Shown here: piece by piece, positions 1-64,000 of the stretch
How the letters are laid out: each line of letters begins with the position of its first letter
How positions within the stretch are numbered: position 1 is the stretch's first letter
Source: Cytidiella melzeri
Taxonomy: Eukaryota; Basidiomycota; Agaricomycetes; Polyporales; Irpicaceae
Reading direction: 5' to 3'
Length of the DNA: 64,000 nucleotides
NCBI GenBank assembly: GCA_022592445.1
Contig: JABYQR010000026.1
Location: 1-64,000 of the forward strand
Translations under genes and position numbers: made by a program
The notes under the pieces: generated by a model
What the model saw: the letters and a program-made list of their open reading frames with translations, nothing else
Told to the model about the DNA's origin: nothing
Databases searched by the model: none

Positions 1-301
1 GGATGCCTAAAGCATACATCTGAGGACAAGTACTAGCATGAGTCATTTACTCATTATGTACGCCTCTGGTACAGGTGCTGATCCTAGTCATACAATGAGT
101 CATGCACTCATAGCATGAGTCATACATGAGTCATGCACTTAGTAATACAGTAGAATAGCTGAAGTAGACATGTATAGTAGTCGCTTACATAAGTAGATAC
201 AGACACGTATATAAGCAGAGCTGCTGAAGCAGCAAGAAAAATAAGACTCATCTTCGAAGCTTAACAGCCTTTACCCCTCGCACACATATTCCACTTTGTT
301 A
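1..301 (+). repeat. Partial 5' LTR of copia-1
   Basis: This is the last 300 or so bases of a 547-bp LTR; the first 246 or so lie before the window. It matches the 3' LTR at 298 of 300 positions and ends where the primer binding site begins. It holds the TGAGTCA cluster described separately and a TATATAA-like box near 208. Confidence 0.9.
39..133 (+). promoter_or_regulatory. Cluster of four TGAGTCA (GCN4/AP-1-type) sites in the copia-1 LTR
   Basis: TGAGTCA occurs at 39-45, 96-102, 116-122 and 127-133, with ACTCAT half sites between them; the same cluster recurs in the 3' LTR near 15723-15817. TGAGTCA is the consensus bound by fungal Gcn4-type bZIP factors. A role in stress or starvation induction of the element is inferred from the motif only. 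Confidence 0.5.
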
Positions 302-313
302 GGTTATGAGCCC
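302..313 (+). other. Primer binding site for an initiator-Met half tRNA
   Basis: GGTTATGAGCCC is the exact reverse complement of GGGCTCATAACC, the anticodon arm of eukaryotic initiator methionine tRNA. Drosophila copia and some fungal copia elements prime from the internal 5' half of this tRNA rather than its 3' end. The site abuts the LTR end, as expected for minus-strand priming. Confidence 0.8.
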
Positions 314-807
314 CGGCTTTTAGCTTAACTACATCCACACTCTCAACGACATCCATCAACCAGTATCCCCCAAGCTTTCTTATAAGTAAGTTTCTCTACT
401 TTACTTTGTTTGGCCACATAGTAGTAGTAGAGTTGTACTGGTTGACTGCCTCAGCTTCGGATACAATATTCCCAACTGATCTTCTACAGCTAGTTCCCTC
501 ACCTACTTGCCCCTTGCGTACGCACTCCCAACCCAGCTGATTACTTAAGCCACCCTTTGTGGTTCTCGACTTTAACGAGTCGTGCATTACGCGGAATCTG
601 CCTAACACGCAGTGTAAAATCCGGTGGTGGAGGAACAAGCTCCCACTTGTAAAAGTGGTAGATCGACGGAGTAGTACAATAGGAGGGTAGTGTTGAGTGG
701 CACTCTAAGCTCGTGACTTAGAGGCCTAGGACCTTCGTGTTGGCAAACGTCAGTCAGTCCTGGAATTAGAAATCGCCGCTTTTTGTAGCTGTAGAATTTC
801 TTGAGGC

Positions 808-1092
808 ATGTCGTCCACTTTTACTTTTGGTATCACGGAGATTGTGGACTCTCCTATACTTCGTGGTGTTTCTTACATGCGCCATTATGTTTTCGTTGTA
901 TCATACCGACTGGTAGAAGTCGAAGTTGCAAGTGGTCATACTCGTCTTGAATCACTTGTGGAAAACTTTTACTCACATTCAACTTTTCCATTAGCAATCC
1001 CCAGGACTTTCTCAAGGAAAGTGTTGTGGATTGAATACGACGACATAAATCTTATACTTTTGATTCTTTCTTCCAGACCGTTATATTTTTGA
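808..1092 (+). CDS. Short hypothetical ORF upstream of the 294-residue ORF
   Basis: An ATG-initiated frame of 94 codons ends in TGA three bases before the ATG of the next ORF. The C-terminus is hydrophobic (LILLILSS). There is no recognisable domain, and the frame may be an untranslated leader or a mis-called exon of the following gene. The DNA between 314 and 807 shows no convincing gene; it may be copia-1 leader or the edge of the inserted block. Confidence 0.25.
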   Translation: MSSTFTFGITEIVDSPILRGVSYMRHYVFVVSYRLVEVEVASGHTRLESLVENFYSHSTFPLAIPRTFSRKVLWIEYDDINLILLILSSRPLYF

Positions 1093-1094
1093 AG

Positions 1095-1979
1095 ATGCCG
1101 AACAACTCTTGCCGCACTTCCCGTCGCGTCAATGCCCGCTTTGCTTCTCATTCTCCCAATGATCCCTACCGCGTTCATGACTACACTCGGTTTGACCGTA
1201 TGGGTCACCCCATCATTATGGAGATAAGGAGTTCAGCAACCCCCATCTCTATCCGTATGAGTCAAACCGACGCTCAGGATGCTAGGATCAATGTCAACTA
1301 CGTTGACAGGGACGGAGTTCGGCGCATGGAATCGATGGAGTACAGCCTTCTCGGTCGTCACGGCTGGGACAGGTTCAGGCAGAGTGATAGGCAAAGGCAC
1401 CTCTGGGAGGTTAATCGTATCATCGATGAAGCCAATCGAGAGGCGGAATTGGATTTATACAGACGAAGGCCTCGTAATGTCAGTGCGGAAATAAGGGCAC
1501 ATCAAACCCAAACTTCTTCCAGGGTTAATGCTGCACCTCCTCGCCGATCTGCGTCACCGTCGCACCCTCATCCTCATCCTCATCCTACTCCAATGCCACC
1601 GCCTTTTGTGAGTGCAGGAGTATCGCTTTGGGACATGGTTGCCCAAGCATTAAATAATTTTGCATCTCCACAGACTTCTTCTACAATGGTCAATCCGCCT
1701 ACACCGGTCATCCCGGATATCGTTGATGGTATGAACGGTTTAAATATCAGTTCACCAGTTTCTCATGATTCTTCAGAACCAGTAGTCCAGGCCGCTTCTG
1801 CTGCCGAGCCTACTCCGGTTCCATCCTCCACTACTCAGGAGGAGGAACAGGTTGAAGATTCATGGCCAACGGTTTACGCTCCCCAACCAGTCATTCCCAC
1901 TTTTTCATTCGACGACTGGGTCCACGTTGATCGTACAGACACTAGGCCGGCTTCGCCCGTCTACGCGTTGAGACACTAA
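1095..1979 (+). CDS. Hypothetical protein, 294 residues
   Basis: The ATG at 1095 is chosen because the frame open further upstream has no other ATG. The N-terminal 140 residues are rich in Arg, Asp and Tyr and look folded. A low-complexity stretch with a His-Pro repeat (SHPHPHPHPTP) near residue 158 follows, then a Ser/Pro/Glu-rich acidic tail ending in YALRH. There is no catalytic motif, signal peptide or membrane segment. It lies inside copia-1, left of a purine-rich array, on the strand of the BTB gene and opposite to the two genes between. I do not recognise the family. Its uninterrupted length favours a real or recently functional gene, but it could be an accessory ORF of a mobile element. 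Confidence 0.5.
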   Translation: MPNNSCRTSRRVNARFASHSPNDPYRVHDYTRFDRMGHPIIMEIRSSATPISIRMSQTDAQDARINVNYVDRDGVRRMESMEYSLLGRHGWDRFRQSDRQRHLWEVNRIIDEANREAELDLYRRRPRNVSAEIRAHQTQTSSRVNAAPPRRSASPSHPHPHPHPTPMPPPFVSAGVSLWDMVAQALNNFASPQTSSTMVNPPTPVIPDIVDGMNGLNISSPVSHDSSEPVVQAASAAEPTPVPSSTTQEEEQVEDSWPTVYAPQPVIPTFSFDDWVHVDRTDTRPASPVYALRH

Positions 1980-3170
1980 CACACCCCCCGGACACAAAGG
2001 GACCGGGCACAAACACACCTGACCTCGCGAGAGGCGATTACATGTGTAAGGAGGGGTTGAGGGTATGCGTGAATGTAGGTTGCGAGTGGGTCCAAGAGTC
2101 CTAGGCTGCACCTAGACTCGGGCGAGCGGTGATGCATTTGCAGGGCTCGGAGTGCCAGGCCAAAAGTGCTGTGGTTTGTTTGGGTAGCTGGGAAACGTTC
2201 CGGGTAGAAAGATGTAAAGTAAAGCCAAGCAAGGCAATGCAATGCAATGCAAAGGGACAATAGAACTTAAGTGTTGCAAAAGAAAGTGGTGTAAAAGCGA
2301 TAGAGCTAGGGGCAACACAGTGGTGAAGAAAGGAGAGCAACTGGAATGTGGTAACACAAGGGGAGGGAGAGGAAGTGGTGTGGTAAAGTGCAAGAGAAAG
2401 GACTGCACTGGCTCAATGCAAGAGGATAACGCAAAACGCCATGGCAAACACAGTAGGAAATGCAATGGGAACACAGAATAAACGCGGTCTAAACTCAGTA
2501 GCCTTGAGAAAGAGAAGAAGGGGCGGCTGAAAAAGGGGGTTGCAGTGAAGGAGAAACGCAACACAGTAAGTAACGCAGTGAAATAAACGCAGTAGGAACA
2601 CAAAAGGGGGTCGCAATGAAGGAGAAAGTGACGCAGGGTGAGAGATACGCACTGCGGAGTTGCTCAAGAAGCAAGGGGAAAAGTGGCAGGGGCAACTTTG
2701 AGGGGGAAACCGCGGGGGTGTCGTATTCTAAGCTAAGCAAGGTACAGACACAGCGTATATAAGTAAAAGGCAATAGGGGCTATAGCAAATTGAAGCCATG
2801 CGAGAGCAAGGCAAGGAAAGGGGCATCACACGATGAAACGAGGGACAAACGCGAAACATGTTACAGGAGCGATGGGGCACTGCCTTTAGCCGCTCTGCAA
2901 AGAGAACAGGCTGCGGAATCCGAGGGAGTGGAAAAGGGGGCCGGGGGGTTTCAATAGCTATGAGCTTGAGTGCAAGGGACTACAAGGAGGCAATATGCGG
3001 CAAGTGAAGCCATGCAATGCGAAGCCATGCGAACCAAAGCAGAGGGAATGCAACGCGAGGCAGCGCGAGGCAAAGCAAGGCGGCGCGACGCGACACGAGG
3101 CAATGCGAAGCGTATGCCGTCGGAACTGTACATTAAATAAAAATGCGTCGCGCGCCCGAATGTGACCCCC
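1980..3170 (+). repeat. Left purine-rich pentanucleotide-type array with a conserved edge module
   Basis: From about 2220 the plus strand is a drifting array of units such as GCAAT, GCAAG, GCGAG and GCAAA, almost devoid of pyrimidine runs. It ends in a module of about 50 bp (about 3110-3165) containing TGTACATTAAATAAAA followed by GCGTCGCGCGC. An inverted copy of the module occurs at about 8980-9035. The long frames read through the array on both strands are repeat artefacts. The stretch 3171-3477 shows nothing further. Confidence 0.7.
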
Positions 3171-3477
3171 GCGCGTCAATAGAAGGACCACTTTACACTG
3201 TCGTTTATGTCGCGCGTCGATAGCGTTGTTTGTCCAAGTGAGAAATCAAGGATGCATTCCGAGGGTGTGTATACTGAGTACGTACTATGAGTCCGTGGCT
3301 CGAAAAGTACTATTACACTCGAAAGGATCGGGGAATCATTAAGACCTGAAGTAGGAAATACCATATCAATCAAGCATTAAAGATGTGATAGAAGGGCAAA
3401 CGAGTGACAATATCAGTAGTCCGTGTCAGGGGAGTGCAAAAGGAGAGAAAGTAAGTGTAGTGAAAAAGAATGTATAC

Positions 3478-5308
3478 TCAATTTGCCCAAGGATCTGACA
3501 TGTCGGAAGGTCGCTCCCACCTGCCCGGCGAATGATGGAGAGGCATGTTCGATGACCACGTCGCTAAGGCTGCATGGGTAGAAGGTGTCGAAGGTCCTGC
3601 AATAGGCGGAGGCGGAGGCTGCGATAGAGGCAAGGACGGACTGCCGTGCCTGATCCCGCTGGTCGATGCTTCCGAAAACGATGGCTGCGTTACAAATGAT
3701 GTTGGCCTGCTAGTGTCCGTCGTGTCTCCAAACCCAAAGGCTGAGTTGACCGGGAAAAGCGGCTCAAAGCTTGTTGGCATTGTCGGACTCGGAGTTGGGC
3801 TGGGAGTGCGGCTGAATACTGGTGCGTTCTTGAACCTGTACGTTGGCCCGTTCGAAGTCTTGTTCGGCTTTGGAGGTGTTTGCGATTTTGTGCCTTTGCG
3901 CTTGATTGCAATTGGCTTGGGGCGAGTCATCTCAATCGGCTCGGTCTTTACCTTTGCAATGGCAGGCAGCTTGGCCACTAGCTCGAGAATCAGCGTATAG
4001 ATTCAAAACGGTAAGCACGAAAGGACATACAAGCTCTGTCAAGCCGGCCCAATAGTGAGTTTCCCTTTCCTCCATTCGCAAGCCCTGATATGCAGTTAGT
4101 ACGCCGTTATGAGGGTTTGACTCGGACTCTGAGAAAAGTAGTGCCTGGGCAACAGCAACTCACTCGGTGCCTTCAGTGGGCCTTCCACAATCTCAACCTC
4201 ACTCTCCTGATCGCTGTCAGCCTCCATGGCTCGCTTTTTGCCTTTCGAGGCGTTCGCGAACGGCGGTGATGCACCAGACAATGACTTCAAACTCTTGCAG
4301 GTGGTCTGATTGGACAGAATATTGCCGCTGTTGTCCTCGCCATCGCTCAGGCTGTGCAACGGTTTGGAGGGCAGCCATGAGGTACGACGGAGTACATCAG
4401 CAGGCACAGGCTCTATCGAGGCTGGTATGTAGCAACTGAGTTTGGACATGACAGTAAGCATTACCACAGTTGCGCGCACCTATATGAATGAAGCTCTCTG
4501 ACTTCCCTCGTCCCTTCCGACTCTTCACCCCATATAACTGCTCTCCAGTCGGCTCTGCTGATGTGTGCACGCACAACTTCCGAGACTCTGGGTAGCAAAG
4601 TACATAGGCCCCACGACCGTTAGCATGATCTCCTTGCCCTTTGAGGTACTCAAAGAATCCCGGCAGCGCATTCTGAAGTGCTCGATGAACACGCGCAGAG
4701 CTCCAGGCCCGGTCAAATGCCACGTTGAACTTGACTTGCCCCTCTTGCTCGAGCTCGTGCAGCAGGCCATCATTGGTGAGCGGACGAATAGGCTCATCAA
4801 AGATGTACCGCCCGCTCTCCTCCTATGTGGTAGATCACGAAAAGGTTAGTAGTACTCAAAATATCAGGATGAAAATCATACTCAGACTTACGTCCATGCT
4901 GATACAACCCTGCGTGTACAATACGACTGCCCGAACTTCAAAAACCGTAGAAGACCCCTGCTGAGAAGCTGACGAACTTGCTTTCTCGCGGCTGGATTTG
5001 TGTAACTTCAAGCCATATCGGAATACAAGTCGGTATGTCAGCATTTCTTAGAATTGAGATTTAGTGCTGATGCGTACCTTTGGCTTTCTTTTCATTGAAG
5101 CAACCACCTTTCGAGCTTTTGCGGTCAGTCCTGCATTCGCTTCTCTGTCAGCTGCGTAGAGTGCTGATTTTGACACCTGGACCGCGTGCATCCCCGAGAG
5201 TGAGTTGATTGCTGCTTTGAGCTGGATCTGACGTGCGTTTGTCACAGAATTTGAGTCTTCTGCATCCGAAGCACTGGCAGAGCCCTGCTCAGCCTCGCTC
5301 GACGACAT
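3478..5308 (-). CDS. Hypothetical nuclear-type protein, 499 residues, six exons
   Basis: Exons, in order of translation: 5308-5078, 5005-4892, 4822-4480, 4421-4164, 4084-4031 and 3977-3478. All introns are GT-AG, 53-79 nt, several with a CTNAC-like branch site, and the exons sum to exactly 500 codons. The N-terminus is Ser/Asp-rich, followed by a basic KRKPK patch. A compact central region (about residues 115-235) holds GFFEYL and GAYVLCYPESRKLCV. Then come a KGKKR basic patch, an acidic DQESEVEIVE run, and a Pro/Ser-rich tail with another KRKG. This composition suggests a nuclear or DNA-associated protein. I do not recognise a domain. It is on the same strand as, and 225 bp downstream of, the integrase-core gene, so the two may belong to one mobile unit. 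Confidence 0.75.
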
Positions 5309-5533
5309 GGCAGAAGCAAAAAGAGAAAGAAGATGTCAAATTTGCTATGTACACTGAGGCTTTTATCTCGCACGCCGCTGCATTAACATCACAATATCCC
5401 TGTGGGCCTCACCATTGGTTGTTGATCACTAGTACTGAGTTACATCAAACCGCAGAGCCTCGAGGCCTTGTAGCTCAGGCACATGTACTAGTAGTAAGAG
5501 GGGTAACTTGCGTGAAAACATGATTTATATTTG

Positions 5534-7571
5534 CTACTCTGCTAGTTGTACAGGTAGTTCTACAGCACGAGCCCAGAGCTCTGCACGAGGCCGCCAAATA
5601 TTTTCAGCTAAGCTGACGGTAATCTCTCGGCGACCTCGGCGACCCGAGCGAAGTACCTCGAGTGTTGGGTATGTATTGTCTTCCCACTCATCGGGCAGTA
5701 GGCCATAACCGCCGGGTACTACTTGGCTATCCTGAATGATTACCAGTGCTGCTCGGAACACCTGCTCACTTTCACGTGTAGCAAATGGAGTCTCACTTTC
5801 AGGAACATCGACAGCCTCGTGGTTGAAGTTGTGGCCGTGATTCTGCTCAACTGCTGCTTCTAGCTGAGTGATACCTGGGCGAGGGCTGTCGGGGTTGTCA
5901 TCATCTGTGTCTTCATCAGATGGATGTCCAGCTCCAGTTTGGCCTGGTGTACGATGAGTCAATCTTCCATGAACTCCGTAGTACTTGGCAATGATATCTG
6001 GATGTACGTTGGTGAGGTCATCAATGTACACCCCGTGCTTGGTCTGGCCAATGAATCTTAAATCCTATCATATTAAGTGGTGGGTGTAAGGTTGAGCACA
6101 CATAAAGAAAACCTATCATTGACATACATTAGGACTTCGATGACCTGCAATGCCAGACAGAGGCTTTGCATTCCAGTCAGCACAGAACTGATCACAGTCA
6201 TCATTGATCATGTCAAGAAATAGGAAGTGAAGAAGCCACATGTGCCGAGGGTCCTCAATGTTGAGGTGATGAAGACGTTCTAGACGGGAGAAGAAAGCTC
6301 GCCAACGGCGGGCAAACTGTGATCCTACTTCAACCCACAGGCGCTCAATGCGGGTGTTATGAGTGGATCTATCATAGCATCATAAGACCTAGCACACTTA
6401 TTGACAGTTGATATGAGACTCACGATCCCCAGATGAATGAGCCACGGTTGGCCCCACGAAGTAGGATCATCAGTACGGCGACATCTTTATTTTCGCCGCC
6501 ACGGTCTCCGCGTACACGAGACGGAAGGCCCCATGTATTTGCTGCGCAAACAAAAAGCTCTTGAACGGTAGAAGCTTTATTGTTTGTGCTTGCTCGCATC
6601 ATGACTGCCTGGCAATGTGTATAAGTACTAATAGCTGTAACTAGAGTTATTAAAGTACACACTGTGCGGTCATAACCGTCAGCGCCCCCATGAATGACAA
6701 TCCCCCATCGAATTAACTTGTGATGACCATCAATATGCCACAAAGCGTTTGGTCGTGGAACCTGATACTGACGTCGTCGGATCGAAGGCCGTTGAGTATG
6801 TAGTATATGACCAACGGGGTCAACACGCTTAATAGATGCGACTACACGCTCCTGCTGTACACGGTATCCCTTCTGGCGTAGAAAGCCTATGAGGTAGCGT
6901 ATGCCAGACTCCGGGCGGGCACTGCGGAATGCCTTGACTAACCTATCGAGGTCAGCGTCGGATATAGGTGTGAAAGCGTAATCAATGCGATAGCGGCAAA
7001 GAGATTGTCGTAGCGTATGTCGATGAACACCAACCATGCGAGCCAGTCGGGATACAGTGATTCGTCAAGAAGGGGACATGGCAGCATGAAGGTATGCTCT
7101 ATTAATGATCTTCCGAGGCCGACCACGGCGACCCGATGCAGCAACATGCACCGGTTGGATAGCAGCAATGTCAAGTGTCTCTCTGACATCATATTGTTTG
7201 ATTAGTTTGGGCTTTTATAGCACTGGAGCGGTCAAGAACAATACATACCGTCCACAAGCGGTTGCATGCATCTCCTTAAGCTGACTTCCGAGCTCACTCA
7301 CAGCTTCTACACATGCAATAAGCCACTCCTCGGAAAGGCCTTCAATGTGTGCAATCCGGGCAAGCACAAGGAGCAGCGGGCAGACGTCGTCGACAAGAGT
7401 ATTGAGATGGACCTTGACACGTAAGGGATCCATGTTTGCCTGTCGAAGAACTTGAAATGCTCTAGTGTACGCTGTTCCGATAATCTCACAGGCAGCGTGG
7501 ATATTTGCTGCCCATGCTTCTCCATTGTCTCGGTCGGGCAATTGTGGAAGAGTATCCGTTAGAGACGACAT
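5534..7571 (-). pseudogene. Integrase-core (DDE, rve-like) gene interrupted by one in-frame TGA
   Basis: Exons: 7571-7249, 7182-6424, 6368-6128 and 6064-5534; introns of 55-66 nt with GTATGT or GTGAGT donors. The sum is 1854 nt, 618 codons including the stop. The order is: N-terminal helical region, GRRGRPRK basic hook, helix-turn-helix-like segment ([14 protein letters not shown]), then an integrase core. The presumed catalytic triad is visible as Asp in HIDGHHKL, Asp in RGDRGGEN and Glu in NTRIERLW. The Agaricomycete and animal integrase-core proteins have this layout. A single TGA (7065-7067) lies between the basic hook and the HTH, where CGA would encode Arg; the rest of the frame is open. 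It could be a recently killed gene, or translation could restart at the Met at 7037. An extra 5' exon reaching 7718 is possible. Confidence 0.75.
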
Positions 7572-7766
7572 GCTTACAAAACAGTATGTAGGGTGTGTGA
7601 GTGATGAACGGCGTGAAGACAACAACATTTGCTTACTTGGATTATCGATCATTTTTGAGTTGGGCACGCGCCTACGCCGATTGTACGCCTTCGCCGTCTC
7701 CCTCTCTCTCGGAGCCACTCATCATACTCTGCTGGATATCACGAATCAGCATTTCCTCCCGAGAAA

Positions 7767-8757
7767 ATGGAAAATCAGCGCTGCAATGGCAAATATACCA
7801 AGAGTCCCGATTTCTGCTTTAACGATGGCACAATCTGGATCCGCGTGAGTACATACCTTGTCTAGCTGTTGCTGCGCACTGAGCTCTCATTGTGTCACTT
7901 GGATGCACAGGTGGAAAGGACACTGTATTGCCTCCACCGTGGTATCCTGGAATCCCATTCGGAGACATTCGCGCAGATTTTGCCCATGAGAGGAACTGGA
8001 GGGGATAAAGAGGACAACCCTGTCTTCCTCGAGTCGATCACAAGCGCAGACTTCGACTATTTGGTCAGGCATATATTCATAGGGTGAGTGCACATCTTTC
8101 CTTGATGCTTGACAACTCACCTAATACGCATGCTGAAGATGGGTGGCACCTCCGCCGTATGACACTGCAATGCTGATCAGTCTCCTTAAGCTGGGCAGTC
8201 TGTATCAGAGGAAACTGGTGCTCACTTTTGCCCAATACCATATCAAAGACGAGCCACGCATATCCCCAGCCACGAAGATTAACCTCGCACGTCGGTATAC
8301 CATCCCAGATTGGGTCCGGCCAGCCTTCGAAGCACTAGTTCGCACGGGCCCGCTGCATATCACGGACGAAGATATAGATCAGCTAGGTCTTGTTACATAT
8401 GCTATACTTACCAGGGTGCAGGCTGAAATTGCGAGAGAGCGACTGCGGCTGTCTCTTGCAGCTCCGCCTACTGTGCTTGGGGATGGCTGTGTTGCACATG
8501 ACCGCTGCGAAGGTGCTTGGAAGGAGTTCTGGGGAATCAAGGTTTCCCGTTGGTTAAATCACCCGGACAAGCCTCCTCGACTGTCAAAGACCTGCAAGTT
8601 TATTGAACAGCTCGGTGATATTCCGTTCATGAGGAGCCGGTACCATTCGGAAACACTGTTGAAGCTTCGGGGAATGGCGCCGTTGAGAGCGGAGGAGCGG
8701 ATCACTGAAGAGGGAGTTGAGAAGGTACTTGCATTTCATCGGTCGTTAGAGCTGTAA
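7767..8757 (+). CDS. BTB/POZ domain protein, 289 residues, three exons
   Basis: Exons: 7767-7844, 7911-8083 and 8139-8757, joined by 66- and 55-nt GT-AG introns; the total is 290 codons including the stop. The N-terminal BTB fold is recognisable: SPDFCFNDGTIWIRVERTLY leads to LHRGILESHSETF (the usual shape is L-x-VHK-x-FL-x-SxxF), then a DF-Y-LV segment. The C-terminal part (RRYTIPDWVRPAFEALVR and following helices) matches the extension typical of the large BTB families of mushroom-forming fungi. Family members are thought to act as protein-interaction adaptors; the partner is unknown. The gene is divergent from the integrase-core gene with about 195 bp between start codons, so they may share a promoter. 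The frame is intact. Confidence 0.85.
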
Positions 8758-8984
8758 TACGAAGTAGTAGTCCTCATCCACGAAATATGTTCACATGGCT
8801 ATTTGGCGGTGGTGACTAAAAGTTTTCATTTTCTCCCCATGCAAGCACACAGGTTACGATAAAATAAACAGGTGTCTCTGTAAGCCTTGTTATGAAGTTC
8901 TCGCACACTCATATTGCTTTTGAAAACCGTCGCGGCCGTAATATATGCGAAGTTGGGGAATGTGGCCTCAGCGCCTATGTACAT

Positions 8985-9560
8985 TCGCGCGGCGCGCGAC
9001 GCATTTTATTTAATGTACAATTTCAACGGCATAGAAGCGAGGCAATGCAAGGCAACGCGAGGCCAAGCAAAGCGAAGGAGAAGCGAGGCAACGCGAGGCA
9101 GCGCGACGCAACACGAAGCAACATGCAAGGCGAGGCAAGGCGAGACGGCGCGAGGCGAAGCGAAGCGGAGGGAATGCAATGCAATGCAAGGCGAGGCAAG
9201 GCAAGGCAAGGCAATGCGAGATAACGCGACGCGACGCGAGGCGAAGCAAGGTGGTGCGACGCGACGCGAAGCAACATGCAAGGCGAGGCAAGGCGAGGCG
9301 GCGCGAGGCAAGGCAAGGCGGCGCGAGGCAAAGCGAAGCGGAGGGAATGCAATGCCATGCAAGGCAGGTCAACGCGAGGCGACGCGAGATAACGCGACGC
9401 GACGCGAAGCAACATGCAAGGCGAGGGGACGCAAAGCGAAGGGAAGCAAAGCGACCCAATGCAAAGCAAGGCGAAATGAAGCGATGCAAAGCAAAGCAAG
9501 GCAAAGCAATGCAATGCAAAGCAAAGCAAAGCGAGGCGATGCAATGCAAGTCTTGCCAGA
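8985..9560 (+). repeat. Right pentanucleotide array (GCRAR-type) with inverted edge module
   Basis: An AT-rich palindromic module (about 8980-9035, with GACGCATTTTATTTAATGTA) is followed by about 500 bp of units such as GCAAG, GCGAG, GCAAT and GCGAC. The module is inverted relative to the copy at 3110-3165, while both arrays are purine-rich on the same strand. The frames of up to 375 codons read through it (Arg/Gln/Ala/Lys-rich on one strand, Leu/Ala/Cys-rich on the other) follow from the 5-nt period. The stretch 8758-8980 shows no gene. Confidence 0.8.
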
Positions 9561-9587
9561 ACCAAGGGCTGCTGCTAGTCCATGTGA

Positions 9588-10181
9588 ATGTGCTCGCCTT
9601 TGGGCCTGTTGCACGTCCAGCGATTTCCGGGCGTATCAGCGTGTGGTATGGTTTACGGCATGGATGGACCAAAGGGGGAGGTTTTCAGGCCGGAGCAAGT
9701 TTGTTCCATCCTCGCCATGCAACATGTCAACCATCCCAACTATACGCCCAATGAGCTGGTCTTACGCTCTAGGGGACTGGTTGATACAATGGTCATTAGC
9801 ATGGGCAACAAATGCGAGCACTATTGTGAGATGGTCGAGGAGTTGGAGGAATTTGCAAATTCCCAGCGGATCAAAGAGATTACAGCCTGTGCCCGCATCT
9901 ACCTCAAACTCAAGAGGGGACAGTGGCCGGACTGTGACAATATCTGGAACACATACTTCATCTCAGTTGCAGACTTTCACACAGCGATGGAGGTCTTCAA
10001 TGGTCGTGATCATCTTAGCGATCACCAGCTGGTCTGGCTGACTCAGAGACGTATGGAGAAGAAGGAGGACTGGATGAGTATCTTTCATAGGGAGGAAGAA
10101 TTTAAAGGTAAAATGAAGGAGGTAAAGATTGAGCCCGCTGCGCTCGAGCCTTCTTTAGAGCCTGGATCGTCTTCTCTTTGA
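9588..10181 (+). CDS. Hypothetical protein, up to 197 residues
   Basis: The frame opens with ATG at 9588, 28 bp after the pentanucleotide array, so the original 5' end may have been displaced by the array; a second start (MVYGMDGPKG) is possible about 20 residues in. The sequence is well mixed and looks coding: MGNKCEHYCEMVEELEEFA suggests a helix, and an acidic/basic tail (FKGKMKEVKIEP) closes it. No domain was recognised. It is co-oriented with the BTB gene. From 10182 to 10396 there is only AT-rich DNA with AATAAAA near 10224, a possible polyadenylation signal. Confidence 0.5.
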   Translation: MCSPLGLLHVQRFPGVSACGMVYGMDGPKGEVFRPEQVCSILAMQHVNHPNYTPNELVLRSRGLVDTMVISMGNKCEHYCEMVEELEEFANSQRIKEITACARIYLKLKRGQWPDCDNIWNTYFISVADFHTAMEVFNGRDHLSDHQLVWLTQRRMEKKEDWMSIFHREEEFKGKMKEVKIEPAALEPSLEPGSSSL

Positions 10182-10396
10182 ATGGACTCTCTGCAAATCG
10201 AACTATACCGCGCACTGTATACAATAAAATATTGTGATGTGTACTTTTATACTTTTACAAACGGTCATTTTCATTAGCGTAGTCCGTAGTGTACTTGTAT
10301 ATTTTCTCTATCTCTCTTTTGTTCTGCTTCGAGTCACGACCATCACGTAGCGCATTCTGACAAACTTTTATGACTTTTTCTTTAAATAGTTTGTAA

Positions 10397-10966
10397 CGTT
10401 GTACTCTGGCTTCTTTAGCGTGTACGAATTCCGAATTGCACCTCTTTGATTCAGAGAACTTTTGTGACGTCGACAGTGTTGCAAGACCCTGTGAAACACA
10501 ACCGTGCCCTAACCTCTATAGATATTCGTTTGAAGCAGATTTAAACGAAGTCTATAGAATCATTGCATTGGTAACACAGGACCGGTATCTTGAATCTTTT
10601 GAACATCAGAAAGAACTCATTAGAGGTTACATAGGATCTGTACCGCATCTTGACGTACCTGCTTTAGTCACTGCATACTTTCAAGACTTAGCAAATTGTC
10701 GAGAATCAGAACCACAGAACAACGAACCAGAAGTAGTAATAGATCAGGAACCATCAGAGATCATTACAGGCACAACTTACATTGGTGACACATCCAATCA
10801 ATCTCTAGATAAGAACTCAGATTCCGGAGAAAATACCGAAGTCGAAGATCTTCTAGAAGAAACTTCTAAACAGACGTCATCACCTGTAATTGCACCTGTA
10901 GTACCTCATATCTCTGAAGTGTACATTCCGTACTACGACTTGATCCTTGATTGCTTTTGGTTATAA
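10397..10966 (+). other. Long ATG-less open frame ending in TAATG overlap with copia-1 gag
   Basis: The frame is open for about 190 codons after a TAA at 10394-10396 and contains no ATG. Its stop (TAA, 10964-10966) overlaps the ATG of gag (10966-10968) as TAATG. The predicted product is acidic and Ser/Thr/Glu-rich with PETQPCPNLYRYSFEADLNE-like composition and several Cys. It could be a 3' exon of a spliced leader, a pre-gag protein using a non-AUG start, or chance. The stop-start overlap would suit termination-reinitiation. Confidence 0.35.
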
Positions 10967-13900
10967 TGGCTGAACCAGGAAAGATTAGCGGTAGTCAAAT
11001 GATTGTCTTTGACGGTTCAAACTACAAGAAATGGTCCACCGCTACAATTGGCTTGTTCAGATATTCAAACACTTGGTTAATCGTGAATGGAACCGAAAAG
11101 AAACCTACCTTACCTGTAGCAGCTACCAGTTCAGGTTCTGGTACAACTACTGCACCTCCTGACACTTCTGATGAGAAGAAGGAACTTAAGGATTGGGAAA
11201 TTCGGAACCAACGCGCTTTAGCTTATTTCAATATTTACCTTGACATTACTTTGCAATCCTATCTTGAAGGAGAGGATTTGGCCTCCGAAGTATGGAAGAA
11301 ATTGAAAACAGATTTTGAAAAGACATCAGTCTTAGCAAGCTCTGTTGCGTTCAGAAACCTACTTAGCTCAACTTTTGATGAGTCTAAGGATATGAACGTA
11401 CAAATTCAAGGCTTCCGTACTATGATTGGAGATACCAAAGTTGCTGGGTTAGACCTTGATGATCAAATTAAAGTTCATATTCTTTTGTGGGCTTTACCAA
11501 CGTCATATGAAACCGCCATTTCTGCATACATTGGCACTGTTGCAAAACCCGAAGAAATTAAGTTTGACACGCTCATTCCCAAGATACTTGCGGAAGAGTT
11601 ACTTCGAAAGGGTTCAAACAGTGAAAATGCGAATCGGATTACGCAGACCACGCGTTTACCGAAGGAAAAATGCAAGAAGTGTGGGCTTTCTAACCATACT
11701 ACGAGTCAGCACTGGGATAAAGGGAAACCTAACCAGAACAAGTCTCGCAGTAATGGAAATAATCAGCAAGGATCTTCTACCAACAACAAGCAGGGTAACA
11801 AGGATAATAAAGGAAAGAAAGGAGGACAACAAAAGAAGTCTAAAGGCAAAGGCAAAGACAAAGCGACTGTAAATAATCTTCAAGTAGATACCAAACCTGT
11901 CTTCGAGCACAATAATGAAATCATCAATGTTTCTCTTTATTCCACGTGTGATACTGAAAGCGTTGAATGGCTCATCGACAGTGGTGCTACTAGTCACATT
12001 ACCAATCAAATTGACGACTTTATCTCGTATCAACCAGCAACGGTAGCAGGTAAATGCTCTGTAGCAGGTAAAGATATGACTGTCAAAATATTGGGAAAAG
12101 GAACGGTCGTACTTGACACGATCCTTGTGAAAGATAACATACATCGCACAACTTTGAACAATGTCCTCTATATACCAGATGCGACTACAAGATTCTTTTC
12201 TCCTTCTAGAGCACTGCAACAAGGATGCACCAGCAGTGTTACATCGAAAGGATGGACAATTTATAATGAAGAAAAAGAGATTATAAATGGTCAACCTGAT
12301 CATGCCGGACTTTATTGGATTAAAGGACGTCTAGTCAGGAAGATAGACTCAATTAATAAAGTTAGTCGTAATGATTATACGTTGTGGCATAATCGACTAG
12401 GACACCCAGGGAATAAGATTGTCGAAAATCTTCACAAAGGAACAAAGGGATTAAAAGAAAAGATTCCTATTCCATCAACAATTTCTCCTTGTCACGGATG
12501 TCAAGTTGGAAAAGGAAAGAGACAACCATTTCCACCATCTATGTCGAGAGCTACAGAAGTCCTTGAATTAACTCATTCCAATCTCATTGAATATTCTACA
12601 ACTTCTATTGATGGTTACAAATACGGTATGACTTGTCTTGATGATGCTTCTAGTCATGGGATGCTCTATTATCTCAAACACAAAGATGAAGCGTTCACAA
12701 GATTCAAAGAATACAAGTCATGGGCCGAAAATCAAACAGGAAAGAAGATGAAGAAGTTCAGATGCGATGGTGGAACAGAGTTCATTAATAATGAGTTCAA
12801 GGATTATCTGAAGGAACACGGAATAGAATTACAAATGTCTGTACCGTATACTCCACAACAAAATGGTAGAGCTGAGCGATGGCAACAGACCATAAAATAT
12901 AAAGCCGAAGCATTGCGTCAGCAAGCTGGGTTATCAAATGGTTTCTGGAAGCTTACTTGCGAAGCAGCGGTATATTTAAATAACCGTCTACCTAATGTAT
13001 GATTAAACTGGCAGACACCTATAGAGAGTTTTCTGGGTATAAAACCAGATATCTCAATGCTTCGTGTATTTGGATGTCGTGCATACGTCCATGTACCGAT
13101 CAAGAGTTGTCAGAACAAGTTGTCACCAAAAGCAACTCCTATGATATTGTTGGATATGAACCGGGTGTAAAGGGTTACCGGTTCTGGGATAAACAGCGAA
13201 TTGTCATTGCTCGAGATGCAGTATTTGACGAGACTCATTTCCCGTATCGTAAAGATATTATCCTTCCAAACAACCTTCAGTCGGCATAACAGTGATAATA
13301 ACACTGTTCCTCCACACGATAATTTTTCACCTTTTGAAGAGAATGATGAACAAGGTCACCAAGATCCTGATGATGGAGATGATGATCATCCAGAGCACCA
13401 AGCACCTACTCATCCTTCTCGACAACAGCAGCAATTCCCTTCAGCTCCAGTTCTTGACAAAGAACCACAACCACAAATCAAACGAGGACCTAAGCCTAAA
13501 CCACCTTTGCCACCACCTATCAACCAGAACAAATGTTCAACTGCTGGAAAAAATCCTAAACTTTCCATGCGGCCGGTGGATATGCAGAAAGCTTTAGAAA
13601 AGCAAGTGGCTAAGGACAAAAAGGAAGAACAAAATGAGCTTCGTTTGAGAGCTGAATGGAACTCGAGAACACGCGTGAGATCTCCGATTGCAGGGCCATC
13701 CAGATTACGGATACCTTTGCGATCAGGAACGTCATCACATCAACCCTCGAGATCACCTTCCGTTGAACCGGGTCCAGAACATCAAACTCTATCAGGAGGC
13801 TTAACTGATGATGATGATTCTGCAGAAATTGATGACGAGACTCTTAATTCAATTACTGCTTATTCAATGAATGAATATCCACAGACGTGGAAGCAGGCAA

Positions 13901-15419
13901 TGAAAAGAGATGATCGGATCAATGGTTTGCTGCTGCACAAGACGAAATTGATTCTCAAATGAAGAATAAAACTTGGACGCTTGTATGACAACCAGACACA
14001 TATGAAAATTGTGAAATGCAAATGGGTCTTCACCATAGAATCTGATGGTCGATATAAAGCGCGTCTTGTTGCAAAAGGATTCACCCAAGTTGAAGGAATT
14101 GATTATCAAGAAACTTTCTCACCAGTCGCACGTTTTGAATCCATACGCATGCTACTAGCTATAGCTGCACTCGAAGATTGGGAAATCGAGGCATTGGATG
14201 TGAAAACAGCTTTCCTTTACGGCAAACTGGATGAAGAAATCTATATGGAACAACCAGAAGGTTTTGTGGAGAAGGGAACGGAGAACCATGTTTGTTTGCT
14301 TAAGAAAGCCATTTATGGACTTGGCAAGCTTCACGAACATGGAATATCAAGATTCAGAACACTCTGATAGAATTAGGCTTTGACCGGATTCATTCAGATG
14401 CTGGTGTTTACGTGTATCGCAACAAGGGGGGAATTTAATTCTCATTCTATATGTTGACGATATATTTCCGATAGGAAATAGTAAACTTGCTATGTCTGCA
14501 CTTAAGAAAAATCTTATGGATCGCTATGAGATGCGTGACTTAGGAGAAGCTGAGCTTATTCTAGGCATGCGTGTGCAGAGAGATCGTAAAGCTAAAACAA
14601 TTCTACTTGACCAAGAGTCGTATATTCAAGAGGCTTTAAAACGATTTAATATGGCAAATGCTAATCCTGCTCGGACACCATTACCTTCAGGTGCTGTACT
14701 ACAGAAGGCAGATTCTGCTACAAAGCAGATTCTGGTTTACTGAGACAGTATCAAGCGTTGATTGGCACGCTTATATATGTTATGATTGGTACTAGACCAG
14801 ACATTTCATATGCAGTCATACGTCTTTCACAGTACATGTCAAATCCAACTGACCACCATTATAAATCAGCTAAATATATACTGAGATATTCGCTTGGAAC
14901 CAGTCCTATGCGATCAAGTATAATGGATCAAGTAATGCTGGTATTATTGGTTATTCGGATGCAGACTGGGCTGAGAATAAAGACGACAGACATTCGACAA
15001 CAGGATATGTATTTCTTTTAGCTGAAGGAGCAATTTCCTGGACTTCTAAGAAGCAGAAAACCGTTGCTCTATCATCAATGGAATCAGAATACATGGCCTT
15101 GTGTGAAACTTCCAAGCAATGTTATTGGTTGCGCACCGTACTCAAAGAATTGGATTTAAAACAGCAAGAGCCTACCATTCTATGCTGTGATAATCATGGT
15201 GCTATTTACTTCACCAAGAATCCAAAGATAGAGTCACGCTCAAAGCATATTGACATTCGATATCATTATGTTAGAGAGTTTGTCGAAAATAAGAATGCCG
15301 AACTATATGCAGTTCCAACTGAAGAACAGATTGCTGATATCATGACAAAGTCATTGGCATTTCAGAAGCAATCATACTTCAGTGGGAGATTAGGTCTAAT
15401 TGATCTAAACACTCACTAA
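10966..15419 (+). pseudogene. Copia-1 Gag-Pol polyprotein, decayed
   Basis: The frame starts at ATG 10966 (MAEPGK) and is open to 13002. It covers Gag, a CCHH knuckle (CKKCGLSNH then H), an aspartic protease (WLIDSGATSHITN), the integrase zinc finger (H and H in LWHNRLGHPG, CHGC) and the integrase core with CDGGTEF and NGRAER. The first core Asp is replaced by Asn (HSNL where copia normally has HSDL). After TGA at 13000-13002 the frame is broken repeatedly (about 13147, 13287, 13915, 13986, 14325, 14430, 14741, 14930). Recognisable parts are RT (WVFTIESDGRYKARLVAKGF, YVDD near 14450) and RNase H to the stop at 15417-15419. It cannot produce active enzymes. The decay contrasts with nearly identical LTRs. 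Confidence 0.9.
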
Positions 15420-15438
15420 TGTAACGGTTAAGTGGGAG

Positions 15439-15985
15439 TGTTAAAACTATATAATATAATATGATATGATATGTAGTTTCCCATGCCTTATTACAAGGAC
15501 GCTTTAGGTAGCAGAGTTCCCACAGTCTTGATATGGGAATTATGCAGCCGTATATGGAAACTCAAGTAGTAACCATCACATTAGCTGAGACGTACAGATA
15601 TGGGTTGTAGTAGTACTATACATATATGTACGCCTGTGTTCTAGTAGCATAGGGAATGACATGGAAAGCACGTATGACTCCAGAGGATGCCTAAAGCATA
15701 CATCTGAGGACAAGTACTAGCATGAGTCATTTACTCATTATGTACGCCTCTGGTACAAGTGCTGATCCTAGTCATACAATGAGTCATGCACTCATAGCAT
15801 GAGTCATACATGAGTCATGCACTTAGTAATACAGTAGAATAGCTGAAGTAGACATGTATAGTAGTCGCTTACATAAGTAGATACAGACATGTATATAAGC
15901 AGAGCTGCTGAAGCAGCAAGAAAAATAAGACTCATCTTCGAAGCTTAACAGCCTTTACCCCTCGCACACATATTCCACTTTGTTA
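15439..15985 (+). repeat. 3' LTR of copia-1
   Basis: The LTR begins TGTTAAAACT after the purine tract AAGTGGGAG and ends ...CTTTGTTA where the copia-2 reading frame resumes. Its last 300 bp match positions 1-300 of the window. It carries the TGAGTCA cluster. Confidence 0.9.
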
Positions 15986-18138
15986 TTTCTTACACAGCAT
16001 ACCTGAAGAATTGTTCGCCAACTCGTGCGTTACCGCACTCTACTCCATTCGAAGGGCTTTGGAAAAAGAAGCCCGATGTGAGTTCCATACATGAATTTGG
16101 CACTGACTGCTGGGTCCGTGTCAACACATCGAAATCTAAGCTAAACGCACGATCGCTCAAACGGACATTTGTCGGGATCACCAAAGGGACGGTGGGATAC
16201 AGGTATTTGGTACCTGAAACGCGCAAAATGCTTACCTTGCGCGAAGTCATTTTTCCTCGATCAAATGACCTCACCGCACCCATAGTTGAGACGCTTGCAG
16301 GTCCTGAGGGGGAGAATCCTATCATTCCACAGTCAATCACGACGCCTATCAAATTCAAGACCACACCCGTCTCACCTCCAGAAACTACTCGCAATCTCAG
16401 GGAGAAACCACGCGTCGATTACCTAAAACTCAATGACGGACCTCAGAAATCGCTTCGATTGCTCTCTGCAAAGCTGAAGCCAAAGATTACTCCCGTGCCT
16501 ATTACCGAACCACCGGTTCAGGGGGAGATCCCATCAAATGCCGATGAATCCGCTCCATCAGCGAATTTCTGTTTCCTTGTGAATGCTTCAGACTCACCTC
16601 AGACTTTTGATGAAGTTAGGAAACGTGATGATTGGCCTCTTTGAAAGGAGGCGATGGACAAGGAAATGGCACAACTCGATAAACTAGGAACCTACTCAAT
16701 GGCGGAACTTCCTGCCGACCGTAAGGCCGTTGGATGTTGGTAGGTATTCACCATCAAACGCGACCCTGACGGAAACATTTTGAAATACAAGGCCCGTCTG
16801 GTCGCACAAGGGTTCTCTCAGATCCCCGGTCAAGATTTCTTCTCGACCCATGCTCCGGTTATTCGATTGGAAACGTTCCGTATTCTGATATCAATCGCCG
16901 CTCACCTTGGCCTTGAGCTTCATCAGGTTGACATTGTAGGTGCTTATTTAAATTCACCACTCAAAGAAGACATCTACATGAAACAAGCACCTGGATATGA
17001 CGATAATACATCGCGAGTCTATCACCTCCATAAGGCTCTTTACGGCCTTAAACAAGCAGGACGTGCTTGGCGCGCGGAACTTGATTGCGTTCTACTCGAG
17101 GCCCTCGGCTTCACGCGCTCCCAAGCCGACCCATGTCTGTATTATCGTGGAACCAATACAGACTGCATTCTCATCGGTACGCATGTCGATGATTGCCTTG
17201 TGGTGTCCTCGAATCTACAGATCGTCTCCGAGTTAAAGAACGATCTGAAGAAATATTTCGATATCACCAATCTTGGCGAAGCAAGCCTATATGTTGGCAT
17301 TCAGATCTTCCGCCAACGAAGCAAAGGCACAATCACAATTTCTCAGACGTGTTACATCGACACTATTCTCACACGTTTTGGCATGGAGACCTGTAATCCA
17401 GTATCAACTCCCCTCGACTCCAACATTTCGCTTCAGCCAGCTGCTTCGCATGACGCATTAAACGTCGAAGAACCCTATCAAGCGGTCATTGGATCCCTGA
17501 TGTACGCTGCAGTCGGAACTCGTCCCGACATTGCATTCGCAGTCCAAGCCCTGAGTTGGTTCAATTCAGTTCACATGGCTACTCATTGGACCGCAGCAAA
17601 GCACGTTCTTCGCTATCTCAAAGGGACCTGAAACACTGGTATCGTCTATGGCGGAAACCCTGACTTAACCATTTCAGGCTACAGCGACGCAGACTGGGGC
17701 CAAAACCGTGTCGACCGCCGATCAGTATCGGGATACGCATTCCTCCTCGGAAAAGGCATCATTAGCTGGAGTTCGAAGAAGCAACAAACAGTTGCTTTGT
17801 CAACAATGGAGGCCGAATATGTGGCACTTGCCCATGCAGCCAAGGAGGCTATCTGGATTAGGGAAATTCTGACAGAACTCGGATTCGCGCCTACAGGAGC
17901 AACCTCCCTCGCTATGGATACACTCGCCGCTATCTCATTCGCTCAAGATCATCAATTTCATGCACGTTCTAAACACATCGACATTCGCCACCACTTCGTT
18001 CGCGAACGAGTTCTAGACGGAACCATTTTTATTCCTCACTGCAGTTCCGACGACAATTGCGCCGATATCTTAACGAAGGCTCTCCCGCGCGTCAAACACA
18101 CGGAACAACTCGCGCTCATCAAATTTGCCACTCGTTGA
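15985..18138 (+). pseudogene. Copia-2 integrase-RT-RNase H, interrupted by copia-1
   Basis: The frame reads straight out of the copia-1 LTR junction as SYTAYLKNCSPTRALPHSTP, the conserved end of a copia integrase, so the upstream half lies left of the window. Then come a Pro-rich linker, RT (KYKARLVAQGFSQIPGQDFF, THVDD) and RNase H (STMEAEYVALAHAAKEA, HIDIRHH), ending at TGA 18136-18138. Three stops interrupt it: TGA 16642-16644, TAG 16741-16743 and TGA 17629-17631. Each is one C-to-T or G-to-A step from the Trp or Arg codon the family has there. No frameshift was seen, so point transitions, not indels, killed it. Confidence 0.9.
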
Positions 18139-18145
18139 GGGGGAG

Positions 18146-18433
18146 TGTTGTAATTCCATGACGCGCTAAGTGACGCGCCTCTTTCCACATAAGCAAATCC
18201 CGACTGATTCCATCACTGCCTCCGCTCCGTCTCTTATTCATTCATCTTTTCCGTCTCGGCTTAATTGTATTTGTACTATCCGTTCCATCATCCGTTCCTC
18301 TCTGTATCCTGTATCCGCTCTGCTTAATATGTGTTATCCTTTATTTTGTATTCGTATATAAACTCATGTAATTTTCTATGTTAATTTTATCTTCTCATTG
18401 CTATCTCTCGTGCGTTCGCATCCTCTCGCAACA
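18146..18433 (+). repeat. 3' LTR of copia-2
   Basis: After the purine tract TTGAGGGGGAG the LTR starts TGTTG at 18146. A matching CAACA end occurs at 18429-18433, giving 288 bp with perfect 5-bp terminal inverted repeats. The partner LTR is outside the window. The end could be 3 bp later (a second CAACA). Confidence 0.7.
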
Positions 18434-18496
18434 ACAAAAGCGAAAAGGCGAGGCAAATGACGCCTGACCCGGACGTCATTTATCATCTACGACGTG

Positions 18497-20261
18497 CATC
18501 TCCCATCAATCACGCGCGGATTATCTCCGGCAACGTCCCCGCTCCCGCGCTCGCTGTCTACAACAATGAGCGCTGTATAGTATGATTCCATGGCTTCCCC
18601 TTCGATTCACTTAGTTCTTTTTGGCTATATAGGGTAATCAAGTGTGTAGAATACGATTATGAAGTCCGATTCAATAATTACTTGATAGATCCCTCACTGT
18701 AGCCAGATCTGTAGTGGCCACAGGTGTGTCTGGCCCTCTGTATATACATGTACTGTTCCTAACGTCTAGTGGCTTTGTCAAATTAATTTTGGATACATAT
18801 GAGAAGAATTGGTGAAGAAACCATGCTATTTGAGACAAAGGAGAAGGTGCTATGCATTGAACATGGTGGAGAGTAGAGATGGGTGGCCACACATGGGATC
18901 ATCTTGTACAATAAATTGCACACGTAGCGAAAAGTGTTTTCCCATGTATATAAACGTAAAATACTGTGCCCGATTGGCGGAATAGCGGCTGGGCCGATTG
19001 TAGTGCACCTGCTCCCCTCCTGCCTCCCAAAAGGTACAAAGCGCCCTCTCACTGTGTAACCATTGAGCGCGGGCTTGGCGCACCTATCCAGTCGTTTGGA
19101 GCACCCTAAAAATCAATAGTACAAGGTATTAAATCCCCCTGCCGCTAATTCTGACGCTTCTAAGATGCTACAAAGGTGAGAAATGGCGGAATTGACATGC
19201 TCCCAAGCACATATCTGCCTGTGGAGGTCCCTACAGGCTGGGGGACTGTAGAATTCATTCAGAATAATGTTTAACATACATAATTCAATATGTACAATAT
19301 TTTATTTGAAGGGGATTGAAGCCTTACAGCCCAAGATACATGAAAATGACCCGAGAGCAAAGCTGGTTTCAAGAAGCTTTGTGCCGGGTCCTCCTGGTCT
19401 TCCTGACGGCTTTTTCATGTATCTGGGGCTGTAGGGCTTCAATCCCCTTCAAATAAAATACTGCACATACTGAATTATGTATGTTAAACATTATTCTGAA
19501 TGAATTCTACAGTCCCCCAGCCTGTAGGGACCTCCACAGGCAGATATGTGCTTGGGAGCATGTCAATTCCGCCATTTCTCACCTTTGTAGCATCTTAGAA
19601 GCGTCAGAATTAGCGGCAGGGGGATTTAATACCTTGTACTATTGATTTTTAGGGTGCTCCAAACGACTGGATAGGTGCGCCAAGCCCGCGCTCAATGGTT
19701 ACACAGTGAGAGGGCGCTTTGTACCTTTTGGGAGGCAGGAGGGGAGCAGGTGCACTACAATCGGCCCAGCCGCTATTCCGCCAATCGGGCACAGTATTTT
19801 ACGTTTATATACATGGGAAAACACTTTTCGCTACGTGTGCAATTTATTGTACAAGATGATCCCATGTGTGGCCACCCATCTCTACTCTCCACCATGTTCA
19901 ATGCATAGCACCTTCTCCTTTGTCTCAAATAGCATGGTTTCTTCACCAATTCTTCTCATATGTATCCAAAATTAATTTGACAAAGCCACTAGACGTTAGG
20001 AACAGTACATGTATATACAGAGGGCCAGACACACCTGTGGCCACTACAGATCTGGCTACAGTGAGGGATCTATCAAGTAATTATTGAATCGGACTTCATA
20101 ATCGTATTCTACACACTTGATTACCCTATATAGCCAAAAAGAACTAAGTGAATCGAAGGGGAAGCCATGGAATCATACTATACAGCGCTCATTGTTGTAG
20201 ACAGCGAGCGCGGGAGCGGGGACGTTGCCGGAGATAATCCGCGCGTGATTGATGGGAGATG
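18497..20261. repeat. Near-perfect 1.77-kb palindrome (foldback)
   Basis: The left arm (from CATCTCCCATCAATCACG) and the right arm (ending CGTGATTGATGGGAGATG) are reverse complements across about 850 bp. They fold around a spacer of about 65 bp near 19350-19415, which is itself partly palindromic (ACCCG...GCAAAGCT against AGCTTTGTGCCGGGT). Three small frames per arm are identical in translation. The only arm differences I found are three A/G transitions next to the centre. There is no transposase and no convincing flanking duplication. It could be a foldback transposon or a head-to-head duplication. Confidence 0.9.
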
Positions 20262-21082
20262 ATGGTGAGCGCGAGGGCGGGAGCACGATGGGCAGGGACC
20301 GATTATCTTAGATAAATGAGTTGATTCTTGAAGGGTTTATCGAAATGTGAAGAATGTTTGAAAGCCGCGTGTTACCATAAAGGGATGAAAAATTGCTGCC
20401 ACTGGCGGCGATTGTAATAGTAATACTATTAGTTTGTAATATATAGGCAGTGCCTGAATAAGATGACCCCACCAATATTAACATTCTTGACAGAGTCGTG
20501 TGGGCAGCTGAACCTGCGCAGGTGCCAGTATTTGATGCTGAGGAGGTCCATGACGGTTTGGCTGCATTGGAGGAGGATGGACGTGCGGGTCTGGCTGACC
20601 CATACTGGTTGGCATGAAATGCTCGGAGAGTTCAGGCTCTGTTGCCGTGAGGTACGCTGCACATATGTCTCTTGTGAACATTGTGTTCCTGGTTTGGGTG
20701 CCAACTGTTCCTCGTCGCCAATTTTGTTGTCCTGACCCGGTGTCCTTCGAGCTTTTCACACATTGTACTGCCATTGCTGTCTGCCTTTGTTGACTGGGTT
20801 GTAATTGTTTCCAAATGTATCATTGCAATATCTCGCAATGTCAATTTGCAACGTCTGATATTCTGAAGATTCATCCAAGACGCCTCGTAGGCTGCATCTC
20901 ATGGCATTGCTTGTGGGCAGTAATTGGGTGTCTCCAGACTGTTCTTCCGCCTATGTTGAAGTTACTGCTGACACTCACATGCTGCACACCTTGATCACAA
21001 CCCCCACCTCAACCAACACCACCTCAACCACCCACATTGCTGTGTCATGAGCAGCCTCTTCCGTCGCAGCAACGAGCCCCTG
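20262..21082. other. No intact gene; degenerate coding-like DNA left of the solo LTR
   Basis: A short plus frame near 20515-20625 (VPVFDAEEVHDGLAALEEDG) looks coding but stops after about 35 codons, and Pro-rich stretches (20995-21080) occur on the plus strand. It may be the 5' part of the kinase pseudogene across the solo LTR. No domain was recognised. Confidence 0.3.
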
Positions 21083-21818
21083 TGTCGCGGAGCGACTGCT
21101 GCTATGCTGATAACCCTAAAAAGGGAGTGAAGTAGAGAGGAAGGGGGTGGATCTCCAACGACGACAACGAGGTCAAAGTCGATGATGAGCAGGCGAGCAG
21201 GCACTAGGGCCGGATACTGGCAGTGCAAATGACGAAGTTAATAGCATGCTTATACTAGGTTACATTGAGTAACTCACCTGGCAGTGCAAATGACGAAGAG
21301 GTCAAGATGCAGAACCAGGGAGGGTAAGGGGTACTATATATACTGTGTCTGGGTGGTCTGTGCACCAGTTCCCACACTAGGGACTGGAGTAACTGTGGGA
21401 CTGGAGTAACAATAGAACAATAAGGAACCCGGGTAACTGTCAAGGACCTGAGTAACTGTCAAGGACCGGAGTAACTGTCAAGGACCTGAGTAACTGTCAA
21501 GGACCAGGGTACGTAGAACAATAGAACTAGAACAATACAACAATAGAACAATAAGACCTGGGGGAATCCCTGGGGAATCCCCATCAATGGAAGAGGAACA
21601 ATAGAACAATAGCCTAGGTTGATCTGGAACCGCTCCAGACTGAGTCTAGGTTTTGGGTCTGGACTATTGATAAATAAGGCAGGATGTCACGTGACCCAGG
21701 TTAGGGTTAGGTCCGGTAACACTCCTAGCCGGAAAATAAGCGCTCTAGATAGGCGCCTAAGGCTGTAAACTTGTGAAAATATTGGAAAAATCCGGTCTCT
21801 GTTGGACTATCCATGTCA
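21083..21818 (-). mobile_element. Solo LTR, family B, reverse orientation
   Basis: The reverse strand reads TGACATGG...GCGACA and matches 42218-42954. The flanks carry a perfect 5-bp duplication CCCTG (21078-21082 and 21819-21823), so only an LTR remains. It has an internal duplication (CTGGCAGTGCAAATGACGAAG twice, near 21218 and 21280) and four tandem copies of a unit of about 19-20 bp containing AGTAACTGTCAAGGACC near 21430-21505, fewer in the other copy. Confidence 0.9.
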
Positions 21819-22767
21819 CCCTGCCCACCAATGTCCACCTTTGCTGCATAGTTGTTAGGTACAAGCCCACCAAATGTATAGGTGCAGGGTCTTTTGGTAA
21901 GTGTAGGTGCACTTATTTTGGAGGTGTCACTAATCGCTTCATAAAGGCATGGTTTTCAGCACTCTGGACCTTCAGCTTGACAAAAAGGTTGCCATCAAAT
22001 TGTGGAATCAATATGCGGGAACAGCTGCGCTCAACTAGAACATGAAGCACAAGTATACACAACAATTGCAAGCGGCGCAGGCATTCCAACTGTTCATTTC
22101 TTTGTGGAGGATGGGGGCTATAGGGCACTTATTCTTCAGAAGCTTGGGCTGTCACTGGGGGATGTTGTTTTACGAATACAACTGTCAGATGCCTGCGAGA
22201 AAAGTGGGGATATCAGCCAAACAAATGGTGAGTCCGTAAGATCTTGTTATCAGTACTGCGCTTACATTAATATGGAGATCTTGTGGCTCGAACGCATCCA
22301 CAAGTCTGGCTTTGTGAACTGTGACATTAAACCTGACAATCTCATGCTGGGAGTAGGTGCTCAGGAAGGAGTGGTGTATATTGTGAATTTTGGCTTTGCA
22401 CAACAATACTTTACCACAGGCAAACACGTTCAATGTGAAATTGGCAATGGACATAGCACAACCGCGTGGTATAGCTCAATCAATGTTCAAGGAAGGACGT
22501 ACATACTCTTGGCACGACAATATGAAGGCCCTTGCATATGTTTTGATCAACTTTGGGAGGGGGTGGTTGCCATGGCAGGAACTATCCGGAGCCATCCCAG
22601 AAGAACGTGCGGCAATTCTCTCCCTCAAGAAGTGTTGGACGGCAGATGACTTGTGCATGGGTCTCCCGCAAGCATTCTCATTATTTCTATTGTATACGCG
22701 CTCGCTGGAACTCTCTCAACAGCCAGACTACAGCTATGTGTGTTCACTGTTCTGTGCTGCACACGTT
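21819..22767 (+). pseudogene. Decayed casein kinase 1-like protein kinase
   Basis: The Gly-rich loop (KCIGAGSFGK), the VAIKLWNQYAG lysine strand, LEHEAQVYTTIASGAGIPTV, the catalytic loop and a C-lobe (FGRGWLPWQELSGAIPEE, LYTRSLELSQQPDY) all match CK1-type kinases. They lie in at least three frames, with shifts near 21960, 22030 and 22480. The catalytic loop reads VNCDIKPDN where His-Cys-Asp is usual, and DFG has become NFG (GAT to AAT), removing the metal-binding Asp. The 5' side ends at a solo LTR and the 3' side at another LTR, so the gene is dead and truncated. Confidence 0.8.
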
Positions 22768-23524
22768 TTTCATGGATGGCCTGACTAGCCCTTAATTTTT
22801 GCAATTTACCTCTTGTTTTTATCTGTAAAACTCCGGGCTGCAACCCAGTTTCAATTCTCTCTGCATAAACTCCTTTGCACGTCTATTAAGCGCCCGTATC
22901 ACGTGGCTTAGACGCTCCACACGGTCACATTACCTGCTACTACGTCACACTGGCATGTGACTTAGCTTAAGTAAGACCACATGGCTACAAGCACATGGCT
23001 CAGCCCATAGCTAGGGTTTGACGTCATAAATGACGTCCACATGGACTCCTTTTGTTCTTTCCTTATTGTTCTCTTTATGGAAGGATGTTCTCACAGGTGT
23101 GGGAATGGAATACAATAGTTGGTCTCCTTTTAGATAGATTCTCTCACGAGTAGAGTTCTTGGCAAGGTCTAGACAATAGCTATTGTTCTCCTTTAGGTAG
23201 TTCTTTTGTTCTTCGTTCACACGGCTTCTTGCAAAGCCTGCCCTCAACATGGTCTGTGCGCAGGTCCCTGAAGTCTATATATACTGCTACATGTACGCTC
23301 CTAGCCCCCCATCTCGACCTCTTGGTCTTTACTGGGCTAGGTAAGCCACCCCCTCTTGTACTATATAGCTGGTAGTACAAATACTCACTTGGTCTTTTCT
23401 GGGCTAGATACTGGTATAAAGTCTGATAGCTTGTGAGAGCACTGTGCTACTCGCCTGCCACCACCTCCTCGTCAATATCCACATCATGTCCCTACTAGTT
23501 GCGTCGAGCTCCGTCTCCGTGACA
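22768..23524 (+). mobile_element. Solo LTR of the gypsy-1 family (family A), diverged
   Basis: It aligns over its full length with the gypsy-1 LTRs but starts TTTCATGG instead of TGTCATGG and ends CCGTGACA. No clear 5-bp duplication was found (ACGTT left, GCGTG right). It truncates the kinase pseudogene. Confidence 0.75.
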
Positions 23525-23999
23525 GCGTGTTAATCCAGGTGCAAAAGAGAAAGAGCACAATTGCATAATGACTGTACCTAAGACACACGAGCGAAGCGAG
23601 TTAACTATAGGTACAGGCTGTGAGCATATTGCATATGTGAGGGACAACAAAGAATACTCACTCCAGATGTGAAAGAGAAAGAGCACAATGAAGCGTCAGG
23701 AGCGAGGGTGAAGGTATATAAGACAGAGCCCTCAGGCAACCCAAAAAGGAAAATCTGTGATACAGATGTGTCCGCGTGAAGAAAGAACAATAGGGCAACC
23801 ATATACGGAAGAAAAAAGAACAGTCCGGTAACTACTAGTCCGTGAGCCGGAGCTGAAAAGCCATTAGCAGCAGCAGTAGCAACATGTCCGAACGAAGCAC
23901 CACAGATATTGTCAGCGGCTGACATACCGACCGACTGCGCGTGCACGTTGCCAAACGTCAAATCCAACGGACTTGTCGGTAGAGAGTCTGTGTAACCTT
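23525..23999 (-). other. Fragment of an unidentified spliced gene between two LTR-A pieces
   Basis: On the minus strand an open frame (about 23999-23670) with a hydrophobic segment (TGLFFFLPYMVALLFFLHAD) runs to FTSG. A GT-AG intron (GTGAGT...CTCACAG) follows, and coding-like sequence continues as PVPIVNSLRSCVLG. Both ends are cut by LTR sequence. The word AGAGAAAGAGCACAA is repeated near 23545 and 23675. The membrane segment is the only functional hint. Confidence 0.3.
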
Positions 24000-24203
24000 T
24001 TTTTTGTTCTTTCCCTATTGTTCTCTTCATGGAAGGATGTTCTCCCAGGTGTGGGAATGGAATACAATAGTTGGTCTCCTTTTAGATAGATTCTCTCACA
24101 AGGAGAGTTCTTGGCAAGGTCTAGACAATAGCTGTTGTTCTCCTTTAGGTAGTTCTTTTGTTCTTTGTTCACACGGCTTCTTGAAAAGCCTGCCCTCAAC
24201 ACT
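24000..24203 (+). repeat. LTR-A fragment
   Basis: About 200 bp match the middle of the family A LTR, with scattered substitutions and an upstream T run. No LTR end is present. From 24204 to 24493 there is AT-rich DNA without a recognisable feature. Confidence 0.8.
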
Positions 24204-25493
24204 TCTCAGAGTTGTTGTTTACTGAAGCTTCGCCTCACCATCATGCCACCATTGTCTGTATGTACTCTTGTATTGGTTTTTCCACTTGTATATCAATTCT
24301 TGTGCTTGTTATTACCACATTTTCTGCGTTAAAACTGTTTGACTGATGAAAGCTGGCTCAAGCTGACACAAGCCAAAACTGAATTTGAAGCACTGTGCTT
24401 AGAATTATCTAAGTTTCAATTGACCATATTCCGGTGCCACAGAACAAGCAGAGCCTGAAAACACTGAAGTGCCAACTTTCAGTAACTGGATACTAGCATT
24501 AGCAAGGCTGGCAAGCAGCAAGTACAATTCCTGAAGAGTGAATGAAATATTACTTTTTGAGCCAGATTTGTAACTTGGTGCTGGTAGCAGCCTGAACAAA
24601 TAATTTTGTTGGGAATAGCTCCTTTTATGAGTAATGTATAGTAAGTTGGTGGTTTGTCTTCACTGGAGCACACAATCATTCATGAAAGAAGAGGTACTGT
24701 GCTGTATTGCTCGAAGTGCAACAATGGGTATGAGTACAGAACTAAAACAAATTTGTGGAGGAGAGCATGGAGATAAAGATTGATTTACATGCGTCTTCTT
24801 CTTAATGGTGTTGAACTATGTTGAATAATCTAGATAAAATTTGGTAAACTGCAGGAGCAGGGTTACAAGTGATTATGTTATTGATAGCAAAATGAATAAA
24901 TCATATAGCATGGAGTAGTTGATTGCAGCTGTGACTTTGTTACCACAAACAACAACTGTGTTCCTGGTAAGGATCTTACCAAGCCATCTGGTCATGAATA
25001 TTGACTGTGTTATGGGCATTTGCTAATGGTGACACCTTTGATAGGCAACTTGATCCGGGATAAAGTGACTGTACTACAATTGATAAGTTTGGTTCCAGGA
25101 AAAGGAGCCATACATTGATGAAGGCAGTCACTAATGGTAGCAAGGGGCTTCATCTATCTTGTCATTAATCTTGTGCAGTGTTCACTGCTGATCCTAGAAA
25201 ATTACTTGCTTCAAAAGAATGAAGGGCTGTAGGGTGTCTCATTAGATCAATTGGTAGAACATGTTACATGTGTCCTGTTGATGTCTGCATTGCCTCACCC
25301 CCATTGGAGCTGCAACAGGCTGTGTTCTGATTGTAACTCCTGCTTATGGAGCAACTGGTGGTTGTGAAACTGTATGGAAGAATCGAAGGCAGTGCTTTAT
25401 GCTGATGCAACCACATCCTGTTGATGTCTGAACTGCTTCAGCCGCATTGGAACTGCCACAGGCTATGTTATGCTTTTGATTCCTCCTCAGAGA

Positions 25494-25712
25494 CAGGCTC
25501 CTACCCAGCCGTCCTTTCGAGCGTCGGAGGCTATGTCTCGAGGGACTTAACTAGATAAATAATAAACGACATAAACCAATTATAGATATGTATCAATGAT
25601 GTGCTTATATAATGGAATTACCAAAAAAAGAAATACATCAACTTTCCCAACCTTAATCCTCCGATGCTCTCTAGGACGGCTGGCACCAAACAACTGTAAA
25701 TAGTGGGCTCCG
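25494..25712 (+). repeat. Left terminal inverted repeat of the DUF6589/helicase element
   Basis: It starts CAGGCTCCTACCCAGCCGTC and ends near TAGTGGGCTCC. It pairs with 31893-32116 with a few substitutions and a more variable AT-rich middle (about 25585-25630). Confidence 0.9.
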
Positions 25713-25835
25713 GAGTCACAAGCGCCTTCCCTACCCAAACGGGAACCGGTAGCCTTTGTGGCGTCCGTGCTATCTGTCCGAGTCGCTGCGGCACAGGAGT
25801 AGTAAATATATCTTGAATTCTCACCACACTCAGCT

Positions 25836-28540
25836 ATGTCTAGTCATATCCGAGAAATCCTAGCTCACATGGAACGCCAGAGGATCAGTTTGGCTGAGCT
25901 CACAGCCTCTGTGTTGCTGCATCGAGGTTTTCAGCATCCATTCCCATTCCTTCTTCAAGATCTCGTCGCACGCGCCGCCGAAATCCACGGTGTCCTCTAT
26001 CAACGCGCAGAGTGTCGGGATACCACCGTTTCGTGGGCACATGACTGCATGACTGCGGTATACTCATCTGCGCTCCATGATCTATTGCGTAACAATCGTG
26101 ATCTTCACTTCAATATCACCTACGCCGAGCCACAACAAATTCGAGAGTTCCGTGTGGAGGATATGGCGATGACAATCTGGAAACAGCAGCCGATGCTATG
26201 GTTGCTGATATACCGCCTAGTTGCTGGTGATATGTCAACTGGTGACGAGGAGCCTGGCAGTGGGAGGGGTGACTCGGATGATGAAGCCGATGGAGGTGAC
26301 AACAAGAGAGCGGCCGGCGACAACTATCCATGGAGGAGTATGCAGGGTAATAAACTGCGTGCAATGAGAGAGATTGTAAGCTCACATATTAATCTTCAAG
26401 CTGACATACTCACATCCTTGATAACAGAAAACTGTGACTATATTGAGCCAGCTGCTGCAGTCGCGATACATGAAGTGTAATACACTTCAGAGCGTGATGG
26501 GGATATTTCTTCATTCGTGCAACACACCCAAAAAAGTGATCAAGGTCCTTGCTTGCATGGGGATCTCTGTCTCCCTGACTTCGATACATCGAGCAATACA
26601 CTCTTTCAAGTCAGAGTGTTCCACCGACATTCAAAGATTAGGATGTACCCTATCTGCATCTTACGCTTACGACAACTTTGATGTCAAGTTCTCAACCGGA
26701 ATTCCAACTGTTGACAGTTCTGAAGATTTGATGGTTCACCTCACATCTGGCACCCTCATCCGTTTAGAGCATGGTGTCACAGCAGACGATCTCCACTGTG
26801 CTGACGAGCTCTGGAACAAGAGCCCCAATAATCCCCATGCTAAAAATCCCATCCCCTTCCTGCCATACCAGACACTGCAGTTTCTCCGCACTCTACACCC
26901 TGAGGACCATGACAACAGTGCCCCTCGTCTCACCAGACGAGGTTTGTTCCATTTGTATCTGTTCAAGAAAACACTATTCAGATACGGCCCACAATATTTC
27001 AAGGACTTGCAGCAGTCACTTGCCAATCCCGATCCTGTCGAGCAGATACCTGTCTGTAAAGCACACCAGGTTCCCTTGCATGCGATGGATATCAACCAGT
27101 CGAAAGTATCTGGCAACATTGATGCACTTCTTGAGATGCTCACTCAAGCCGGTGTTGGCGATGCGGAGACCGCGGCAAAGGCCAAGACTGAGATGGCCGA
27201 CATCGGAGATATGGTTCAGCTGGTTCACGGTGACCTTGGAACGATGGAGCGAGTGCTCAGTGCCATGGAGAGGAGAGCCATTGATGTGACATCTACTGCT
27301 AGATTGCAGTTTGTTGTCTTTGTGTTTGGGCTATTTCACTTGAAGATGGCCGCTGCAGATGCACTATGGCGGCTTCTCGTCACTCCCGAACAATCTCGCA
27401 AAGACACTACAAGTTTTATGTCCTTTGTTGCAAAATTACGCCCCACTCGTACAGGAAAACTCACCAACAATGCAACATTTCGCGAGCAGCATGAGCTGAT
27501 CAACCACGTTGGAGAGGTGTTGCGTTTAGATGCATGGCGCGTAGAAGCAAGACGTGGTGGCTATCTCACATTGGAGAAGTGGGGGGAGTCCAAGCCGTCG
27601 CTCGAGGCTATTGACAAATTTGCCAAAACACTTGCCAGTGAGTATGTGGAGGGAGAAGGAACAAATCTTTACCAGCAAAAGAATCGCCCAGACACACAAC
27701 GTGATAAGCAGCACGAGAACATCATGAGGACCCATCATTACCTACTCCTCTATGAGGAACTCAGCTATGCCATGAACGAGGGAGACATTGGGCGCGTCGA
27801 GACACTTTTCCGGCCGTGGATACAAATCTTTCGCTCAGTCGGAAAGCATAAATATGCAACTCGGATGCTACTCTTCATGCACCAGCTGTATAAAGTCTAC
27901 CCGGAAGGTTTGAGGTGAGTGATACTGCTCACAGAATGTTCAAGTTTGTGGAGAGCTTACCAAGGTCAAAATGCAATATAGACGAGCTGTTCGGTACAAC
28001 ATCCTTGTTAATCCAACAGGCAAATCCCATCAATTCCGGGCTGTAGACTGTGCTGTTGAGCTACTGAACTTATTCATCAAGGAGTTCTATGGTGGCGAAG
28101 GACCCAACTACACCAAGAAGCATATTCTTGATGAATCCGCTCTGGTTCTAATATACCGCAACTGCCACAAAGTCTTTGAACAGAACTTCCTTCTTTCTGG
28201 TCTAACCTATGCACACGCAGCAAAAGACATGGCTGCAACGTTTGAGGGAGTTTTACAATACATTCAGACTCTTGACGGGAGTCCCAATAAACATGTTACA
28301 GGACAAGGAGCAAAGTATGAACTACCTAACACTATTGGCCACGGGGCAGCTATCATCATGGCGGAGGCGAACCCTCAAGAACAAGACGGCCGTGGAGATG
28401 TTGAAATGATGGACAAAGAAGAGTGGTTGATGTGGGAAGAAATTGAAAGGGGCGGTGCAAGAGGAGTAGGAGACGAGGACTACTGGGATCTGACAGAGAC
28501 TATCAGCGCAGAAGACTTAGCGGCGGAAGGTGCTATTTAA
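25836..28540 (+). CDS. DUF6589-type protein, 861 residues, three exons
   Basis: Exons: 25836-26375, 26428-27914 and 27982-28540 (introns 52 and 67 nt); the sum is 862 codons including the stop, with no lesion. The ATG follows the left inverted repeat by 123 bp. Blocks I associate with the Agaricomycete DUF6589 family appear in order: SRYMKCNTLQSVMGIFLHSC, YAYDNFDVKFSTGIPTVDSS, VHLTSGTLIRLEHGVT, LVHGDLGTMERV, FVFGLFHLKMAAADALWR, AMNEGDIGRVETLFRPW and ILVNPTGKSHQFRAVD. Conserved acidic residues (DNFD, HGDLG, NEGDIGR) could form an active site, but no function is established. An acidic tail ends the protein. Being the only intact gene of the TIR element, it is the candidate mobility protein; that is inference. 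Confidence 0.85.
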
Positions 28541-28726
28541 CTTACGCCGTAACAACTGCGTTTTCTTTGTGTACACCAGTACGCGTTGCCGCTTGAGCTT
28601 TCATTGGGCAATCAAGACTGCGCCCTAGTCGCAGACGAATAATGCAGTCAGATCAGTAAATATATAGTAGGGCACAGCGGTGGGTGAACTCACGTGTATG
28701 TCCCTGTGTTTTGCACGCGCTACACG

Positions 28727-31026
28727 TCACGTTCTTCTTTGTTGACAACGAGGAGTCGGCTGCGCTTGTCGAAGCGTTGTTTGCAAGGTTGTGCGCCGCA
28801 GGTTGGCGTTGGCGAAGTGGCGTGGTAGTGTAGAGGCCCGTAACGGGATAGTGTCTGCCATCCCATACGTATATGCATCAGTACACGTCATGGACAACAA
28901 CCGAACGTACTTTTGTATAATCACCATGAGTGCACCTCCAAATTCGTGCGCCCTTCTCCACTTGGGGACCTCTCTTCGAAAGTCCTCCGGCGATACGAGC
29001 TTCTTGAATCGCGCGCACGAGGCGATACGCTCGAGCATGTTGTCGCACATGATGTCAGTAGGTCCCATATTTTTTGACTGAGCGTACCCGTAGAGATTCA
29101 GCATGTTTTGGCAGTGGAAGTCGTCGAGTTTGGCGCAAAGGGCAAAGTCAGAGGCTGTCATAGTGTACTTTGGTAAGCGAGAGGCACGGCCGATCGACGG
29201 GCCATGAGCAGAGTTTGCCTCCATCTCCGTGAGAGGAGGCACGAGCTTCTTGAAGATGTCGCTGGGGGAGTCTGACTTGTCGTTGCAGAGGTCGCAGCAG
29301 ACGGCGGACTGGGTCAAGTTGCAGCGCCTGCACCCGGTGGGAGTTTCCGCGCATTGGAGATGATCGGGCACTGCCAGTTTATGTAAGTGTTGACTCGTCG
29401 CTCGTTTTGACATCTTGACTCACCTCTTCTATTGTTTTGGTAGAACGCCATGATAGGCACGCGGTAACAACGGAATGGGCGAGTGGACGCGTTGATCAGG
29501 TTGTCCATCTCAGGAACAATACCCACATGGTGAGAGGTCTTGCCTGATGTTACATGCTTCGCGCTGATGCCTGCAGCAGACTGATAATACTCGACTCTGA
29601 GGGATTTGTACACGGAGAGAACACTGTTGTTCCCGTTCGTGGCTGTGGCGGATGGTGCTAGCAGGTTGTCTGTGCAGAGACGATTGGTTGAGTTGGCGTC
29701 GAGTTCCGTAAGTGTTCGCTTTCGTTTTTTGGCTTCGTTAGCCCTCGCTTCTTCACTTCCGCAGCTTTCGCGCGAGTGTCGTCGAAGTACTTGGACTCTG
29801 CAAACAATACTGCAACTCCCTCGGTGCCTGGCCCGCGCCCAACACGTCCGAAGCGTTGCCATAGCGTGTTCATGTCGCACGTAGCGCGCCATTGGCCCAC
29901 AAAGTCTACGTCAGGAACGTCGACTCCCTAGGGCCCAGGTAAGTTCAAATCCGCGCATGACATGTCCATCACTCACTAATCCAAACGAGTCCATGCAGCG
30001 TAGAATATATGGACCTTCGGCATTCGCACCGGACACCTTGAACGCATTCGTGGTCTGCTCCCGAAATTGCGGTGTCATGTGTGAGTTGAACCACACGACA
30101 CGATGGCGGAGTTCCTCAGGCATTTTGTTCCACAGCGACTTGGTCGCGTCAACGGACTCCTGGATACTATCGAAGAACAGAAGAAACTTGGGAAGTTTCA
30201 CACCCGGTGTCCAGTTCTCCGGGATTCAAAAATGAAGATCTTTGTAGCTCTTCAACGAGTGGCGTATCTTGCGAACGCTGAGGTAGACATTTGGGCGGTC
30301 GTTTGACTGCAAAATCTTCACTGTTTGCTCTGGTTCCATTTTGAGTGTTGACATGACATCTTTCAGCATTTGTTCAGGTAATGTGGCCGAAACGACTATA
30401 TACGGCACCTCCTCTACAAGCAAGCTTCGAAGCCGACCCGCCTCCGCATATTCCTTTCGAAATGCGCCCCATGTACTGATACAATGCGCCTCATCCCATA
30501 CGATGCTGATGATCTTCGACACAAAGGTACGATCTCTCCACAGTTTTTCGAATGGGCCACGGTTCGCTAATGCCAGCTCCGGATTGACGATGACGACTCG
30601 GTATCTTCTCGCGGTAATGTCCTGAGCGCCGGTGCATTTGAACTTAGTACTGATCAATATCTCCGGTTTTTCTAACAGACGAACCTGGATGACCTGCGGC
30701 GATACGGTTTGCGCGTCGACCGATATCGCGTGGATCCCCTTGGCTTGCAGCTGCGCTTGGTTCTGTGCGCCAAGAATATTGAGAGGGGTGATAACAATCT
30801 GCATACCCTCCGGGCAAAACAGTAAGGGGAGCCAGAAGGTGAGAGTTTTTCCAGACCCTGTCCCGGAGACTGCGAGGACATCCTTTGCGCCGTGGAGGAT
30901 AGCGCGATTGAGTTCTGCCTGCCAAAGACACGGCCTGCTCCCCAAAAAATTTTCACCCTTGTCACAGATTGTCTGAAGCATTGGTACTCTTGGACAGATG
31001 AGTTGCGCACGCGAGGGACGTGACAT
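28727..31026 (-). pseudogene. RecQ-like DExH helicase with a nonsense codon and a frameshift
   Basis: Exons: 31026-29977, 29927-29424 and 29370-28727, with 49- and 53-nt GT-AG introns. Motifs in order: ATP-binding GTGSGKT (with LWQAELNRAIL before it), motif Ia ITPLNILG, DEAH box (IVWDEAHCISTWG), SATLP, DSFGL/GVD across the intron, and motif VI QRFGRVGRGPG. A Cys cluster follows (CRRCNLTQSAVCCDLC), recalling the RecQ zinc-binding region. TGA at 30226-30228 interrupts the linker before the second RecA domain (HF-stop-IPENW), and a one- or two-base indel near 29745 shifts the frame. Unbroken it would be about 730 residues. It faces the DUF6589 gene. In a TIR element it may once have unwound ends or assisted gap repair; this is inference. 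Confidence 0.85.
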
Positions 31027-31098
31027 CGAGACAGACGAAAAAAAAGTTGATTATTCCTGCCTTCTTGCTGAGGAGCTGCGCGCCACGGTGATCTCTTC

Positions 31099-31856
31099 TG
31101 TCACGGAGACGGAGCTCAACGTAACGACTAGGGACACGGAGTGGAAGACGACGACGAGGTGGTGGCAGGCGTATAGCACAATGCTCTCACCAGCTATAAA
31201 CCTTATACAGATATCTAGCCCAGTAAAGACCAAGTTAGTATTGGGTACTACCAGCTATGTAGTACAGAGGGGGTGGCTTACCTAGCCCAGTAAAGACCAA
31301 GAGGTCGAGATGGGGGGCTAGGAGCGTACATGTAGCAGTATATATAGACTTCAGGGACCTGCGCACAGACCATGTTGAGGGCAGGCTTTGCAAGAAGCCG
31401 TGTGAACGAAGAACAAAAGAACTACCTAAAGGAGAACAATAGCTATTGTCTAGACCTTGCCAAGAACTCTACCCGTGAGAGAATCTATCTAAAAGGAGAC
31501 CAACTATTGTATTCCATTCCCACACCTGTGAGAACATCCTTCCATAAAGAGAACAATAGGGAAAGAACAATAAGGAGCCCATGTGGATGGTATCTATGAC
31601 GTCAAACCCTAGCTATGGGCTGAGCCATGTGTCTGTAGCCATGTGGTCTTACTTAAGCTAAGTCACATGCCAGTGTGACGTAGTAGCAAGTAATGTGACC
31701 GTGTGGAGCGTCTAAGCCACGTGATACGGGCGCTTAATAGACGTGCGAAAGGAGTTTATGCAGAGAGAATTGAAACTAGGTTGTAGCCCGGAGTTTTACA
31801 GATAAAAACAAGAGGTAAATTGCGAAAATTAAGGGCTAGTCAGGCCATCCATGACA
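31099..31856 (-). mobile_element. Solo LTR, family A, inside the TIR element
   Basis: On the plus strand it runs TGTCACGG...CCATGACA, 758 bp, matching the gypsy-1 LTRs in reverse. A perfect 5-bp duplication TCTTC flanks it (31094-31098, 31857-31861). It lies between the helicase start codon and the right inverted repeat, so it is younger than the TIR element. Confidence 0.95.
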
Positions 31857-31892
31857 TCTTCTAGATGGAGGAATTCCGGGTGTTTCGTCGCT

Positions 31893-32116
31893 GGAGCCCG
31901 CTATTTACAGTTGTTTGGTGCCAGCCATCCTAGAGAGCGTCGGAGGATTAAGGTTGGGAAAGTTGATGCATGTCCTTATTTGGTAGCTTATATAATGATG
32001 TTGATTACTAATATCAATACATGTCTATAATTGGTTTATGTCATTTATTATTTATCTAGTTAAGTCCCTCGAGACATAGCCTCCGACGCTCGAAAGGACG
32101 GCTGGGTAGGAGCCTG
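31893..32116 (-). repeat. Right terminal inverted repeat of the DUF6589/helicase element
   Basis: This is the reverse complement of the left repeat, from GGAGCCCGCTATTTACAG inward to the outer end GGCTGGGTAGGAGCCTG. Confidence 0.9.
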
Positions 32117-32931
32117 CCTCAGAGAGCAACTCATGGTTGTGAAACTTTGTGCAAAAATTTGACGCAGTGCTTGCTGCTGATGCAACCATGTCCTGTTGAT
32201 GTCTGAACTGCCTCACCCCCATTAAAACTGCCACAGGCTGTGTTCTGATTGTAACTCCTGCTTAGAGAGCAATTAACAGTTGTGAAACTTGTGGAACAAT
32301 CTGATGCAGCCACAGGTTTACATTGTTCAAGAATGTAGGGGTTGAGAATTTGTACTTAGCTTCCAAAGTACTGGTAATTCTTGCTCAGAGCCAACACTAT
32401 GTGTGGCATGTCTTCTTATTGTATTCCTTGTTCAGAGAGCAAGCAATGTCTGTATATTGCTGCACATCAACCTGACCAGAATTTGACATCATTTGCCAGC
32501 GGGAGTGGAGTTTGAATCTGAGTCTGGATGACTTTTTTCAGTAGACTGGCCATAACTTGCTCAACTTCACTTCAATTGACAGGATGTTTGTACCAGGATG
32601 TTGCCAAATAATAGGGCTATCCAATGGTGTATTATATGTACGGATTTGTACCCATATTCAGTCTGTAAAACTCAAAAACTGCTAATTGATTGCAAAAGTT
32701 ATCTGATGCCAAGTTATAAAGGGCTGATAACAAAGCCAGTGTGATGCTATCAGCTGGATTCATTGTTTTGTTATTGACACTGTTACTGTCTGTATTCTGC
32801 AATCAAATTCCCACACTTTGGGGGACAAAAAGGTCACATCTGCAAAGGCATCAATGTGCTGGAGCACACTGGAACAATTGTTCTTCATTCTTCAGGAATT
32901 GTAACTGGCTAGCTGAGCCGCAGCAACACTA

Positions 32932-33006
32932 TCCCTGAAGTCTATATAAGATGCTGCATGTATGCTCCTATCCCCCATCTTGACCTCTTGGTCTTTACTG
33001 GGCTAG
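32932..33006 (+). repeat. LTR-A fragment
   Basis: About 75 bp match the gypsy-1 LTR (CCCTGAAGTCTATATA... to TTTACTGGGCTAG). Confidence 0.7.
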
Positions 33007-33026
33007 CAAGTTGAACAAAGTCTGAC

Positions 33027-33473
33027 TAGCGTTAGCATGGCTGGCCAGCAAGTGGCAAGTACAATTCCTGAATTATGAATGAAATATTACTTGTTGAGCC
33101 AGATATGTAAGTAAACTTGGTGCTGGTGACAGCCTGAACAAGTAATTTTGTTTGGAATGACTTCTTCGATCCGTTATGTTGGTGGTTTGTCTGCACTGGA
33201 GCACACAATTATTTAGGAAAGAAGAGGGACTGTGATGTCTTGTTTGAAGTACAACAATGGGTGTGGGTACAGCATTAGACAAAATTGTGGAGTAGAGGAA
33301 TCTTCTTATTAATGTTGTTCAACTATGTTCAATAATTTAGATACAATTTGGTAAACTGCAGGACCAGGGTTACAAGTGATTATGTTATTGATAGCAAAGT
33401 GAATAAATCATATAGCATGATATGGTTGATTGCCCCTGTGACTTTGTTACCAAAAAGCACCTCAGTAAACAAC
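33027..33473 (-). repeat. R2: truncated R-family repeat
   Basis: It starts TAGCGTTAGCATGGCTGG after AC and follows the R1 sequence for about 450 bp until R3 begins; its other end was not found. Confidence 0.65.
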
Positions 33474-34209
33474 TAGCGTCAGCAATGCCGGCAAGTGGCA
33501 AGTACAATTCCTGAAGATTCAATGAAATACTACTTTTTTTTTTGAGCCAGATTTGTAAGTAAACTTGGTGCTGGTAGCAGACAGTTTTGTTGGGAATAGC
33601 TTCTTCGACAAGAAATGTATGGTAATTTGGTGATTTGTCTTCACTGGACACACAATCATTCATGAAGAAGAGGGACTGTGCTGTATTGTTTGAAGTGCAA
33701 CAATGGGTGTGAGTACAGAACTAAAGATAATTTGTGCAGTAGAGCAGGGAGATAAGGATTGTTTGACATGCGTCTTCCTCTTAATGGTGTTGCACTATTT
33801 TTATAAAATTTAGTAAATTGCAGGATCAGGGTTACAAGTGATCACACTACTGATAGCAGATTGAACAAATCATATAGCATGAAAAATTTAATTGCACCTG
33901 TGACTTTGTTACCAAACACAACCTCAGTAAACACCTCTGTTCCTCGTGAGGATCTTGCCAAGCCACCTGGTCATGAATATTGACTGTTTTAAGGGCATTT
34001 GCTATTGGTGACACCTTTGATAGGCAACTTGATCTGGGATACAGTGACTGTACCACAATTGATAAGTTTGGTTGCAGGGAAAGGAGCCATACAAGGGTAG
34101 TCACCAATGGGAGCAAGGGTCTTCATCTATCTTGTGATTAATCTTGTGCAGTGTTCACTGCTAATTCTAGAAAATTACTTGATTCAAGAATGAAGGGCTT
34201 GAGGGTGTC

Positions 34210-35215
34210 TCATTAGATCAATTGCTAGAACATGTTACAGGTGTCCTGTTGATGTCTGCACTCCCTCACCCACATTGCGGCAGGCACAGGCTGCATTCTG
34301 ATTGTAACTCCTGCTTATAGAGCTACTAGTGGCTGTGAAACTGTGTGGAAGAATCAAAGGCAGTGCTCTATAATGATGCAACCATGTCCTTTTGATGTCT
34401 GAATTGCCTCAACCCCATTGGAACAGCCACAGGCTGTGTTGTGATTGTCACTTCTGCTTAGAGAGCAACTAATGGTTGTGAAACTTTGTGGAACAATCTT
34501 ATTCAGTGGCTGCTGCTGATGCAACCATGTCCTGTTGATGTCTGAGCTGCATCACCCATGTTGGAACTGCCAAAGACTGTGTTCTGATTGTAACTCCTGC
34601 TTAGAGAGTAGTGGTTTTGAAACCTTGTGAACCAATCGAATGCAGTGCTTGCTGCCAATGCAACCATGTACTGTTGATGTCTGAACTGCCTCACCCCCAT
34701 TGGAACTGCCACAATTGTAACTCCTGCCTAGAAAGTAGTGGTTGTGAAACTTTGTGGACCAATTGAACTGGTTGCTGATGACACCATGTCCAGCTGATGT
34801 CTGCATTGCCTCACCCCCATCAGACCTGCCCCAGGCTATGTTCAGATTGTAACCCCTGTATATAAAGCAACTGGTGGTTGTGAAACTGTATGGAAGAATC
34901 AATGGCAGTGCTCTATGGTGATGCAACCGCATCCTGTTGATGTCTGAACTGCCTCAGCCCCATCAGAACTGCCACAGGCTATGTTCTGCTTTTAACTCCT
35001 CCTTAGGGAGCAACTATGGTTGTAACACTTTGTGCAACAATCCAATACAGTCCTTGCTGCTGATGCAACCACGTACTGTTGATGTCTGAACTGCCTCAAC
35101 CCCATTGGAACTGCCACAGGCTGTGTTCTGATTGTAACTCCTGCTTGGAGAGCAACTGATGGTTGTGAAACTTTGTGGAACAATCAGATGCAGTACTCAT
35201 TGCTGATGCAGCCAC
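34210..35215. repeat. Tandem units of about 130-140 bp in R3
   Basis: Successive diverged units read CTGCCTCACCCCCATTGGAA, then GCCACAGGCTGTGTTCTGAT, TAACTCCTGCTTAGAGAGCA, GGTTGTGAAACTTTGTGG and GATGCAACCATGTCCTGTTG. The same units occur at about 25270-25484, 32126-32310, 38740-39040, 40800-41330, 43190-43910 and 51564-52850, so copy number explains the size differences among R copies. Confidence 0.85.
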
Positions 35216-35772
35216 AAATTCACATTGTCCAAGAATGTAGGGGTTGAGAATTTGTAGTGAGCTTCCAAAGTACCAGTAGTTCTTGCTCAGAGCCAATGCT
35301 GTGTGTGGCATGTCTTCTTGTTGTATTCCTTGTTCAGAGAGTAAGCAATGTCTGTAGATTGCTGCACATGTACCTGACCAGAATTGAACATCATTTGCCG
35401 GCAGGGAGTGGAGTTTGAATCCGAGTCTGGATGACATTTCTCAGTAGACTGGCCATAACTTGCTCAATTCCCCTTTAATTGACAGGATGTTTGTACCAGG
35501 ATGTTGCCACAAGATAGGGCTATCCAATGGTGTATTATCCGTACAAATTTGTACCCATATGCAGTCTGTAAAAATCAAGAACTGCATTTTGATTGCAAAA
35601 GTGATTTGATACAAACTTATAAAGGGCTGATAACAAGGCCACTGTAATGCCATCAGCTGTATTCATTGTTTTCTTATTGAGGCTGTTACTGTCTGTATTC
35701 TGCCATCAAATTCCCACACTTTGGGGGACAAAAAGGTCACATCTGAAAAGGCATCAATGTGCTGGAGCACAC

Positions 35773-36529
35773 TGTCACGGAGACGGAGCTCGACGTAACA
35801 ACTAGGGACACGGAGTGGAAGACGACAACGAGGTGGTGGCAGGCGTATAGCACAATGCTCTCACCAGCTATAAACCTTATACAGATATCTAGCCCAGTAA
35901 AGACCAAGTTAGTATTCTGACTACCAGCTATGTAGTACAGAGGGGATTTGCTTACCTAGCCCAGTAAAGACCAAGAGGTCGAGATGGGGGCTAGGAGCGT
36001 ACATGCAGCAGTATATATAGACTTCAGGGACCTGCGCACAGACCATGTTGAGGGCAGGCTTTGCAAGAAGCCGTGTGAACGAAGAACAAAAGAACTACCT
36101 AAAGGAGAACAATAGCTATTGTCTAGTCCTTGCCAAGAACTCTACTCGTGAGAGAATCTATCTAAAAGGAGACCAACTATTGTATTCCATTCCCACACCT
36201 GTGAGAACATCCTTCCATAAAGAGAACAATAGGGAAAGAACAATAAGGAGCCCATGTGGATGGTATCTATGACGTCAAACCCTAGCTATGGGCTGAGCCA
36301 TGTGCTTGTAGCCATGTGGTCTTACTTAAGCTAAGTCACATCCCAGTGTGACGTAGTAGCAGGTAATGTGACCGTGTGGAGCGTCTAAGCCGCGTGATAC
36401 GGGCGCTTAATAGACGTGCAAAAGGAGTTTATGCAGAGAGAATTGAAACTGGGTTGTAGCCCGGAGTTTTACAGATAAAAACAAGAGGTAAATTGCAAAA
36501 ATTAAGGGCTAGTCAGGCCATCCATGACA
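35773..36529 (-). mobile_element. Solo LTR, family A, inside R3
   Basis: It runs TGTCACGG...CCATGACA, 757 bp, flanked by CACAC on both sides (35768-35772, 36530-36534). The empty site survives in other R copies as GGAGCACACTGGAAC. Confidence 0.95.
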
Positions 36530-36795
36530 CACACTGGAACAATTCTTCTTCATTCTTCAGGAAATGTGATAATGACTTTAATGCCTTGGATGGCACCTGC
36601 TCGTTATTGGAGCACACTACTGAGCATGGTATTGCCCACAAGCTGTTCTGTATTGACATTGCCGCGCCACCTCCCCCAACAAGTTGATGTGTTCTGGACA
36701 CGCCTACAGTCACAACAGTCTGGCAGATTTGGTAGACAACTGTGACATAGTTAAGTACAGTATTTACAAGTGGCACCCGGAGATTATGGTGATGG

Positions 36796-37293
36796 TTATA
36801 TATCTATTGATTGTAAATAAACTCCGTCTCTGTAGAATGGATCTTTGCTCACAAGCCAATAGACAGATTTCACTTCATCCTCTGTGTACCTATGACCGTT
36901 ATTGTTTTCCTCAAAATTACGAGAAGGCCCCTTGCATATATCTCCTGGCTTGATTTTAGCATCCCTTATGTCTTTTTGCACCATCTCTTTCAACCTGTCG
37001 AGTCTTCCTTCTTTATGCAGTCTCAGTTGGATAACCAACATTTTTTGGTCCAAAGTAGTTTTTCGTGTTGGAGGAAATATCCCCCTGGCCTGGTGTTTGG
37101 GAAATTCACTTTTATGAACTGCATCAAGGTTGGAAAATTTAGCTGTGCTCTGGCTCTCCAGATTGTTCAGCCCACGCTCACCAGAGGAAGTAGAAAAGCA
37201 AGATCCTCCACCGCTGTATGGGGAGGCAGACACAGTCAACATGTAGAATGCACCACTGATAACAGCCAAAATGAGAGAGGTTGACAACCGCAT
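36796..37293 (-). CDS. Predicted small secreted protein, 165 residues
   Basis: The ATG at 37293 is chosen over upstream in-frame codons because a typical signal peptide starts there: MRLSTSLILAVISGAFYML, then TVSASP as a likely cleavage region. The mature part has one Cys near its start (GGGSCFST), a central basic region (KHQARGIFPPTRKTTLDQKM), a charged helix (LRLHKEGRLDRLKEMVQKDI), a second Cys (GDICKGP) and ends VYLQSIDI. It is intronless, single copy here, and flanked by R repeats on both sides (flank 37294-37978 holds no other gene). Small secreted proteins in repeat-rich DNA are often effector candidates in plant-associated fungi; nothing here shows that for this one. Confidence 0.6.
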   Translation of the reverse strand: MRLSTSLILAVISGAFYMLTVSASPYSGGGSCFSTSSGERGLNNLESQSTAKFSNLDAVHKSEFPKHQARGIFPPTRKTTLDQKMLVIQLRLHKEGRLDRLKEMVQKDIRDAKIKPGDICKGPSRNFEENNNGHRYTEDEVKSVYWLVSKDPFYRDGVYLQSIDI

Positions 37294-37978
37294 GATGATA
37301 TAGGATGATGAGAGATGTTTTAAAGTGAAGGCAGTAAAATGGCTAGCTGTGATAGCAATATCAGTATAGTGACATAGTAAGGCAACTGCAACATGGGTGA
37401 AAGTGTACTGACTGACTGATGATGTCAAAAGGGGGATTTAAAAGCAGTTGAAAGGAGAACTGGCTGTGACATGAATTAGAACACAGACCCAAGGCAAGTA
37501 CAACATCATGGATGACAGTGTACTGACCAACCAGTGCCAAAGCTATATGAAAAGACTTGGGAAAATGGAGGTGTGCTGGGATGGAAGAATGGTGACAAGG
37601 GGCTTTATATATCTTGAAATCCATGTGCAGTGCTGCTGCAACAATCAGAGAATACAGAGGTTGGAAATGTCTTTGATTAAGTCCTGTGCCACAAATCAGA
37701 TGGACAGTGCTACTGAGTACTATGCAGTGATATTACTTCACACAGGTTAGGCTGTGTTGCCAAGATTGTCTACATAGCAAGCAATGATTGTCTCGCTAAC
37801 TCCTAGGATCTATATTGTACTACAACAGGAAGTAAGTTGCTCTAAAACAGCCACATGGCAGAAATAACATTATTTGAAATGGAAGGAGCATCAATCAGGA
37901 CCTTGAACACCTCCAGCTGTGTGCTCAAGAGTAGTCTGCTTTGAGAGTCACCGAAAGATGTCCCTTGCTATTAGGAAC

Positions 37979-39582
37979 TAGCGTTAGCAAGGCCAGCAAG
38001 TGGCAAGTATAATTCCTGAATATTGAATGAAATATTACTTTTTGAGCCAGATTTGTAAGTAAACTGGGTGCTGGTAGCAGCCTGAACAAATAATTTCGTT
38101 GGGAATAGCTTCTTCAATGATTAATGTATAGTAAGTTGGTGGTTTGTCTTCACAGGAGCATACAACTATTCATGAAAGAAGAGGGACTGTGCTTTATTGT
38201 TTGAAGTGCAACAATGGGTGTGAGTACAGATTGAAAACCAGTTTGTGGAGTAGACCATGGAGATAAAGATTGGTTGACATGCGTCTTCTTCTTAATAATG
38301 TTGAACCATGTTAAATAATCTAAATAAAAGGTGGTAAACTGCGGGAGCAGGGTTACAAGTGCTTATGCTATTGATAGCAGATTGAATAAATACTATAGCA
38401 TGAAATAGTTAATTGCACCTGTGACTTTGTTACCAGAAAGAACCTCAGTAAACAGCTCTGTTCCTGGTAAGGACCTTGCCAAGCCATCTTGTCATGAATA
38501 TTGACTGTAGTAAGGGCATTTGCTATTGGTGATATCTTTGATAGGCAACTTGATCTAGGATAAAGTGAATGTACTATAATTAGTAAGTTTGGTTGGTGGA
38601 AAAGGAGCCATACATTGATGAAGGTAGTCACCAATGGATATCTTATCATGAATCTTGTGCAGTGCTGATGACAGGAAACTGCTTGCTTGAGAAATAATAG
38701 GCTTGGGGGCGTTTCATTAGATCAACTCCCACAGCAAGTTACATGTGTCCTGTTGATGTATGAACTGCCTCATCTCCATTGAAACTGCCACAGGCTGTGT
38801 TCTGATTGTGACTCCTGCTTATAGAGCCTAACTGCCTCAGCCCCATCAGAACTGCCACAGGCTATGTTCTGCTTTTAACTCCTCCTTAGGGAGCAACTAT
38901 GGTTGTAACACTTTGTGCAACAATCCAATGCAGTGCTTGCTGCTGATGCAACCATGTACTGTTGATGTCTGAACTGCCTCACCCCCATTGGAACTGCCAC
39001 AGGCTGTATTCTGATTGTAACTCCTGCTTGGAGAGCAACTTTGGACAATGTGAATTTGTGGCTGCATCAGCAATGAGTACTGCATCTGATTGTTCCACAC
39101 AGTTTCACAACCATTAGTTGCTCTCCAAGCAGGAGTTAGAATCAGAACACAGCCTGTGGCAGTTCCAATGGGGGTGAGGCAGTTCACACATCAACAGGAC
39201 ATGGCTGCATTAGCAGCATACTCACACCCATCATTGCACTTCAACCAATACAGCACAGTCCCTCTTCCTTCTTGAGTGACTGTGTGCTCCAGTGAAGACA
39301 AACCACCAACTTACCATACATTACTCATTGCAGAAGCTATTCCCAACAAAATCACTTTTTCAGGTGGTTGCCAGCACCAAGTTTACTTACAAATGTGGCT
39401 CAAAAAGTAATATTTCATTCAATCTTCAGGAATTGTACTTGCCGCTTGTCGGCCCTGCTAACGCTAGTCTGTATTCTGCCATCAAATTCCCACACTTTGG
39501 GAGACAAAAAGGCCACATCTGAATTGTTATCAATGTGCTGGAGCACACTGGAACAATTCTTCTTCATTCATCAGGAATTGTA
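37979..39582 (-). repeat. R4, with an inverted partial copy R5 (39043-39466) inside
   Basis: R4 starts TAGCGTTAGCAAGGCCAGC after AC and ends CAGGAATTGTA before AC (39583-39584). R5 is an inverted partial copy ending GCTAACGCTA before GT at 39467. R4 resumes at once with CTGTATTCTGCC. The stretch 39583-40095 holds short degenerate R pieces only. Confidence 0.7.
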
Positions 39583-42217
39583 ACACTGTTCTTGTACTTT
39601 GTGGCACTAGAGCAATATGGTGTCCCATCCTGGGCAGGCACCCAAATTCATTGTGGACATGTACACCAATTCTTAAATCTCAGACAGCAATCCAATATTT
39701 GCTCTTTGTGTAAGAATCACCAGGATGTTGGGAGCTAATTCAGACAAGACATTTCCAACCCCTATATTTTGGGACCACATAGAATTTTTTTTGTTACATC
39801 AGCAGTAAGCACTGCAACTGATTGTTCAACAAATTTTGAATAAAATTGATTAATTTCTAGCAAGAGTTACCACCAGAACACAACCTGTGGCAGTTCCCTT
39901 GAGGCAGTTCAGACATCAACAGGGCACATGTCACTTTTTCTGGAGATTCACCTGTACAGGCCATTTCCAACCCCTATATTGTGGAACCGCATGACTACAT
40001 CAGCAGCAAGTACTGCAACTGATTATTTAACAAAGTTCCACAAGCATTAGCTGCTTTCTGACAAGAGTTACCATCAGAACTCAGCCTGTGGCAGTTACAA
40101 TTCCTGAAGAATGAAGAAGAATTGTTCTAGTGTGCTCCAGCACATTGATGCCTTTACAATTCCTGAAGAATGAAGAAGAATTGTTCCAGTGTGCTCCAGC
40201 ACATTGATGTCTTTTCAGATGTGACCTTTTTGTCCCCCAAAGTGTGGTAATTTGATGGCAGAATACAGAAAGTAACAGTGTCAATAACAAAACAATGAAT
40301 ACAGCTGATGGCATCACACTGGCCTTGTTATCAGCCCTTTATAACTTTGTATCAGATCACTTTTGCAATCAAAATGCACCTTTTGATTTTTACAGACTGC
40401 ATATGGGTACAAATCTGTACATATAATACACCATTGGATAGCCCTATCTTGTGACAACATCCTGGTACAAACATCCTGTCAATTGAAGTGGAATTGAGGA
40501 AGTTATGGCCAGTCTACTCAAAAAAGTCATCCAGACTCAGATTCAAACTCCACACCTGCTGGCAAATGATGTCAAATCCTGGTCAGGTGCATGTGCAGCA
40601 ATCTACACACATTGCTTGCTCTCTGAACAAGAAATACAATTAGAAGACATGCCACACATAGTATTGGCTCTGAGCAAGAGTTACCAGTACTTTAGATGCT
40701 AACTACAAAGTGTCAATCCCTACATTCTTGGACAATGTAAATTTGTGGCTGCATTAGTAGTGAGTACTGTATCTGATTGTTTCACAAAGTTTCACAACTG
40801 TGAGTTGCTCTTGCTCTCTAAGCAGGAATTACAATCAGAACACAGCCTGTGGCAGTTCCAATGGGGGTGAGGCAGTTCAGACATCAACAGTACATGGTTG
40901 CATCAGCAGCAAGCACTGCATTGAATTGTTGCACAAAGTTTCACAAGCATTAGTTGCTCTCTAAGGAGGAGGTAAAATCAGAACATAGCCTGTGGCAGCT
41001 CTGATGGGGGTGAGGCAATGCAGACATTAGCTGGACATGGTTTCATCAGCAGCCAGCACTGCATTCAATTGGTCCCCAAAATTCCACAACCATTAGTTGC
41101 CTTCTAAGGAAAAGTTACAATCAGAGCACAGCCTGTGGCAGTTCTAGTGGGGCTGAGGCAGTTCAGACATCAGGATGTGGTTGCATCACCATAGAGCACT
41201 GCCTTTGATTCTTTCACACGGTTTCACAACCACTAGTGGCTCTATAAGCAAGAGTTACAATCAAAACACAGCCTGTGGCAGTTTCAATGGAGATGAGGCA
41301 GTTCATACATCCACAGGACACATGTAACTTGCTGTGGGAGTTGATCTAATGAGACACCCTGAAGCCCTTTATTTTGTATGCAAGCAATTTTCTGTCATCA
41401 GCAATGAACACTGCACTAGATTTATGATAAGATATATGAAGCCCCTTGCTACCATTGGTAACTCCCATCATCAATGTATGGCTCATTTTCCCGTAACCAG
41501 ACTTATCATTTGTAGTAGAGTCACTTTATCCCAGATCAAGTTGCCTATAAACGGTGTCACCAATAGAAAATGCCCGTAATACAGTTGATATTCATGACCA
41601 GATGGCTTGGCAAGGTCCTTACCAGGAACAGAGTTGTTTACTCAGGTTCTTTTTGGTAACAAAGTCACTAGCGTTAGCAAGGCCGGCAAGCGGCAAGTAC
41701 AATTCCTGAAGATTGAATGAAATACTACTTTTAGAGCCAGATTTGTAGGTAAACTTGGTGCTGGTAGTAGCCTGAACAAGTAATAATGTTAGGAATGGCT
41801 TCTTCAATGAGTAATGTATAGTAAGTTGGTGATTTGTTTCCACTGGAGCACAAAATTATTCATGAAAGAAGAGGGACCGTGCTGTATTGTTTGAAGTGCA
41901 ACAATGGGTGTAAATACAGAATTAAAACATGTATAAGTTGGTGGAGTAAAGCATGGAGATAAAGATTGTTTGAGGTGCGTCTTCTTCTTGATGGTGTTGA
42001 ACTATGTTAGATTTTCTAGATACAATCTGGTAAACTGCAGGAGCAGGGTTGCAAGTGATTACGTTATTGATAGCAAATTGAATAAATCATATAGCATGAA
42101 ATAGTTAATTGCACCTGTGACTTTGTTACCAAAAACAACCTCAGTAAACAAGTTTTTGCCTGGTAAGAATCTTGCCAAGCGATCTGGTCATGAATATTGG
42201 CTGTATTACAGGCATTT

Positions 42218-42954
42218 TGACATGGATAGTCCAACAGACCGGATTTTTCCAACATTGTCACAAGTTTACAGCCTTAGGCACCTATCTAGAGCGCTTATTT
42301 TCCGGCTGAGAGTGTTACCAGACCTAACCCTAACCCGGGTCATGTGACATCCTGCCTTATTTATCAATAGTCCAGATCCAAACCCTAGACTCAATCTGGA
42401 GCAGTTCCATATCAACCTAGGCTATTGTTCTATTGTTCCTCTTCCATTGATAGGGATTCCCCAGGGATTCCCCCAGGTTTTATTGTTCTATTGTCTTTCG
42501 ATTATTGTCTTCTATCTATTGTTAGGGATTCCCCAGGGATTCCCCCAGTTTCTATTGTTCTATTGTTCCTATTCTATTGTTCTATTGTTCTATTGTTCTA
42601 ACTCTATTGCTCTCTGTACCCTGGTCCTTGACAGTTACTCAGGTCCTTGACAGTTACCCTGGTCCCTTATTGTTCTATTGTTACTCCAGCCCCACAGTTA
42701 CTCCAGTCCCTAGTGTGGGAACTGGTGCACAGACCACCCAGACACAGTATATATAGTACCCCTTACCCTCCCTGGTTCTGCATCTTGACCTCTTCGTCAT
42801 TTGCACTGCCAGTATCCGGCCTCTGAGCCTGCTTGCCTGCTCATCATTGACTTTGACCTCGTTGTCGCCGTTGGAGATCTACTTCCACTTCCACTTCCTC
42901 TCCACTTCACCCTTGTTTAGGGTTTATCAGCATAGCAGCAGTCGCTCCGCGACA
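42218..42954 (+). mobile_element. Solo LTR, family B, inside R7
   Basis: It runs TGACATGG...CGCGACA, 737 bp, flanked by CATTT on both sides (42213-42217, 42955-42959); the empty site GGGCATTTGCTATTGG is present in other R copies. It is rich in TATTGTTCTA-type short repeats and has a TATATATA box near 42750. Confidence 0.95.
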
Positions 42955-43915
42955 CATTTGCTATTGGTGACAACTTTGATAGGCAACTTGATCTGGAATA
43001 AAGTGACTGTACTACAATTGATAAGTTTGGTTTTGGGAAAAGGAGCCATAAATTGACGAAGGTAGTCACCAAAGGTAGCAAGGGGCTTCATGTATCTTGT
43101 CATTAATCTTGTGCAGTGTTCACTGCTGATTCTAGAAAATTACTTGCTTCAAGGAGTAAAGGGCTTGAGGGTGTCTCATTAGATCAATTGCTAGAACATG
43201 TTACATGTGTCCTGTTGATGTCTGCACTGCCTCACCCCTGTTGAAGCTGCCACAGGCTGGGTTCTGATTGTAAGTCCTGCTTATGGAGCAACTAGTGGTT
43301 GTGAAACTGTGTGGAAGAACCAAAGGCAGTGCTCTATGGTGATGCAACCACATCCTGTTAATGTCTGAACTGCATCAGCACCACTAGAACTGCCACAGGT
43401 TGTGTTCTGATTGTCACTTCTCCTTAGAGAGCAACTAATGGTTGTGAAATTTGGTGGAACAATCTCACGCATTGGTTGCTGCTGATGCAACCACGTCCTG
43501 TTGATGTCTGAGCTGCACCACCCCTATTGGAACTGCCACAGACTGTGTTCTGATTGTAACTTCTGCTTAGAGAGCAGTAGTTGTGAAACCTTGTGAACCA
43601 ATCAAATGCAGCTCTTGCTGCCAATGAAGCCAAAGTGCCTCACCCTCATTGGAGCTGCCACTGCTGGAACCCCTGCTTAGAAAGTAGTGGTTATGAAACT
43701 TTGTGGACTAATTGAATGCAGCGCTGGCTGCTGATGAAAACACATCCAACTGATATCTGGACTGCCTCACCCCCAATAGAGCTGTCAAAGGCTGTGTTCT
43801 GATGGTCACTCCTGCTTACAGAGCAACTGGTAGTTGTAAAACTGTATAAAAAATCAAAGGCAGTACTCTACGCTGATGCTACCATGTCCTGTTGATGTCT
43901 GAACTGCCTCAGCTC

Positions 43916-44674
43916 TGTCATGGATGGCCCTGACTAGCCCTTAATTTTCGCAATTTACCTCTTGTTTTTATCTGTAAAACTCCGGGCTACAACCTAGTTT
44001 CAATTCTCTCTGCATAAACTCCTTTGCACGTCTATTAAGCGCCCGTATCACGTGGCTTAGACGCTCCACACGGTCACATTACTTGCTACTACGTCACACT
44101 GGCATGTGACTTAGCTTAAGTAAGACCACATGGCTACAAGCACATGGCTCAGCCCATAGCTAGGGTTTGACGTCATAGATACCGTCCACATGGGCTCCTT
44201 ATTGTTCTTTCCCTATTGTTCTCTTTATGGAAGGATGTTCTCACAGGTGTGGGAATGGAATACAATAGTTGGTCTCCTTTTAGATAGATTCTCTCACGAG
44301 TAGAGTTCTTGGCAAGGTCTAGACAATAGCTATTGTTCTACTTTAGGTAGTCCTTTTGTTCTTCGTTCACACGGCTTCTTGCAAAGCCTGCCCTCAACAT
44401 GGTCTGTGCGCAGGTCCCTGAAGTCTATATATACTGCTACATGTACGCTCCTAGCCCCCCATCTCGACCTCTTGGTCTTTACTGGGCTAGGTAAGCAACC
44501 CCCTCTTGTACTACATAGCTGGTAGTCACAAATACTAACTTGGTCTTTACTGGGCTAGATTTCTGAATAAGTTTGATAGCTGGTGAACGCATTGTGCTTC
44601 ACGCCTGCCACCACCTCCTCGTCGTCATCCACATCGTGTCCCTGTTTGTCACGTCGAGCCCTGTCTCCGTGTCA
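43916..44674 (+). repeat. 5' LTR of gypsy-1
   Basis: It starts TGTCATGG and ends CTCCGTGTCA; TATATATA lies near 44430. The following TTAGGTCGAGATC is the likely primer region, similar to TTAGGTAGAATCTC after the gypsy-2 LTR. Confidence 0.95.
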
Positions 44675-44819
44675 TTAGGTCGAGATCGTTGTGTAAACCC
44701 TGGGTCCCCATTCCCACCGTTTTAAAAAGTTTATTCCTGTTTGACGAGTACGTCTCCGGTCTTCTCATACCGTTGAGCTACACTTACGTCGTCCGTTTCT
44801 ACCCCCTGCACGTTGTCTA

Positions 44820-45548
44820 GTGCCCAAGGACACGTGCCCCCGCTTTTCTAAGAACCTCTCTACAACTGAGCCTCAGCTCAAGAGGTCTCTTCCATCATCG
44901 TTCCTTGACGCTCTCGCTGAAAAGCGTAAGAACGGTCAACCTCATCGCTGGTCTGACAAAGACCTGGTCACCGTCGCGAAGTACGTGTCCAAGAAGCCGC
45001 CTGTCAAAGGCATCACCCTCACCGTCCCCTCTTACGAGGAAAACCAACAACTCCGCGCTTCTGCCAGAGCATACGGAGAACGCGCCGCTGAAGAACGTGC
45101 TCGCACTCTAGCTGAGCAGCGAACCCACAAGCCAACTCTCTCGGAGCGGCTCGCCAAACTTCCTCCGCCCACTCCCGCCCCCGCAGCACCCAAACCGGTA
45201 CTCATCGACTTTAAAAAGTTGACGCCGGTAGATCTCGTCGGCATCTTCAAGCCAAAACTCACAGCTGTCCGCACTCGACTACAAGCTCTTACTGAGCTCG
45301 AAGAACTCCTTAACCGCGCAGACCCCGACCACCGTCGCGCCCTGCTCCACCTCGTCAACAAAGTCAACCGCTTCCTCAACCGACTTGACGACCTCGCACC
45401 AGTCACCGCCGACCGTGAGTGGCAACTCTTAGACTGGGGGTGCAAAGCAATAGGAAAAGTTTCTTTTAAGCAGCTCCGTAAAAACTACAACAAAGTTCTT
45501 GCGCAACTTAACGTAGTTAATAACGATAGCTACTTCGAGTGGATCTAG
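44820..45548 (+). CDS. Pre-gag ORF of gypsy-1 (no ATG), about 243 residues
   Basis: The frame is open from 44745 to TAG 45546-45548 and has no ATG. Homology with the gypsy-2 ORF begins at Val-Pro-Lys-Asp (44820), directly after TTGTCTAG, a good 3' splice site; a GTACGT donor lies at about 44748. The protein is basic and helical: ERAAEERARTLAEQRTHKP, a Pro-rich spacer, FKKLTPVDLVGIFKPKLTAV, LLHLVNKVNRFLNRLDDL and a YFEW end. The same blocks recur in gypsy-2. Function is unknown; the position suggests a structural N-terminal Gag part or accessory protein. Its start may be non-AUG or supplied by splicing. Confidence 0.65.
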   Translation: MPKDTCPRFSKNLSTTEPQLKRSLPSSFLDALAEKRKNGQPHRWSDKDLVTVAKYVSKKPPVKGITLTVPSYEENQQLRASARAYGERAAEERARTLAEQRTHKPTLSERLAKLPPPTPAPAAPKPVLIDFKKLTPVDLVGIFKPKLTAVRTRLQALTELEELLNRADPDHRRALLHLVNKVNRFLNRLDDLAPVTADREWQLLDWGCKAIGKVSFKQLRKNYNKVLAQLNVVNNDSYFEWI

Positions 45549-45589
45549 ATAGTCCACAGTTTTGTAACAATTGCATACGTTTCTTCGAC

Positions 45590-46844
45590 ATGGATCCCAA
45601 CCAGCCCGCTGCCCCTGCTGCCCCTGCTGCCCCAGCTGCCCCAGTCACCAATCTAAGCCAGCAAGACGTCCTGAATATATTGGGCGTCTTGACACAAAGG
45701 ATGGTAGACCTGACCAATCAGGTGGCTGCACTTGCAGCTGCACAGACACCAGCGGTTGCCGCTGCTACCCACGCTTCTCGGGAAAGAAGCATCGTTGAGA
45801 AACCAGTCTCCTTCAAGGGGAAAACATCGTCGGAAGCCCGGCTCTTCCGCCACGCGTTCATAGTATGGGCGCAAAATCAAGGAAAAGCGTTCTTCCAGCA
45901 AGACGCGCAAGGCCAGGTCCGGGTGGACAACAACGGCGCGAGGATCTTTGATCCTCACAAGCTCATCACCAGTGCTCTGTCGTTCATGCAAGACGACGCC
46001 GCCGACTGGGCTCGCCCTCATATTGAGGAGCTAGCAAACAGCAAACCAGCTTTCGGTAACAACTGGGACATTTTTATCGAAGCCTTTAAAGCAAAATTTG
46101 AGCCCATTGACGCAGTCATGGAAGCCAAAACTAAGGTTACCGGCATGAAGCAGGGTAACAAAACATTCGCCGCCCACATCTCGGAGTTCGAGACCTGGGC
46201 CCCTCGCACTGGCTGGAGCCAGCAGGACCTTTTCGACCGTCTCAAGTCAAGCTTGAGTACGGAATACCTTCAGCGCGTCTCCTACTTCCAGACCCGCGCC
46301 ACGACTTACGATGCACTGAAGGACCAGTGCAAGGCAGTAGACGCTCAACTAGCGGATCTACGCAACAGCACAGGGAAGGTCATGGTGGACAGTTCCTCGG
46401 GACATGGCAAGTCCCACCAGCAAGCGTTCCGTGATCCCAATGCGATGGAGATCGACGCCTCTCGTTTCTCCGCCTCGTTTGATGCGCTCTTTGCGGGGCT
46501 AGGCAAACAGGAGATCTTCCAGAAATGGAAGAAGGAGATGAGCAAGCGCTGCTCGGTTTGTGGTTCTGAGAGCCACAAGAAAAGGGACTCTAAGCACCCA
46601 GAGGACCCGGTTTGCAACCACTGCGGAGGTACCGGCACTGGGGATCCGTTTGCCTGAAAAGGCTTCAAGGCGTTCCTAAAGGACAGAAAGTTGCGGCCAC
46701 CTCGTCATCTCGTCGACTACCGCCACAACAAAGCAAGACGCGTCCGACGACAAGGATGCTAAAATTGCTGCCCTCAAGGACATGTTGGAGCTTCAGAAGA
46801 AGCAAATGGACGAAATGGCGGCCAAAATCAACGCGGTTTTTTGA
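45590..46844 (+). pseudogene. Gypsy-1 Gag with lesions in the nucleocapsid end
   Basis: ATG 45590 opens MDPNQPAAPAAPAAP, 41 bp after the pre-gag stop. The capsid region (KPVSFKGKTSSEARLFRHAF, FKAKFEPIDAVMEAKTKVTG) is typical of chromovirus Gag. The zinc knuckle is split: CNHCGGTG is in the main frame and HWGSVC in another, as if a C were lost near 46633; the main frame stops at 46655-46657. An extra A in AAAA (about 46660) and another shift near 46740 follow. The last part (DDKDAKIAALKDMLELQKKQ) is a coiled coil ending at TGA 46842-46844 within GGTTTTTTGA, a possible minus-one slip site into pol. Confidence 0.75.
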
Positions 46845-49800
46845 AAAGGACTCGTGACACAGCCGCAGCTGCGAGTCCCTCTGATACCCCGTCCTCATTC
46901 CTCTCGTCTTCTGCCTCGTCATCTTCGTGTACAAAGTCTATCCCCTGCCCCTCGTCTACTATCTCCTCATGTACTATATCGTCGCTAGATCGGTTGTCAT
47001 CTCATTTCCGTGTACATGTACTAGTTAAAGGTCTGAATAGAAGCATTCGCGTTCCTGCTATGATCGATTCAGGAGCTACGGCTTTATTCATCAGTCACCA
47101 GTTCGTCAAGAAGCACAAGATTATTCAGCACCCGCTCGAAAGGGTTATTTCATTGCATAACATTGACGGAACTAAGAATAAAGCTGGCGGATTAACGCAC
47201 TTCGTTCGCCTTACACTCACAGTCGGAGATCACACGGAAAAGGCAGAGTTTCTTGTCACGGACTTAGGTCCAGAAGACGTCATTCTTGGGCTACCATGGC
47301 TCAAGCGCGTAAACCCTACCGTTAACTGGGAAAAAGGAGAAATGACAATTCCGAGCGGCTCGGAAGAATCTCCTAATGAACCTTTCCAGAAGGTTGACGG
47401 TAATCGCAAAGAACGTAGGCAGTGGGTCAAAGCCGGTATCATCCAAGACACCACTGACGAAGTCTGGTGTATGGCCGGCTTCACCTACTCCACTAAGCTT
47501 GCGGCCGAAGCAAACGAAGCTAAAGCTCAACGCTCCTTCGAAGACATCGTTCCATCAGAATATCACAGACACGCTAAAGTCTTCTCTGAGGAAGAGTCTA
47601 ACCGGCTACCCCAGCATCAGCCCTGGGACCATTCGATTGATCTCAAACCAGACGCTCCTGAGACTATCAAATCGAAAGTTTATCCTATGCCCCTGAACGA
47701 ACAAGCCGAGCTTGACAAGTTCATTCAGGAGAACCTAGCGAAAGGTTACATCACGCCTTCTAAGTCTCCAATGGCTTCTCCAGTCTTTTTCATCAAAAAG
47801 AAGGACAACAAACTCCGACTTATTCAGGACTACCGCAAACTCAACGACATCACTGTAAAGAATCGTTACCCACTACCGCTTGCTACCGACATTATCAACA
47901 AGCTCAAGGGTGCAAAGATCTTCACCAAGTTCGATGTTCGTTGGGGATATCATAATGTCCGCATCAAAGAAGGAGATGAATACAAAGCGGCTTTCGTTAC
48001 CAACCGAGGACTCTTCGAACCTAAAGTCATGTTCTTCGGTCTCACGAACTCACCCGCTACCTTCCAAGCTCTGATGGACAACATCTTCGCCGACCTCGTC
48101 GCCGAAGGCAAGGTGGCTGTCTATCTAGATGACATCTTGATCTGGAGCAACAACCTGACAGAGCATCGCAAGGTTGTACATGAAGTCCTCGAGCGACTTC
48201 AACAGCACGATCTCTACCTCCGGCCGGAAAAGTGCGAGTTTGAGAAATCTGAGATCGAATACCTCGGGTTGATCATTCGCGCCGGCGAAGTAGCTATGGA
48301 CCCTGTCAAAGTCCAAGCAGTTTCTACGTGGCCCACACCCAAGAACCTCAAAGAAGTCAGAGGATTCATCGGGTTTGCCAACTTCTACCGCCGCTTCATT
48401 CAAGACTTCTCAAAGCACGCACGGCCTCTACACGACCTTACTAAGAAGGACGTACCGTTCGTCTGGGGTCCAGCACAAGAGACTGCCTTCACGCTGCTAA
48501 AGAAGGCCTTTACCACTAAGCCTATCTTGGCAGTCTGGGACCCTGAACTCCCTACACGTCTAGAAGTCGATGCCTCGGGCTATGCGACCGGTGGAATCAT
48601 CTCCCAGAAATCGAAGGAAGATGGATTCTACCACCCTATCGCCTACCGGTCCGCCTCTATGACTGAAGCAGAGCGTAACTACGAAATCTTTGATCGGGAG
48701 ATGTTAGCCATCACCGAGGCTCTCAAAGATTGGCGCCACTACCTTGAGGGGCTCAAGGAACCGTTTGAGATCTGGACAGATCACGCAAACCTGCAGTACT
48801 GGAAGACTGCGCAACACCTCACTCGACGTCAAGCACGTTGGTCATTACTTTTGGCTGACTTCGACTTCGTGTTGGTACACAAGCCCGGTAGTACCATGAT
48901 ACACGCTGATCCTCTCTCTCGTCTTCACTCTCACGCTGTCACGGACGAAGAAGACAACAAGGATCAGGTGGTACTGAAACCGGAACACTTCCGGATCCTC
49001 GCTACCAGTGCGCTCGCCACTGCTTCTCCACTCGAATCAAAGATCCGAGAATGCACGGAGCAAGAAGCAGAAGTCGCACAAGCTCTCGCTACCCTCCGCA
49101 AAAAGGGTCCTCGCAAACTTGTCGGCGGTTTACTCGAATGGGAAGAGAGTGACGGGCTCATCTATTACAAGGGAAAACTTTACATCCCTAACAACAAAGA
49201 GCTCCGTCACGAAATCGTCAAATCTTGCCATGACACACCCGCGGCTGGTCATCCGGGCAAACACGGCACCATAGAGCTAGTGTCACGACACTATTGGTGG
49301 CCGAAGATGAATGCCTTCATCGAGACTTACGTACTAGGTTGTGATCGCTGCCAACGCTACAAGTCAGCTCCACACCCTAAAGCAGTACTACAGCCTCAGG
49401 AAACTCCGGCCGGACCTTGGGAACACGTCGGAGTAGATCTCATCACTCAGCTGCCACCCTCTAAGGGATTTGATTCGATCGCGGTCTACGTCGACCATTA
49501 CTCCGATCAAACGCACATCATCCCTACTACCACTAAGGTTAACGCTGAGGGGATTGCCGATCTACACTACAAGGAAGTATTCCGACTTCACGGCATTCCC
49601 AAGAAGGTGTTCTCTGACCGAGGACCCCAGTTTGCAGCGCGCTTCATGCGTGCGCTCTATCACCGCCTGGGCATAGAGACTGGTTTTACGACCGCCTATC
49701 ATCCGCAAGGAAATGGCAAAGTCGAACGCAAAAACCAGGATATCGAACAGTATCTGCGTCTATTCTGTCAGCAACGACAAGACGACTGGGTCGATCATCT

Positions 49801-50637
49801 ACCGGCGGCTGAGTTTGCACTCAACTCGCGAGTACACGCGGGTAACTCCCAAACACCGTTTGAAGTCATCTATGGATATCGCCCCGACTTCACCATACCA
49901 GTTGGCAAGCGAAGCAATATCCCTTCACTCGATGAGCGCCTTGATAATATGGCTCGAGTACGAAAGGAGACCGAAGCAGCTCTTCGTCTAAGCAAAGAAA
50001 AGATGAAGCAACTTTACGAGTCTGAGAAGCGTTCTCCACGCGTCTTCCAAGTAGGGGACATGGTCTGGCTAAACGCTAAGAACGTCCAGATTCATCAGGC
50101 TACCCCTAAACTCGGTCCTCGACAGCTCGGCCCGTACAAGGTCATCGAACGCATTGGCGATCTCGATTACAAACTCGATCTACCCAGCTATCTCCGAATC
50201 CACCCCGTCTTCCACATCAACCGTCTAAGTCCCTGGCACGACAACGGCAAAGACGTACCTCCACCTCCTGATCCTATCGTCATAGAAGGAGAAGAACAGT
50301 ACGTCGTCGAAAAGTGCTAGACAGCAGGCTACACGGACGTTGGAAGAAATTGCAATTCCTTGTCAAATGGGAAGGGTATTCAGACGGACACAATAGCTGG
50401 GAACCAGTAGAAAACCTCGAGAATAGTCAAGAAGCAATTGACGACTTCTACAAAGCAAACCCCGGAGCGCCCCGGGTCATCAAAGCTTCACTCTTCGCGG
50501 ATCTCCGCTCGCACTTTCGGGAATTCAATACCCAGACCGACCCCGCTTTCCTTCGCACGATCTATCCATCTACATACGATCTTAGCTGGGATGAAGGCAA
50601 ACACATCGGTCTGGATATCTCAAGAACATCACACTGA
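46841..50637 (+). CDS. Gypsy-1 Pol: protease, RT, RNase H, integrase, chromodomain
   Basis: A single frame of 1159 codons is open from 46841 (entered by frameshift, no ATG) to 50320. Protease IDSGATALF lies near residue 77, RT with YLDDILIW near 428, RNase H with EVDASGYATGG near 575, integrase HHCC (HPGKHG, CDRCQRY) near 805-845, core Asp in GVDLIT, Asp in SDRGPQF and Glu in NGKVERKNQ, then a GPY segment (LGPYKVIERI). The chromodomain (LQFLVKWEGYSDGHNSWEPV) is in the next frame, 50314-50637, because EEQYVVEK is followed by a one-base shift. Chromodomains guide such elements to histone-marked chromatin. With the chromodomain out of frame, targeting may be lost although the enzymes look active. 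Confidence 0.9.
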
Positions 50638-50802
50638 CGGGTAACGTCGAGTCAACGACACCAGAAGGGGAGAAACTTCCTAGCATCCTTCTGACTAGAC
50701 AATCGGGGCAATTCTGCTGAATCCCTGTAGACGGGTAGAAGACCTCTATCACCACAGCACAGTGATGCTTCGCGAGGACGCTCGATTTTAGGAGGGGGGT
50801 AA

Positions 50803-51558
50803 TGTCATGGATGGCCTGACTAGCCCTTAATTTTCGCAATTTACCTCTTGTTTTTATCTGTAAAACTCCGGGCTACAACCTAGTTTCAATTCTCTCTGCA
50901 TAAACTCCTTTGCACGTCTATTAAGCGCCCGTATCACGTGGCTTAGACGCTCCACACGGTCACATTACTTGCTACTACGTCACACTGGCATGTGACTTAG
51001 CTTAAGTAAGACCACATGGCTACAACACATGGCTCAGCCCATAGCTAGGGTTTGACGTCATAGATACGTCCACATGGGCTCCTTATTGTTCTTTCCCTAT
51101 TGTTCTCTTTATGGAAGGATGTTCTCACAGGTGTGGGAATGGAATACAATAGTTGGTCTCCTTTTAGATAGATTCTCTCACGAGTAGAGTTCTTGGCAAG
51201 GTCTAGACAATAGCTATTGTTCTACTTTAGGTAGTCCTTTTGTTCTTCGTTCACACGGCTTCTTGCAAAGCCTGCCCTCAACATGGTCTGTGCGCAGGTC
51301 CCTGAAGTCTATATATACTGCTACATGTACGCTCCTAGCCCCCCATCTCGACCTCTTGGTCTTTACTGGGCTAGGTAAGCAACCCCCTCTTGTACTACAT
51401 AGCTGGTAGTCACAAATACTAACTTGGTCTTTACTGGGCTAGATTTCTGAATAAGTTTGATAGCTGGTGAACGCATTGTGCTTCACGCCTGCCACCACCT
51501 CCTCGTCGTCATCCACATCGTGTCCCTGTTTGTCACGTCGAGCCCTGTCTCCGTGTCA
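50803..51558 (+). repeat. 3' LTR of gypsy-1
   Basis: 756 bp, TGTCATGG...GTGTCA. It lacks single bases that the 5' LTR has in GGCCCTGAC, TACAAGCACATGG and GATACCGTCC. Confidence 0.95.
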
Positions 51559-53914
51559 AGCTCCATTAGAACTGCCGCAGGCTATGTTCTGATTTTAATT
51601 CATTCTTAGAGAACAACTCATGGTTGTGAAACTTTGTGCAAAAATCTGACACAGTGCTTGCTGCTGATGCAACCATGTCCTGTTGATGTCTGAACTGCCT
51701 CGCCCCCATTGGAACTGCCACAGGCTGTGTTCTGATTGTAACTCCTGCTTAGAGAGCAGCTAACAGTTGTGAAAATTTGTGGATCAATCAGATACAGTAC
51801 TCACTACTAATGCAGCCACAAATTTACATTGTCCAAGAATGTAGGGGTTGAAAATTTGTAGTTAGCTTCCAAAGTACTGGTAATTCTTGCTCAGAAGTGA
51901 TGTTTGCACTGTCTCACTCCTATCAGAGCTGCTACAGGCTGTGTTCTGATTGAAACCCCTGCATATAGAACAACTGGTGGTTATCAAACTGTATGGAAGA
52001 ATCAAAGGCAGTGCTCTATGGTGATGCAACCACATCCTGTTGATGTCTGAACTGCCTCAGCCCCATTAGAACTGCCACAGGCTATGTTCTGATTGGAACT
52101 CCTCCTTAGAGAGCAACTAATGGTTGTGAAACTTTGTGCAACAATCCAACGCAGTGCTTGCTGCTGATGCAACCATGTACTGTGTATGTCTGAACTGCCT
52201 CCCCCCCATTGGAACTGCCACAGGCTGTGTTTTGATTGTAACTCCTCCTTAGAGTGCAGGCTTGAGGGTGTCTCATTAGATCGACTCCCACAGCAAGTTA
52301 AATTTGTCCTGTTGATGTATGAACTGCCTCATCTCCATTAACACTGCTACAGGCTGTGTTCTGATTGCAACTGCTGCTTATAGAGCAGCTAGTGGTTGTG
52401 AAACTTTGTGGAACAATCAAATGCAGTGCTTGCTGCTGATGCAACTATGTCCTGTTGATGTCTGAACTGCCTCAGCCCCATGAGAACTGCCACAGGCTGT
52501 GCTCTGATTGTAACTCCTCCTTAGAAGGCAACTAATGGTTGTGAAATTGTGGGGACCAATTGAATGCAGTGCTGGCTGCTGATGAAACCATGTCCAGCTA
52601 ATGTCTGCATTGCCTCACCCCCATCAGAGCTGCCACAGGCTATGTTCTGATTTTACAGAGCAACTAATGCTTGTGAAACTTTGTGCAACAATTCAATGCA
52701 GTGCTTGCTGCTGATGCAACCATGTACTGTTGATGTCTGAACTGCCTCGCCCCCATTGGAACTGCCACAGGCTGTGTTCTGATTGTAATTCCTGCTTAGA
52801 GAGCAAGAGCAACTCACAGTTGTGAAACTTTGTGAAACAATCAGATACAGTACTCACTACTAATGCAGCCACAAATTTACATTGTCCAAGAGTGTAGGGA
52901 TTGACACTTTGTAGTTAGCATCTAAAGTACTGGTAACTCTTGCTCAGAGCCAATACTATGTGTGGCATGTCTTCTAATTGTATTTCTTGTTCAGAGAGCA
53001 AGCAATGTGTGTAGATTGCTGCACATGCACCTGACCAGGATTTGACATCATTTGCCAGCAGGTGTGGAGTTTGAATCTGAGTCTGGATGACTTTTTTGAG
53101 TAGACTGGCCATAACTTCCTCAATTCCACTTCAATTGACAGGATGTTTGTACCAGGATGTTGTCACAAGATAGGGCTATCCAATGGTGTATTATATGTAC
53201 AGATTTGTACCCATATGCAGTCTGTAAAAATCAAAAGGTGCATTTTGATTGCAAAAGTGATCTGATACAAAGTTACAAAGGGCTGATAACAAGGCCAGTG
53301 TGATGCCATCAGCTGTATTCGTTGTTTTGTTATTGACACTGTTACTTTCTGTATTCTGCCATCAAATTACCACACTTTGGGGGACAAAAAGGTCACATCT
53401 GAAAAGACATCAATGTGCTGGAGCACACTGGAACAATTCTTCTTCATTCTTCAGGAATTGTAACAGGTGCAATTAACTATTTCATGCTATATGATTTATT
53501 CAATTTGCTATCAATAACATAATCACTTGCAACCCTGCTCCTGCAGTTTACCAGATTGTATCTAGAAAATCTAACATAGTTCAACACCATCAAGAAGAAG
53601 ACACACGTCAAACAATCTTTATCTCCATGCTTTACTCCACCAACTTGTACATGTTTTAATTCCGTATTTACACCCATTGTTGCACCTCAAACAATACAGC
53701 ACGGTCCCTCTTCTTTCATGAATAATTGTGTGCTCCAGTGGAAACAAATCACCAACTTACTATACATTACTCATTGAGGAAGCCATTCCTAACATTATTA
53801 CTTGTTCAGGTCACTACCAGCACCAAGTTTACCCACAAATCTGGCTCTAAAAGTAGTATTTCATTCAATCTTCAGGAATTGTACTTGCCGCTTGCCGGCC
53901 TTGCTAACGCTAGT

Positions 53915-54179
53915 TTCAGTTGTGATGTTCTTGTCCCCCAGAATGTGGGAATTTGATGGTAGAATACAGACAGTAACAGCCTCAATAACAAAACAATGAA
54001 TGCAGCTGATGGCATCACTCTGGCCTTGTTATCAGCTCTTATAACTTTGTATCAGATTACTTTTGCAATCAAAATGCAGGTTTTGATTTTTACAGACTGC
54101 ATATGGGTACAAATCTGTACATATAATACTAGCGTTAGCAGGGCCGGCAAGCGGCAAGTACGATTCCTGAAGACTTGAT
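53915..54179. repeat. R-family fragments R8 and R9
   Basis: 53915-54129 repeats the R segment also found at 40230-40430. At 54130 a new R end (TAGCGTTAGCAGGGCCGGC after AC) starts but runs only about 50 bp before unrelated sequence. Confidence 0.6.
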
Positions 54180-55641
54180 ACATTTCTCACAATATCATAT
54201 ATATCAATAAATCAGAATTCAATATCACACAGGTTATACAGTTCTCACAATATCTAAATTCTGGGCTTAGCGATAGCACTCTGCCTTGTGCCTCTCGAGC
54301 TTCTCTACCGCCACATCTCTCGCTCAACACACCGGTTTTTCAATACCTTTGCTATCACCCACTGCCAGTGTACGTTTCTCTTTCTCTCTCACATTGCTCT
54401 CGCTTGCTTCTCCTTCAGGACATCAATGCTACACTGCCCAAAATGCTCCAGATGCACCTCTCGTATGGGTGCCCTCTGCACACACGGTACTCAGCTATCC
54501 CAATAGTCAGGGCTTCCTCCGTAGCACGCTCTAATCACGGACCACCACCAGTATGTGCCCCTGTTCATCATCTCTCTACGCAAAAAACTTGACAGCATCT
54601 GCTTCACGGACTGCCTCCACACCGCCGTGATCAGTGCTGCCCTCTTTGCAGCACTGCTTCTTTTGGCATTGAAGTCAGGACCCGGTGTAGCGGCCCTGTG
54701 CCAATTGGAGTCAAATGTGTTTTAAATCGAGTGCTAAATGCACCTGGAGCTCCCACCTTGCCGCCAGTGGTTCTGACTGCTACATCACTCTCGACTGCTT
54801 CATTGTCACTTATTACTTGACTGTCTATGATTACTTCATTTATTGATCATTGAGTAATACAGTCAATCTCAACAAATGGATGTATATATGAACTGTGAAG
54901 TCCTATGGTTTCTAGTACATCCTGATGTAGTCTACTTTGCAGTCTAAGTTTTATGCATGGCTGCTTGACTGCTTAGTCCACTTCATGTACTATGCTAATG
55001 TAAGTGGCTCACCCTGCAGACCCTCATTCCCGACATGGAGGTAGACAATTAGTAGTATTGCATGATTCAAGAATCTTAAACAGAGCTAACATATGGGTAA
55101 GAACTCAAGATTGAAGACTAACGCAGAGGATTATGATGATGATGTGAATGAACGGTAGACAAATGACTATGAATAGATGTAAATATTCAAAGGAAAAGTG
55201 AGCAGATCATAGCATTGGACACGAACAATTACCCAACTATAAATTCTCTTGTCCATGATCTCCCAGTGACAATTTTGCTGTGGATCTTGGGAACTTCTAC
55301 ATTGCAAGCATGGGAGGTGGGGGAGTATTCACAACTTCTTTGTATGTTGGCCTGCATCGATGTTGAGCAAACCATTACCAGTGACCTTGAGTTTGCATTC
55401 AAATAAGTGAGTTTCAGTGGTAAGTGGGATTCAATGATTTACCATCCCGCCTGCATTTGGTTTTGGTTTCCTGTAATTGTTAAGATCCAGCATCTTGTAA
55501 CCCTCCTTCGCACCCGCCTTTGCATACTCAACACACAAAAACTTGTTGAGCAGCTCATGGCCAAACACACCATTGCTAGATGGAGAATTGAGCAACTTGT
55601 GTAGACACACAAGTAGAGAAGAAAGTATATGAGTTGAAGCT
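54180..55641. other. No supportable gene
   Basis: Only short frames occur. One Cys-rich stretch (MLHCPKCSRCTSRMGALCTH, about 54428-54510) resembles a zinc ribbon but is followed by a stop, and no exon chain could be built with confidence. The rest is AT-rich and unremarkable. Confidence 0.3.
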
Positions 55642-58600
55642 CTAGGCTTCAGCATTGTCAAAAGCTACAAAGTGTGTACGCCTATCTGGTATTGCTACAA
55701 CTGCTGTTCCAGGCGCATTCCATGCAACATCTCTATCATCTGCCAGCCAACGGCCTTCTTCCCATGCCTTCATTGTTGGCTCAATCTTGGCCACATATAT
55801 GTTGTTGCGCTGAAGAATGTCACGAGCAATCAATTGTGCTGCCTTGAGCTTTGAGCGGGATTCCTCGCTGTACGCAAAGCTCGGATTATCTGGGTCCAGG
55901 TCTCCTTCAATGTACATTGTTGGCCAAAGGATCATTGGGGCCAGAGAGATGAAAGGCTTTCTGAGAACTGATTGTCAAGTAAGTCACCAGTACATGCAAG
56001 TTCAAACTTCAAACCACATACCGTTGCAATTGTTCTCATACAAGATTCCAATAGTAATTCTAGATAGCAGCCGAATCACACTTGGATGTGAAGCATTGGT
56101 GGCCGTCTGTTTGGTGATAACGGCTCCAATGCGAGTGATTTCTGTCAAGTGCATACTGTCCAACATGAGAAAGTGCCCGCCAGTGCAGATGCTATTGTCC
56201 AGAGTATAAGCTTGGTGAACACATCCCGGAGGCTGAATTCTATAATACACAGTTTAGTCAGGCCAATCTTAAAGAAACACGCTGCATTGTCTACATACAG
56301 CAGGGTATTTACTGGTAAAAGGATGTTGGCCGGAGTGGTAAGCTTCTTGATAGTCTCAAAGTACTCATCTGTGTTTTCTTTGTCAATGAGTTGCCGGTAG
56401 ATTGAAATGGCATCAGATGTTGTATGGGTAGAGTGTTTGGGCTCCAAAAAACTCCAAACCTTCAAACCACGACGGCAGAGAGCAAAAGTCAATGTTCCTC
56501 CAGCATCATGATGTGGCGCTGTAAAGGCTCCAGCTGTAGCAAGGAGGCCCCATGAGGATGAGCGATCTGCATCCCATTCCATACAATCAATGCCTAAGGA
56601 GTTGTCAGACCCTTTGAGCTCTGCTAGAACGTGCTCAAGCCTCTGTTTCTTCTTTGGCAGTTTGTTGTCAGGCTTTAGCTGTGCACCTTGAAAGCCTACT
56701 GCTGCAGTAGCAGATAATGCTCGTGACACAGATGATAACTGGCTGATTTTGGATCAATATGATATAACCTGTAACAAACAGTATCCATATCTCGCCTGAT
56801 TATGTATGGAATTGGATGTCCATACATGACAATATCAAGACAATATACTCGCTCTGTAGGATCTGTGGCATCACACCAAAACTTCTGTATTGTTCCTTTG
56901 ACGGTCTGCAGTCTCCTGTAAAGATGGGAATATTAGTTGATATAGACATGAGATGATACCGAGAAGATCTGGCCTTCAGATTGCTCCAACACAGCTTTGG
57001 CCGCTAGAGAATTAAATCTAAGCTCAATTGACCCATTGGCAGATTTAACAAATCTTACATTGCCATGAATGCGAGCACCATCTGGCTCACTGGAGGCAAT
57101 TGTGCAAAGGGACTCCTCACTCCATTTGTTTTCCGGGCCAGTTTCAACATAGTCTAGAATCGCAACTGCGTGGCCTTGAGCTAGAATACTGCGTGCTTCA
57201 CTAATGTGCTCTTTCCATGCCTGCAAAGAGCTACATGGCGGTGGTGTCCTCAAGACCGTGACTACTGGTGTGGAATTTGTGTCGAGGGGTGAAGTAGCAT
57301 CTACGCCACCTGCTAACCACCTGTACATGTCAATATCGTCCCCCTAGTTTTAATGGTAGAAATTCAGCCATGCCAATGTAGGTAAATGTATTGTGGATCA
57401 CTCACTTCTTCATCTGCACCTGCATCAGCACAGTACAGGAGAAACATGTCCATATCATTCCATGCGCATTTGACCAATCCGGAGCTTCGACGTCCATCTA
57501 AAGGCTCTTTGTACTTATCAGCTGGGAAGGGCTTATGCATGTACTGGTGACTTGGTTTGCAATAATCTATTAATTGGTCCGTCAGTTGGTTAGTTGTAAA
57601 TTTTTTTATTCTGATTGTTGCATCCCGTATTTCTGTAGATCTATGTGCTCAGGAGTGGGTGTAGATGGCAGCTCAGTCAATGGTGATAAAGGAGGTGGGT
57701 GTGGATCAGGGGATGGTGATAAAGGAAGTGGGTGTGGCTCAGGGGATGGTGATAAAGGAGGTGGGTGTGTTGTTGAGGGATCAGGTAAGAGAGAGGTAGG
57801 GAATGAGTTGGAAAGTAATGTGCCAGATGTCAACAATAAGGAAGCTAGCAAGTAAGAAAGAAAGTTGTAAGTGAGTAACCAACACATTATGGCGTGATGT
57901 GACTTACCATTCAAGGACTCAAGTTCAATTGGAGAAAATAACGCTTCTCCCAGTCGCTCATATACTAAGCGGACATTCAGAAGCAGTATGATATCTTCAT
58001 CCACCAATGACTGATACTTCTTGCATAAGCTTGCGTTTACGGCAGTTGAGTATGACCGCAATGATGCGGGAATGCAGGTCTGGGAGACTCCGTTTTCTGC
58101 CACATACCACATAGTAGCATTAGTAGGTTGAACCGTATCTGAATGCAACAATCTACCCACGATTCCATCGGGTACTCTCTAATCTACGGGTAGAAAGCGT
58201 AACGTACTTGAAACACGCATGGGTAGACCACATGAGCACCAGATTGCTATCATATGGGCACTTTACTTCCATAGAAGTATGCCACCTTGTCCATCTGGTC
58301 CCATTGTTGAAGAAAATTGCTGCTGGCATAACCCAAACATCACCTGGGTAGCCTAACATAGGAAGAGGGTGTGTAGCAGAAGCATAGGTCACAAATACTC
58401 CAGTAATGGAGCCTCCCGAGGCTGCTATCCATTTGCGGTTGGCTGGCCATTGACTGGGGTGATGGATGCGCATTTGGTTGTTCCAGAAGATATGAATTGG
58501 AGGATGGGAGGCTCGAATAAACTCAGCCTCTTCAGGATCTGAAATTGAAACGTGCAAATGGCAGATGTTAGTAAGTGTATGAAGCTTACTGTATTGTCAA

Positions 58601-58672
58601 CGTACCCAAACCAATGTTTGACTCTGTATGAGTATTATAAGCCAGTAATTGAAAGCCGCGAGTGGTCAACAT
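55642..58672 (-). CDS. JmjC-type (2-oxoglutarate oxygenase-like) gene, multi-exon
   Basis: The ATG at 58672 (MLTTRGFQLLAYNTHTESN) is followed by a GT-AG intron, then DPEEAEFIRASHPPIHIFWN. The C-terminal half holds the JmjC core: GAFTAPHHDAGGTLTFALCR (metal-binding His and Asp), GLKVWSFLEPKH, then across a 59-nt intron (56240-56298) PPGCVHQAYTLDNSICTGGH with the distal His. The last intron is 55968-56021 and the last exon 55642-55967, ending FVAFDNAEA. Exons between about 56730 and 58150 are only partly resolved, and a frameshift near 56740 cannot be excluded. JmjC proteins are Fe(II)/2-oxoglutarate dioxygenases, many of them histone demethylases; the substrate here is unknown. A Pro-rich tandem repeat lies in the middle. 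Confidence 0.6.
57680..57782. repeat. 36-bp tandem repeat, about three units
   Basis: GGTGATAAAGGAGGTGGGTG plus a 16-bp remainder repeats almost exactly. On the minus strand it encodes SPSPEPHPLPLSPSPDPHPP-like sequence in or near the JmjC-type gene. Confidence 0.85.
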
Positions 58673-58799
58673 TACACAGTGAGGGAAGGTGAGGGACGGT
58701 GTAGCACAGCGACTACTGGCAACCAACGTGCAACGTTGCCATAAGGTTAATATTAGCACTAACGCTCTGACATTCAATATTATTTATTGCTTTATATGT

Positions 58800-58872
58800 G
58801 TTGCAAGGGTGCTGCAAGGGGTTGCAAGGGTGTTGCAAGGGTGTTGCAAGGGTGTTGCATGGGTGTTGCAAG
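58800..58872 (+). repeat. 11-bp minisatellite (GGGTGTTGCAA), about six units
   Basis: Units GGGTGTTGCAA repeat with few changes just upstream of the JmjC-type gene start on the opposite strand. No function is evident. Confidence 0.85.
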
Positions 58873-59126
58873 CAATATATTTATTCATATAAATCTTCAG
58901 CCACAACGTCTGACCCAACTTGCAATGTCATTGCACAAGTTCTCAACTTATCATACATGGCTAACCCTGTCATTCATAATCTGAGCGCATTCAATAATAT
59001 GCATGCTGCATATCCCACTTGAATAAGTAGATAAAAAGAATATTGGAAGGTGAACTTAATGTACATTGATGCTGAAAAACCGATATACTGAACACACTCT
59101 TTGTATCCGAATGATCAAAACAAGAA

Positions 59127-61620
59127 TTAAGCAATGATGCCGGCCTTGTCGGAAGTAGTGATGATGAGAGAAACGGAGCTGAACATTGTAGGCTGCGGTT
59201 GCGAGACGGGTGTGACACTGATGTGCACAGGCACGGCGATCTTGACATACCAAGACATGTTGGTCTCCAAAGACAGATCAGTAATGTGCATCTGAGCAAG
59301 GGAAGCAAGGACATCAAAGATAGCAGGAGCAGTGTAGTCGACCCGGGGCGGGGATGGCTGATTGGCAAAGTGTGTGCGAACGGTGTGCTTAGAGTGACAG
59401 AGAAAGTTTAGATATGCAAGGTGAGGGAGGACGCGATCTACGAGAAATGCCATTTGGGTTAGAACAGACCAAGACCACAACTCAGCGTTATACTGACAAT
59501 CAGAAGCTTCGGCCTAGCCATCGGATTTTCCTCGAACTCCCTGCCCTTCGAGGAATACGGTAGCGAATCACCTCTCAGACACATTCTTCGGTTGTACAAC
59601 CACCCACGGAGCGGGATTGGGGACTAAATGCGCAACCCGGTGCACCTGCTAGTGTGTTGCAAATTGCCCCGACGTGCATGCTATTGAAGCATCAGACAAG
59701 CACACGTACCTCGAGCATGATTGTCAGAACCACGGTGTAGAATGTTGCGAGCATAACACAATCCATAGCCAATGGGAAGCTGGCAAGAGCGCAGAACTCA
59801 CGCAAACCTCCAACCTTGCTGTTAGCACCAACGAGAAGAACAGCAATTTTGAGAGCGTAATCTCTGAAGATAAGATGGCCCTTCTTGTCCAGAGCCTCGA
59901 GGATGACCTTGCCTGCGGGCTTCATGCAACTGTCTTGCTGCGGTTGAGCGCATGAGGATGTGCGAGAACCTCCTGTGCAGGGCGAAGAGGCTTATCGAAG
60001 CCAACGGTGCAAACCAAGAAAGGAAGCGTTTTGCTGAACGCAATAGGATCCAATGGGATGTTAAGAACGCGGCAGAGCGGAAGAGTAAACAGGAACGCAA
60101 TGATCAACGAGAGGAAGATGCCGGATCCACCAGACGATGAAACAAGAAGAACAGAACTTAATTGACTAATGCACTGAGTGAATAGGAGACTAAACCCGTC
60201 AGTATAGGGGTGTTTGAGGCGGTGCAGAGTTTGAGGCTTGAGCGAAGGTGAAAGCAAAAGGGGACATGGTTCATGACAAGTGTCCGTTTTGAGCCCGGAA
60301 AATTGGAAAGCTGAAGAGAAAAGAGTAAACGAGCAGGAACCGAGGAATAAGCAAATGAACTAAGTCTCAACGTTCCTGGGCAATCAGCATCGTGATATCA
60401 ACTGCATCCGGCAGCGTCGTCAAGACCCGGGAGCAAAAAACATGTGTAGCCACTTGGATGTGAAAAACAAGGGCCGGCAAATGGAAGAAACAAACCTGAT
60501 CGTGTGTCGCATACAGTAGAAGTATCTTTGCGTCTTTGTCAACTTGCAAGGGCATCAAGAATGCTTGTAAATGCGAGGGAGGAAAGCGCAAGGAAGGGCG
60601 AGCGATGTACACGACCGGAGACAGTGTGCTCTATATATATCCACCAGAGAGGCCAGTCAATGACGCGAGAATGAGACACAAAAAGGGTGAACGTACATCT
60701 GATTTTTGTAGTCGCACGGCGATTTGAATTACCTCCCGTAGATGAGTACCGTTAACGTGTGGTAGCGGAGGGATAACCTAAGGTTTTGATAGAATATAAT
60801 CAGCCTGGTGCCATGCCCCGCCAAACACCAGAAAACACACCTTCAAAATTCTAGATTGGCTTGCTATGAAAGCTTCCAGCAAGTGCTCTGTCTCTTTGTC
60901 GGACACTACGTCCAAAGCTTGACAAGCACAGGCAAGGGCGAGAGGGAAATCGGCATCGACGTCAAGATCACTGCCGGTATATAAGTCTTGTGGTCCCTCG
61001 CCCAGAACGTTGTCGTATGTATTGCCCGGATGTTGACAACTCGCCAATCCCGACACTTCTTGCGCAACTTGGGTGGCAGTCTCGCCTCTCCAACGCGTTC
61101 TGATACATGGGAAGATCAAAAGTTTGAGCCTAGCGCACAAGATTTGAAGAACTGATGGAAGAAAGTGGCGTGCATGAGGATGTAGCCACAAATCACAACG
61201 ACAATATCGAGGGAGTCAGCCTTTTTGGCGAGTTCGTAAAAACAGACACCAAGGGCCCAAAGAGTGTATGCAACCCATTTGCTTGACTTCATTTTTCCAA
61301 TCGTCTCGCTACGCTTCAAATTCTGAACATCGTATTGCGTGCCGTCGGCGGTGAATGAAGTCGAATGCCTGAAGCACCTACCCAATCCTCACGTCTTCCA
61401 GCCTGGAAGCTAAGGGTGACCGAAGACGACGTGGTTGCGGTGAAGCACTGCACCGGTGTCAAAGTTGTATTAGTTGAGATGAGATGGCCAATGATCGCCC
61501 ACTTACGGTACGCAAAAAAGGTTACCTTGTTTTACTTGTTGTCGAGAGTAAACACGATCTGCTGCAGCTCGACTGCGCCGCCCTCGTGTTTCCACGCAGC
61601 AAGCCGCTCTGTCACGAGCA
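59127..61620 (-). pseudogene. Truncated HMG-CoA reductase membrane domain, split by other sequence
   Basis: On the minus strand, in family order: VELQQIVFTLDN and SSSVTLSFQAGRREDW (about 61600-61390), KRSETIGKMKSSKWVAYTLW then SLDIVVVICGYILMHATFF (61340-61150), and after a gap GIFLSLIIAFLFTLPLCRVL, LPFLVCTVGFDKPLRPAQEV and LLVGANSKVGGLREFCALAS (60130-59740), which is the sterol-sensing region. A linker follows (VDYTAPAIFDVLASLAQMHI, near 59350). A TGA (61116-61118) stands where Trp is expected after SNF. The catalytic half is absent and the next gene is the JmjC one. The protein normally makes mevalonate for sterols; this remnant cannot. Confidence 0.6.
60260..61115 (-). other. Unidentified spliced gene fragment inside the HMG-CoA reductase remnant
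   Basis: The minus strand reads DLYTGSDLDVDADFPLALAC and HLLEAFIASQSRILKVCFLV (61000-60780), and a second coding-like piece LPDAVDITMLIAQER ends at 60367. GT-AG junctions are plausible between them. It separates two blocks of the reductase that belong together, so it arrived by insertion or rearrangement. No family was recognised. Confidence 0.35.
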
Positions 61621-62246
61621 TGCACACTTTTTCCTTTCTTTTCCTTTTATTTTCCTTATCTTATCTTATCGATGGTACATGGCTACTGCATGTGATCAAG
61701 TACATGTGACAGACTGGTCACATGATCATAGAAGGTGCTGGAACATTGTGGAACATTGTAGAACATTGCACCATAGCACACCATACGTTCCCACAGCAGT
61801 GTTAGGAGTACAGACCTGGTACCAGGGGTCCTTGTCTGAGATGTATATAAACCCACCCTGTAGCTCCCTAAAGACCTCAGATTCTACCTCCTGGTCTTTA
61901 GGTGACGTTCACCTTGTACTAGTCTCATCACTGTGCTAATATATCCTGGTCTTTAGCTCATCGTTAGCTGCTCCCTTGTCGTTGTCTCTCCATCATCATC
62001 ATCTTCCTTGTCGTCATCGTCCACGCGAGTTCGCTCGTCGTTCCTCCATCCCTGTTGTCACTTCCTCGCTCTTCGTAGAGTTTGGTTGTGTTCTTGACAT
62101 TAGGTAGAATCTCCGTACGCTCGCCTGGACGTCGCGCAACCGCACATTTTCCTTTCCCCAAAGTTTTTAAAAGTTTAGTCCCCCCGGTTTACCAGTACAT
62201 TGTATTGGCCCGGACCCTTGATCTTCATTCTCATGTTGTGGTTGTA

Positions 62247-62924
62247 GTGCCGAAAGACGTACGCATCCGTCGTAACGTACCTGAGTCTTTCTTCGAGGCT
62301 CGACAAGAACTGCGCAAACAAGGTCGTCCCCATCTCTACACAGAGAAGGACCTTGAAGCCATCGTCTCGTACGTCTCACACCATCCTCACTACCATCCTC
62401 TCGGTACTAGACTCACCCACTTTGACCACAAAAAGTTTGCTCGTGACAACGAGTCTATCAAGGAACACACACGCACCGAACGTACGCAAACTCTGGCCGA
62501 CCGTATTGAGAAACCGTCTCTCAAGGATCGCATCTCCCGGGCACCCGCACCACCTCGACCGGATGCGCAGAAACCGGTGACACTCGATTTCCATAAGTTC
62601 TCTATCAAGGACCAAGTCGGCATTCTCAAGCCAAAGATCGAGGCCACCACCAGACACCTCAAGATCCTGATCGAGCTTACCCGTGACCGCAACAACTCAC
62701 AGGTCAAGTCAGTCCTGCTACTCAACAACAAGCTTCTGTACCTCACAGAGCATATGGAGGAAGTACTCTCCACCCGCACGCCGGCACAGCTCAAAGCACT
62801 GAATTGGGGCCTGCAGTCAGTAGGGCAGATCAACTTCACGCAATTACGCAAGAGGTTGACAGAGGTCACGAGTCGAGTTGCATTTGTAGCAGACGGAGGA
62901 TACTTTGAGAAACTCCCTTTGTAG
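62247..62924 (+). CDS. Pre-gag ORF of gypsy-2 (no ATG), about 225 residues
   Basis: The frame is open from 62082 to TAG 62922-62924 without an ATG. Homology with the gypsy-1 ORF starts at Val-Pro-Lys-Asp (62247), again right after a splice-acceptor-like TTGTAG, with a GTACAT donor near 62193. Shared blocks are FFEARQELRKQGRPHLYTEK, a Pro-rich spacer, VTLDFHKFSIKDQVGILKPK, LLLNNKLLYLTEHMEEVL, LKALNWGLQSVGQINFTQLR and a terminal YFEK. Conservation of protein blocks across clearly diverged DNA argues that the ORF is translated. Function is unknown. Confidence 0.65.
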   Translation: MPKDVRIRRNVPESFFEARQELRKQGRPHLYTEKDLEAIVSYVSHHPHYHPLGTRLTHFDHKKFARDNESIKEHTRTERTQTLADRIEKPSLKDRISRAPAPPRPDAQKPVTLDFHKFSIKDQVGILKPKIEATTRHLKILIELTRDRNNSQVKSVLLLNNKLLYLTEHMEEVLSTRTPAQLKALNWGLQSVGQINFTQLRKRLTEVTSRVAFVADGGYFEKLPL

Positions 62925-63308
62925 TAGATAGCAATCATTGAGTACAATAATCTTTTCCACGTCTTTGATCCCGACGATCATCAGGACTGTCACAATAACG
63001 AAGAGGATCACGCGTATATCAAAGTCTGCGAACAGCAGCCGTGTCCAAATTGAAGACAAAAGTTTGTGGTATCTCGTCATTTCAGGCAAGGACAACGATA
63101 CTCTGGTTACGTACCCTGTGATAACAGTCAAATCCTGTTGATTGTTGGAGTTCCTGAAGAAGTCAAAGTTGATACCAGTTTAGTTGTACCGGAAATCTCA
63201 CCGGTCTCACCAGACGTCACCCCCATTATTCCTGACCCCATCACTGCTCCTGTCACCCCCGAGGTTATATCAGAAACTCTACCCATTCAAACCGCTTCCT
63301 CCATCACA

Positions 63309-64000
63309 ATGACAACACCCGCGGTTGATCCTGCCTTGATTGCAGCCATTATAGCTGCAGTTACGCAAGCAATGCCGAGACCGCAAGTCACGGTCAACAA
63401 TAACGATTCCAAGCCTGATAGATACAAGGGCGAACATGGGAGCGGTTCCTATCACAATGCGAGGCTTACTGGGTGACCGCCAGTATCGCCAATGAAAAAA
63501 CCAAGGTTCTGACAGCAATCTACCGGTTGTCAGAGAAGGCTGCCCAATGGGCAATACCAGTCACGGACCATATGGCTGATCACAACAGTAATTTGCCGGC
63601 CAACCTTGATACATGGGCCAAGTTTAAGACTGAGCTCAAGAAGTACTTCGGCGATGCAACGCCCGAAGATACTGCTATCCGCGAGTTGGAGAAGCTTTGT
63701 GGAGCTGAGAAGAAGGAGAAGAACGCGCGTGATGTAGGAACTTACGTCACCAATTTCCAATCCTACGTGGGACGTATCAATGGGTTGAGCGACAAGGACA
63801 AGGAGATCCGATTCATCAAGGGTCTCCCTGAGTTTATCTATGGACGACTGGCAACAGCCGAAGCACCTCCAGCCAATTACCAAGGCTGGATTGATAGGTC
63901 CCTAAAGATGGCGGCGGCATATGCCCGCATCAGGGAAACAACGGAAAAGAAAGTTCCGTCTGTCCCCTCGTCAACTACGTCCAGACCCACCCAGTCTCAA
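63309..64000 (+). pseudogene. Gypsy-2 Gag, frameshifted and incomplete
   Basis: ATG 63309 opens TTPAVDPALIAAIIAAVTQA, then DRYKGEHGSG. Near 63460 the frame shifts by one base: the capsid continues as EAYWVTASIANEKTKVLTAI, WAIPVTDHMADHNSNLP and FGDATPEDTAIRELEKLCGA in another frame to the window end. The stretch 62925-63308 has a short acidic frame (HVFDPDDHQDCHNNEEDHAY) but no clear gene. Confidence 0.7.

Follow-up and report, generated by a model that had tools for sequence, protein, structure and literature searches.

Several groups of DNA transposons share features with the element described here. Kolobok elements use TTAA as their target, and Mutator-like elements (MULEs) have long terminal inverted repeats (TIRs) and target site duplications near 9 bp. 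The transposases of Hermes, a hAT element, and of the P element have an RNase H core that is interrupted by a helical insertion ahead of the last catalytic acid; to our knowledge, hAT and P elements have no helicase partner. AcademH is said to have been described within the Academ superfamily by Kojima in 2020. In the accessible passages of the sources, AcademH elements produce duplications of 9 or 10 bp and AcademX elements of 3 or 4 bp, the two being linked to helicase and nuclease (PMC10045372); AcademH is placed at low copy number in Basidiomycota, Ascomycota and Mucoromycota, and helicase domains are tied to it (PMC10799480). Likewise, putative non-autonomous Academ elements are described as widespread in Marasmius (PMC8290104), Academ is counted among the DDD/E superfamilies (PMC9587614), and hAT elements are stated to make usually 8-bp duplications (PMC12730594). 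Finally, the available text on KolobokH describes Kolobok elements with a RecQ helicase that occur only in fungi and have the helicase downstream of the transposase domain, as well as Kolobok-1_CCri of a red alga, whose helicase lies on the complementary strand (PMC9587614).

The window analysed here, a stretch of 64,000 nucleotides from the basidiomycete Cytidiella melzeri, contains an element in which a DUF6589 (PF20231) gene faces a RecQ-like helicase gene. We consider it, with a probability of about 0.8, to be an AcademH-type DNA transposon with DUF6589 as its DDE transposase. Compared by description with what the accessible passages say of AcademH, it has in common the helicase beside the transposase, a duplication length within the 9 or 10 bp given, and the occurrence in Basidiomycota; a DDD/E transposase is a further likeness, which here is drawn from a predicted fold and conserved acids. 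The element differs in copy number, since AcademH is described as low-copy in fungi, whereas at least 82 DUF6589 loci are present here. As the same passages present KolobokH, the likeness is that both are DNA transposons of fungi carrying a RecQ helicase; unlike in KolobokH, the helicase gene here lies on the opposite strand and is convergent, which is also seen in the red-algal Kolobok-1_CCri.

The element, its target site and its genes

A sequence-only reading of the window had located the element at 25485..32125. This interval holds the right element and includes the duplication, so that the transposon proper is shorter (Table 1). The inverted repeats, which had been put at 220 bp, are real: aligned from the true ends, they are about 225 bp long and share 196 of 225 aligned bases, the alignment containing 6 gap columns, and in the window they appear as inverted-repeat blocks of 108 nt at 96% and 93 nt at 92%. 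The proposed 9-bp duplication is also exact, the 9-mer CCTCAGAGA being found immediately outside both ends. When the flanks are joined with a single copy of this 9-mer, they align without gaps to further copies of the local repeat unit, the best match being 52013-52210 (89% over 198 bp). Thus, both the insertion and the empty form of the target repeat, the latter already noticed in the sequence-only reading, are visible in the same window.

Table 1. Features of the DUF6589 element, in positions of the window
Feature	Position	Strand	Remarks
Target site duplication, left copy	25485..25493	.	CCTCAGAGA, 9 bp
Transposon proper	25494-32116		6,623 bp; ends set by the TIRs and the flanking 9-bp duplication
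Left TIR	25494..25718	+	starts CAGGCTCCTACCCAGC
DUF6589 exon 1	25836..26375	+	mostly helical N-terminal region; alone without Pfam match
DUF6589 exon 2	26428..27914	+	PF20231, 2.3e-73; D262 (YDNFD), D449 (HGDLG), NEGDIGR within the helical insertion, most of which is encoded here
DUF6589 exon 3	27982..28540	+	PF20231, 4.3e-17; proposed third acid E702 (AVDCAVE)
RecQ-like helicase gene	28727..31026	-	convergent with DUF6589; frame interrupted
Right TIR	31886..32116	-	ends GCTGGGTAGGAGCCTG
Target site duplication, right copy	32117..32125	.	CCTCAGAGA, 9 bp

The transposon sits inside a family of short repeats with a unit spacing of about 143, units of which occur in both orientations at 25271-25493, 32117-32309, 34242-35214, 38746-43913 and 51564-52871. 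An inverted pair of 45 nt, 87% complementary, joins a sequence inside the element (31313-31357) with one outside it (32932-32976).

The DUF6589 gene is intact, as had been claimed: PF20231 matches two of its exons, and the spliced model, whose introns were placed by eye at GT..AG, encodes 861 residues without an internal stop. Among the database matches listed, the closest protein is BC835DRAFT_1267159, with 100% identity over the covered part. Exon 2 was compared between the window and nine other copies. The pair with C195 gave a pN of 0.139 and a pS of 0.746, which is near saturation, dN/dS was 0.35 for C466 and 0.49 for C39, and pS was too high for a ratio in the other six pairs; at the sequence level, these values are consistent with purifying selection on the exon.

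The facing gene does belong to the RecQ family and is convergent, but its reading frame is interrupted: the first frame reaches a stop after 266 residues, and the frame changes thereafter. Its domain matches are DEAD (3.6e-20), WRN (1.7e-18) and recQ_fam (8.4e-28, below the cut-off of that model itself). Elsewhere in the genome, open helicase frames reach 698 codons (C136 and C390, weaker matches with an E of 2.6e-5).

Recurrence of the termini, the duplications and the gene pair

The genome searched comprises 49.7 Mb in 731 contigs, and its loci are referred to by C-numbers. PF20231 gave at least 120 matches, which merge into at least 82 loci, many of them with internal stops; the helicase query gave at least 120 matches, merging into at least 83 loci. 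A convergent helicase match lies downstream within 8 kb at 55 of the 82 DUF6589 loci listed (54 if each is assigned its nearest match), whereas random placement yields 0.6 such loci on average and never more than 4 in 2,000 trials. Among the remaining loci, one has two helicase matches, one upstream and divergent and the other upstream on the same strand, and 26 of the 82 have none.

The terminus pattern CAGRCTCCTANCCAGY has 84 matches in the genome and none when it is read backwards, and therefore its occurrence is not due to chance. The bare 8-mer CAGGCTCC was discarded as a search pattern, its count being uninformative. Ends of the CAG class, CAG(G/A)CTCC, flank 14 of the 82 listed DUF6589 loci on both sides, and a single such end was found at 10 more of the 82. 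Exact 9-bp duplications surround ten of the 14 loci with both ends (C179, C195, C236 with its inner left end, C397, C405, C466, C568, C712, C75 and C92), and none was found at C15, C177, C24 and C705. The other end could be located at three of the single-end loci: C290, whose left end has one mismatch, has an exact 9-bp duplication; C45, with its left end about 15 kb away, has 8 of 9 positions; and no duplication was found at C112, where the right end is degenerate. Comparison of C151, C121 and C53 revealed a second class of termini, TAGTCTC. Among the pairs of this TAG class that enclose DUF6589, C151, C93 and C127 have an exact 9-bp duplication and C22 has none. Altogether, further TIR pairs do enclose DUF6589, with exact 9-bp duplications in 14 of the 21 tested pairs from two terminus classes, the proteins of which are only about 20% identical.

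End pairs without a DUF6589 match were counted as well. In the CAG class, 9-bp duplications accompany seven of eight such pairs (C579, the inner pair of C413, C20, C37, C112 at 397132, C237 and C468), C586 being the one that lacks it. In the TAG class, three of seven have 9 bp (C68, C118 and C667), three have 8 bp (C106, C212 and C707), and C216 has 8 of 9. These counts leave out C334 (left terminus unrecognised), the outer left ends of C413 and C236, the second right end of C93 and the second left end of C22 (both without duplication), C346 (one end) and C491 (ends facing outward). For the TAG class, two lists of ends were used: from the first 100 of 182 matches those with no more than one mismatch, and the first 100 of 109.

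With both classes combined, a correctly oriented end lies within 9 kb of 46 of the 82 DUF6589 loci and a wrongly oriented one at 3; the random expectation for oriented ends is a mean of 3.7, with a maximum of 10 in 500 trials. The other 36 of the 82 loci, without a listed terminus within 9 kb, would fit a host gene that TIR transposons picked up as a passenger. However, DUF6589 accompanies both classes of termini and is convergent with the helicase in each, although the proteins are so divergent, and its number of copies, many carrying stops, is that of a transposon. We therefore regard capture of a passenger as highly improbable.

Five elements were read from end to end: C179 (6,623 bp), C466 (5,879 bp), C92 (6,165 bp), C405 (6,088 bp) and C151 (6,658 bp). 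Their ORFs of at least 90 codons have similarity to DUF6589 and the helicase only. Ten of the unmatched ORFs were searched against Pfam at E <= 0.01; one proved to be DUF6589 (C151, 3.5e-22) and nine, including a 458-codon frame of C151, matched nothing. Over the matched part, the DUF6589 of C151 is 22% identical to that of the window. Thus, no other transposase was recognised in these five copies.

Some loci depart from the usual form. The two elements without duplication at C15:105465 and C705:82069 share a 9-mer, TTGCTCTTC, which lies left of the former and right of the latter and suggests recombination between copies or a chimeric assembly. At C468:29760-42376, CAG ends 12.6 kb apart are bounded by an exact 9-bp duplication and may delimit a large element; the interval has no listed match to DUF6589 or the helicase. 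The CAG ends at C45:24379-46306 are 21.9 kb apart, with a duplication of 8 of 9 and both DUF6589 and helicase matches inside, as might be expected of an oversized or nested element.

Predicted fold and catalytic acids of DUF6589

The sequence-only reading had raised the possibility of an RNase H-fold transposase, and the full-length AlphaFold model of DUF6589 agrees with it: the model has a DDE transposase fold, and its closest structures are DDE transposases, the first 30 entries being Hermes, the P element, ISCth4, Tn5, Transib, RAG1 and Mos1. The transposases of hAT and P lead the ranking, at a sequence identity of only 9-11% for Hermes and P. In the model, an RNase H-like core carries D262 on strand 1 and D449 after strand 4, followed by a large all-helical insertion and then by a helix bearing E702. 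This predicted layout, in which the insertion precedes the last acid, is common to hAT, P and RAG1 recombinases. The deposited protein P0001 is cut short in exon 3, and a first structure model therefore lacked this part.

The likely catalytic triad in this model is D262, D449 and E702. Two of the acids named in the sequence-only reading, those of DNFD (D262) and HGDLG (D449), are retained, but the third, in NEGDIGR, gives way to E702 as the more probable one. Conservation is equal for both, the Asp of NEGDIGR and the Glu of exon 3 each being present in 24 of 24 aligned proteins. The topology, on the other hand, puts the former within the helical insertion, and E702 is preferred because it lies on the helix after the insertion and because the structural alignments with Hermes and the P element extend beyond that helix.

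A different possibility is that DUF6589 is an accessory protein for DNA binding or targeting and that the true transposase is encoded elsewhere. In keeping with this, element-like pairs with the same ends but without DUF6589 appear to have been moved in trans, and the conserved partner is a RecQ helicase. On the other hand, a DDE fold with conserved acids is predicted for DUF6589 itself, no second transposase was recognised among the ORFs of the five complete copies, and a helicase alone is not known to make staggered cuts, which together render an accessory role very unlikely. Recurring TIRs and duplications, the predicted fold and the lack of another recognised transposase all support the proposal that DUF6589 is a transposase, and of this we are highly confident.

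We infer that DUF6589 acts by cut-and-paste transposition. The protein would bind the inverted repeats of about 225 bp and cut at the CAG(G/A)CTCC end, the element would be joined to target cuts staggered by 9 bp, and host repair of the stagger would leave the 9-bp duplication. The probable task of the helicase, whose gene lies tail to tail with DUF6589, is to unwind the DNA of the ends or the target, or to assist gap repair.

Classification and significance

The sequence-only reading had suggested a DNA transposon class with long TIRs. The DNA transposon and its long TIRs stand, but a new class is probably not involved, since both the 9-bp duplication and the helicase match the description of AcademH. 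Judged by description, the element probably belongs to AcademH or to a closely related sister lineage; the type of element would then already be known, and the new part would be a function for DUF6589. Filing it under Kolobok was rejected because the varied 9-bp duplications do not fit a TTAA target. It was not filed under hAT either, as duplications are of 9 bp here and exactly 8 bp only in three of seven TAG-class pairs without DUF6589. MULEs are alike in their long TIRs and duplications of about 9 bp; however, three ORFs covering the DUF6589 exons match only PF20231 or nothing at E <= 0.1.

It could also be asked whether DUF6589 represents a separate transposase superfamily, outside Academ and close to hAT and P in structure, that acquired its RecQ helicase independently. 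More than one transposon superfamily has gained a RecQ helicase, as KolobokH and Kolobok-1_CCri illustrate in the accessible text of PMC9587614, and the transposases of hAT and P come first in the structure search. Nevertheless, a helicase combined with a 9-bp duplication is what the available passage on AcademH describes (PMC10045372), and AcademH is reported from Basidiomycota (PMC10799480), so that we consider a separate superfamily unlikely. If it were true, the helicase would have been kept tail to tail while the transposases diverged to about 20% identity, and would count among the standard components of a DDE transposition pathway.

The annotation of PF20231 assigns the family no known function. 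A literature search for DUF6589 found no mention, one for PF20231 gave nothing relevant, and DUF6589 is absent from the accessible main text of PMC10799480. Judged from the best 120 of at least 473 matches, the deposited sequences of many mushroom-forming fungi include proteins of this family, entered as hypothetical proteins, and a search with the second clade found only fungi among those of the best 120 matches that name an organism. If DUF6589 is a transposase, these deposited genes are transposon genes and not host genes; therefore, gene counts and expansion analyses would need correction, and a single PF20231 profile could be used in repeat masking. The element also raises the testable question of why a RecQ helicase stays beside a DDE transposase, and supplies exact substrates for assays.

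The window contains two other mobile elements. A Ty3-type LTR retrotransposon occupies 43929-51366, with gag at 45539-46654 and a pol frame of 1,159 codons at 46841-50317; its direct repeats comprise blocks of 211 and 300 nt, each 100% identical and spaced 6,886 and 6,884 apart, and the near-identity of these long repeats suggests a recent insertion. Remains of a copia-type element lie at 10951-17628, with gag and integrase domains at 10951-12999 and RVT_2 at 16780-17628.
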